From a virus, in the IMG/VR virus record IMGVR_UViG_3300021085_002355, positions 1 to 40,754 of that record: a DNA stretch of 40,754 bases; one strand, given 5' to 3'. The position numbers were made by a program, and so were the translations under genes. Within the stretch, counting starts at the first letter, position 1, and every line of letters begins with the position of its first letter. Below the pieces are notes generated by a model. The model saw only the letters and a program-made list of their open reading frames with translations, did no database searches and was not told where the DNA came from. Positions 1 to 40,754 of this stretch are shown one piece after another.

Positions 1-1822
1 AATTTCCACGAAGTTTCATAACCTCTTTCCAAGTATCAATCGGAAATGTTCCTTTGCTCCAAAGACTTCCTGTGTATGATTCGTAAGTTTCTTTTTCTAC
101 TGCCATATCAGACGAAGATTCAATTGCAAAATAAGAAATGTTTTCATAAATTTCATCGGAAATACGAATTGCATCATCACTTCCGTAATTTACATTAAAC
201 TCATAAAACATATCATGCCAACCCATTGTTCCTAATCCTACAGGACGATGAGTCATATTACTTTTACGTGCTTCTTCGGTTGGATAATAATTTAGATCAA
301 TAACATTATCTAACATACGCATTGCCATTTTGGTGCTTTTTTCTAATTTATCATAATCAATAAATTTTTCACCATTTTTATCTACACCTACGTGTCGTTT
401 CAAATTGATGCTTGCCAAATTACAAGTTGCAGTTTCTCCGTATTCTTTAACGGTGCGTGTGCCATCATCTGCGTGAATAGTTGGTTTGGTATGCAGAAGA
501 ATCTCTGTACACAAATTACTGCTATGTACCGTTCCTACGTGCTGATTACTATACCGAATATTACTTGGGTCTTTGAAAGTTACCCACGGATGACCAGTTT
601 CAAAAATACTTTTCAACATTTTCTTCCAAAGGTCTTTTGCTTTGAGTTCACGGAAAACATTCAATTCTCCGTCTTGACCTTTTTTAACATATTCCCAATA
701 TTTTGTTTCAAATGCTTCACCGAAGATTTCGTGTAATTCAGGAACTTCATTGGGACTAAACAAATACCAAGGTCCATCTGCTTCAACTTGTTTCATAAAC
801 AAATCAGGAATCCAATTTGCAGTATTCATATCGTGACAACGCATTCTGTCATCACCTACAGTTTTTCTTAATGCTAAAAAGTCTTCAATGTCAGAATGCC
901 ATGTTTCAAGATATGCACATCCTGCACCTTTTCTTTTTCCACCTTGATTTACTGCAACGAGCATATCATTGTAAAGTTTCCAAAAGTATACAGGTCCTTG
1001 GTTGATTCCGTTTGTTCCTTTGATGTAACTTCCTCTTGCACGAAAGTTGGTAATATCAAATCCAAGACCACCTGCGAATTTGCTTTTTCTTGCTTCTTGC
1101 CAAATGCCATCAAAAATTCCATCAATAGAATCATCAAATGTATTTAAATAACAACTACTAAGTTGACTATGAGTCGTTCCACTATTAAACAAAGTTGGTG
1201 TGGAACTTACTACATCAAAGCAACTAAGAGTTTCATAAAACTTTAATGCGTATGCTTGACGGTCTTCTGGTTTCTCATTCAACGCAAGACCCATTGCGAT
1301 ACGCATCCACATTGCTTGTGGAGTTTCCATGCGACGTCCTTCTATATGCAAAAGATACCGATCATAAATTGTTTGAATACCTAGATACTTCCAATCTTTT
1401 TCTCGTTCAATATTGAGTTTATCACTCAATTCACGTAAATCAAAACTTTCAAGTAACTCTTCGTTGAGAATTTCTTCACGAACTAATCTACGCATATTGG
1501 TAATGAAACTTTTACGATATTGAAGTTCAAATGCATCACTATCCACACCTTCTCCAAATACTTCTTTATAGATTGTATTAAGAAGCATTCTCGCAGCCAT
1601 ATAAGCATAATTGGGTTCAAATTCAATTTTAGACCTCGCACTCATAATAAGTGATTTGTCTATTTCTACCGTTGTAACTTTGTCGTACAACTTTATTTTG
1701 GCATCAATTAATACTTCACTTGCACTTACGTTATCTAAATTTTTGGCGGCACGGTTCGCACATTCGTTGATTTTATCAACATTAAAGTCTTCGAGTCTAC
1801 CATTGCGTTTTTTAACTTTCAC
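1..1822 (-). CDS. nrdA: Ribonucleoside-diphosphate reductase class Ia, large (alpha) subunit, partial
   Basis: Converts ribonucleoside diphosphates to deoxyribonucleotides, supplying phage DNA synthesis together with a radical-bearing beta subunit that is not in this window. About 607 residues are visible. The C-terminus, including the expected redox-shuttle cysteine pair, lies beyond base 1. The N-terminus has an ATP-cone-like start (VKKRNGRLEDFNVDKI), the usual allosteric activity site. Active-site elements can be seen: C224 in SSCYL, the N-x-C-x-E set in SNLCTE with C438, and C467 in TCNLASINL, matching E. coli C225, C439 and C462. The start is GTG at 1822-1820, since no in-frame ATG lies nearby, with an AAAGG element just upstream on the minus strand. 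The 103-base AT-rich gap behind it (1823-1925) holds a weak TTTGCA/TGCAAA inverted repeat and no gene. The family call is secure. Confidence 0.96.
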   Translation of the reverse strand, partial: MKVKKRNGRLEDFNVDKINECANRAAKNLDNVSASEVLIDAKIKLYDKVTTVEIDKSLIMSARSKIEFEPNYAYMAARMLLNTIYKEVFGEGVDSDAFELQYRKSFITNMRRLVREEILNEELLESFDLRELSDKLNIEREKDWKYLGIQTIYDRYLLHIEGRRMETPQAMWMRIAMGLALNEKPEDRQAYALKFYETLSCFDVVSSTPTLFNSGTTHSQLSSCYLNTFDDSIDGIFDGIWQEARKSKFAGGLGFDITNFRARGSYIKGTNGINQGPVYFWKLYNDMLVAVNQGGKRKGAGCAYLETWHSDIEDFLALRKTVGDDRMRCHDMNTANWIPDLFMKQVEADGPWYLFSPNEVPELHEIFGEAFETKYWEYVKKGQDGELNVFRELKAKDLWKKMLKSIFETGHPWVTFKDPSNIRYSNQHVGTVHSSNLCTEILLHTKPTIHADDGTRTVKEYGETATCNLASINLKRHVGVDKNGEKFIDYDKLEKSTKMAMRMLDNVIDLNYYPTEEARKSNMTHRPVGLGTMGWHDMFYEFNVNYGSDDAIRISDEIYENISYFAIESSSDMAVEKETYESYTGSLWSKGTFPIDTWKEVMKLRGN

Positions 1823-1925
1823 TTGTAACCTTTTGTTAGAATTTTATATTAACATTATAATTTAATTATAGAAAATATCTTTGCAAATTTCCCTGCAAAA
1901 ATACATACTATATATACAGAATTTT

Positions 1926-3341
1926 TTAACCAATATCAACACTATCTTCGTTATTATATGATTTTTTATTGTTCATTTGGTCGTACTTGGATTTTAAAAG
2001 ATTCTTTGCGCCATTATCAGAATCATTCATTTCCACCATTATTTCCGCACCCTTTGTACTTTTTTCATCATATATTTCAATAACACCCGAAGACGTGTCA
2101 ACTCTACTTGGAAATGTCAAACCATCGGGTCCAAACCGATTTTTAATGACATGAAATCTACCTGTGTTACTGACTTTGTCAGTTGCTTTTCTTGATAAAC
2201 TTATCACGAAATCTGCCGTCATTATTTTCCGATAACTATCCGCAACTTTTTGTGCTTCAATGATATTATCTTCTAACGATGAACGACTTGCTTGTGATGC
2301 AGTCCACACAGGTACTCCGAGTTCGCCCGCAAGGCCTCGGAGATCCTCATAAATTCCTCCTTGCTCAACATAACTGTTGGCATTGTTTCCGTGATTACCA
2401 GGAGATAAAATATCTGCATAATCAATCACAACCATATCAACAGGATATCCCATTGTATTTGCTAAACTTGCATGAGCAAGAATTGTACTGACTCCCACAC
2501 TTTTTGTTGGATATTCTTTAATAAGAAGTTTTCCTTTAATGTTTGCTACAACATTTTTTACTTTCTCTTCGTGTTCCATTATGTCTTGGAATGGAATGCC
2601 AGTAAAACAACTATCATAACGAAGACCTACATAACACTCGTTAAGTTCCATTGTATAATGCAAAACATTTTTACCCATTTGCATTGCTGACTTTCCGAGT
2701 GATGCCAAGCACCAACTTTTTCCTCCACCGGCACTACTAATAATAACACCAAGTTCTCCTGGTCCCAAACCTCCGTTTGTTAAATCATCAATTACGTCCC
2801 ACCCTGTGCCTATCGTGTCACGGGCAGTTTCTGACATTCTAAGTTCAATGTCACGTGCGTAATCGTGACCCATATCACGTGCAGTTCCCGCTTTTAATGC
2901 GTCATCAACAATTCGTTTGATTGAATCATATTGACCACCTTTAAGAAAGTCAACACTTTGCATAATTGCATTTTTCAACTTTTGATTTTTACAAAAGTCT
3001 AAAAATTCGTTTTTAACAAACTCTGTATCATTTAAATCAACTTGTGTAAATATATTTCTTAGTTGATCTACAATTGCAGCCTTTAATGAATCAATTCCTA
3101 CATCATCACACTTAATTTTAAATACATCTAATGTTGCAGTCTTTTTGTATTTTTGATGATGCGTTAAAATCTCATCAACAATCCATTTATGTGCTTCACT
3201 TTCCCAATACTCTGTTTCAATGATATCATGTGTTCTGTCCAAGAATTTTTTATCATCAATTAAAGCACGAATTGTTTTACTTTGAAATGCAGTACCAAAC
3301 TTTTGTAAGGTATCTACATTATTATTATTAGTCTCCGTCAT
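1926..3341 (-). CDS. 41: Replicative DNA helicase, DnaB/T4 gp41 family
   Basis: Hexameric 5'-3' helicase expected to unwind DNA on the lagging strand at the phage fork. The protein has 471 residues, close to T4 gp41 (475). A RecA-fold core is visible: Walker A SAGGGKS near residue 205 after LGVIISS, and Walker B in VVIDYADIL near residue 305, followed by a polar segment (WTASQASRSS) typical of the DnaB H4/sensor region. The N-terminal 170 residues are the less conserved primase-interacting half. It follows the exonuclease by 55 bases and precedes nrdA. The ATG has no clear Shine-Dalgarno. It is preceded directly by TTATTAAAT, the same context as uvsX, and a TATAAATA box lies about 42 bases upstream. 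Confidence 0.95.
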   Translation of the reverse strand: MTETNNNNVDTLQKFGTAFQSKTIRALIDDKKFLDRTHDIIETEYWESEAHKWIVDEILTHHQKYKKTATLDVFKIKCDDVGIDSLKAAIVDQLRNIFTQVDLNDTEFVKNEFLDFCKNQKLKNAIMQSVDFLKGGQYDSIKRIVDDALKAGTARDMGHDYARDIELRMSETARDTIGTGWDVIDDLTNGGLGPGELGVIISSAGGGKSWCLASLGKSAMQMGKNVLHYTMELNECYVGLRYDSCFTGIPFQDIMEHEEKVKNVVANIKGKLLIKEYPTKSVGVSTILAHASLANTMGYPVDMVVIDYADILSPGNHGNNANSYVEQGGIYEDLRGLAGELGVPVWTASQASRSSLEDNIIEAQKVADSYRKIMTADFVISLSRKATDKVSNTGRFHVIKNRFGPDGLTFPSRVDTSSGVIEIYDEKSTKGAEIMVEMNDSDNGAKNLLKSKYDQMNNKKSYNNEDSVDIG

Positions 3342-3382
3342 ATTTAATAAACTTTATCAGATGATCCCAGATGAATCAAGTC

Positions 3383-3390
3383 TATTTATA
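3383..3390 (-). promoter_or_regulatory. T4-late-promoter-like TATAAATA box upstream of helicase
   Basis: The minus strand reads TATAAATA, identical to the T4 late consensus, about 42 bases before the helicase ATG in the short gap after the exonuclease stop. In so AT-rich a sequence chance matches are expected, and late control would be unusual for a replication gene, so this is only a candidate. Confidence 0.3.
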
Positions 3391-3396
3391 AAAAAA

Positions 3397-4473
3397 CTAT
3401 GAATTACTTGTAATTGCATAGTTGTTCAAAACGGTCCATGTTTCCATAAGCCAGTTATGGTGATTGGGAAACGCAGCCCAAAGTTGGTCTTCTGCAAACT
3501 TTTTACTAAATTCAAATTTATTAAGTTCAGTTACAGGAGAATCTACATGATCAAATATCTTTGTTTGCATACTTGCAGGAAGAATACTATCAACCAACTG
3601 CATTAAATCATAATTTCGTTTTAGCAATTGTTGATTATCTTCTTTTAGAAAATTTTTATACAAAGGCATTTGCTTTTGTTTGTCTTCACAAATTTTTATT
3701 AAATCTTCTGTTTTCAATTTCAAGTTGTTTGCGAGTTCAGGAAATGCAGTTTTGAGTTTTTTTTCACCAACACCTTTTATTCCGTTTATGTTATCACCCC
3801 GATCTCCATCAATAGTTCTATACAATAAAAAATTATTGGGGTGTATTCCGTACTCATGTGATACTTTTTCAGGTGTATACACAGTTCGTTTAGTAGGACT
3901 ATAAACAGTTACATCATCGTCTACTAACTGAAGAAAATCTTTATCAGTACTCATTATTGTACATTTCTTCCCAAGACCACTAAAATATGATCTTGCCAAT
4001 AACGCCATAACATCGTCTGCTTCTACGTTATCCATGCATATTGTAGTAACAGGAAGCATATTAAGATATTGTATCAATTTAACTATCTGATACTTCATTG
4101 AACTCGATTCTTCTGTTTGATCTAAGTCCAAACTTAACGCACGATTTACACGAAACCGAACATTCTTTTTCATTTTATAGTCCGGAAAAAGTTTTCTCCT
4201 ACGGGCAGAACCACCTTTTCCATCAAATACAACAATACACCGTGTTGGTTTTCTAAGTCGTATTGCATGACCTATACTTTTTAAAAATCCTGTGTAACCA
4301 CCTATATGATCTCCATTATCGTTCGTGGTCGGATACATACTCCAAACACGCATAAATGTGTTCATACCATCAATTAAAAGAGCATCGGAGTTTATTGTTC
4401 TATCTGCGTCTAACTCAGCTTTTTGCTCTTCTGAAAATTCTTGAAATAAACTAAATATTTTATTATTGCTCAT
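3397..4473 (-). CDS. rnh: 5'-3' exonuclease / RNase H, T4 Rnh (FEN/PIN) family
   Basis: Structure-specific 5' nuclease expected to remove RNA primers from Okazaki fragments. It has 358 residues (T4 Rnh 305). Metal-binding acidic motifs are in order: LLIDGMNTF near residue 35, VVFDGKGG, NVEADDV near residue 151, STDKDF near residue 178, and the helix-three-turn-helix DNA-binding segment GDNINGIKGVGEKK near residues 223-236. The first 11 bases overlap the end of uvsX, indicating translational coupling within a recombination/replication operon (uvsX, rnh, gene 41). The C-terminal 90 residues are less conserved and may carry partner contacts. The family assignment is confident. T4 gene equivalence rests on neighbourhood and motif order. 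Confidence 0.93.
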   Translation of the reverse strand: MSNNKIFSLFQEFSEEQKAELDADRTINSDALLIDGMNTFMRVWSMYPTTNDNGDHIGGYTGFLKSIGHAIRLRKPTRCIVVFDGKGGSARRRKLFPDYKMKKNVRFRVNRALSLDLDQTEESSSMKYQIVKLIQYLNMLPVTTICMDNVEADDVMALLARSYFSGLGKKCTIMSTDKDFLQLVDDDVTVYSPTKRTVYTPEKVSHEYGIHPNNFLLYRTIDGDRGDNINGIKGVGEKKLKTAFPELANNLKLKTEDLIKICEDKQKQMPLYKNFLKEDNQQLLKRNYDLMQLVDSILPASMQTKIFDHVDSPVTELNKFEFSKKFAEDQLWAAFPNHHNWLMETWTVLNNYAITSNS

Positions 4474-5626
4474 TTGAAACAGATGCTAGTTCCGCATCTT
4501 CGATTTCAGCGTTATCTGTGAACTCAACATCTTCATCTATAACACTATTTGCTGATTGATATTCCATGATGAGATTATCACAGATGTGTGTGTATAGTTC
4601 AGTTCTTAAGTCTTCATCTTTCAACAGTTCAGGGAACTCCTTTGCCATAAACTTATAATCTTTTCCCTTAGAGTCTGTGAATGAATAATATGCACCACCT
4701 TGTTTTAAAATTTTGTGAGTTTTTAAAGTTGTTATCCAACTTCCGATATCATCAATACCACGATTAAAATAAATTTCAAATGATGCTTTTCGTTGCGGAG
4801 GACCCATTCTATTTTTTACAATAGTTGCTTCACACTTTCCACCGATAACTTCTGTGGTTGCACCTTTTTTAATTTGACCCATGCTTTTCAGACGAATACG
4901 AACACTTGCGTGAAACGCAATTGCCTTACCACCACTCGTTGTCCACGGATCACCAAACATAACTCCCATTTTTTGTCGGAGTTGATTAGTAAATACCAAT
5001 GCGATTTTTTGTCTTCCAATTGTTGAAGTCAACTTACGCATTGCTTTACTAATTAAAATTGCTTTGGTTGTTGCATAACCATCTTTTGCATAATCTGCCG
5101 CCATTTCAATTTTAGTTGACGCAGCTGATACACTATCTGTTACAATCGTTACAAGTTTATCTTTGTTGCTTTTGCGAATAGTTGCGATGATGTTATCAAT
5201 CGTTGCGAAAATATCTTCTACCGTATCAACATGAACATACAATAACTTTTCAGTATCAACACCGATTGCTTTTAAATACTCAACTGAAACACTTGTCTCG
5301 GTATCTATTAATACCGCAACACCCCCTTTCTTTTGAGTTTCCGCAAGAATGTGCCCAGATACTAAACTTTTTCCACTTTGTTCAAGTCCAGTTAGTTCTG
5401 TGATTCGTCCTGTTGGAATTCCACCGTTGGGACGATTAGAAATAGCAAGATCAAGAAGACTGCTACCTGTTGATATCCAATCAGATATAAGTGACGGATC
5501 ATCACCTTCACTTAAAAAGAAGGCAACTTTACCTTCGTCTTTATATGCAGTATTTAAACTATCTGCAAGTACACTTGCTAAATCATCGGACTTGCTTGTT
5601 GCTTTTACTTCTTTTTTCTTTGCCAT
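4463..5626 (-). CDS. uvsX: UvsX, RecA-like recombinase
   Basis: Forms filaments on single-stranded DNA and catalyses strand exchange for recombination-dependent replication and repair, working with gp32. It has 387 residues, near T4 UvsX (391). Walker A is GLEQSGKS (residues 80-87), the expected catalytic glutamate is in AETQ (E96), and Walker B is TIVTDSVSA around D164. The C-terminus is acidic, which usually tempers DNA binding. The gene ends inside the start of the exonuclease gene. The ATG lacks a recognisable Shine-Dalgarno and sits after TTATTAAAT. A strong hairpin at 5654-5682 separates it from gene 32, so it either depends on read-through or has its own start that I could not identify. 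Confidence 0.96.
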   Translation of the reverse strand: MAKKKEVKATSKSDDLASVLADSLNTAYKDEGKVAFFLSEGDDPSLISDWISTGSSLLDLAISNRPNGGIPTGRITELTGLEQSGKSLVSGHILAETQKKGGVAVLIDTETSVSVEYLKAIGVDTEKLLYVHVDTVEDIFATIDNIIATIRKSNKDKLVTIVTDSVSAASTKIEMAADYAKDGYATTKAILISKAMRKLTSTIGRQKIALVFTNQLRQKMGVMFGDPWTTSGGKAIAFHASVRIRLKSMGQIKKGATTEVIGGKCEATIVKNRMGPPQRKASFEIYFNRGIDDIGSWITTLKTHKILKQGGAYYSFTDSKGKDYKFMAKEFPELLKDEDLRTELYTHICDNLIMEYQSANSVIDEDVEFTDNAEIEDAELASVSNEQ

Positions 5627-5653
5627 ATTTAATAATTTCTATTTTGTGAACTA

Positions 5654-5682
5654 GTGTGGTGAGGGGATTGCCCCCACCACAC
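5654..5682 (-). terminator. Strong GC-rich hairpin between gene 32 and uvsX
   Basis: GTGTGGT and ACCACAC arms continue into G-C and GGGG/CCCC pairs, with one bulged A and an ATTG loop. Flanking AACTAG/CTAGTT could extend the base. It is the most GC-rich element in the neighbourhood and lies about 20 bases after the gene 32 stop. No U tract follows on the minus strand, so it could be a weak or factor-dependent terminator, or a 3' stabilising structure for gene 32 mRNA. Confidence 0.55.
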
Positions 5683-5702
5683 GCATAATTCTAGTTACTT
5701 CT

Positions 5703-6533
5703 TTAAGACTTAAACAACTCTTCAAAAGCAGCCTCTACGTCTTCAGTAGAAGTTGCGTTTGGTTTGCTTTGTTCAGAAGTTGCACTTGCAACCGTTGGTT
5801 GCTTCACTTCTGTCTGTGTTTCTTCAACAACCACTTCATCGGAAGATACCGATTCAGCAGGAGGAGCATCTTCTTCAGATTCTCCACTCACCCACTTTTC
5901 AAGTGCCTCTTTCAAATCATCGTAACTGAGTTCTTGGTAGATTTCAGTAATTTCTGCTTGATTGTTAGCAACTCCATCCGCAATATTTTTGTTTTCGGAT
6001 ACAGGTGATGTGTTGGGTTTAACACGAATGTTTGTCTTTGGAAATGAACGACCAGCCTCTTCAGCAGAAAGAAATTCAATTGTAATGTCTCTTCCGTTGG
6101 TTGGGTCGGTAATGTCTCCATAATCGGGGTCTGCGATGACACCTAGTAGTTCTTGGTAAACCTCTTTACCAAATCCCCAAAAACGAACTCCTTCTGCTTC
6201 TTCACCACGAACGATGACCGGAACGAAAGTTCTCATCTTTGGCATTAGGGAACGTCCCATGCGATAATCATCTTTATCTCCACTACGAGTCAACTTTTCT
6301 GCAAACTCTACGATTGGGTCAGGACGACCAAATGACTTGGGAGACAGATAAGTCCGATTGTTGATTCCATAGTGGAAAAACAACTCGATAAACGGATTAT
6401 CTGGTTGATGCTTGTAAGGCACGATACGAACCTGTTGCTTGCCAGGTTGGGGTTTCCATTGATAATTCTTACGATTGTTACTCTGAGAGAGGTTCGTAAG
6501 TTTTGCTTTGATTTTGTCTAGGTCAATTGCCAT
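5703..6533 (-). CDS. 32: Single-stranded DNA-binding protein, T4 gp32 family
   Basis: Coats single-stranded DNA at replication and recombination intermediates and coordinates UvsX, helicase and polymerase. It has 276 residues (T4 gp32 301). The N-terminal basic segment (MAIDLDKIKAKLTNL) would mediate cooperativity. The core contains an OB-fold-like stretch with many aromatics (FFHYGINNRTYLSPKSFG, VRFWGFGKEVYQELLG). The C-terminal third is a low-complexity acidic tail ending in EDVEAAFEELFKS, the typical partner-docking tail. There is no cysteine in the protein, so the T4-type zinc site is absent. A good Shine-Dalgarno (AAGGA, 7 bases before ATG) supports the start. Its own promoter lies 50-80 bases upstream. 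Confidence 0.93.
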   Translation of the reverse strand: MAIDLDKIKAKLTNLSQSNNRKNYQWKPQPGKQQVRIVPYKHQPDNPFIELFFHYGINNRTYLSPKSFGRPDPIVEFAEKLTRSGDKDDYRMGRSLMPKMRTFVPVIVRGEEAEGVRFWGFGKEVYQELLGVIADPDYGDITDPTNGRDITIEFLSAEEAGRSFPKTNIRVKPNTSPVSENKNIADGVANNQAEITEIYQELSYDDLKEALEKWVSGESEEDAPPAESVSSDEVVVEETQTEVKQPTVASATSEQSKPNATSTEDVEAAFEELFKS

Positions 6534-6576
6534 TTTTTATTCCTTAGTTTTTATTGTTTTTATTGTTTAATAATAT
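6534..6576 (-). promoter_or_regulatory. Gene 32 leader, unstructured A-rich repeats (possible autogenous operator)
   Basis: The minus-strand leader contains tandem AAACAATAA-type repeats directly before the AAGGA ribosome site and has essentially no G except in that site. T4 gp32 represses its own translation by binding an unstructured A/U-rich leader. A similar role here is an inference from composition and position only. No pseudoknot was identified. Confidence 0.35.
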
Positions 6577-6583
6577 TCTTAAT

Positions 6584-6612
6584 ATAATACTATTCACATC
6601 GACATTAGTCAA
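6584..6612 (-). promoter_or_regulatory. Sigma70-like promoter for gene 32
   Basis: The minus strand reads TTGACT (6612-6607), a 17-base spacer, then TATTAT (6589-6584). Each hexamer matches consensus in five of six positions, with ideal spacing. The predicted start near 6577 gives a leader of about 44 bases to the gp32 ATG. It would be read by unmodified host polymerase, fitting early expression. Confidence 0.65.
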
Positions 6613-6627
6613 TAAGAATTATATTTA

Positions 6628-6858
6628 TTAAGAATTTTTTCCGTGATTTTCAACGAAATCGTAAAATTCAGCTGCAGTTGTCAATACATCCTGCGTAGTT
6701 GGAAGTGGTGGGATTTCGTATGGAATTTTATCAAATGTAGCATTATCTTTTGCTTCATTGTTTTCCATATGCCAAGAGTCCCAAACCATCTCTTTTGCGT
6801 TTTTTAATACTTCCAACCGAATGCCGTAGGCATCGTATTTTTTTGATTCATTATCCAT
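6628..6858 (-). CDS. Small conserved-looking protein of unknown function
   Basis: Encodes 76 residues, acidic and soluble, with a helical N-terminal half (RLEVLKNAKEMVWDSWHMENN) and a proline-rich linker (YEIPPLPTTQDV) leading into a helix (LTTAAEFYDFVENHG). Small proteins with this pattern, a helix followed by P-x-x-PT-x-EDV and a short helix, are familiar to me from T4-like marine phages near replication genes, but no function is known to me. It is preceded by its own sigma70-like promoter and sits just before the gene 32 promoter, so the two genes appear to be separate units. Confidence 0.75.
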   Translation of the reverse strand: MDNESKKYDAYGIRLEVLKNAKEMVWDSWHMENNEAKDNATFDKIPYEIPPLPTTQDVLTTAAEFYDFVENHGKNS

Positions 6859-6895
6859 TTTTTTAATTAGTATTTAGTCAATTTTAATTACTATA

Positions 6896-6933
6896 TATAA
6901 ATATATTTTACTTGAATTTTATGTCGGTTTCAA
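6896..6933 (-). promoter_or_regulatory. Sigma70-like promoter with CTTGAA/TTCAAG inverted repeat
   Basis: The minus strand reads TTGAAA (6933-6928), a 17-base spacer and TAAAAT (6910-6905), each five of six against consensus, directing transcription to the 76-residue gene. Inverted CTTGAA and TTCAAG arms, 12 bases apart, lie over the -35 box and spacer and could bind a repressor. A TATATTTATA element adjoins at 6903-6896. Confidence 0.5.
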
Positions 6934-6947
6934 GACAAAAAAATCAA

Positions 6948-7703
6948 TTATTTTTTACTCAATCGTTCGTTGCAAATTCGCACGGCATCGGCATTGATAT
7001 CACATCCTATAAAGTTGCGATTCAAAGACTTGGCAACTGCAAATGTAGTTCCACTGCCACAATAAAAATCAGCAACTACATCATTTTCATTACTACTTGC
7101 TTTAATGATTCTTTCTAAAATCTTAGGATGCTTCTCACTATAATAATCAGTTGCCTTCTTAACTTTCAGTCCTGATGGAATATCATCCCAAACATTTGTG
7201 GTATCGTTCCAATTTTTAATTTTTTCCTCAGTAATGTTTGGTCTATCTTGCTTCTTGCTAATGACCGATTTATACGGAACTCTTATATCAAGGTCATTGA
7301 AAATAAATTCATCGGACTTTGTATACACCACAATGTAGTCGTGTTTTTTTGCAAACTCTCGTTTACCTCTTCCACCGATATTGAATTTTACCACTATTTG
7401 ATTTCTAAAATTTTTGTATCCAAACACATTGTCCATAATCATACGAATCCAGTGGACTATACGTAAATCCATTTGTAAATAAATTGTTCCGTTGTTTTTT
7501 AACACTCGTTTCATTTCATTCAGACGAGGAACATAGTGAGATAAAATTACATTATGATCAGGTTCTAAGTCATGGTAGTCTTTAAACTTTTTACCCGTTC
7601 CGTATAAAATGTCACAATAAATTAAATTTATAGACTCGGTATCTATTCTACCAAGTAAATCTAAATTATCTAAATGATATATTTGATTTGTGCTTGGATT
7701 CAC
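6948..7703 (-). CDS. DNA adenine (N6) methyltransferase, beta-class type
   Basis: Predicted S-adenosylmethionine-dependent DNA methyltransferase of 251 residues. The SAM-binding motif I is DFYCGSGTT near residues 212-220, followed by FIGCDIN. The catalytic region precedes it, which is the beta-class order. The catalytic motif reads DILY (residues 31-34, in IYCDILYGTGKKF) where DPPY or DPPF is usual, yet the flanking GTGKKFKDY keeps the family pattern. The start is GTG at 7703, overlapping nothing and 3 bases after the spoVR stop, so it is probably the last gene of the prkA-yeaH-spoVR run. No restriction partner is adjacent. It may protect phage DNA or alter regulation. The target site cannot be predicted. 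Confidence 0.85.
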   Translation of the reverse strand: MNPSTNQIYHLDNLDLLGRIDTESINLIYCDILYGTGKKFKDYHDLEPDHNVILSHYVPRLNEMKRVLKNNGTIYLQMDLRIVHWIRMIMDNVFGYKNFRNQIVVKFNIGGRGKREFAKKHDYIVVYTKSDEFIFNDLDIRVPYKSVISKKQDRPNITEEKIKNWNDTTNVWDDIPSGLKVKKATDYYSEKHPKILERIIKASSNENDVVADFYCGSGTTFAVAKSLNRNFIGCDINADAVRICNERLSKK

Positions 7704-7706
7704 TTA

Positions 7707-9272
7707 TCAAACTTTACCACCTTCGTAACGTTTCATTTCTCCATTATTGTAACGATAACGAACTTCAACCTCAACGGTTTCTTTTTCTGTTCCATACCCT
7801 TCCGATTCTACATCATATGTAAGAATATTAATTGGTTTTTTGATAATTTCGTGCAGATATGCCATAGTACCTGTAGCATATTTGGTATCTAGTGGTCTTC
7901 CGTCAAAATCATGTCTGAGTAAAATTTCTGTATTTTTATATTTCATGTTCTCCATGTAAATAACAGGTCTTCCCATATTAACATGACGTTCAACTAATTT
8001 TTCTTTTATTTTTTTGTGATCTTTGCTCACAACCACATATTTGTTGGTTGATTTATCAAGTGCGTATTCAAAATATTCATATTTTTCACAGAAATCACGT
8101 GTAAAAAATTCATTAAGAAATGTTACATCGTTGTACATCTCACGAACTTCAAAAAGTTTTTCACGACCAAGACCGAGGTGTTTATTCCAATATCTTTTTT
8201 CATCTCCATTGTCGCAATTTTCGTACTCTTTACCAAACTTTCCTTTGTTCCAACGGTCTTCAATATCACGCAATAAAGTGTTTCCAAGTTTATATGGATT
8301 GTTCATATTGTACTTTCCACCAAGAACTCCTGCGTGGTGTTTTGCATAATCAAAAATTCCTTCGTCTCCGGCAAAGTTACAACTTGCCATGATATAAGAA
8401 TCCCAATAACTTGCCCAACCTTCGTTAAGAACTTTTGTCATTCCTTGTGGACGATAATAAATAGATTCATCACGAATCATACTGAGAATGTTTTGTTGCC
8501 AAGGTTCTAAACGACAATGATTGATAATCATCAACATAATATCTCGTTCAGGTCGCAGAGGAAATTTGTTTTCTGCTAACTTTGCACGTTCCTCTCTATC
8601 CCGTCTTTGCTTTTCAATGTAATGTGCAGGATTGACATACTTCTGCATATACTCTTTCGTTTCCATACGAGAAACGTGTTCACGTGGTTGACGGTCTTCA
8701 AAGTTGAACTTTGTTGCTTTCTTTAAATTACTTTCACGATAACAAAGTGATGGATCAATTAAATCATCAATAGCAAGAGCTGCGTTCAAAAAGTCTTTAA
8801 CTTTTTTGCGACCGAACCGATCCATATACATACGAATTTTATCACTATGATTTGCCATCACATTCATCATATTACGATTCGTGTGTTTGAACATAATATT
8901 ATTCTTAAAGAAATCACTATGTGCAGTTGCGTGTGCAACAACCGTTAAATTATCAACGATAGGATTGTTTCGTTGAAGGTACATATAAGTTGGATCGGTA
9001 TTTACAACCATCTCGTAAATCTTACCCATACCAGAGTGATACTGGTGATGAAGTTGTTCAAATTGTTGTCCGAAATTAAAATGAGGATAACGAACAGGAA
9101 ATCCACCATACGCCGCAATCTCTACAATTTCATCTGCATCAAATTCTTCAATGCACAACGGATACGGATCAAGTCCATTATCATAACACGCCTTTAGGCA
9201 TTCAGGTATAAGAGCTGCCAACTCTGGACACACTCCTTCGTTTAAACTATCTACTTCCCATGCAATTCCCAT
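7707..9272 (-). CDS. spoVR: SpoVR family protein (YcgB homologue)
   Basis: Encodes 521 residues, full length against E. coli YcgB (about 510). Hallmark SpoVR stretches are present: a YPHFNFGQQFEQLHHQY segment near residue 70, KIYEMVVNTDPTYMYLQRNN near residue 85-105, VVAHATAHSDFFKNN with its conserved histidines, and LNEGWASYWDSYIM near residue 285, a metalloprotease-like His-poor variant of the family core. B. subtilis SpoVR is linked to spore cortex formation, and the enterobacterial homologue to stationary-phase physiology; the biochemical activity is unknown. Its stop lies 3 bases before the methyltransferase start, and its start is 4 bases after yeaH. No truncation or frameshift is seen, so the gene looks functional in the phage. 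Confidence 0.95.
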   Translation of the reverse strand: MGIAWEVDSLNEGVCPELAALIPECLKACYDNGLDPYPLCIEEFDADEIVEIAAYGGFPVRYPHFNFGQQFEQLHHQYHSGMGKIYEMVVNTDPTYMYLQRNNPIVDNLTVVAHATAHSDFFKNNIMFKHTNRNMMNVMANHSDKIRMYMDRFGRKKVKDFLNAALAIDDLIDPSLCYRESNLKKATKFNFEDRQPREHVSRMETKEYMQKYVNPAHYIEKQRRDREERAKLAENKFPLRPERDIMLMIINHCRLEPWQQNILSMIRDESIYYRPQGMTKVLNEGWASYWDSYIMASCNFAGDEGIFDYAKHHAGVLGGKYNMNNPYKLGNTLLRDIEDRWNKGKFGKEYENCDNGDEKRYWNKHLGLGREKLFEVREMYNDVTFLNEFFTRDFCEKYEYFEYALDKSTNKYVVVSKDHKKIKEKLVERHVNMGRPVIYMENMKYKNTEILLRHDFDGRPLDTKYATGTMAYLHEIIKKPINILTYDVESEGYGTEKETVEVEVRYRYNNGEMKRYEGGKV

Positions 9273-9276
9273 AATA

Positions 9277-10431
9277 TTAAAAAGGTACTTCTTCGCCCGC
9301 AGGTGTCAGCAGTTTTTGTAATGTTTTAAATACATCTGCTTGTGAGTCCATCGAGGCAGTTACTATTGTTTTTGGATCAAGTTCTCCACTTGTTAATTTA
9401 GATTGAATATGTGGTAAAAATGTTGCCCAACTTCTAATTGCCTTTACTTCTGTAATTCCAATAAGATTTGCATATGTTTGCATTTTTGTTAAATAATCAA
9501 CACACAAATCATTATCAGAACCAAAGTTCTCCCCATCACTTAAATAAAATACATAAATGTTCCATTCGTTCAATGGAAATGCTTTTTCTACAATATCGTT
9601 GACTAAATGAAATGCACTACTAATTTGTGTTCCACCTCCACTTTTGTATTTGTAAAACTTTTCTTGATCAACTTCTTGGGCATGATGATCGTGTACAATA
9701 TATTTTACTTGAGTTTCTTGATAAAATCGTTGAACCCAGTTATCAAGATACCAACATAGTTCACGAATCAATGCACGTTTTGGTTCGTCCATACTTGCAG
9801 AGATGTCTGATACAAAAAATATGGCTGCATTCGTATCAGGTACTTCAACTGAACTCCAACTTCTAAATTCTTTATCATCTTTAATTGGATAAAAGTTGGA
9901 TAAATCGTCTGGATTGTAATCTTCTGATGAAATTAATCGTTTGAAAGCATTTTTGAGTGTTTTGCGTTTGTGAAGCAAACTATTGTTTCCAACCTTTGCA
10001 ATACGATTCCACTTTATTTTTTCTTTGACCATTTCCCCATTTTCCTTGGGAAGTAGATTCGGTAATTGAAGTTCTTCACCGATCATATCAAAGTAAGCAT
10101 CCATACTGATTCCTACATCAATTTCGTGACCTTCTCCTTCACCTTCTCCACCTTCACCAGGTTGTCCACCTTGTCCCTGACCTTGGGGAGGTCCTTCTCC
10201 TACTTCGTCTCCTACTTCTGCTTCTCCGTTACCGATACCACCTCCATCAGAAGGTTGTCCGTAACGAAAACTTGGAAGTTCTACATGAGGAACACGAACT
10301 ACTACAAAGTCTTTTCCTCTTCGTGTAACTCGTTGACCACCTTTAATGTGTTTTTTGAGTTTTTCGTCAACGTTTCCTTTGACGATATCTCTGTATTCAC
10401 CGTGGTCTTCTCGTATTCTACGTGATGGCAT
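9277..10431 (-). CDS. yeaH: YeaH-like protein, DUF444 with von Willebrand A domain
   Basis: Encodes 384 residues (E. coli YeaH about 427). The VWA domain begins near residue 203 with a complete MIDAS-type motif DISASM (D209, S211, S213), the threonine of GGGTQISSA at 268 and the aspartate of YLSDGENF near 299. This suggests divalent-metal-dependent protein binding. The N-terminal region keeps the basic RRIRE...RRGKDFVVVRVP pattern, then a glycine/glutamate-rich low-complexity linker (residues 63-103). In bacteria YeaH is encoded with the PrkA kinase and is thought to act with it. Here the prkA stop lies 20 bases upstream and spoVR begins 4 bases downstream, preserving the bacterial order prkA-yeaH-spoVR. 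No clear Shine-Dalgarno precedes its ATG. Confidence 0.95.
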   Translation of the reverse strand: MPSRRIREDHGEYRDIVKGNVDEKLKKHIKGGQRVTRRGKDFVVVRVPHVELPSFRYGQPSDGGGIGNGEAEVGDEVGEGPPQGQGQGGQPGEGGEGEGEGHEIDVGISMDAYFDMIGEELQLPNLLPKENGEMVKEKIKWNRIAKVGNNSLLHKRKTLKNAFKRLISSEDYNPDDLSNFYPIKDDKEFRSWSSVEVPDTNAAIFFVSDISASMDEPKRALIRELCWYLDNWVQRFYQETQVKYIVHDHHAQEVDQEKFYKYKSGGGTQISSAFHLVNDIVEKAFPLNEWNIYVFYLSDGENFGSDNDLCVDYLTKMQTYANLIGITEVKAIRSWATFLPHIQSKLTSGELDPKTIVTASMDSQADVFKTLQKLLTPAGEEVPF

Positions 10432-10451
10432 AATGATGTATTCGTTGACTA

Positions 10452-12554
10452 TTAATCTTCGTCTTCGTCTGCATCACCTCTCGCAAAAATACTTCCAACA
10501 TAGGTAAGAACATCCGAAGCACTATCATCGTCATATCCAAATGAAGTAATAAGACGTTGCTTTAATGCATCAATTTTTTCAAGAAGTTCTTTGTCAACAA
10601 CAGTTGCAGTATCTTGAGCAAGAGCCGATAACTTAATGCTATCTTTAGTATCTTCAAACAACTTCTTTTCAAGTGCTTTGTATAACTGCTCATTAGAGTC
10701 GTATTTAAACTCTTTACCCTTGGCGGCAAGTCCACCCATGTAATTCATAATTTCTCTACGGAAATCGTCCTTCATGCCATTGGAAATACCAATCTTTTCT
10801 TCAATACTACGCATAAGTTGTTCATTGGCAACTTCTTCTTTACCAGTAACTTGGTTTGTAACCTTTTCGTCTTGAATATACGCAACGATGTTATCAATAT
10901 AATTGGTGCAAGTTGCTTTTATTGCTTCTTCACTGCTACTAAGTGCTTGTTGTACTTCTCGTTTCACAATTCTATCATATTCCTTTTCAACTGATTCGAG
11001 ACGTTCCATCAAATTCTTTTTATCGTCTTCACTATTGAATCCACTATAACTTTTAAGTCCCTCACGAATTTGTGCAAACAACATAAATGGATTTAGACTT
11101 TTAGCACCCATTCTTGGATTAACGATTGCATTAGAAAATTGATTCTGAATGAATCGTGCTGATACTCCACCATATAATCCCTCTTTTGGTGATTCATCTT
11201 GCATTTCTTTTACGTGTTCATCCGTGAATCCGTGTACACTTTGACCATTGTAAAGTTTTGCTTTTTGAATGATGCTCATATCTTGCTTGGAACTTTCTTC
11301 TAAACGACTTACAACTGCGAATAGTGCAGCCAAATAAGTTGTATGAGGAGCAATATGCTTGTTTACGGTACTTGTATTATAGAAGTGATCATATATTTTC
11401 TTTTCTTCATCAATTTTCAAAAGATAAGGAATATCAATCTTAATAGTTCTATCACGAAGTGCTTCCATGAATTTGTTATTTGTTAACTTCTCAAACTCAG
11501 CATTATTGGTATGACCAAGAATAACTTCATCAATGGGTACTTGATTAAAACGACGTGGTTTAACACGATGTTCTTGAGTAGCACCCAACAAATCATATAA
11601 AAACTCAGTTTGAAGTTTAAGAATTTCTTGGAATTCTATAAGTCCACGATTTGATACTAAAAATTCACCATCAAAATCAAATGCACGGGGGTCACTTTCA
11701 CTTCCGTATTCTGCTAACTTGCGATAATTAATATCACCTGTTAACTCGGTTGCATCTTGTGATTTTTCGTCTTTTGGTTGAAAAGTACCGATACCGACAC
11801 GATTCTTTTCGGATATAGTCACACGACGTATAACAATATGGTCTAGTACCTTACGATAATCACCACCATGTAGTTCCATGAGTTGGTTATAGTAAAACTC
11901 ATTAACTGGATTCAGTGCACCATCTAATTTTATCTTATAGTCATCTGCATCACGTGATGCATTAAGATTATCTATAATTTGATTACGAATATCATCAGGA
12001 AGAAGTTTTAAAGGTTCTTCATTCATGGGACATGGAACTACAGTGTCGTTTCCGTCTTTATCGGTGAGTTTCCAACTGAACGAATATAAAGCACCTTCGT
12101 CTGTTTGTGTATATGCCTCAAGACCTTTTTTAAGGGCAGTTACGATTGTTGACTTACTACTACCGACTGGTCCGTGTAGCAAAATAACTCGTCTTTCTGG
12201 ACCATAATGCCGACTTGCACTTTTTAATATGTCCATAAATTCCATTAGATTTTCTTCAAGACCATAAATGGAAATGTCACCAAGACCTTCAAAAAATTTA
12301 TACTTAACGTGCTTGCGTTTGCAGTATGTGAACTCTTCTGTTCCATGTGACATTACCATATCATAAAGTCTTTGGTATGAGTTTCTCGCAACACTTGGAT
12401 TTTGTTCTATCATTGCGATATAATCCCAAAATGTACCGGTCCAATTTAAAGACTCGTATGTATTTACTGCATCTTCGTTATCAGACTTTATCAAGGATTC
12501 GAGGGTGCTTACTCTGTCTTCCTTATTTTGTTTTTGTCGTTTTTTATTTTCCAT
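10452..12554 (-). CDS. prkA: PrkA (YeaG) AAA+ serine protein kinase
   Basis: Encodes about 700 residues, slightly longer than E. coli YeaG (644). The N-terminus has the PrkA signature WTGTFWDYIAMIEQNPSVAR followed by YKFFEGLGDISIYGLEENL. An AAA+ nucleotide site GPVGSSKST lies at residues 128-136. The segment VILGHTNNAEFEKLTNNK matches the family sensor/Walker B neighbourhood, and the C-terminal 300 residues correspond to the helical PrkA kinase domain. PrkA homologues are induced by nitrogen starvation or stationary phase in bacteria, and both kinase and AAA+ protease-like roles have been proposed. I prefer the second ATG (12554), because AAGG sits 8 bases before it but only 2 bases before the ATG at 12560. 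First gene of the prkA-yeaH-spoVR-methyltransferase run. Confidence 0.95.
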   Translation of the reverse strand: MENKKRQKQNKEDRVSTLESLIKSDNEDAVNTYESLNWTGTFWDYIAMIEQNPSVARNSYQRLYDMVMSHGTEEFTYCKRKHVKYKFFEGLGDISIYGLEENLMEFMDILKSASRHYGPERRVILLHGPVGSSKSTIVTALKKGLEAYTQTDEGALYSFSWKLTDKDGNDTVVPCPMNEEPLKLLPDDIRNQIIDNLNASRDADDYKIKLDGALNPVNEFYYNQLMELHGGDYRKVLDHIVIRRVTISEKNRVGIGTFQPKDEKSQDATELTGDINYRKLAEYGSESDPRAFDFDGEFLVSNRGLIEFQEILKLQTEFLYDLLGATQEHRVKPRRFNQVPIDEVILGHTNNAEFEKLTNNKFMEALRDRTIKIDIPYLLKIDEEKKIYDHFYNTSTVNKHIAPHTTYLAALFAVVSRLEESSKQDMSIIQKAKLYNGQSVHGFTDEHVKEMQDESPKEGLYGGVSARFIQNQFSNAIVNPRMGAKSLNPFMLFAQIREGLKSYSGFNSEDDKKNLMERLESVEKEYDRIVKREVQQALSSSEEAIKATCTNYIDNIVAYIQDEKVTNQVTGKEEVANEQLMRSIEEKIGISNGMKDDFRREIMNYMGGLAAKGKEFKYDSNEQLYKALEKKLFEDTKDSIKLSALAQDTATVVDKELLEKIDALKQRLITSFGYDDDSASDVLTYVGSIFARGDADEDED

Positions 12555-12598
12555 AACCATTACCTTATTTTATTTTGAATTAGTAGTCAACTTATTTT

Positions 12599-12994
12599 TT
12601 AAACTTTTTTAATATTATACAGACGGGTGCTGACTTCACGATACGAATCACCATCTACAAGTAGTATTTTATTTTTATACAGGTTCCAGTCTATAACAAA
12701 GTTGTTATTTAATATGCCATTATTAAGTTTTTTTATCAAAGCATTTAATGAGTTAATTGTATATAGAGTATTTGAATCTTTTTTCCGGTGGACACTTATT
12801 GTATTTTTGTAAAAATTACTAGTATTAAATGTATCTTGATTAATGTTATATGTCAACATCAAACTATTTAAATCATCTATATCCTGTAGTATAAAAATCT
12901 TATCAAACACAATATCGTAATATTTCTTTATCGATTCTAATTCTGCATCATAAGAATGCATATCAGTAAATGTGCAAAGTAGTTTTGTTTTCAT
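12599..12994 (-). CDS. Hypothetical protein, 131 aa
   Basis: Not recognised with a function. A compact mixed alpha/beta protein beginning MKTKLLCTFTDMHSYDAEL, with a helical stretch (LESIKKYYDIVFDKIFILQD), a central ISVHRKKDSNTLYTINSLNALIKKLNNG segment and a C-terminal FVIDWNLYKNKILLVDGD strand pair. The HRKK...NTLYTINALN pattern resembles an uncharacterised small protein I associate with T4-like marine phages (memory of a family pattern, not a search). A good AAAGG ribosome site lies 9 bases before the ATG. It sits between the polymerase-like gene and prkA, 44 bases from the latter, so it could share the prkA transcript. Confidence 0.8.
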   Translation of the reverse strand: MKTKLLCTFTDMHSYDAELESIKKYYDIVFDKIFILQDIDDLNSLMLTYNINQDTFNTSNFYKNTISVHRKKDSNTLYTINSLNALIKKLNNGILNNNFVIDWNLYKNKILLVDGDSYREVSTRLYNIKKV

Positions 12995-13010
12995 AAAATA
13001 TAACCTTTTG

Positions 13011-13031
13011 ATATAAATATCTTATTTATAT
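13011..13031. promoter_or_regulatory. Back-to-back TATAAATA boxes (imperfect palindrome)
   Basis: TATAAATA occurs on the plus strand at 13012-13019 and on the minus strand at 13030-13023, forming an imperfect palindrome between the polymerase-like gene and the 131-residue gene. The minus-strand copy lies about 29 bases before the downstream ATG and could be a T4-type late promoter. The arrangement could equally be a protein-binding site. Confidence 0.35.
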
Positions 13032-13039
13032 TTCAAAAC

Positions 13040-14326
13040 TTAAATTTGCTTCATGTCACCGTAGTTACGACCCATATATGTGCGAACAGGATACTTATCG
13101 TTTGATGTAATTATAGGTTGCATTTCTTTAATTAACTTGAACTCACTTTTGTGCACATCAAATAAAAAAGCATCGTATGTATAAAGTATCATTTTTGACT
13201 TTGATGTTTTAAGATAGTTATTTAGTTTCAATATGACTTCGCAATTTTTTTCAGTTTCTGCTGATTGTAGTAAGTAATTAAACACTTTATATGAATTAAT
13301 TTTGTCACCAAAGAATACAGAAGCAATTTTTCGTTTATAATACCAGGTTTCAACATAACTGTTTTTATTGTAAAAATTCCAAACCGAATCTACATATTCT
13401 GATATTCGTTTCATAAACGGTACGTTGTTCTTTACATCATCTGTAATTCCACCGTATATTAAATTAAACGTGATTTTTTTAGATAGTTCGTATTCTTCTT
13501 CGGTTAATTCATCTTTTCCATGATACAGTTTTCCAAGATATTCATGTAAAGACGTTTTGGGTAGATCATAATTAAGAAAGTTTGCCAACAATCTCAGATG
13601 GTAACTTTCATAATCAACCATAATCAACAATCCATCGTCACCAAATCTACTTGTAAAACAATCTCGTTGACCCGTCTTTTTGTTCAATGCAGCGTAATTA
13701 ACATTACCAAATGCGTTACTTGGACGACCCGTTGGAGTCATCATATTATATTGACTAAAAACTAATTTATTTTTATCCACAAGAGTTTGTTTACCCAATT
13801 TAAAGTTTTCAACATACATTCCATTTTTCTCTATATCATACAATGCACAAGAAAAATCGTTTTCATATTTAAGTAAGTTGGGTTCATATCTGATGTCACC
13901 AATTGAATAGCACAACTTTTTAAAATGCTTCAATAAAACCATAATAGGGACTGATCTAAAATCGCTTACTTTAGAATCTACATAAGTGTTACTAATTTCA
14001 ACTTTAGATGATAAATACGAACAAACCATAGCATCATGTGAGTTTTTAATCTCATCAACATGATATTTTAATTTTTTTCTGTCAAAAATTACCTTCTTTC
14101 CCGTTGACTTGAAAATTAAATTAAGAAAATCATTTGGGATATTTACCGAATCTGGATGTTCAAACGAAACTATGTAATATTTATCGTTTACATTTACCAT
14201 CAGTGCAAGAGGTGAGTTTTTGCATACATGGGTATTTGGTTTGGTATAATACACATTAATGATACTAGAGTATTCATTTAACAAAGAAAGTAAATTCTTT
14301 GCATCTGTAGGAGTTTCTATAAACAT
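13040..14326 (-). CDS. Divergent family A DNA polymerase-like protein (no 5' nuclease domain)
   Basis: Encodes 428 residues if started at the ATG at 14326; the frame can be extended to a TTG at 14365. Polymerase I-type palm and finger motifs are in order (numbered from the TTG): TPTGRPSNAFGNVNYAALNK (210-229), motif A VDYESYHLRLLANF with D251, motif B KKITFNLIYGG (296-306), and motif C region LYTYDAFLFD with D398. Motif C is normally HDE, here YDA, so the second carboxylate is missing at that position. The N-terminal 170 residues resemble a reduced 3'-5' exonuclease fold without clear catalytic acids. T4 relatives usually use family B gp43, so this may be an accessory enzyme or a replacement. 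It lies between baseplate and prkA genes, away from the other replication genes. Confidence 0.8.
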   Translation of the reverse strand: MFIETPTDAKNLLSLLNEYSSIINVYYTKPNTHVCKNSPLALMVNVNDKYYIVSFEHPDSVNIPNDFLNLIFKSTGKKVIFDRKKLKYHVDEIKNSHDAMVCSYLSSKVEISNTYVDSKVSDFRSVPIMVLLKHFKKLCYSIGDIRYEPNLLKYENDFSCALYDIEKNGMYVENFKLGKQTLVDKNKLVFSQYNMMTPTGRPSNAFGNVNYAALNKKTGQRDCFTSRFGDDGLLIMVDYESYHLRLLANFLNYDLPKTSLHEYLGKLYHGKDELTEEEYELSKKITFNLIYGGITDDVKNNVPFMKRISEYVDSVWNFYNKNSYVETWYYKRKIASVFFGDKINSYKVFNYLLQSAETEKNCEVILKLNNYLKTSKSKMILYTYDAFLFDVHKSEFKLIKEMQPIITSNDKYPVRTYMGRNYGDMKQI

Positions 14327-14342
14327 ATATAAAGATATTATA

Positions 14343-14762
14343 TTATATATCTCTATAAAATTCAAGTGGATTATTCAAAACTAAAGATATACCCGTAATA
14401 CGTTTGGTGGCTTTGGAAATAGACTTTAAATTAAATTCTCTAACTCCGAGGATTTTACCATCTTGTGTATCAGTTGTTTCAAGTTTTCCTTTTATTTTCC
14501 ACAAAATTGTAATGCATAAATAAAATGGATTTTTTTGTATGGTGTTAAATTGATTCAAATCTACTTCGTATATAGTAGATGTTTCTGAATTTCGTTTTTT
14601 AACAAAATACCTTTGAATATATTCATTTTCGTAATTTATGTCAGAAATTTTTGGTTTCTTTGAAATTGGATGTGTGAAAATAATACCATCTAGTTTCCCA
14701 CGATTTTTTGTAAGAGCAGAATATAAACTATTCATGTAAATGTTTTCATCTTCGTTTTTCAT
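14343..14762 (-). CDS. Conserved-looking hypothetical protein, 139 aa
   Basis: Function not recognised. The protein is lysine-rich and soluble with a YSALTKNRGKLDGIIFTHP start, an ENEYIQRYFVKKRNSETSTIYEVD central segment, and NPFYLCITILWKIKG, which look like alternating beta strands. The pattern TKN-x(4)-GIIFT-P...YIQRYF resembles an uncharacterised protein of marine T4-like phages (recollection only). It starts 4 bases after the hub-like gene and is therefore the last gene of the baseplate operon, which would suggest a virion or assembly role. Confidence 0.78.
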   Translation of the reverse strand: MKNEDENIYMNSLYSALTKNRGKLDGIIFTHPISKKPKISDINYENEYIQRYFVKKRNSETSTIYEVDLNQFNTIQKNPFYLCITILWKIKGKLETTDTQDGKILGVREFNLKSISKATKRITGISLVLNNPLEFYRDI

Positions 14763-14766
14763 ATTG

Positions 14767-17700
14767 TTAACCCGGATAATAATGTGATTCTATTGTAGTT
14801 GACCAATCACCATCTCCGATAGTGTGCTTTACACCCGTAATTGCAAATATTCCGTTATTGAAATATTTAACAGGAACACCCGCACAATTAAATGTATCAT
14901 ATAATCGCAATCCCTCGATGCCATCTAATGTTATTGAAAGGTCTACACCCGGAAGTGGCATATTATTAATTACATTATTATGTGGATTTGGATCAGATTC
15001 GCAGAATTTTTTCATTCGACTAACATCTGTATCTACAAGTTCAATTTGGATTTCAAAATCATTTTTGTCTGTTCCATATGAATCATCGTGTATTTTAATG
15101 CTTGATCGTGTAACTGACATATTTTTGCTAAATCCGTCTTTGTCGGTACCGTTCGCACCGTGGTATGTTAATAGTTCTTGTTTATCTAGGTAGTCTGTGG
15201 ATAAATTGTTGTCTTTTATATGTTTTTTTAGTCGGTCTGGTAATTTATCTTCAAAATCATCGTTTCCATGTCTTTTCTTTGTTGCGTGATATGTTTGCAA
15301 TGCACCCTCATTTAATCCCGTTTCTTCTCCTTTAAGTTCTTGTAAATGAACTAAATATGGATATTCAGTTTTATCTGATCCAGGATATACAGACGCAGAC
15401 ACAATCATATATTTTTTATCTTCAGGTTCAAGTTGACCAGATTCTACAAATACATCGTCAGTCCAAAAACCATCATAATCATCGTAATCAATTACCTTTC
15501 CTATTAAATACTTAGGAAATCTATCAGGATATTTTGTAATTGTATCACCTCCACCAGCATTTGCTTCAAAGACCAAGTTACCTTTAAAGGTTTTTGAATT
15601 AGTTGATCCTTCTAATCCTTGTTTCGTTCCTACCTTATTTACAAAGTCACCATCTACTTGTATTTGATATGTTCTTGGTTGTTTTATATCCCCACCTCCA
15701 GATGAACTTGCATATGCGGTTTTTTCTTTTTCTATGTTTGCATTTTTTCCTGTTCGGATAGTTCTTTCTGCTTTCTCTTTTTTTGCTTTTTCTATATTGT
15801 CTAACAATTCTTGACGATTTCCTCCTCTTAGGATGATTGGTTTACCGTCTTTGTAGTAAACCATATCATATTTGCCAATTGTTGTATCGGGTTTTCCATC
15901 CGATCCTTTAATTTTATCAGTAGACGGATATACCGGCCAACTTGACTCCGAAGCATTCTCTATACCAAAATATTTACTAGAAGCCGCAACTATGTACTTT
16001 TCAGGATCTTCCATATTTTTAGGTTTGTCATCAATATTTTCAATCTGTTTAGTGTAGTTTTCATATGGATTTTCAGCACCTTGTAATATCAAGTCTTGAT
16101 CTTCCTTTGCAAAGAATCCATTTTTCTTATCCATATTACCAAACACTATCATTGATGCCATTTCCGAAGATGGTTCTACACTCAAATCCATTTCTCTTAC
16201 TATACTATCACCACGATGCGAAGGAAATACCCATGCATCCATTTTCTGATTTAAAACTGCTTCTGATCCTGAAAAGTTTTGATCAACTAAACCAAGAACT
16301 GAGTTTGAAGATGTATTCACATCATCACCTACCACGGCAAATTTCCACATATTACCACCCGCAGTTGAAACTTTTTTCATTATATCAAGTAAAATAGCAG
16401 TTGCATTGTCTCCGTTCTCAAACGACTCTGTAATTGTATCTAAACTTACATATAAATCCTGAATTCGTCCCGAATATCCCATCGTATTTCCTTCGTTGAT
16501 ATCCGAGTGAAAATCCGGAAACGGTTTTACGGTATCTTCAGCTTCTTCCCATGTCAATTCTTTTTTGATTTCTGCGTCTTTTCCAAGCCTTGCTAAGTGT
16601 TGTAAATTGTATCCGGATGTTGATTTTACCGTAAGTATACGATGCAAGTCATCACGTGGACTTTCTTTCATTGCCTCTTCTAATGTCCTTGCCTCAGAAA
16701 CTCCCTCAGGATTCATACTTTTTAGTATATCAATAAAATTTTGAGTTGTTTCTCGGTATGCACCACGTTCATGATCGTTTTCTCCTTTTTTAAGAACAGA
16801 AAATCCAGAACCTCCTTTTTTACTTCCGTCTGAATTTATACGAGATACGGTTGAACCGTGATATGTTTCTTTGTTCCATCTAGGTGCAACAGAATTTGGT
16901 ATAAGTAGCACACTACCATCAACAGATTTTATATTAGGATGAGCAACGCATCTGTTACCATAACATGAAAATTGACATATCCGAGTACCTGCCTCTGCTA
17001 CTCGTCTGAAAAATATATTAAATATATCAATTAAGTATCCGACCGTAATGTATGTTCCACCATTTGAATTAGATTTTCCTGCCATAAACGGTTTTGCAGA
17101 ATTATATTTATTGAAAGTAAAATACCTTCCTCTTGCAATTCTATATGCCTCTTGTTCAGCTGCTCCTAAGTCTACAGAACCTCCCGATCCAGTTACACTT
17201 TCCATAATTTTTTGGTCTTCTGGATCAAGACCATCATTAATAGTTGCTCCTACATCATTTTTACCCATCAATGAACGTCTTAATGTGGTATTAATAAATG
17301 TTTTTATATCAATGTATTTATTACTTTCTTTTTTTGGTTTGGCTCCAGTTTGATTCAGTATTTGCTGACCCACTTCTGACATACATGAAATTTGTATTGT
17401 GCAATCATATCCTCCGTCTTCACGAATAGAATAATTAAAACTTGTAATTAGTCCCATTGCAAATCCATAGTTACCAAGACCCTTTCTTAAATGCGTTGAA
17501 GCTGCAGGTGGGGGTGGTCCTTCGTTGTTATTTTTCCAATCTTCTGAAACTATACTTTCTTCATTATTCCATATACGATGAATTTTTCTATATCCATCCG
17601 GTGATAAGTCTAATAAGGAATCACGTGGATATGTGTTCCAACCCCACTCTACTATCATAGTCATCCCAGGTTGAAAAAAATATGGTTGTAAATAATCTAA

Positions 17701-18369
17701 TTGCGCCTGACTCCAGCAGGTGAAATTTATTGTGGTTTTTCTAAAGTTTTTACCCGGTTCTATATCTTCAGATTCTATGCTTGTTAATCCAGGAGATGGA
17801 CGAAACTTATAATCAGGTTCTTCTATTTCGTGTCGTTTAGGTTCTTCGTTTTCTCCAGATGTTGTATATCCAAGTAATGTATTTGCTTCACCACCTCCAC
17901 CGTTTGTTCCATCCCCACGATCAAATCCGTATGTATCATGAAAGTTTCCGTTTCCTCCCAATACGAATCCATTCATTGTCTCTTTCGTGATTGGATTTTC
18001 CACAATGGCACTTGATACAACTCTTGCCCACGAAGTTTTTGGTCCTTTGTATGTATTATTATCCCAATCCACAAGTGCATCGGTATCTTGAGATTTAACT
18101 GCACTGTATCCACCATTTGCATAACGATTTCCATTTTTATCTTCACCAACTAAATCTCTTGCCGAAGAATTGGATGCTTCTCCTCCCGTAGTGTGTGTAT
18201 AATTTAAACCAAAATTTCTCCATCGATTTAAAAATTCTTCACGTACCCATTGACGTATATGATTTCGACACGGAAATTGTAAAGTGTTTGCTCGGGCCCA
18301 ATCCCGTTCCATAGCAAAATCAACTGGTTGATCATTTACATCTCCGTCTAAACTAATAGGACCCTTCAT
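14767..18369 (-). CDS. Large baseplate hub-like structural protein, 1200 aa
   Basis: Predicted virion protein of the central baseplate. Recognisable stretches are FTCWSQAQLDYLQPYFFQPG followed by MTMIVEWGW (about residues 220-260), a pattern I know from large baseplate proteins of non-T4 myoviruses. The C-terminus (about 1140-1196) has PGVDLSITLDGIEGLRLYD and GIFAITGVKHTIGDGDWSTT, which is like the final domain of gp27/late-control-D hub proteins, where a G-I-F-x-I-T-x-V-x-H-x-I motif precedes a W-x-T strand. The middle 800 residues are divergent, with a charged coiled-coil-like segment near 840-880. The length is roughly three times T4 gp27 (391), so extra domains or a hub fusion are likely. 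It begins at an ATG overlapping the stop of a 20-codon ORF. The exact T4 equivalent is uncertain. Confidence 0.75.
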   Translation of the reverse strand: MKGPISLDGDVNDQPVDFAMERDWARANTLQFPCRNHIRQWVREEFLNRWRNFGLNYTHTTGGEASNSSARDLVGEDKNGNRYANGGYSAVKSQDTDALVDWDNNTYKGPKTSWARVVSSAIVENPITKETMNGFVLGGNGNFHDTYGFDRGDGTNGGGGEANTLLGYTTSGENEEPKRHEIEEPDYKFRPSPGLTSIESEDIEPGKNFRKTTINFTCWSQAQLDYLQPYFFQPGMTMIVEWGWNTYPRDSLLDLSPDGYRKIHRIWNNEESIVSEDWKNNNEGPPPPAASTHLRKGLGNYGFAMGLITSFNYSIREDGGYDCTIQISCMSEVGQQILNQTGAKPKKESNKYIDIKTFINTTLRRSLMGKNDVGATINDGLDPEDQKIMESVTGSGGSVDLGAAEQEAYRIARGRYFTFNKYNSAKPFMAGKSNSNGGTYITVGYLIDIFNIFFRRVAEAGTRICQFSCYGNRCVAHPNIKSVDGSVLLIPNSVAPRWNKETYHGSTVSRINSDGSKKGGSGFSVLKKGENDHERGAYRETTQNFIDILKSMNPEGVSEARTLEEAMKESPRDDLHRILTVKSTSGYNLQHLARLGKDAEIKKELTWEEAEDTVKPFPDFHSDINEGNTMGYSGRIQDLYVSLDTITESFENGDNATAILLDIMKKVSTAGGNMWKFAVVGDDVNTSSNSVLGLVDQNFSGSEAVLNQKMDAWVFPSHRGDSIVREMDLSVEPSSEMASMIVFGNMDKKNGFFAKEDQDLILQGAENPYENYTKQIENIDDKPKNMEDPEKYIVAASSKYFGIENASESSWPVYPSTDKIKGSDGKPDTTIGKYDMVYYKDGKPIILRGGNRQELLDNIEKAKKEKAERTIRTGKNANIEKEKTAYASSSGGGDIKQPRTYQIQVDGDFVNKVGTKQGLEGSTNSKTFKGNLVFEANAGGGDTITKYPDRFPKYLIGKVIDYDDYDGFWTDDVFVESGQLEPEDKKYMIVSASVYPGSDKTEYPYLVHLQELKGEETGLNEGALQTYHATKKRHGNDDFEDKLPDRLKKHIKDNNLSTDYLDKQELLTYHGANGTDKDGFSKNMSVTRSSIKIHDDSYGTDKNDFEIQIELVDTDVSRMKKFCESDPNPHNNVINNMPLPGVDLSITLDGIEGLRLYDTFNCAGVPVKYFNNGIFAITGVKHTIGDGDWSTTIESHYYPG

Positions 18370-18428
18370 CTGTTGAGTGCCTTTCGTTGATATCTATTCA
18401 TATCCTCCGTGTTAATATTAGTGTCCAT
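18366..18428 (-). CDS. 20-codon mini-ORF bridging the gp53-like and hub-like genes
   Basis: The start ATG overlaps the preceding stop as TAATG, and its TGA stop overlaps the hub ATG as ATGA, so a ribosome could pass through all three frames without leaving the message. The peptide begins MDTNINTEDMNRYQ and is hydrophilic. It may be a translational-coupling leader or a genuine micro-protein. The perfect overlap at both ends is the main support. Confidence 0.4.
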   Translation of the reverse strand: MDTNINTEDMNRYQRKALNR

Positions 18429-18721
18429 TAAATTCCATTTATTCTGTTATACTCAGCTATTATCATATTTATATCACGTGGAATTCTAATTTGCGAGCCT
18501 AATTTAGCAAACATTGTTCCTTTGATATTATTTGCAGATGCTATAATCCACCAATAATTTGGATTTCCGTAGAATTTATGTGCTAAGTGGTCTAATCGGG
18601 TTTTCTCGACCATTAATACGAATGTATCAGAACTTTTTTTTCTAACGGTTGGTAAAATAGAAGTGGATACAATGGTATTTCCATCTTCGTCTGTTTTGGT
18701 TGGTATTGTTTTGTATCTCAT
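18428..18721 (-). CDS. 53: LysM-like baseplate wedge protein, gp53-like
   Basis: Encodes 97 residues. The core RLDHLAHKFYGNPNYWWIIA followed by NNI and a closing SQIRIP is the LysM-like pattern (D-x-L-A-x-K-x-Y-G-x-P-x-Y-W-W-x-I-x-x-A-N) found in gp53 of T4 and in small LysM baseplate proteins of other contractile phages, where it joins wedge to hub rather than binding peptidoglycan. T4 gp53 is 196 residues, so this is a minimal version. It is tightly packed, starting 2 bases after the stop of the 1806-residue gene. The function is inferred from motif and context. Confidence 0.75.
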   Translation of the reverse strand: MRYKTIPTKTDEDGNTIVSTSILPTVRKKSSDTFVLMVEKTRLDHLAHKFYGNPNYWWIIASANNIKGTMFAKLGSQIRIPRDINMIIAEYNRINGI

Positions 18722-18723
18722 AA

Positions 18724-21700
18724 TTAAAAATCTGATGATTCCTCTGCGTTTAATAAAGCAGTTTCTTCTTCAGTCAACCACCAACGTTTATGATATTTTA
18801 TCTTCAGATCGTAATCGTCTTTGTAACCATTTAAATTACGTTGTTGCGATGCCATTAGGTTGTCAGGAAGTGTTCTATCATTTACGTCATCTGGTCTATG
18901 ACCAGGTGGTGTTGTAACTGATCCCATTGATATACGAGTTTGTGCAATGTATAATACACCATTGTGAAATACTTTATTTGAAATTATTGCTCGTTCACCG
19001 GGACAATTTGCTAATTTAGGATCATTGACGTATTGGGATTTGTATGAATCGGTTGGATTCCACGTTGGTATGTATTTCATTGTTATATATGCTTCACGTT
19101 CATCTCCCGTAAGTGAGTTTCCTTTATTTAGTATGAATGTGTTTTCTTCAATATTTGCTACATCAGTTTCTTTTCCGTCAAAAACTACTTTCATACACAT
19201 TCCTGTATCCTCGTCGAAAATACTGTAATTGTATTGTGCAGTTGATACATCAATTCCTTTTTTACACGCAAGATACGTTGCCACTTCTTTTCTCCATAAT
19301 TTTTTAACATCATCTTTTTGTGTGCTAAATTTAGATGATTTAATTTTACACCACCTCGGGTCGGATAAAAATAACTCAACTGGTTTAGGAGCATCTTCAC
19401 ATCCCTCGTTTGATTGAGATGTAGGTGTTGCTGGAATTGAAGTACCATCTTTAATTTCTACCGTATGAGTTCCAACTTCTGATGATCTTATTACGACATT
19501 CTCAGAACGACCACCCGCAAAAGTAGATTTTGATTCTTCTGCGGTTACTGATATTTCATAAAGTCCATCTTCAAGTGCTAGTAAAGGTTTTGCTTCAGTT
19601 TTATCAGAATATTGAATTATTCCATAGTCTTCAACGGTAACCCATCCATATGATCTTGAAGAAGCACTTGCTTTTACTTTTCTTAATGTTACTTTGTATT
19701 TATTTGCTCCTGAAATTGGTGACCATTTCCATATTGGTTTTGAATTATCGGTGGGAGTTTGAGAATGTGGATTTGGTGCTCTCAATGGTTCATCTGGATC
19801 ATCAGCAGATTCTGCACCCTTTGCAGAACCATCTTCGTTTGGACCACATCCCATATTAAACTCACCTTTATATTTAGCAGGTTCATTTCCAATATATTCT
19901 CCGTTCAATCTAGTTGGATGGCCATCTTCTCCGTTTACTCCCAAACTTGTTAGTGTGTCTCCCGCATACATCCATTTCATTTGATTCTGCTCATATACAG
20001 TTACTGCTCCGTACTTATTAGTTGACCAAGATACTTTATCCGGATCAGCAGGATAAGTCAAATTACCCATATCTTCTTTTGCTACAATGTATGCCATTAC
20101 ATCACCGATCCACATTTTTATGTTTCGTTCAATTGCTTGTTTTATTCCATCGTCAACTTGACTTATTTCGTTTGAAAATGGATCAGCAACTTCAAATCCT
20201 ATCAATCTACCATGTGAATCTTTTTCTCCTTCACTACCTACCTTGTACGGACACTTTGGTGGTTTTGGTGGAACTACTCGTTTGTCAATTTTAACTTCAT
20301 GTATTCCTTTTGTTGACCAATCTGTTCCTGTTCCTGACTTATTTGGTGCACCTGCTTTTACTTCAATTGTATGTAATCCTGAACTCAATTTTATAGGTTT
20401 ATCTTTGTCATCAGTTGGTGTGTAAGAAGTTTTCTTTGTTACGACAGTTTTTCCTTTAAAATACACTTCGTACATTTCAGCACCTTTTACAGGATCCCAT
20501 GTCCAAGTTGGTGTTTTGTTAGGGGTTGGTGTATCAGTCGTTGGTTTTGGTTCGGGTACTATATTTTTAGGAGGTTCTGGATCATCATTCGAGTTACTTC
20601 CATCATCCACAAATTCAATTTTTTCAAGTACATGATCCTTTACCCAAGGAATAAAATGTAATTGCGATGATTTATTATCAAAATAATATCCAAGTTCAAG
20701 AGGTGCACTGTCATCTTTTTCTATTTCTTTATTAAATTTGATCAACTCTGCTTCTTTTTGTCTTATTTTATTTTCTAAAGATTCAACATCAGATTCTTCC
20801 ATTGCAGATTTATCAGCATTGGTCAATTTTCTATCACTTGCAAGATCACGATATTTTTCGTCTGCGTTCCTGATGTCATCATCCGTTGTTCCTTCTAATA
20901 TTATCAGATAGTTTTCAAGTTGAATTAATGTATATTTTTTATCAGTAATTAAATTCCACTTATCTGAGATAATTTGTTGCAAACGTGAATCTTGCATTCT
21001 ATTTGATATTTTTTCTTTTTGGAAGCGATTCCAGTTGCCGATTGGTTCATAATCTAATACACGTTTATTGGGATCACGAAGTTGAGCAGTTAAATTATTA
21101 ATTTTTAAAAGCTTTTGTTTAAGTCTTTCTATTTCTTGTTGTCGTAACCGAGTTTCATCACGATCTAATTTATCTGCTTTTTCCTGATCTGTGTTCATTT
21201 CTGTTCCAGTTCCACCTGCTCCTTGGAGTTCAGATGTCCTACCACCACCAAATGTTTCACCATTTAATGACCAAAACTGTTCAAATATGTAATCTGCGAT
21301 TTCATTCTCAATGTTTCTATCGGCAGCTAAACCTGATATTTTTTCCTTTGTTTTACTAACAAGTGCGTAAAATCCAAATTTTAATTCAGCATATTTTTTA
21401 CCCTCTCCGAGTTTTAATTGATCAGATACGTCGTTATTAACTTCATAATTTACATAGTCTGTTGTACCAGGATACACTTTATGACCTTTGATCATTTTGT
21501 CGCGATCTTCTTCATATGGAATGTAATATAACTCATCATTTTCTATTACAGTACCTTTGTGTTCTTTTCGTGTAAGGTCACCGTATTTTTTAAGGCCTCG
21601 TGTTCCTACATTACCAGGAGCAGAAAATGTATCGTTCATTCGTTTTGATACAAATTCCGCAAGAAGAGTTTTGACTTGATTTACATTATTATAGTTGTCG

Positions 21701-24144
21701 TTTGTAATTGCATTTTTATCATTATAGTCAAGTTTGATTCTGAATGGTTGGTTTACATCAACATAAATTACGGGTTGATAATGTCCAGCAAGTTCACGAA
21801 TTTCTTGAATATCGTCTTCGTCACAATCTATTTTAAAGTCAGGTTTCCATTCTTTAGATACCCTTTGTCCCGCATAAGTTTCAGGATTTCCATTATCATC
21901 AAATTCTATTACTATTGACTCGTTTTTGCTCAACACTCGTCTTATCTTTGACAACGGAGGATTTTCTTTAAAGTTTTGATCTTGGTAGATATACGGACCG
22001 TTTCCAATTTTTCCAAGTCCCATTTTATGTGCAAGAAAATCACTTACATCTTTTACCCAATATTCTAAATTTCGTTTTTTAAGTCTTGATAAGGTTGCTG
22101 GATCTTTTTTATCAACTTGTTCTTTTTCTGATTGTGTATGACCAATGAGTCTACCGTCATCATCTGTTTCACCCGCACCTCCGACTGGATATGGGCATTT
22201 TGGTGGCTGTATATCATCTTCTTCTTCTTTAGGTTCTTCTTCAAATGCTGATGTATAAACGCAGTCCATACCCTCGGGTACTTTTTTCCCGTTCACATGA
22301 GAAATACACTCTCCATCCCAGGTGCAAGTATTTCCTCCTCGTTCTTTTGCCATTGAATCGGCAAGTGAAAAATTACGGGTACCTGTATCTTCTTCTTCTG
22401 ATGGTACATTATCCGCATCACCTTGACCCATCATTTTTGCCATTTGATCACACGCACAATTTTTCCAATCTTCACGTTCACTTTTAATTCGTGATGCTTC
22501 TTTTGTTTTGAGATTTCCATTAGTGGAACTACGATAATATTTAGACGGAGGATATGTTGAACAGGCAGGATTATCAAATCCTTGAAATGGGTCGGGATCA
22601 GGTGCATTTAAATCCTCTTCCTCCGGAATATCAGGAACTTCTTCAATTTCTTGTTCTTTACGAGTTTCGTTAGCAGGATCAGGATGAATTAAGTTATAGT
22701 TAAAACCTTTACTTGGATCACCTTTATCATCTTCAATTTTTGTGTTTAGTGGCTCATCTTCACTTCTATAATGTCCAAAATGTCTGTTGTTTGTTTTTGG
22801 TAATCGTTTTTCAAGAAAATTAAATGATATAGAAAGTTGTGCCATATTTGGGTACTGACCCACCATAATGTTTTCATCGGCATTTGTTGTAACAGTTCCG
22901 TTTAAATAGTCATAGTTTTTTGACATATTCTCTTTATCAGATGTAAGTTCCCACGCAGCTTCAGGTGGAATCGTCAATGCAACAGATGTCATAACAACAG
23001 GTTGATCTACATACATATCACCTAAATTTAGTTTTAAAAATGGTGGTATTATATAATTGGAAATCTTTGGTGACGCAAGCAAAGTGTCATCTGATGTATA
23101 TCCGGCAGGCTTTGTTAGTCCAACCAAGTAATTAATTCGTTGCCACATTGGATGAAGTTCACTTAAACTAAAACACACAGTAGTAAAATCAAGAGACACC
23201 GTTCGGGTGAACCCACTGTATATCTGTACATTATCTGCACGACCTATATATCGTATTTGTTGCCACTCTGCATCCGATTGATCACTTACTGAGTTTATAT
23301 ACGATCTAAATGGTAGATATTTTTTATTTGCAATGTCGTGTAAAACAAACGGAATGAAGTCCCAATTTTTCCAAGTTTGAAACTCTGTTTTAAGTTTCGT
23401 TACATCATCATCAAGTGAATATAGTTTATTATGTGCGTCATACTTTATACTCGGACCTGAGGTGTAATCTGGAATTTTCTTCTTTGGTAAATACTTCGGA
23501 TTATTTTTATATCTATCTTCGTATCGTTTTGATGCGTTGTCTTCGTAGTCTGATTGTGATTTCCCACGACCTTTGGTAAGAAATGGTTTTACATTTTCAG
23601 ATTTATTTTGGGCATACGCATCAATTACTTCTTTTCGTTTAGTGTCGTTGACCATACCCACAGAATTTAATCCATTTCGTTTTAATGCAAACTCCATATC
23701 ACTTTTAAAAGTATCGTGTTGACCTTGTGTTTGATTTGCATATACGTTTTTTAATGGTTGTATAGTTTTGTCTGATTTGTCTTTTGTATTTGAACTTGGT
23801 GATAAATTAGGATATTTTGTAAGTCTTTGTACTTGTTCTGAATCAGTTATCTGACCACCTCCACGAGTTACGGTATTTCCATACCAATTTGTTATCATTT
23901 GGTCTTTTTCTTTATCATGATAATGTGACCAACGAGGTGTATCTTCCTGATTCGGTGGGGTCCAATAAATTGTACCGTTGTCAGTATATATTTTTTCGGT
24001 ATTCTTTGAAATAGACAATCTATCCGATGAATATCTAAATGGTGTATATTTGAAATTAGTTTTAGGTTTTGTTGAGTTACTACCACCCATACCAGTTACA
24101 CCTTTAACTGCTTCTTCTACAACCTTTTCTAATACTTTCTTCAT
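18724..24144 (-). CDS. 1806-aa tail-tube/baseplate protein (gp48/gp54-like) with Fn3-like and Cys modules
   Basis: Residues about 268-450 (IPFVLHDIANKKYLPFRSYI, IRYIGRADNVQIYSGFTRTV, HPMWQRINYLVGLTKP, IPPFLKLNLGDMY) match the pattern of gp48/gp54-type proteins that start tail-tube assembly on the baseplate. After a Cys- and Glu-rich linker come repeated modules: CPYPVGG...DGRLIG at about 650 and CPYKVGS...DGRLIG at about 1297, each followed by a helix with a W-x-x-DV core. A related third copy starts near 1580. Two Fn3-like domains lie at about 1205-1285 (TPTWTWDPVKGAEMYEVYF) and 1465-1562 (KPIWKWSPISGANKYKVTL). Coiled coils lie near 985-1025 and 1118-1150. T4 gp48 and gp54 are about 320-365 residues, so three quarters of this protein is added. 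It starts 5 bases after the tape measure stop. Confidence 0.78.
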   Translation of the reverse strand: MKKVLEKVVEEAVKGVTGMGGSNSTKPKTNFKYTPFRYSSDRLSISKNTEKIYTDNGTIYWTPPNQEDTPRWSHYHDKEKDQMITNWYGNTVTRGGGQITDSEQVQRLTKYPNLSPSSNTKDKSDKTIQPLKNVYANQTQGQHDTFKSDMEFALKRNGLNSVGMVNDTKRKEVIDAYAQNKSENVKPFLTKGRGKSQSDYEDNASKRYEDRYKNNPKYLPKKKIPDYTSGPSIKYDAHNKLYSLDDDVTKLKTEFQTWKNWDFIPFVLHDIANKKYLPFRSYINSVSDQSDAEWQQIRYIGRADNVQIYSGFTRTVSLDFTTVCFSLSELHPMWQRINYLVGLTKPAGYTSDDTLLASPKISNYIIPPFLKLNLGDMYVDQPVVMTSVALTIPPEAAWELTSDKENMSKNYDYLNGTVTTNADENIMVGQYPNMAQLSISFNFLEKRLPKTNNRHFGHYRSEDEPLNTKIEDDKGDPSKGFNYNLIHPDPANETRKEQEIEEVPDIPEEEDLNAPDPDPFQGFDNPACSTYPPSKYYRSSTNGNLKTKEASRIKSEREDWKNCACDQMAKMMGQGDADNVPSEEEDTGTRNFSLADSMAKERGGNTCTWDGECISHVNGKKVPEGMDCVYTSAFEEEPKEEEDDIQPPKCPYPVGGAGETDDDGRLIGHTQSEKEQVDKKDPATLSRLKKRNLEYWVKDVSDFLAHKMGLGKIGNGPYIYQDQNFKENPPLSKIRRVLSKNESIVIEFDDNGNPETYAGQRVSKEWKPDFKIDCDEDDIQEIRELAGHYQPVIYVDVNQPFRIKLDYNDKNAITNDNYNNVNQVKTLLAEFVSKRMNDTFSAPGNVGTRGLKKYGDLTRKEHKGTVIENDELYYIPYEEDRDKMIKGHKVYPGTTDYVNYEVNNDVSDQLKLGEGKKYAELKFGFYALVSKTKEKISGLAADRNIENEIADYIFEQFWSLNGETFGGGRTSELQGAGGTGTEMNTDQEKADKLDRDETRLRQQEIERLKQKLLKINNLTAQLRDPNKRVLDYEPIGNWNRFQKEKISNRMQDSRLQQIISDKWNLITDKKYTLIQLENYLIILEGTTDDDIRNADEKYRDLASDRKLTNADKSAMEESDVESLENKIRQKEAELIKFNKEIEKDDSAPLELGYYFDNKSSQLHFIPWVKDHVLEKIEFVDDGSNSNDDPEPPKNIVPEPKPTTDTPTPNKTPTWTWDPVKGAEMYEVYFKGKTVVTKKTSYTPTDDKDKPIKLSSGLHTIEVKAGAPNKSGTGTDWSTKGIHEVKIDKRVVPPKPPKCPYKVGSEGEKDSHGRLIGFEVADPFSNEISQVDDGIKQAIERNIKMWIGDVMAYIVAKEDMGNLTYPADPDKVSWSTNKYGAVTVYEQNQMKWMYAGDTLTSLGVNGEDGHPTRLNGEYIGNEPAKYKGEFNMGCGPNEDGSAKGAESADDPDEPLRAPNPHSQTPTDNSKPIWKWSPISGANKYKVTLRKVKASASSRSYGWVTVEDYGIIQYSDKTEAKPLLALEDGLYEISVTAEESKSTFAGGRSENVVIRSSEVGTHTVEIKDGTSIPATPTSQSNEGCEDAPKPVELFLSDPRWCKIKSSKFSTQKDDVKKLWRKEVATYLACKKGIDVSTAQYNYSIFDEDTGMCMKVVFDGKETDVANIEENTFILNKGNSLTGDEREAYITMKYIPTWNPTDSYKSQYVNDPKLANCPGERAIISNKVFHNGVLYIAQTRISMGSVTTPPGHRPDDVNDRTLPDNLMASQQRNLNGYKDDYDLKIKYHKRWWLTEEETALLNAEESSDF

Positions 24145-24149
24145 AACAA

Positions 24150-27100
24150 TTATTGATCATGTGCAGATGCTACTGCACGTGAAACTTTACGGCCGTCCAT
24201 GTTAACAGAAATGCCACCCTTTCTCATAAGTAGGATCAACTCATCTAATTTCTTTACTACTTTAGAACCATCTTCGGTTTTTTCTGATTCTACCGATGGT
24301 GTGTCTTTGCCCACTATCTTTGCAATTTCTTCTACGAAAATATTATGACCCTTGACACTTATTGTATCAAGTCCACTTAACTCTATGTTTGTTGAACTTT
24401 CTGGTTTATCTACATCAGAGAATACATCAAGTAAACTAAAATCGGGTATTAAATTGTTAGTAAAATCTGCAATTTTAGTAAGCATACTTGTTGGTGCAGT
24501 AGCAGTTTCTTGTAATTGAGCATTCATCGGTTCTACTTGACTTTGAATCGTAGGTTGGTTGGCACTTGGTTGTACTTGATTATTTATGGGTTCTACTTGA
24601 CTTTGAGTCTTGTTAACTACAAGTCTTTCTTCATCTGTCAATTGTTGTCTTCGTGACTCTAACAACTTATTTAAGGAATCATTTTCTAGGGTTGTGCCAT
24701 TGATGATTGCTTCGTCTAACATCTTAATTCTAGACCCGACATTATTTGCAAGTTTATCTGAAACATCTGTTACACTAACATTCGTGGTTTCTTCTACTTT
24801 TGTGAATCCATCTTCATCTTCATACATCCGTCTGTTCGTGTCTGTGTTTATACCTACAAGTTGACCTTCTGCGTAAAGTTTAGTTGGTAGTTCTTTCCTT
24901 AAAACTCCTGCCATGATTTGATCTAATAAACCGGTCGATTGTGCGACTTTTTCATATTGAATAGATGAAGTAAATTCATTTTCGGTGATTTTACCGTTAC
25001 TTGAATTTAAAGTGGAAGCATCTTTTGCAGACATTACTCCCATGTCACCTAAAATATTCTTCGTTACAGATTCATTGACACCAAGTGACCGTTTATATGT
25101 TTCCATTGAATGATCTTCATCTAAATTGAAGTATTCATTTTTAGCAAAATCAGAAAACTTTTGTTTTATAGAGTCAGGTATAAATTTGGTGTAAATACTA
25201 CCAACGACATCAACAATAGGTTGAACCATTTCATTTACTTTTTTAGCATCTTTTATTTTTTCATTTTTAAGAATACTTATTTCAGGTTTTTGCTCTGTTA
25301 CTATTTCAGGTGGAGGTGATGAAAATACATCTGCTAATGATGTAGTTCCAGTCTCGGTTACTTGTTGAACTTGAGTCTCGGCGATTGGGGTTGAAAATAC
25401 ATCTGCCAATGATGGACCAGGTGTTGCGAATGGATCACTCGGTGGCAAAGAGCCTCCTGCTACATCAACCACAGGTAAATCGGCCATTTCAGTCATCATA
25501 AGTTTAGGACCAATTGTACCTTCTATTATTTGTTGCTCGGATTTTCTTGCTGGTATTTTAATTGGAGTTTGAACTCCACCTAGATTTATGTTTTGTAAAC
25601 CACCGAGTTTATCAACATCAAGTTTTTCAATTACATCACACAACATATACAACTCACTTGTTATAGCACTTAATGCTTCAACTGCTGGATCCTGTATTCC
25701 TGCAAATGAATTAATTGCATCAACTACCTCAGATGTAAATGTTTTTAGTTTATTTACATTTTCTAAATTCAAAGTATTTGATATGTCCGATAAAGTTGTT
25801 AGTTTATTTACTATACTTAGATCACCTATGCTACTCAACTTACTCATACTTTCAATAAATTTTGGAAATGCAGCTCCCGTTTGTTTAAAGAATGTATTTA
25901 TTTTGCCGGCCTCACCATCATTTACATAATCAGCAAATTGCTCTACACCTTTACCAAGATCAATTAAGATGCTATCAAATCCTTCACTTGGAAGTGGTGC
26001 TTGGGCAAATGCTTTTAAGAATGGAATCATTCCTTGTTGTATTGTTACGAGATGTGGTAATATTGTTAAGTCGGTGGGTGCGAGTTCATCAAAGAATTGA
26101 AAAATTCCATCTCCCACATTGTTCATGATTGAGTGTACGTCTTCTGAAATTGATGACAATGGAATTGTTGCAAAGTTAGTTATAAACGGAGTTATTCCTG
26201 CGTTTATTTCTACCAAGTTAGGTAATATTGTTAAGTCAGTGGGTGCGAGTTCATCAAAGAACTGATAGATACCGTCACCTAAATCATTCATAATAGAACT
26301 TATGTCTTCTGAAATTGATGATAATGGAAGTTCAGAGAAGTCTGTTATGAATGGAATCATGCTAACTCCAATCTCAGGTAATATCTTTATTTTTGATGTA
26401 TTTACTTCGTCCATTGCATTAAAAAATTCATCTAATCCGTCAGCAACTTTTACTAAATTCTTAGAATCACTTGTTTTTATTTTAGGTAACGAACGAGATA
26501 ATCCATTTAATAATTTGGTTAAACCTCCCGATATTCTTTCTATAGAAGCAATTGTAGTTGGTTGTACACTTTCAAAAACATTAAAGAAATCACCCAACCC
26601 ATCACTAACCATTTCAATTTTGTCTTCAAAATCATCGGTTACATTGTTTAAAAATCCACCCAAATTTAAATTACTAAGCATTTCAAATGATTCTACATTT
26701 ATGTCAACTGAACCTAATTTAGCAATTAAATCGATTACCTTGTCAACAGGTGATTCTTGGTCTTGACCCAACAACCCACCTATAAAACCAGTTAAACCTC
26801 CACCAGTTGCTCTGGCTGCTCCAGCACCAAATGTAATTAAAGCATCTCCAAATACTTTCAACGCTTCAGCTGCACGTGTTAGTACAGTTTCCATGTTGGA
26901 CATTTTTTCAAATGATGTTAATAATAAATCTAAACCATCAGAAACTCCAACAATAGATTGTGCTTGATTAGCAAAATCAAGTATTTTTTGCAAAGGACTT
27001 TTATTAAGTTCTTTGGTATCACCTGCACCCAAAACCGAAGCGATTTTGTTGCCAAATGCTCCAGCTGCATTGGAAGCACCTTCTAAAACTTTGCCTCCTG

Positions 27101-30100
27101 CTTGTTTGATTTGCATACCTAGTAACTTGTTTGAAAATGATGCGATTGCATCACCGGCCGGTTCTAATATTGCTTCAAGACCATTTAATTGCTGAAATGA
27201 TAACATAAGTGCATCTAAATTAGTGGTTGCCAAACCAAGACTCTCTGCTCTGTCCGCAAATTCTAAAATCTTTTCAAATGGACTACGGGTATCTGCTTGT
27301 CCCAATGTCACAATTTCTGCGACTCCATTACCAAGTCCTCCTACCGCATTACCAAGTCCATTTATTGCAGATGCACCACCCATAGCAGCCATTGCTTTTG
27401 ACATTTCCCAAATAGCATCAGATGCTTGTGTTAATTTCTTTGAATCAACACCACTTAAACGAATGATATCGTCTGTTACAGATGTTACTGCTCCCGCTAT
27501 AGAATTTATTACTCCTGATATTCCACCCGAAATTGAATCTATTACACCCGATATTGCGTCACCGATTGCAGTTACAACACCTACAATCGCATCACCCACG
27601 GATGTTATTGTACTCGAAATTGCATTTGCAACGGAAGTTATTAATGATGCAAATCCTTCAAAAACTGCTTTGTAAATGTTTGCGATTGCGTTTCCAACTG
27701 ATTCTATAATACCACCTATGGTTTGAAATACTTTTACAATAGTACCACCAACAATTTCTGCAAATCTAATTATTCCATCGATGATTGCTTTAAGTGCAGT
27801 TACCATTACTCCCGCAAAATTAACAATAAATTCCCCAAATTTTTCAATCGCAGGAGCAGCCAATTGCATTGCATATGCAAACGGAATTAAGGCCGCACCT
27901 AATATAAGCAGTGCGGCTGCACCTGCTAATATAGCAACCGCACCTACACCACTCATCATTATTTTACCTAATACAGCAACTGCTCCTACAAGTAAAAGCA
28001 ATCCAACTGCCATTATACCAACTGCTTTCCATTCAACCTCGTTCATTTTAACTAATGCTTCCGCAAGAACCCACATTGCTCCTGCTATTATAAACATTGC
28101 AGCTGCAGCTGCTAACATTGTAGTTGGTTTTATTGAATTGATTGCTTTAGCGATACTTCCAAATATTCCTCCTCCTTTACCACCACCACCACCACCGGAT
28201 GCAGATGCGGTTGCAATTGCAGTTGTTAATGCACTAATTGTCATCATAGTTGCTTTATATGCTATCAAAACTCCTAGTGCTAATTCCCAGTTTTCCACCA
28301 CCCACATAATTGCACCACCAATCCCCTTGATCACTCCCCATATTCTTTCAGCAATTGCTTCTATTTCTGCCTGTTTATCTTTTCCTTCACCACTCTTAAT
28401 TGTAAATTGATCTAAAAATTCAATAATCTTAGGCATAATTGCTTCAACAATCGGCAATAATTGTTGTTTTATTTGAAACCAAGCTTCACCCATTTTTTTC
28501 TGCATTGCTTCCATCGTTTCGGCTTTATTATTTTGCTTTTCAATCAATTCCAACTTTTGAATATCCGTCAGATTTTCTTCTTCTTTTGCCTTTTTGCGTC
28601 TTGCCACGGCCTTCCTTGCCCAATCTTCTCCTGCATTAGCTGCGTTTTGTAGCATTCGTTCTTGTTCACGGGCTTTGTTCATGTTCATCAACTCACCTAC
28701 AGTTGTACCCATTGCTTCCGCAAGTGCTTTTTGTTGAAACCGATTCATGTTGTCTAACCCACCCAATGAATCCATAATTTTATGTCGTTCTTGAAGCATT
28801 GCGTTTGCATCACCTGCCATTGCAGCTTGACGAAGACCCTGAAGGTGGAGTTGTCTACCAAACATCGTACTTGCTTGCATTTCCGAATTTATGCTTCCTT
28901 CAAAATCTAATAATGCTTCAGCAGATGATGCTACATCTTCTAAACTACTTCCCATACGACGTGCATGAATTGCACCAGTTGCGAGTGCTTTTGCAGAACC
29001 TTTTGCAAATACTAAAGCATCTTCACCTGCACTGGATACATCTTCCATGACTTGTGCGTATTTTACTCCATGTTTTTGAGAAAGAGTTTGCATCTCCATA
29101 ACAAGTCCTTCTGCTTCTCCACGAGCAGTAGCACCCAGTTTCATCAAATTTGACATAGCACTTGTTGTAGTGGCAGCTGATACACCAAGTGTTTGTTCCA
29201 TTCTTGCTACAAATTCTACTTGATTAGTAGACGCATGATCAATGGCCGCGTTTACATCAGAAAATGCACCAACTGCTCCATATAATTTGTCAATGTCCAA
29301 ACCTAAACCACTTCCGTTTTTTGATGATCTTTCAATTTGCTCCATTTGGTCACGTATACCCGCAACTTGAAATGCAGACGCACCCAATTCCATTCTAAAA
29401 TCTTTTGAAGCACCTTCTAAACGACTTAATTCTCCAAATGCACTTTTGAGTAAAAATAACAATCCACCAACCACTACCAAGACTAAAGTAAACGGATTTA
29501 ATAATGCTCCGATCACTGCTTTTCCCATTCCGGCAATTCCAGATACCAAAGACTTTGTTCCAGCTGCCATTGCTCCTAAACTTCCTGCTCCTTTGTCAGC
29601 TGCGTCAGCTGCATCTAAAAATGCTTTTCTAAGAGATTTTTTTGCTAAATCAGTTGCTTCTTCTAGTGGTTTTTTAAGATGTGCAGATAACATACCCCCC
29701 ACCAATGGAAACTTCCCAAAAAATCCATCTATTCCTTGTGATATACCATCGAGCATACCCTCATATTCTTCTAAGATTGGTTGTGCTTGTTCAACTAATT
29801 TCTTTTTGGCATCACCTTGTTTTTCTAAAATTCCTAATAACTCTTGATTTTTCTTTAAATTATCATCTGACAATTTAACTTGTTTATGTAGGTGCTGATT
29901 TAATTTACTTGAACGATCCGAAGAAACTCCCGTTGTATTTGCAATTTGTTCAAGTGTTGCCAACTCAGTATCTCTAAAATGAGTTGCAGCTTCAATTTGT
30001 CCGATATATCCTGCTACTTTGGTATTTGCCCGTGATAAGGTTTCTTCAATTTGTTTGACTTTATCTTTTTGTGAATCATATGCAGAATCTTTTACATTCA

Positions 30101-30521
30101 ATAAAAGAAGTGCTTCTTGTTCTTTTTCAAGTTGTAATTGTATACCTGGAATTGTTTGTTCAGTTACTTCTTTTAAGTCTGTCTGACGTTCTGCGATATT
30201 GTTTGTAATATCAGTTCTTTTTTTACCTATTTCTGCGAGTTGGTCTGATTTACTTACATGACTTGATAAATCACCTTTGAGTTCTTCGGAAAATTTTCTT
30301 ATTTGTTCAAAATATGTAGAACTTCCAGCTAAGTTTTGATTTAAAGCTTTAACTTTATCATCACCAACGGTTTCTATAGCAATATCATAATTTCCTTCAA
30401 GTATTGCTTCTTGAAATTTTTTGACTATATCAGTTTTAATTGCTTTGAATTCAGGCGCAAGATTTTCAGTCACTGACTTTTGCAGTGTCTGAGTAAAATC
30501 TGTAACGTCTATAATATCCAA
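24150..30521 (-). CDS. Tail tape measure protein, 2123 aa
   Basis: Sets tail length and serves as scaffold for tube polymerisation; it sits inside the tube and is ejected with DNA. Features are an extended N-terminal coiled coil (to about 270), hydrophobic segments near 345-375 and 797-880, a run of short amphipathic repeats rich in I-x-S-V-x-D-A-I (about 940-1010), degenerate repeats beginning SPFEKIL/SPLQKIL, and a near-perfect 55-residue tandem repeat (about 1382-1507). The C-terminus is rich in P, T and Q. The start is TTG at 30521: no ATG or GTG occurs in frame before about residue 250, and the frame is closed by a stop 27 bases upstream. T4 gp29 is 590 residues, so this is over three times longer. 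Its position after the tube and chaperone-type genes fits. Confidence 0.93.
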   Translation of the reverse strand: MDIIDVTDFTQTLQKSVTENLAPEFKAIKTDIVKKFQEAILEGNYDIAIETVGDDKVKALNQNLAGSSTYFEQIRKFSEELKGDLSSHVSKSDQLAEIGKKRTDITNNIAERQTDLKEVTEQTIPGIQLQLEKEQEALLLLNVKDSAYDSQKDKVKQIEETLSRANTKVAGYIGQIEAATHFRDTELATLEQIANTTGVSSDRSSKLNQHLHKQVKLSDDNLKKNQELLGILEKQGDAKKKLVEQAQPILEEYEGMLDGISQGIDGFFGKFPLVGGMLSAHLKKPLEEATDLAKKSLRKAFLDAADAADKGAGSLGAMAAGTKSLVSGIAGMGKAVIGALLNPFTLVLVVVGGLLFLLKSAFGELSRLEGASKDFRMELGASAFQVAGIRDQMEQIERSSKNGSGLGLDIDKLYGAVGAFSDVNAAIDHASTNQVEFVARMEQTLGVSAATTTSAMSNLMKLGATARGEAEGLVMEMQTLSQKHGVKYAQVMEDVSSAGEDALVFAKGSAKALATGAIHARRMGSSLEDVASSAEALLDFEGSINSEMQASTMFGRQLHLQGLRQAAMAGDANAMLQERHKIMDSLGGLDNMNRFQQKALAEAMGTTVGELMNMNKAREQERMLQNAANAGEDWARKAVARRKKAKEEENLTDIQKLELIEKQNNKAETMEAMQKKMGEAWFQIKQQLLPIVEAIMPKIIEFLDQFTIKSGEGKDKQAEIEAIAERIWGVIKGIGGAIMWVVENWELALGVLIAYKATMMTISALTTAIATASASGGGGGGKGGGIFGSIAKAINSIKPTTMLAAAAAMFIIAGAMWVLAEALVKMNEVEWKAVGIMAVGLLLLVGAVAVLGKIMMSGVGAVAILAGAAALLILGAALIPFAYAMQLAAPAIEKFGEFIVNFAGVMVTALKAIIDGIIRFAEIVGGTIVKVFQTIGGIIESVGNAIANIYKAVFEGFASLITSVANAISSTITSVGDAIVGVVTAIGDAISGVIDSISGGISGVINSIAGAVTSVTDDIIRLSGVDSKKLTQASDAIWEMSKAMAAMGGASAINGLGNAVGGLGNGVAEIVTLGQADTRSPFEKILEFADRAESLGLATTNLDALMLSFQQLNGLEAILEPAGDAIASFSNKLLGMQIKQAGGKVLEGASNAAGAFGNKIASVLGAGDTKELNKSPLQKILDFANQAQSIVGVSDGLDLLLTSFEKMSNMETVLTRAAEALKVFGDALITFGAGAARATGGGLTGFIGGLLGQDQESPVDKVIDLIAKLGSVDINVESFEMLSNLNLGGFLNNVTDDFEDKIEMVSDGLGDFFNVFESVQPTTIASIERISGGLTKLLNGLSRSLPKIKTSDSKNLVKVADGLDEFFNAMDEVNTSKIKILPEIGVSMIPFITDFSELPLSSISEDISSIMNDLGDGIYQFFDELAPTDLTILPNLVEINAGITPFITNFATIPLSSISEDVHSIMNNVGDGIFQFFDELAPTDLTILPHLVTIQQGMIPFLKAFAQAPLPSEGFDSILIDLGKGVEQFADYVNDGEAGKINTFFKQTGAAFPKFIESMSKLSSIGDLSIVNKLTTLSDISNTLNLENVNKLKTFTSEVVDAINSFAGIQDPAVEALSAITSELYMLCDVIEKLDVDKLGGLQNINLGGVQTPIKIPARKSEQQIIEGTIGPKLMMTEMADLPVVDVAGGSLPPSDPFATPGPSLADVFSTPIAETQVQQVTETGTTSLADVFSSPPPEIVTEQKPEISILKNEKIKDAKKVNEMVQPIVDVVGSIYTKFIPDSIKQKFSDFAKNEYFNLDEDHSMETYKRSLGVNESVTKNILGDMGVMSAKDASTLNSSNGKITENEFTSSIQYEKVAQSTGLLDQIMAGVLRKELPTKLYAEGQLVGINTDTNRRMYEDEDGFTKVEETTNVSVTDVSDKLANNVGSRIKMLDEAIINGTTLENDSLNKLLESRRQQLTDEERLVVNKTQSQVEPINNQVQPSANQPTIQSQVEPMNAQLQETATAPTSMLTKIADFTNNLIPDFSLLDVFSDVDKPESSTNIELSGLDTISVKGHNIFVEEIAKIVGKDTPSVESEKTEDGSKVVKKLDELILLMRKGGISVNMDGRKVSRAVASAHDQ
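26058..26387 (-). repeat. 165-bp tandem repeat (55 aa) within the tape measure gene
   Basis: Near-identical blocks start at 26058 and 26223 (for example TAATATTGTTAAGTC then GTGGGTGCGAG), a period of 165 bases. They encode repeats ending SISEDxxSIMNxxGDGI-x-QFFDELAPTDLT. A third, degraded unit follows in the protein. High DNA identity suggests recent duplication. Confidence 0.85.
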
Positions 30522-30535
30522 AACTATATATCCAG

Positions 30536-30850
30536 TTACATAAGGTCTTTATATGTTTTTAAGTTCGGATCATTTTTTGTTGCGTCTATTAAATCTTGCC
30601 TACTTGTTAATCCGAGTCTTTTTAATTCTTGTTTAAATTTTTTGGTATCTTCAACGTAATCATCAAATGCTTTAACCATACGAGGATCTTTAAACATTTT
30701 TTTTCCGACTTTAAGTGCTTTACTATTGAATATCTTTGTTACCAATTTTCCAAAGAATTCGTGCAATATTTGTTCCTCGTTTAGAGGTTCTTTTTTAGTG
30801 ATTTTATTTTTTTCCATATTATAAATTCCAGAGAGTGTACATATATCCAT
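30536..30850 (-). CDS. Small helical protein upstream of the tape measure
   Basis: Encodes 104 residues from the ATG at 30850, or 93 from the ATG at 30817, which has a weak GGA 10 bases upstream. It is lysine-rich and almost entirely helical (LHEFFGKLVTKIFNSKALKV, KAFDDYVEDTKKFKQELKRLG). There is no family match I recognise. Its position between the frameshifted gp26-type gene and the tape measure, 14 bases before the latter, suggests a tail assembly role, perhaps a second chaperone. The ATG at 30850 is preceded by TATATTTATA, a motif shared with other late genes. Confidence 0.75.
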   Translation of the reverse strand: MDICTLSGIYNMEKNKITKKEPLNEEQILHEFFGKLVTKIFNSKALKVGKKMFKDPRMVKAFDDYVEDTKKFKQELKRLGLTSRQDLIDATKNDPNLKTYKDLM

Positions 30851-30890
30851 GTATAAATATATGTCTGTGGGAATTTATGTGGAAAAACGA

Positions 30891-31121
30891 CTACCTAAAT
30901 GATGGTTTAGAACGAGGAGAAGCAGATGTTTTTGCTTTTGCTTGTTGAGCTTTTACTTGCTCATTTTCTTTTGTTTTTACATCCAACAATTTTCGTGAGT
31001 AAAACCTACGCAGATAAATCGGCATATTGTATACGATGCTTTGATTAAAAGCACCTTCACTATAATAACAGAGATTAAAAATCTCTTCGTGTAAACCTAT
31101 TCTATACTCCGGTGGAAGGGT
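30891..31121 (-). CDS. +1 frameshift extension of the gp26-family gene (76 codons)
   Basis: An open frame without ATG, GTG or TTG for its first 36 codons overlaps the 3' end of the gp26-family gene, in the frame reached by a +1 shift. Its peptide (TLPPEYRIGLHEEIFNLCYY, then YNMPIYLRRFYSRKLLDVK) looks like real, conserved coding sequence and ends in a basic A/K/S tail. The shared region contains U7 read as UUU UUU UAC. tRNA-Phe can re-pair perfectly after moving one base, giving a product of 371 residues (295 + 76). The position between tube and tape measure genes matches the G/GT frameshifted tail assembly chaperones of other phages. That this frame is used is an inference. Confidence 0.7.
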   Translation of the reverse strand, partial: TLPPEYRIGLHEEIFNLCYYSEGAFNQSIVYNMPIYLRRFYSRKLLDVKTKENEQVKAQQAKAKTSASPRSKPSFR

Positions 31122-32007
31122 AAAAAAAGTCGACCCCTAATGGGATCGTCATCCTTTCAGTATAACCGGTGTCTTCCGATTCAAAGTTAAATGTCATATC
31201 TAAATCAGGAGTATTTTCCTTGATATGTTCACGAAATGCCAAACTATCACGTGCAAGCAATTCTTTATCTACAAAACTTTTGATTCTAGCACGATCATCG
31301 TCTCCGTCTAATGCTTTAATTACATACTTTAAACGAGTTGTAACTTCTGATGTTTGGTTCTTGTTCTTTGTAAACTTTTTCATTCCCTTGAGTTCTGCAT
31401 CAATTGCTTGTTCATCTGAATGAGTAAGTAACTTCCAATGAACTACTCGTTCACTATGGGGAAGTGTATATTCAAAAATATTATCACCACGTGTATAACT
31501 TTCAAAATTTAATTCTCGTGGGTCTAATTTAGTAAGATCAATTGTATCTTCTACATCGTCACCAGTTGATGGGTCTTTAAACTTAATTTTATAGTCTTTA
31601 CCATACGCAAGAACACGTGCAGCGATAAAAATTGCATTTTTATCACCAACTAAAATATCATCTAATTTAACACCAGGAGAAATAATAAGTTGTTCAAGCA
31701 ATTTATCTAAAACGATTCCTTTTTTAATAAGATTTTGACTTGTTAAAATGTCTTCTTCTTTTGCAGTCATGTACTTGATGTCTACTCGACCACTTGCAAG
31801 TGGTGAAGATTGATCATAAAACCACCCTTTACTTGGTAAATCTACAACTTCACTTGGATATTCTGTTTTTTGAACAGTGTCAGTTTGTTGTTTAAGTACA
31901 TTTGCATCAGTGGTTCTGACGTTTTGTGTTTCAGATGCGGTTGGTCCATCACTTTTCATTGCCTGACGAACTTCGTCTGGGATTTTAATACTATCTTCGT
32001 TTTCCAT
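31102..32007 (-). CDS. 26: gp26-family baseplate/tail assembly protein (zero-frame product)
   Basis: Encodes 301 residues. The motif EVVDLPSKGWFYDQSSPLAS then VDIKYMTAKEEDILTSQNLI is characteristic of the T4 base plate protein family that contains gp26-type proteins, followed by a LLEQLI...GVKLDDILVGDKNAIFIAAR helix region and a beta-rich KIKFKDPSTGDDVEDTIDL segment. T4 gp26 has 208 residues. It acts in hub assembly rather than as a major virion component. The ribosome site AAAAAGG sits about 10 bases before the ATG. The last six codons follow a U7 run at which a +1 shift would join it to the frame ending at 30891. By position it is the tail assembly chaperone candidate for the tape measure. 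Confidence 0.82.
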   Translation of the reverse strand: MENEDSIKIPDEVRQAMKSDGPTASETQNVRTTDANVLKQQTDTVQKTEYPSEVVDLPSKGWFYDQSSPLASGRVDIKYMTAKEEDILTSQNLIKKGIVLDKLLEQLIISPGVKLDDILVGDKNAIFIAARVLAYGKDYKIKFKDPSTGDDVEDTIDLTKLDPRELNFESYTRGDNIFEYTLPHSERVVHWKLLTHSDEQAIDAELKGMKKFTKNKNQTSEVTTRLKYVIKALDGDDDRARIKSFVDKELLARDSLAFREHIKENTPDLDMTFNFESEDTGYTERMTIPLGVDFFYPSTGV

Positions 32008-32027
32008 AAAATTATAACCTTTTTAAA

Positions 32028-32052
32028 ATATTGGTATAATATACACCAATAT
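32028..32052. promoter_or_regulatory. 8-bp inverted repeat upstream of the gp26-family gene
   Basis: ATATTGGT (32028-32035) and ACCAATAT (32045-32052) are perfect arms around a 9-base AT spacer, starting about 20 bases before the gp26-family ATG. It could be an operator or a weak RNA hairpin over the leader. No protein is proposed. Confidence 0.4.
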
Positions 32053-32101
32053 ATATACATATACAAGAAAAAAATATTTAAAGGGAAACTGAGTTTTTTT
32101 A

Positions 32102-32443
32102 TTAAATATCTGCAAGAGCAAAACTTAGTATTTTCTTGTGATCTTTATAACTGAAAAACTCACTATCCTTTCTACCCTTCCACGTCTTGTTTGCAGTTAC
32201 ACCAAGTTTCATATCATTAAAAACTATCTTTTTGCCACTACCAGTTTGAAATACCATTCTACCTACATTATCATCAATATCATAATTTCGCAGAAATTTT
32301 CCTCCTTTTACTTGTTGAAGTAAGAATTTTGCAAGTTTTGCATACGCACCACTTAGACCTTCTAATTGCAGTTCACTTTGAGTATCTTGTTTTATTTCTT
32401 CAAAGATATCAAGTATTTGATTTTTAAGTTTGTCAGATTTCAT
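32102..32443 (-). CDS. Hypothetical protein between tube and gp26-family genes, 113 aa
   Basis: Not recognised. Begins with an amphipathic helix (KSDKLKNQILDIFEEIKQDT), then ELQLEGLSGAYAKLAKFLLQ, and a basic beta-rich half (RMVFQTGSGKKIVFNDMKLG). The open frame extends to a TTG at 32470, but the ATG at 32443 is the more likely start. It lies 25 bases after the terminator that follows gene 19, so it needs read-through or a promoter, and the only candidate is the TATATTTATT element directly before the ATG. The tube-to-tape-measure location suggests a tail assembly function. Confidence 0.75.
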   Translation of the reverse strand: MKSDKLKNQILDIFEEIKQDTQSELQLEGLSGAYAKLAKFLLQQVKGGKFLRNYDIDDNVGRMVFQTGSGKKIVFNDMKLGVTANKTWKGRKDSEFFSYKDHKKILSFALADI

Positions 32444-32468
32444 TGTATTAATAAATATATACAAAAAC

Positions 32469-32496
32469 AAAAAAACTCCCCGAAGGGAGTTTTTTT
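32469..32496 (-). terminator. Intrinsic terminator after gene 19
   Basis: The ACTCCC/GGGAGT stem closes on a UUCG tetraloop in minus-strand RNA, flanked by A7 and followed by U7. It begins 28 bases after the tube protein stop. The sequence is nearly symmetric, so it could also stop plus-strand transcripts. Confidence 0.9.
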
Positions 32497-32523
32497 AAAT
32501 ACAACCAAGTTATTAAGTTCTTC

Positions 32524-33015
32524 TTAGTATTGAAGAATTGCGTAGTCATACGCAACAGTTAAATTAACATTCAAAGGATCGCCCGTTGACCAGTCTAATG
32601 TACCGAAGTCAACTGCGGTACAAAAAGCACCCTTGATTGTCCATTCTTCAACCTTATCACCGACAGGACCAAGCAGATTAATTGTCATGTCTTTCTTGTA
32701 GAAGTCGGCATAACCATTTCTACCAGTTACTGATTCGTGAGAGAGACGAATCCATTCCATTGCACCTTGAGCGGCACTTGGAACAACTGGATCATAAAGT
32801 GTCATCGTGATATCTTGCCATTCTGCTTTACCACCACGTAGTTTTCTTTTAATATTAATATGATCGATTGTTACTGGATCTATATTAAGATTAGGACGTG
32901 TTACAGACTTAATTAAATATGCGGGTAATCCGTCCATATACATAATGAATCTGTTTGCTGTTTTTGGTTCGAATGCCGTAAAGAACATTTCGTTTACATC
33001 TATTACTTCTGCCAT
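32524..33015 (-). CDS. 19: Tail tube protein gp19
   Basis: Encodes 163 residues, the same length as T4 gp19. It polymerises into the inner tube through which DNA passes. Typical features are the start FEPKTANRFIMYMDGLPAYL, the IKSVTRPNL strand, KRKLRGGKAEWQDITMTLYD and the C-terminal DWSTGDPLNVNLTVAYDYAI, all matching contractile-tail tube proteins. GGAG sits 9 bases before the ATG. The 118-base gap before it contains two copies of GATATTTATTAA and an AATAAATAAATA run but no gene. An efficient terminator follows, as expected for a highly expressed structural gene transcribed on its own. Confidence 0.95.
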   Translation of the reverse strand: MAEVIDVNEMFFTAFEPKTANRFIMYMDGLPAYLIKSVTRPNLNIDPVTIDHINIKRKLRGGKAEWQDITMTLYDPVVPSAAQGAMEWIRLSHESVTGRNGYADFYKKDMTINLLGPVGDKVEEWTIKGAFCTAVDFGTLDWSTGDPLNVNLTVAYDYAILQY

Positions 33016-33133
33016 TGTTTATTTCTCCAAATTTTTAGGTTGTAACTTATTTTAATAAATATCGGTTTGATTATTGAAAAGTTGTTTTTTTGTAAAACAC
33101 ATTAATAAATATCCATTTAAATAAAAAATATAT
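33016..33133 (-). promoter_or_regulatory. AT-rich gene 19 upstream region with repeated GATATTTATTAA
   Basis: On the minus strand the 12-mer GATATTTATTAA occurs twice about 50 bases apart, roughly 45 and 100 bases before the gp19 ATG, and an AATAAATA run lies near the start of the gap. These are candidate phage late-promoter elements. No coding frame is seen in the gap. Confidence 0.4.
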
Positions 33134-33841
33134 TTATTTATTTTTATCCTTGGTTAGTTTTTTTCCAACTATTTTTGCTGAACCATATAATACAGCTCCT
33201 ATAAACTGCATATGTTGAGGTCCTGGCCATGGAAATGATAAACCTATCATTCCTGTTGCAAACAATGTTAAAAGTGCCATTCCTTCTGGTCCCGCAAATA
33301 ACTTTGATAATGTGAATCCTCCACCAAGTGCCATAATCATGTCACCCATATCAAAATCATAATCTGCATTTCCTGTGAATGTCATATTTAACCAAATATA
33401 AACGAGTATACCCGCAACTGCTAATCCTGCTATTTTCTTGGTTCGTGGGTGCTTTGCTAGAAAATCATCTAATTGCTTTAGTTTCTCTTCTGTCCACTTT
33501 CCAACCTTAGTGCTTGCCACATACTCACCTATTGCCTTTATCACTTCCTTGTATGCCTTAAATCCTTTTTTAACAAGTTTAAACAAATAATCCATACTGA
33601 ACTTAATCTTTGCAAAGAACTTAAAAACAACTTTATCCATAAACAACTTAACCAAGTCTTTTAATTTTACGGAAAGTTTTTCTTTTAAATCTTTTATGAA
33701 TCCCCATGCTTTCTTTAACTTACCTGGTATTATTATTTCGTTTATTAGTTGAGTAGTTTCCGTTAGTTTATGTTCGTTTACAAACGACACAAATTCATCG
33801 TACTGAATTTCAATTACTATATCTGTTAAACTTTGATTCAT
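33134..33841 (-). CDS. Predicted membrane protein between sheath and tube genes, 235 aa
   Basis: Not recognised. The open frame reaches a TTG at 33865, but the ATG at 33841 is the likely start. The N-terminal half is strongly basic and helical (KLKKAWGFIKDLKEKLSVKL, FMDKVVFKFFAKIKFSMDYL). A first hydrophobic span lies at about 136-155 (IAGLAVAGILVYIWLNMTF), followed by an acidic loop and two or three further hydrophobic, glycine-rich spans (about 167-225). It is flanked by the terminator after gene 18 upstream and gene 19 downstream. A membrane protein at this position is unusual for T4-like phages, where 18 and 19 are adjacent. Holin, injection or infection-membrane roles are possible, and none can be chosen from sequence. 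Confidence 0.8.
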   Translation of the reverse strand: MNQSLTDIVIEIQYDEFVSFVNEHKLTETTQLINEIIIPGKLKKAWGFIKDLKEKLSVKLKDLVKLFMDKVVFKFFAKIKFSMDYLFKLVKKGFKAYKEVIKAIGEYVASTKVGKWTEEKLKQLDDFLAKHPRTKKIAGLAVAGILVYIWLNMTFTGNADYDFDMGDMIMALGGGFTLSKLFAGPEGMALLTLFATGMIGLSFPWPGPQHMQFIGAVLYGSAKIVGKKLTKDKNK

Positions 33842-33863
33842 TCTACTATAAATATATATCCAC

Positions 33864-33893
33864 AAAAAAACCCTTCCGTAGAAGGGTTTTTTT
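33864..33893 (-). terminator. Intrinsic terminator after gene 18
   Basis: The CCCTTC/GAAGGG stem has a UACG loop in minus-strand RNA, flanked by A7 and U7, 22 bases after the sheath stop. The U tract ends only about 22 bases before the next ATG (33841), leaving little room for a conventional promoter. Confidence 0.9.
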
Positions 33894-33915
33894 ATTTTAA
33901 GTTATTATTTAATTC

Positions 33916-36588
33916 TTACCCAAAAGCGGCACCGGTTGCTTGTAAGTTAAAATCAAGTATGATAAACTCAACTGCACGTGCTGGTTGCAAGAAGATTTGT
34001 CCATAAAGGATGTTTCTGTCAATCAAGTCAGGTGTGTTGTTTGATTCGTCCATGATAACATTGAACGCATACAAACCTTGACGTTGTTGAACTGCTTCTA
34101 AGTAAGGATTGACGATTGCCAAGAACTTGTTACGAGTAGCAGCGGTATTTTGTTCAAATAACAAATAACGTGATGTACTTGCAATAAACTTCTTGAGAGT
34201 AATCAATAGACGTCTAACATTGATTCTGTCAAGTGCAGATGCTCTTCTCTGAAGAGTCTTTTGACCGAAAGCAACAATGCCTTGTCCAGGAAACTGAGCA
34301 ATTGGGTTAACCTTACCTTCGTAAAGAGTATCTCTTTCTGCAAATGTAAGACGATCAAGAACACTAACTGCTCCTTCTAAACCACCTCGGTTTAAACCGG
34401 CAGGTGCGAACCACTCAGCAGCGGTTTTATCATTGGCCGCATATACTGCTGGCATAATAGCACTCGGTGGAAAGGGTTGAAGTGCGTTAGTCGCAGGATC
34501 AATAATCTTAACCCAAGGATAATATGTCGCAGCGTAATTACTATCAATAGTTGATGCTTGTAATACTGCTTCATCTACCAACCCAGGTTGTCCGTTTGCT
34601 TGAACGCAATCAAGAATGTAAAAACAATCTTCACGTGTTTCGCACAAATCAACACCCATGTTGATAACACTTCTATGTAAATCCAATGTAAGTCCAGGTG
34701 TCACTAGCAAGTTAATATCAAACTCGTCTTGGTTGCTAAGTGCTTTGAATGCTCGTTCGTAACCTTGTGTACCAGCACTGAATCGTTTACTACAATCCAT
34801 TCCTTGTACATTATCGGCACGAATATCATCACCAAGAAGAACTGGTAAAACAGGAGAATCTCCGTCTTCACCACCTTGAAATCCCATTAAGAATCTGCGA
34901 TGACCACGTGCATCTGCTTCTTCACTTGCACTTGATGGTACAGTTGGAATAGAAACAAATGTTTCAGTTTCAATCTGTCCGTCAATATCTTTTTCAATTT
35001 TTCCAGATTGATCCATGTAAAATCCAACACCAGCGAATCCAGAATTTTCAGGAATTGGAGAAAATAATTCAATTGTATCTTTACTCCACGCAGGAATTAC
35101 AAGAACTCCATCGGGTGAATCTTCATTGAATACTGCACCACAGAAGTATCTTTTTGGTACACGTGAGTATTGAGATGCATATGAATATTTTGGTTCTGGT
35201 AAATCTAAAACTCCAATTGGACATTGATATGCAGCGTGCCCGTATGGCATACACTGTGTAGGAGCAATACTTTGCTTTGGCATTTCAACACGAATCCAAT
35301 CACTTCCATTTACATAATCACCACGTTCAATAATTTTTCCCATTTCATTGATGTATGTATAACGATCACCAATAACACGTGGAAGATATCTAGCACTCAA
35401 TGGATCAAGAGTTACATCTCGGAAATCTTCTATAACATCTTGAGTTTTATCGTTATCATTAAAACCACGAACAATAACACTAAATGAACCATATTCAGTT
35501 CCATCAAGAGTTCCTGGAGTTTTAACATTGTAAATACCAACTTTTATTTCACGATTAGCAGATTGACCGAAACTACGAGTATGAAATCTAAACAGTTCGT
35601 ATCTTGAACCACTGATTTCTTGTGACATTACATATGGAGTGGAAGCAGGACGACAAGCGTGTTCACCTTTTCCAGCACCATCGTATGCAGGATACTGATA
35701 ATCTGTGTCTTCGTAATTAAGATATCCGTCACCATCCGCATCTTCTAACTGAGCAGAAAAGTTTAAGAAATCATCACTCATTTCAATTGTGAATTTGTAT
35801 TCTGCAGCCACACCACCGTCAGCAACAGGTTTCATAAGATTGAAAAGTTCTGCTTGTGTACTTTCAAAATATGAATCAAAGTACGCAGGTTTAACATTTC
35901 GTTGTGGTGCTCTACCAAAAATATTTTGTAAACTGTTAGGAGATGATGGATCGATACTAAATGTAAATGAACCAAGTTCAGTTGGTTCAAGTACATTGTT
36001 AGATGTAGCACTATCTTGTTCATTGAAAACTTGTCGCAACACTAACTTACCTGTTGTGTTCTCACTGCTCATTACTAGTTCAGTAACTTGATTGTCATCA
36101 TTATCTGCTAGGTATGATCCGTAGAATCCGATACTTGTTTGTCTTGGAGATGCCAAGTTTGGTTTTAGAATTAACGAACCATCGTTATTTTTTTCTTTTA
36201 AAGTATTTGCCAATACACCAATTACTGCTTCTTTTGGAATGTCACCTTCTGCAATATCTGATTGATCGAGACTTGCGGTAACAAACTCTGCTTTAATCGC
36301 AAGTGCTTGTAAATTATACCACCCTTCAAGAGCACCAGTTCTCACGATTGTGACAACTCCCTGTTGTAGAAGATATTCACGTGCGGTGAATGGTTGGTAA
36401 TAGATACCTTGTGGAACACCAAACAGTGCTTCTAATTCGTTAATACTTGTTACAATGGTTGGTGAGTATGCTGGACCTTTTGTGAAAGGACCTACAATCG
36501 CACCACCTATTGCCGAAATTCCTTCAACCAAGAAAGTTGAATCTATTTCATTGGTGAATACTGCCGGACTTACTATACGTTCTGCCAT
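33916..36588 (-). CDS. 18: Contractile tail sheath protein gp18
   Basis: Forms the contractile outer sheath that drives the tube through the envelope. It has 890 residues against 659 in T4. The N-terminus AERIVSPAVFTNEIDSTFLV and GAIVGPFTKGPAYSPTIV and the C-terminus INVRRLLITLKKFIASTSRY ... FEQNTAATRNKFLAIVNPYL ... LQPARAVEFIILDFNLQATG are classic sheath core elements whose end strands interlock neighbouring subunits. The middle (about 250-430) is a large surface insertion that includes an EF-hand-like loop DADGDGYLNYED near residue 281. AGGAGA sits about 8 bases before the ATG. A terminator follows, and an AT-rich gap with CTATATTTATTTT precedes. Confidence 0.96.
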   Translation of the reverse strand: MAERIVSPAVFTNEIDSTFLVEGISAIGGAIVGPFTKGPAYSPTIVTSINELEALFGVPQGIYYQPFTAREYLLQQGVVTIVRTGALEGWYNLQALAIKAEFVTASLDQSDIAEGDIPKEAVIGVLANTLKEKNNDGSLILKPNLASPRQTSIGFYGSYLADNDDNQVTELVMSSENTTGKLVLRQVFNEQDSATSNNVLEPTELGSFTFSIDPSSPNSLQNIFGRAPQRNVKPAYFDSYFESTQAELFNLMKPVADGGVAAEYKFTIEMSDDFLNFSAQLEDADGDGYLNYEDTDYQYPAYDGAGKGEHACRPASTPYVMSQEISGSRYELFRFHTRSFGQSANREIKVGIYNVKTPGTLDGTEYGSFSVIVRGFNDNDKTQDVIEDFRDVTLDPLSARYLPRVIGDRYTYINEMGKIIERGDYVNGSDWIRVEMPKQSIAPTQCMPYGHAAYQCPIGVLDLPEPKYSYASQYSRVPKRYFCGAVFNEDSPDGVLVIPAWSKDTIELFSPIPENSGFAGVGFYMDQSGKIEKDIDGQIETETFVSIPTVPSSASEEADARGHRRFLMGFQGGEDGDSPVLPVLLGDDIRADNVQGMDCSKRFSAGTQGYERAFKALSNQDEFDINLLVTPGLTLDLHRSVINMGVDLCETREDCFYILDCVQANGQPGLVDEAVLQASTIDSNYAATYYPWVKIIDPATNALQPFPPSAIMPAVYAANDKTAAEWFAPAGLNRGGLEGAVSVLDRLTFAERDTLYEGKVNPIAQFPGQGIVAFGQKTLQRRASALDRINVRRLLITLKKFIASTSRYLLFEQNTAATRNKFLAIVNPYLEAVQQRQGLYAFNVIMDESNNTPDLIDRNILYGQIFLQPARAVEFIILDFNLQATGAAFG

Positions 36589-36688
36589 CTTTGGGTTTCT
36601 CCTATATTGAGTTGTTAATGGTTAAAAAATGAAACTTTTAAAATAAATATAGTTAAAAAATTCCAAAATTTAATATTTATCTAAAATA

Positions 36689-36964
36689 CTAACTTTTAAC
36701 ATATATTCCAGAAGAAATATCTAAATCTCCTGCACCATACTTTTTTGTTAGTCTATCTGAAAATATAGTTTCTTTGTTTTTAAATTGGATAAGTGACTCT
36801 TTATATTTTTTCTTGGTCTGTCTTACTGATTTAAGTTCTGCCTTTAAAGTAATTTCATTTACTGACAGTTCACCCATTGACAAAAGAAGATTTTGATATT
36901 CTGCATTTAACTCCACCAATTCATTTTTTTCATCTTCGGTAATTTTACATTGATTATTTTCCAT
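36689..36964 (-). CDS. Small coiled-coil protein, 91 aa
   Basis: Predicted coiled coil (ELVELNAEYQNLLLSMGELS, LKAELKSVRQTKKKYKESLI) ending in a LTKKYGAGDLDISSGIYV tail. The pattern of a helical hairpin followed by KYG-x-G-x-LDI-x-x-G is common among small uncharacterised phage proteins and has no assigned activity that I know of. The open frame reaches a TTG at 36991, but the ATG at 36964 fits such proteins better. It lies 43 bases after gp15 and upstream of the sheath gene, in the tail morphogenesis block. Confidence 0.78.
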   Translation of the reverse strand: MENNQCKITEDEKNELVELNAEYQNLLLSMGELSVNEITLKAELKSVRQTKKKYKESLIQFKNKETIFSDRLTKKYGAGDLDISSGIYVKS

Positions 36965-37007
36965 AAACTTATGGTAACAAATAAATTCCAATTATTCAAT
37001 GATAATA

Positions 37008-38261
37008 TTAAATAAATTTTATTAACAAAAGTTCCAAAGCATTTTTAGTAATTATCTGCACTACACAATCGGTATCAATTTCAATGGTATATTGATTGTT
37101 GGTAGTAATTTCTATTTCAGACGAACCAACATCCCATATTATTCTATGGTTAGATTCATCTATATTAAATCTAAAGTTTCTGCCTTCTATATTGATAGTA
37201 TAATCAACAACATCTTTCCAAATTCTCACAATAAAAGTATCACTCTGTTCTTTTGTTAAATAAACTTTTGGTGATTTTCTGTTCAATATAAAACTCTTTT
37301 CTGTTGTGTTTTCTTTTTTCTTAAAATCAAGCGATAACTCAGACTGACTATGTTTAATTGGTTTTCCCAACTCGTCAACGGATACATTCTGTGCTTCTGT
37401 TCCCCACATCACTTTTCGTGTACTCAGTCCTCTTTTTATATTTGTTTGATTATTGAAAACCAATGGAAGTAAATACGCATTTATAGTTAATGTGAAAGTT
37501 GAACTAACCGATCTGTCATCATCAGATGGTACTTCAACTGAATTTGAAAAAGAATCTATATTTGCTCTGAACTTGAATCTAGCAGGATCACCCCAGTAAT
37601 CATTATCAGCAAAATTTATAGTTTCAATTAACTGATTCATTTGTTCAACATACTCTGTATTTATTGTAAAGTCGTATGTCAAAACTACATGATCAGGAAA
37701 AGTTATGTTGTGTATTTCATGCAAAGGTTCTGCGTTATTTAATAAACTTATTTTATCGTATGAATTTTTACTACTAAATTTTTTGACTACAGGAACAGAC
37801 AAATATTTATTAAATGTAACAAATGAATCATCTTTTGCTACACCAGTTCTAGTGAAAACTATAATAGGTCTTTGTAACTGACCTTTGTCATCTCTGTATC
37901 TACCGTCATTTTGAATTGCACTCCACCTCTCAGGTGATGCGTGTCTAACAGGTACACTTATTTTTGAATCGTTTGTATCAATAACAGTTGGATTAATAAC
38001 ATTAGTAAAATATTCATAAATTATATTATCTATATCAACCAAAGTAATTGAATAGTTACCAAATGTTTTTACATCATCACCCCATCTTAATTTCTCGGCA
38101 CGATTATCAGAATACAACGCATGATTTGATTTTTTAAGATTAGACATATTTGGATCATTTGAAACATTAGGCACATCTTTACTCAAATCAACCGTAAATT
38201 CTTTATCGGTTTTATGATTCCTAAGTGTAATAAAAGGATTATTTACTTTATCGTAATCCAT
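37008..38261 (-). CDS. 15: Tail terminator / sheath stabiliser, gp15-like
   Basis: Encodes 417 residues. The first 290 follow the T4 gp15 layout: a helix and strand (DIDNIIYEYFTNVINPTVID), KISVPVRHASPERWSAIQ (gp15 has IRVPITYASKEH at the same point), VLTYDFTINTEYVEQMNQLI and a final SVSSTFTLTINAYLLP strand. Such proteins cap the finished tail and join it to the neck. An additional 110-residue beta-rich C-terminal region (about 305-417) has no counterpart in T4 gp15 (272 residues). It starts just 1 base after the gp14 stop. The call rests on motif spacing and on the neck gene order 13-14-15. Confidence 0.78.
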   Translation of the reverse strand: MDYDKVNNPFITLRNHKTDKEFTVDLSKDVPNVSNDPNMSNLKKSNHALYSDNRAEKLRWGDDVKTFGNYSITLVDIDNIIYEYFTNVINPTVIDTNDSKISVPVRHASPERWSAIQNDGRYRDDKGQLQRPIIVFTRTGVAKDDSFVTFNKYLSVPVVKKFSSKNSYDKISLLNNAEPLHEIHNITFPDHVVLTYDFTINTEYVEQMNQLIETINFADNDYWGDPARFKFRANIDSFSNSVEVPSDDDRSVSSTFTLTINAYLLPLVFNNQTNIKRGLSTRKVMWGTEAQNVSVDELGKPIKHSQSELSLDFKKKENTTEKSFILNRKSPKVYLTKEQSDTFIVRIWKDVVDYTINIEGRNFRFNIDESNHRIIWDVGSSEIEITTNNQYTIEIDTDCVVQIITKNALELLLIKFI

Positions 38262-38262
38262 G

Positions 38263-38730
38263 TTATTGAGTTCTTGGTACTATATTCAATTTACTTTTAC
38301 GTGTCATATGTGCGTTGCACAACAAACTATAATTCTTTTCTGGTTGCCCACCCAAAAATTGATTTTCTACTATATTTGAAATCTCAAAAAATGTATTCTC
38401 CCACATCACGATATCTCCAATTTCTGGATATATATCTTTTGCTTCACACAGTTTTTGATGAAATCTAAATATAGTTCCCTTCTTGACATCGGGTCCAAAC
38501 CCTTCGTAACTAGTTGATTGTGGGTCAGATTCTACCAAGCAACTTGTTTCTACACCAGTATAGTAAACTTTGTTCATAGATTCTCCGTAAATTGTAGACT
38601 TAGTTTGTTCTGGATTTATTTTATATACAACAATTATTTGCTCTATAATATTTAGCATCAACTCTCCGTTTAAACTGTTCATAAAACGAACATCTCTACG
38701 TGAAAAATATCTTCCCCTTGATCGTTCCAT
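38263..38730 (-). CDS. 14: Neck protein gp14-like
   Basis: Encodes 155 residues, shorter than T4 gp14 (256). The FSRRDVRFMNSLNGELMLNI start, YYTGVETSCLVESDPQSTSY centre and IGDIVMWENTFFEISNIVEN segment match the head-completion neck protein family of T4-like phages, which forms the ring between the portal vertex and the tail. The ATG overlaps the gp13 stop as TAATG, so translation is coupled. The C-terminus (NYSLLCNAHMTRKSKLNI) is shortened relative to T4. Confidence 0.82.
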   Translation of the reverse strand: MERSRGRYFSRRDVRFMNSLNGELMLNIIEQIIVVYKINPEQTKSTIYGESMNKVYYTGVETSCLVESDPQSTSYEGFGPDVKKGTIFRFHQKLCEAKDIYPEIGDIVMWENTFFEISNIVENQFLGGQPEKNYSLLCNAHMTRKSKLNIVPRTQ

Positions 38731-40097
38731 TATCCTATGTATAAAAAGTTTGGTACTTTTCTTAAGTTTTCTTGTAAATTATCAGCAACTTGATTTAGTT
38801 GCTCACTTGTTGTACTACGACTCGTAACTTCTAAATCTTCTCGTAATTCGGTTATCAACTGCTCTTTTTCATTTTGTGCTTCTGCTCTTAATTCAGAACC
38901 ATCTAATGAGGTTTCACCACCAGGAATTGGAATACTTTGATATTTTGCACGAATTGCTCCAAGTAGTTCTTTACACAAAGATAAATAATATTTCATTATC
39001 CATCGTTTTCCTACATCATTTATTGAACCAAAGTTGTGAAACTCATATGGAGCATTACTAACATCAGTTACACTTGAATCACAACCAACCGAAGATTTTT
39101 TCTGTGTTTCTTCTGTATGACAAGTTCCATCGTCTAAACCTTGCCTCGTTTCTGTTGAAACCACTTGTTGTGTGGTTGATTCTTCAATTTGAGTTTGTGT
39201 TTTTGGTATAGTATTAAATTCATCAGCATCCACATAACCTTGAATAGCTGCTAAATCTCGTTCTCGTTTATATACATAATCAAACCACAATGTAAAATCT
39301 TTCTGTGGAACGGGTAAGATAGTTAATTTATTATTGATCACCTCAAATCCAAATGCACTTCTTCTTACTTGTTCATTAAATTCAATTGCTTGTAATCTCA
39401 TTAAATCTTCATTTACAGGTCTTAGTAAAAATTGTGTACCAAGGGGAGACATTCCGTTCCAATTGAATTCACTTAGTAAATTTGAATGACTCATACCCGA
39501 ATTAGACATCGGATCGTATATTTTATTCATAGCAGGAGGTGGGTGATGCCAAATTCTTTTAACTTCAATTCGTTCTATTTTCTTTTCACCTGTTTTTGGA
39601 CAAATATAATATTGATTAAATAAACCTTGTAAATCGTATGTTTGTACACCTGATTTTACTTTGAGACTTGCTTTTCTCCAATCAACATTACCCCCCGTAC
39701 CCACTTCAGCTCCGTATGCTTCAGATAGTTTTAAATAAAATGGCAAAGGTTGTGTTTGCATAACCGAAGTTGTTAAATTCACACTTGTGGTAGTTCCTTT
39801 TAAACTATATAAATTTTGTTTAATTGAAAATTGATTTACCTGTGAACTATATTCAGTAATTGCTTCTTCAAAACAAGCATAAAATTGTACATCAATCATT
39901 TCTACATCAACGATTGGATGACCTAGTCTTTTAGCTGCCCAATCAGCTGCTCTTGGAGCAAATCCGACAAACGACTGATCATTATCAAAAAAACCAAACG
40001 GAGTTTTTCCAATGGGTGAACTTAATGTTCCATCCCACCTAACTCGTTCTAATTCTACACTTTGTTCTGCGTTCTCTTCGTTATTCTCTTCGTCCAT
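38730..40097 (-). CDS. 13: Neck protein gp13-like (head completion)
   Basis: Encodes 455 residues (T4 gp13 309). It includes FGFFDNDQSFVGFAPRAADW, KRLGHPIVDVEMIDVQFYAC and FEEAITEYSSQVNQFSIKQN in the N-terminal half, which are typical of the head-closure protein of marine T4-like phages, and a FGFEVINNKLTILPVPQKDF strand region. A Ser/Thr/Gln-rich insertion lies near residues 300-345 and a coiled coil near 395-445. It forms the upper neck ring with gp14 after DNA packaging. The ATG follows the gp23 terminator by about 44 bases and has no Shine-Dalgarno, but TATATTTATA lies 3 bases before it. Confidence 0.85.
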   Translation of the reverse strand: MDEENNEENAEQSVELERVRWDGTLSSPIGKTPFGFFDNDQSFVGFAPRAADWAAKRLGHPIVDVEMIDVQFYACFEEAITEYSSQVNQFSIKQNLYSLKGTTTSVNLTTSVMQTQPLPFYLKLSEAYGAEVGTGGNVDWRKASLKVKSGVQTYDLQGLFNQYYICPKTGEKKIERIEVKRIWHHPPPAMNKIYDPMSNSGMSHSNLLSEFNWNGMSPLGTQFLLRPVNEDLMRLQAIEFNEQVRRSAFGFEVINNKLTILPVPQKDFTLWFDYVYKRERDLAAIQGYVDADEFNTIPKTQTQIEESTTQQVVSTETRQGLDDGTCHTEETQKKSSVGCDSSVTDVSNAPYEFHNFGSINDVGKRWIMKYYLSLCKELLGAIRAKYQSIPIPGGETSLDGSELRAEAQNEKEQLITELREDLEVTSRSTTSEQLNQVADNLQENLRKVPNFLYIG

Positions 40098-40100
40098 GTC

Positions 40101-40108
40101 TATAAATA
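40101..40108. promoter_or_regulatory. TATTTATA/TATAAATA element before gp13
   Basis: Reads TATTTATA on the coding (minus) strand three bases before the gp13 ATG, and TATAAATA on the plus strand. Similar elements directly precede the ATGs at 33841 and 30850, and a close variant precedes 32443. Orientation and function are undetermined. Confidence 0.35.
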
Positions 40109-40136
40109 TACATCACTTATAGTAATCGTTATAAAA

Positions 40137-40170
40137 TAAAAGAGGGGTTCAAACGAACCCCTCTTAAATT
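40137..40170 (-). terminator. Intrinsic terminator after gene 23
   Basis: Ten-base arms AGAGGGGTTC (40141-40150) and GAACCCCTCT (40155-40164) enclose a GTTT loop in minus-strand RNA, followed by a U-rich tract. It lies about 27 bases after the capsid stop. Confidence 0.9.
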
Positions 40171-40190
40171 TTGTGTTATCCTTTGCAGAA

Positions 40191-40754
40191 TTAAAGATCT
40201 GCTGTACCGGAAACAGAGATTTTTCCGTAGAATTCAGGACGAACCATCTTCTTAGCATAACGAGTCATTACTCCACGACGTGGTGTGAAGTTAACTGGAT
40301 CGTATACCAAAGGAGTTTGGATCAACGGAATGTACGGAGCATAAACTGCACCAGTTTCGAGGAAGTTTGTTCCACGGAATCCGATAAGAACGTCACCACT
40401 TGTCATGTATGGGTTCTTGTAGACTTGGAAACGATTGTTCAATGCACCAACCTTGGTAACACCCATTGCGAACTGAGACTGATTTCCGTCTGTGTCAGCT
40501 GCGTATCCTGGGATACTTTCAAGAACGGTAGCAACTTGTGGAGAACAAACCAAGAAGTTTGCACCACCACGAAGGGTCAATTGATGAATTGTGTTACTCA
40601 CCTTTTGAATCTTTGTGCCGAGCTTCTGGAACAATGTTCCTTGAGTCTCACCACCTTGGAGATCAGCAGCCGCATTGAATGTACCACCGTCTGTGTGTGC
40701 GTTAACGATAAGCATATCAAGAATTTCCAAATCAATTTCCATTGAAACGTACTC
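40191..40754 (-). CDS. 23: Major capsid protein gp23, C-terminal part
   Basis: The frame is open to the window edge, so about 187 C-terminal residues are present and the start lies outside. MEIDLEILDMLIVNA, RGGANFLVCSPQVATVLESI, NPYMTSGDVLIGFRGTNFLE and TGAVYAPYIPLIQTPLVYDP are characteristic of the T4-type HK97-fold capsid protein, including the P-domain and the final strands. The internal ATG at 40742 is not the start, because coding continues upstream. Codon use is less AT-biased than neighbouring genes (more C-ending codons), consistent with very high expression. It is followed by a strong terminator and then the neck genes. Confidence 0.96.
   Translation of the reverse strand, partial: EYVSMEIDLEILDMLIVNAHTDGGTFNAAADLQGGETQGTLFQKLGTKIQKVSNTIHQLTLRGGANFLVCSPQVATVLESIPGYAADTDGNQSQFAMGVTKVGALNNRFQVYKNPYMTSGDVLIGFRGTNFLETGAVYAPYIPLIQTPLVYDPVNFTPRRGVMTRYAKKMVRPEFYGKISVSGTADL

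Follow-up and report, generated by a model that had tools for sequence, protein, structure and literature searches.

The window, a complete IMG/VR virus record of 40,754 bases, carries an intact PrkA-YeaH-SpoVR module of bacterial type within the replication cluster of a T4-like phage. We put at roughly 55% the probability that the phage has captured the bacterial operon in working form and uses it as an ATP-driven protein-remodelling machine. The trio is also present in separate phage lineages.

In bacteria, the set has the link to starvation and stationary phase that the initial annotation named. The accessible text of PMC3188799 describes it in R. etli as a three-gene operon under stress and nitrogen control, with the array's most strongly ppGpp-induced gene, sigma-N dependence, and a prkA mutant without a clear stress phenotype. 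In the accessible part of PMC9501238, the upregulated stress hubs include yeaG, yeaH and ycgB. For B. cenocepacia, prkA and a spoVR-like gene are also reported to be controlled by stress and nitrogen, in partly accessible literature. Among viruses, spoVR is the most abundant sporulation-related gene in an oxygen minimum zone, according to the accessible part of PMC8940887; PMC10294663 makes no mention of spoVR, prkA, yhbH or ycgB. The three families were already known, as were single genes of the set in phages. The searchable literature, mostly without subscription journals, nowhere describes the full trio recurring as a module in phages, nor any test of a starvation-mimicking phage module, and recurrent capture of the whole module is apparently undescribed there.

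The module and its genes

Profile searches place the three proteins in the PrkA, DUF444/YeaH and SpoVR families (Table 1). PrkA matches AAA_PrkA (PF08298; E 4.7e-86, 289.5 bits, cut-off 25) over profile positions 2-357 of 358, and the PrkA C-terminal domain (PF06798; E 3.1e-70, 237.2 bits, cut-off 25) over positions 1-255 of 255. YeaH matches PF04285 (E 1.5e-65, 222.4 bits, cut-off 27) in two stretches, the best covering positions 226-416 of 418, and SpoVR matches PF04293 (E 7.3e-108, 361.3 bits, cut-off 27) over positions 7-405 of 407. The genes follow each other almost without gaps: from the ORF coordinates, 20 nt separate PrkA from YeaH, 4 nt YeaH from SpoVR, and 3 nt SpoVR from a methyltransferase gene. 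The initial description of three intact, family-complete genes in bacterial order is borne out, as is the module's start at 7707; its end, given as 12554, should be 12560.

Table 1. Coordinates of the module, its conserved motifs and its neighbours in the window
Feature	Position	Strand	Basis or conservation
gp32 single-strand DNA binding protein; distal flank of the insertion	5703..6533	-	Pfam / PHROGs
76-aa ORF between methyltransferase and gp32, clade-conserved	6628..6858	-	Locus comparison
N6/N4 DNA methyltransferase, 3 nt after SpoVR	6948..7703	-	Pfam; clade-conserved neighbour
SpoVR (YcgB family), 521 aa	7707..9272	-	ORF + Pfam
SpoVR E284-G-W-A287 of NEGWA motif; intein insertion site in relatives	8412..8423	-	E284, G285, A287 identical 67/67
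SpoVR HxxxH motif (H114, H118)	8919..8933	-	Both His identical in 67/67 aligned rows
SpoVR motif KIYEMVVN (residues 84-91); intein insertion site in relatives	9000..9023	-	E87, V89, N91 invariant in 67 aligned rows
YeaH / DUF444 (von Willebrand A domain protein), 384 aa	9277..10431	-	ORF + Pfam
YeaH MIDAS motif D209-x-S-x-S213	9793..9807	-	D209, S211, S213 identical 73/73
PrkA (AAA+ ATPase + PrkA C-terminal domain), 702 aa	10452..12560	-	ORF + Pfam
PrkA Walker A GPVGSSKS (residues 130-137)	12150..12173	-	G130, P131, V132, G133, K136, S137 identical in 71/71 aligned; S134 in 67, S135 in 50
131-aa ORF, proximal flank of the insertion; precedes gp32 without module in related phages	12599..12994	-	Locus comparison

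Genomic context and insertion site

The module does lie between replication and tail genes, as first described. On one side are gp32, UvsX, a 5'-3' exonuclease and a DnaB-type helicase, and on the other a small PolA-family polymerase, followed by baseplate, sheath and head-tail genes. The label 'T4-like' holds in a broad sense, with gp32, UvsX, a gp41-like helicase and a sheath domain match found in the window. No Gp23 match was obtained among the 19 window proteins scanned with Pfam, and evidence for this major capsid protein therefore rests on relatives: it was found in 9 of 10 contigs of the window's clade, in a search that covered those contigs only. The sheath domain was matched in all ten, once below the family cut-off. 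T4 has a family-B polymerase, whereas that of the window phage is PolA-like. No integrase was named among the window proteins scanned (19 with Pfam, 20 with PHROGs). A psbA/psbD-type gene was found in none of 13 records searched, an absence compatible with a cyanobacterial host. The top-ranked UvsX match among phage records is Microcystis phage Mel-JY01 (51.6%), which is not among the phage records with a PrkA match.

Both junctions are crossed, with the module in place, in 29 of the 32 window-clade IMG/VR loci, some of which are near-identical (for example, L022 and L023). The methyltransferase is likewise present in 29 of the 32; the remaining three loci stop within PrkA or shortly past it. 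Weak methyltransferase matches also occur between YeaH and SpoVR in one locus (L007). The methyltransferase was rejected as a fourth module gene, since it adjoins the module in the window clade only. Sixty UvsX relatives (60-63%) have no module gene in the stretch fetched; 37 of them show both flanks with the module absent between, and in eight the flanks are 62-104 bp apart.

The module is probably transcribed with the replication cluster. A promoter and terminator scan stayed at chance level (34 sites against 39.8 expected, and 1 against 2.8). Gene order by itself does not show co-transcription.

Occurrence in viruses and bacteria

Among IMG/VR loci selected by PrkA, 76 of the 80 kept hold all three genes, in every case ordered PrkA-YeaH-SpoVR, and the remaining four contigs end inside or just after PrkA. 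Selection by YeaH or by SpoVR, in sets that overlap with the first and with each other, gave all three genes in 75/80 loci each. One viral contig has YeaH-SpoVR without PrkA in the 8 kb fetched upstream. Beyond the window's clade lies a wider phage group, where a search of 12 contigs matched Gp23 in 3 and the sheath in 7. Of 121 gamma-type IMG/VR contigs, 80 were kept; of these, 65 hold all three genes, 10 PrkA and YeaH, and 5 PrkA alone. The sheath cut-off was passed by none of 25 contigs searched (24 gamma-type plus L085), and a terminase match was found in seven, L085 included; these contigs are not counted as proven phages, and the claim for the gamma type rests on three records of 634-642 kb.

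These three (LR745206, LR756502 and LR756504) are uncultured huge phages with all three genes, as in the window, and are of the E. coli type, at 61-65% to Enterobacter YeaG; in the 642-kb LR756502, SpoVR lies about 243 kb from PrkA-YeaH. A fourth huge phage with the trio, LR756511 (595 kb), belongs to the wider phage group (PrkA identity 49.7%). The Thermus phages phiYS40, TMA, YS40_Isch, MN1, phiLo and Lalka8/27a/27b also carry all three genes together, partially annotated as serine kinase, SpoVR, and vWA or conserved bacterial protein. They differ from the window in their order, YeaH-SpoVR-PrkA in the four regions fetched, in a PrkA identity of about 29-33% and in forming a separate clade. 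In the Ralstonia jumbo phage RsoM2USA, the table in the accessible part of PMC8504454 places SpoVR (ORF28) and PrkA (ORF30) two ORFs apart; the same text names homologues in Vibrio and Alcanivorax, does not treat the genes as a module and does not contain the word 'YeaH'. The phage-collection records that gave matches do not include the RsoM2USA genome. A YeaH-like vWA protein occurs in Bacillus phage CM1, whose record has no PrkA or SpoVR match. Enterobacter phage LAU1, whose record closes with YeaG and YeaH and has no SpoVR match, was set aside as probable host flank.

The bacterial prkA-yeaH/yhbH-spoVR operon resembles the window module in its three Pfam families, in its order where clustered, and in its conserved residues. 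Examples are R. etli CH02817-02815, Thermomicrobium and Sinorhizobium; E. coli has yeaG-yeaH, with ycgB elsewhere. Unlike this operon, the window module is phage-borne and placed inside a replication cluster. Three genes in the same order were found in 54 of 80 bacterial loci. The other 26, many of them cut by contig ends, comprise 13 with PrkA alone, 8 with PrkA-YeaH, 4 divergent (one without SpoVR) and 1 in another order; some long loci (L097, L145 and L159) hold PrkA alone.

Co-inheritance, capture and selection

Dereplication left 66 of the 183 complete loci, from which gene trees were built by a quick method with SH-aLRT support only. The window group and the wider phage group form one clade in three separate trees (SH-aLRT 98 for PrkA, 99 for YeaH and 93 for SpoVR). 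Patristic distances over 27 phage rows correlate between genes at 0.80-0.88, with none of 999 permutations as high. The question of whether the genes came in together is thus answered by agreement of the three trees and by correlated distances, and this agreement indicates that the trio travels as a unit.

Comparison of the trees suggests that phages captured the trio at least three times: in the window lineage with the wider large-phage group, in the 634-642 kb phages with the E. coli type, and in the Thermus phages with their different order. A single phage clade for PrkA was rejected by AU tests, at p 1.5e-39 for uniting the window lineage with the 634-642 kb phages and 5.8e-8 for uniting it with the Thermus phages, the groups having been picked after the tree was seen and the Thermus branches being long. 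Transfer would have run from bacteria to phage. The window PrkA shares one tree with bacterial PrkA, and is at most 52-56% identical to it (best 80 among the matches listed) and about 27% to E. coli YeaG. The closest bacterial group sits beside the phage clade, with the order of the fork open for PrkA and YeaH; a recent bacterial donor can therefore not be named.

Purifying selection acts on the module about as it does on gp32 or UvsX. Median dN/dS is 0.061 for PrkA, 0.065 for YeaH and 0.051 for SpoVR, against 0.051 for gp32, 0.070 for UvsX, 0.063 for DnaB and 0.253 for PolA, all rough values because synonymous sites are nearly saturated. The emphasis that the initial annotation laid on a whole module rather than one member is well placed, since in phages the three genes are inherited and conserved together and kept under selection.

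Conserved residues and structural relatives

Beyond Walker A, PrkA residues E309, E312, K315, H350, N352, E366, D370 and R371 are identical in all 71 aligned sequences. The only solved relatives at E<=0.001 are 9xip, 9xiq and 9xir (E 4.3e-211), deposited as 'Serine protein kinase'. The MIDAS is intact in YeaH, a vWA protein. Foldseek matches of its AlphaFold2 model (mean pLDDT 83.6) are vWA domains, with the MIDAS domains of Rea1 and MDN1 among the 50 matches listed.

In SpoVR, H64 is also invariant in 67 aligned rows. Two invariant motifs are each interrupted by inteins in some relatives. Junction patterns place inteins after VVN in five loci (L058, L075, L076, L078 and L087), with the intein domain confirmed by a Pfam match in L075, L076 and L087, and inteins at NEGWA/S occur in phages and bacteria. 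HxxxH is present in 102/102 long-type phage rows and 54/54 bacterial rows. Among 67 gamma-type (E. coli-type) sequences, 57 have HxxxxH, 6 HxxxH and 4 another form; Thermus phages have HxxxH in one case and another form in two.

SpoVR is possibly a metal-dependent hydrolase or an inactive descendant of one, although its link to the zincins is weak. Its AlphaFold2 model (mean pLDDT 85.6) had no Foldseek match at E<=0.001. VIA-align, which only re-aligned Foldseek's own candidates, returned zinc metallopeptidases as all nine best rows (Z 8.6-4.4; the tool calls Z<8, or below about 13 for helical folds, possible noise), among them LTA4H (8.6 and 8.4), IRAP (7.5), AnCE (5.1), lethal factor and BepA. 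Profile comparison with E. coli PepN, which has HExxH at 297, gave nothing (hhalign, probability 0.6%). The glutamate of the gluzincin HExxH is missing in SpoVR, where the motif is H-[AV]-x-[GA]-H, with Ala or Val instead.

What the module may do

On the reading that we favour, a bacterial prkA-yeaH-spoVR operon would have been captured and fixed between two replication-cluster genes of a T4-like phage. PrkA would form an ATP-driven AAA+ ring, YeaH would serve as its vWA/MIDAS partner and dock the target, and SpoVR would be the component bearing conserved active-site-like motifs. Under restricted growth the trio may then act on a protein of the host or of the phage, by remodelling or processing it, so that a starved or stressed cell would stay productive for the phage. 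The AAA+/vWA reading is favoured because the Walker A and MIDAS residues are invariant, the vWA fold matches include Rea1/MDN1 and ATP-dependent oligomers are reported for B. anthracis PrkA in PMC13001217. Also in favour are the two intein-interrupted SpoVR motifs, the zinc-metallopeptidase rows and a ClpP-family gene that follows SpoVR in many wider-group loci. Counting against are the absence of that gene beside the window-clade module, the viral contig with YeaH-SpoVR but no PrkA in the stretch fetched, the split set of LR756502, and the scaffold or competitive-inhibitor roles put forward for PrkA in PMC13001217. MoxR-type AAA+ proteins pair with vWA proteins in RavA-ViaA, CbbQ-CbbO and NorQ-NorD, as also in Rea1/Midasin, and these systems, with an AAA+ ATPase and a MIDAS-bearing vWA partner, provide a working analogy. 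PrkA differs from these in forming a separate AAA+ family, with a C-terminal domain peculiar to it, and in having SpoVR as a third partner.

It is unlikely that the module is an ATP-dependent protease, in which PrkA either unfolds and degrades substrates on its own or feeds a ClpP-like or SpoVR-type protease. Protease activity has been claimed for B. subtilis PrkA, as reported in the accessible part of PMC13001217, but the same text finds the B. anthracis protein inactive as a protease once cleanly purified. In 21 of the 36 wider-group phage loci, SpoVR is followed within 1.5 kb by a ClpP-family gene of the same orientation; no such gene lies beside the module in any of 28 window-clade loci, and only 2 of 10 window-clade contigs searched have one elsewhere. 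The zincin-like VIA-align rows, with Z within the tool's stated noise range, are set against the missing HExxH glutamate.

The initial annotation suggested a starvation-type phosphorylation programme that the phage imposes or mimics; on this reading PrkA would be a serine kinase acting on host proteins, with YeaH and SpoVR as its regulators. Such a programme is not supported, and we regard it as doubtful. The family name, the deposited title of 9xip, the stress and nitrogen control in R. etli and B. cenocepacia, and earlier reports of in vitro phosphorylation with B. subtilis and E. coli PrkA (cited in the accessible part of PMC3188799) all favour a kinase. The accessible text of PMC13001217, a 2026 study, credits the C-terminal part of B. 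anthracis PrkA with 11 motifs of the Hanks kinase type, but reports no kinase P-loop and negligible kinase and protease activity; it describes ATP-dependent oligomers and proposes a scaffold or competitive inhibitor instead. With these older claims and motifs set against negligible activity, the kinase role is disputed. In the window PrkA, Walker A is invariant, and five crude Hanks-type patterns (G-loop, HRD, DFG and two more) have no match, divergent motifs such as those claimed for B. anthracis lying outside their scope. The R. etli mutant phenotype also speaks against this role.

There is little probability that spoVR-type genes help the phage to bring its host into dormancy or keep it there, a reading that the accessible part of PMC8940887 gives for marine viral spoVR and that the abundance of spoVR noted above favours. 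Against it, the family is not confined to spore formers: the nearest bacterial relatives among the matches listed are Myxococcota, Planctomycetota, Chloroflexota and others, many of which are not known to form endospores, and E. coli has the family. The window phage also has T4-like gene content, with no integrase named among the proteins scanned. An assembly chimera or recent passenger, uniting a bacterial operon with a phage contig, has a negligible chance: the proteins are bacterial in family, but the 29 clade loci spanning both junctions refute it, module GC and GC3 match those of phage genes, dN/dS is low, and the closest bacterial PrkA is distant.

Implications

The prkA-yeaH-spoVR set is widespread in bacteria and stress-induced where studied, and its biochemical function is without agreement. 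Separate captures of the whole trio, together with core-like purifying selection, argue strongly that the three proteins function as a single unit, one that repays its cost to an infecting phage. Since unrelated phages appear to have made these captures separately, phages may offer a way to the module's function. Thermus phages with the module have been isolated on laboratory hosts, which makes the question directly testable. A broader view, which we hold tentatively, is that several unrelated large-phage lineages independently recruited the whole operon because the trio is one protein-acting, non-phosphorylating machine, with an AAA+ motor, a vWA protein for docking and SpoVR as the active-site subunit, perhaps a divergent metal-dependent hydrolase. 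The phages would run it alongside DNA replication so that infection stays productive in slow-growing cells. If this is true, phage genetics would at last identify the substrate on which a widespread bacterial stress system acts.

The PrkA-YeaH-SpoVR module in the phage genome

The initial annotation had described a complete PrkA-YeaH-SpoVR trio on a phage genome, and this is confirmed: all three frames are intact and firmly placed in their Pfam families, and both junctions with the window's flanking genes are crossed in 29 of the 32 IMG/VR loci that share those genes (the window clade). The module is real and part of the phage genome. The window itself is an entire IMG/VR virus record of 40,754 bases. 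The intergenic gaps, in window coordinates, are 20 nt between PrkA and YeaH and 4 nt between YeaH and SpoVR. Past the neighbouring DNA methyltransferase gene lie, in order, a 76-aa open reading frame (ORF), gp32, UvsX, a 5'-3' exonuclease and a DnaB-type helicase. Upstream, the module is preceded by a 131-aa ORF and a small PolA-family polymerase, beyond which come baseplate, sheath and head-tail genes. Three very long ORFs lie between the polymerase and the tail genes, and the 1200-aa protein has no match in Pfam or PHROGs. Gp23 was detected in nine of ten window-clade contigs searched and a sheath domain in all ten, one match scoring below the cut-off. Judged from these matches in its clade, the window phage can be called T4-like, in a broad sense of the term.

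Coordinates of the module genes, their neighbours in the window and ClpP-family genes of related loci
Feature	Location	Strand	Remarks
PrkA	window 12560-10452	minus	702 aa
YeaH/DUF444	window 10431-9277	minus	384 aa
SpoVR	window 9272-7707	minus	521 aa
DNA methyltransferase	starts 3 nt past SpoVR end
Small PolA-family polymerase	window 13040-14365		441 aa; within T4-like gene neighbourhood
Three very long ORFs	window 14767-30521		1200, 1806 and 2123 aa
ClpP-family gene	L052:13278-13988		wider-group locus
ClpP-family gene	L077:13135-13827		wider-group locus
ClpP-family gene	L069:13128-13829		wider-group locus

Scanning IMG/VR with the window PrkA turned up 161 relatives, and 80 of them were retained. 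The trio is complete and in order in 76 of these loci, and in the remaining four the contig terminates within or shortly past PrkA. The 32 window-clade loci are partly near-identical and therefore not all independent; the three that do not cross both junctions are among the four cut contigs. Selection by YeaH and by SpoVR each recovered all three genes in order in 75 of 80 loci, the exceptions being contig ends, save for one contig. This contig (13,440 bases; L416 and L455 in the two scans) carries YeaH-SpoVR with no PrkA within the examined stretch, and a contig end is no explanation. In one clade member (L024, a contig of 80,388 bases), YeaH, SpoVR and DnaB are each split into several frames, perhaps by sequencing errors.

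Insertion site and neighbouring genes

With the window's UvsX as query, 80 loci were retrieved of at least 583 relatives. Sixty of these, at 60–63% identity, keep the same order of replication genes over whatever length is available, and none has a module gene in the examined stretch. The 131-aa ORF and gp32 are both present with no module in between in 37 of the 60, and in eight of those 37 the two open frames are merely 62–104 bp apart. Given this empty site in related phages, a segment comprising the module, the methyltransferase and the 76-aa ORF appears to have been inserted between the 131-aa ORF and gp32 in one phage lineage. Four loci of related phages with 74–77% PrkA identity (L040, L041, L044 and L046) show, within the examined stretch, none of the genes that neighbour the module in the window, and their module is therefore placed at another site; in L044 it is followed by a NeuB-family gene.

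In the wider group of large phages, 21 of the 36 loci with at least 1.5 kb of downstream sequence have a ClpP-family protease gene after SpoVR, in the same orientation; it follows SpoVR in none of 28 window-clade loci. A DNA polymerase gene lies just past it in the three loci examined (L052, L077 and L069).

Origin and probable repeated capture

Separate PrkA, SpoVR and YeaH trees, built with quick IQ-TREE runs from 66 of the 183 complete loci (SH-aLRT support, unrooted), are mutually consistent. The window group and the wider phage group, to which a 595-kb phage belongs, come together in a single clade (SH-aLRT 98 for PrkA, 93 for SpoVR and 99 for YeaH), which adjoins bacterial proteins of Myxococcota, Planctomycetota, Chloroflexota and others among the matches listed. 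Distances correlate between genes at 0.80–0.88 for 27 phage rows, with 0 of 999 permutations as high, at 0.54–0.72 in the wider group alone, and at 0.31–0.61 for 11 bacterial rows. The three genes therefore moved together.

Three phages of 634–642 kb (LR745206, LR756502 and LR756504) carry a trio of the E. coli type, with 61–65% identity to Enterobacter YeaG. In the 642-kb LR756502 (loci L008 and L009) the module is split, SpoVR lying ~243 kb from PrkA-YeaH. Thermus phages carry a third type, which, unlike that of the window, is ordered YeaH-SpoVR-PrkA in the four regions examined. For PrkA, a single clade uniting the window lineage with the 634–642 kb phages is rejected (p-AU 1.5e-39), as is one uniting it with the Thermus phages (p-AU 5.8e-8). 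If transfer ran from bacteria to phages, a direction unproven by unrooted trees, the whole trio would thus have been captured by phages at least three times, gamma-type IMG/VR contigs being left out of the proven phages. A Ralstonia jumbo phage may represent a further capture (PMC8504454). In L085, a viral contig of 39,560 bases with a terminase match, none of the module's three proteins groups with the phage clade; they lie near bacterial ones, and this is perhaps one more capture.

Selection and composition

Median dN/dS was computed from 14 members of the clade, or 13 in the case of DnaB. Near-saturation of the synonymous sites makes these figures approximate, although their order remains informative. 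The module (PrkA 0.061, YeaH 0.065, SpoVR 0.051) is similar to the core replication genes (gp32 0.051, UvsX 0.070, DnaB 0.063) and far lower than PolA (0.253) and the 131-aa ORF (0.178); the methyltransferase stands at 0.095. The PolA-family polymerase is diverging much faster than most of its neighbours. GC and GC3 of the module agree with the phage background.

Properties of the module proteins

All 71 sequences compared agree in the key Walker A residues of PrkA and in a further residue set. The PDB holds the structure of a relative (9xip, 9xiq, 9xir). YeaH has a vWA fold with an invariant MIDAS. Pairing of AAA+ and vWA proteins is known from MoxR-type systems, to which PrkA-YeaH is likened here as a working analogy. 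The phosphorylation programme proposed in the initial annotation is unsupported: five crude kinase patterns have no match in the window PrkA, and a 2026 study (PMC13001217) reports on an AAA+ protein that forms oligomers with ATP and shows negligible activity as a kinase or as a protease. The study also lists 11 kinase-like motifs, with the P-loop absent, and cites older work in which the B. subtilis protein was claimed to be a kinase or a protease.

In SpoVR, H64, E87, H114, H118 and E284 are invariant. Its relatives carry inteins at two sites, after KIYEMVVN in phages and within NEGWA/S in both phages and bacteria, and both motifs are invariant. Junction patterns place inteins in phage loci L056, L058, L063, L074, L075, L076, L078 and L087, with L076 and L078 bearing them at both sites, and in bacterial loci L102, L113, L125, L146, L153 and L162. 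Pfam recognises an intein domain in all six proteins tested (three scores lie just below the curated cut-off) and a homing-endonuclease domain in five. Because inteins tend toward active sites, the motifs that bear them probably form such a site in SpoVR. In a structural comparison, the nine best rows were zinc metallopeptidases, within the noise range stated by the tool. The HExxH glutamate is absent, SpoVR gave no alignment with PepN, and most E. coli-type SpoVR proteins have one extra residue between the two histidines. A zincin-like SpoVR is for these reasons kept as a weak lead only.

Implications for phage biology

None of the protein families is new, and gene-by-gene annotations of phage copies existed before; viral spoVR has been reported and interpreted as a sporulation gene (PMC8940887). 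No paper found in the literature searched describes the full trio as a module recurring among phages. In the best-supported reading, the trio would be an ATP-driven protein-remodelling machine, expressed by the phage alongside its replication genes. The functional weight of the module is stronger than could be known from the initial annotation. Bacterial operons of this kind are described as being under stress and nitrogen control (PMC3188799 and PMC5491218), which makes a benefit to the phage in starved cells plausible.
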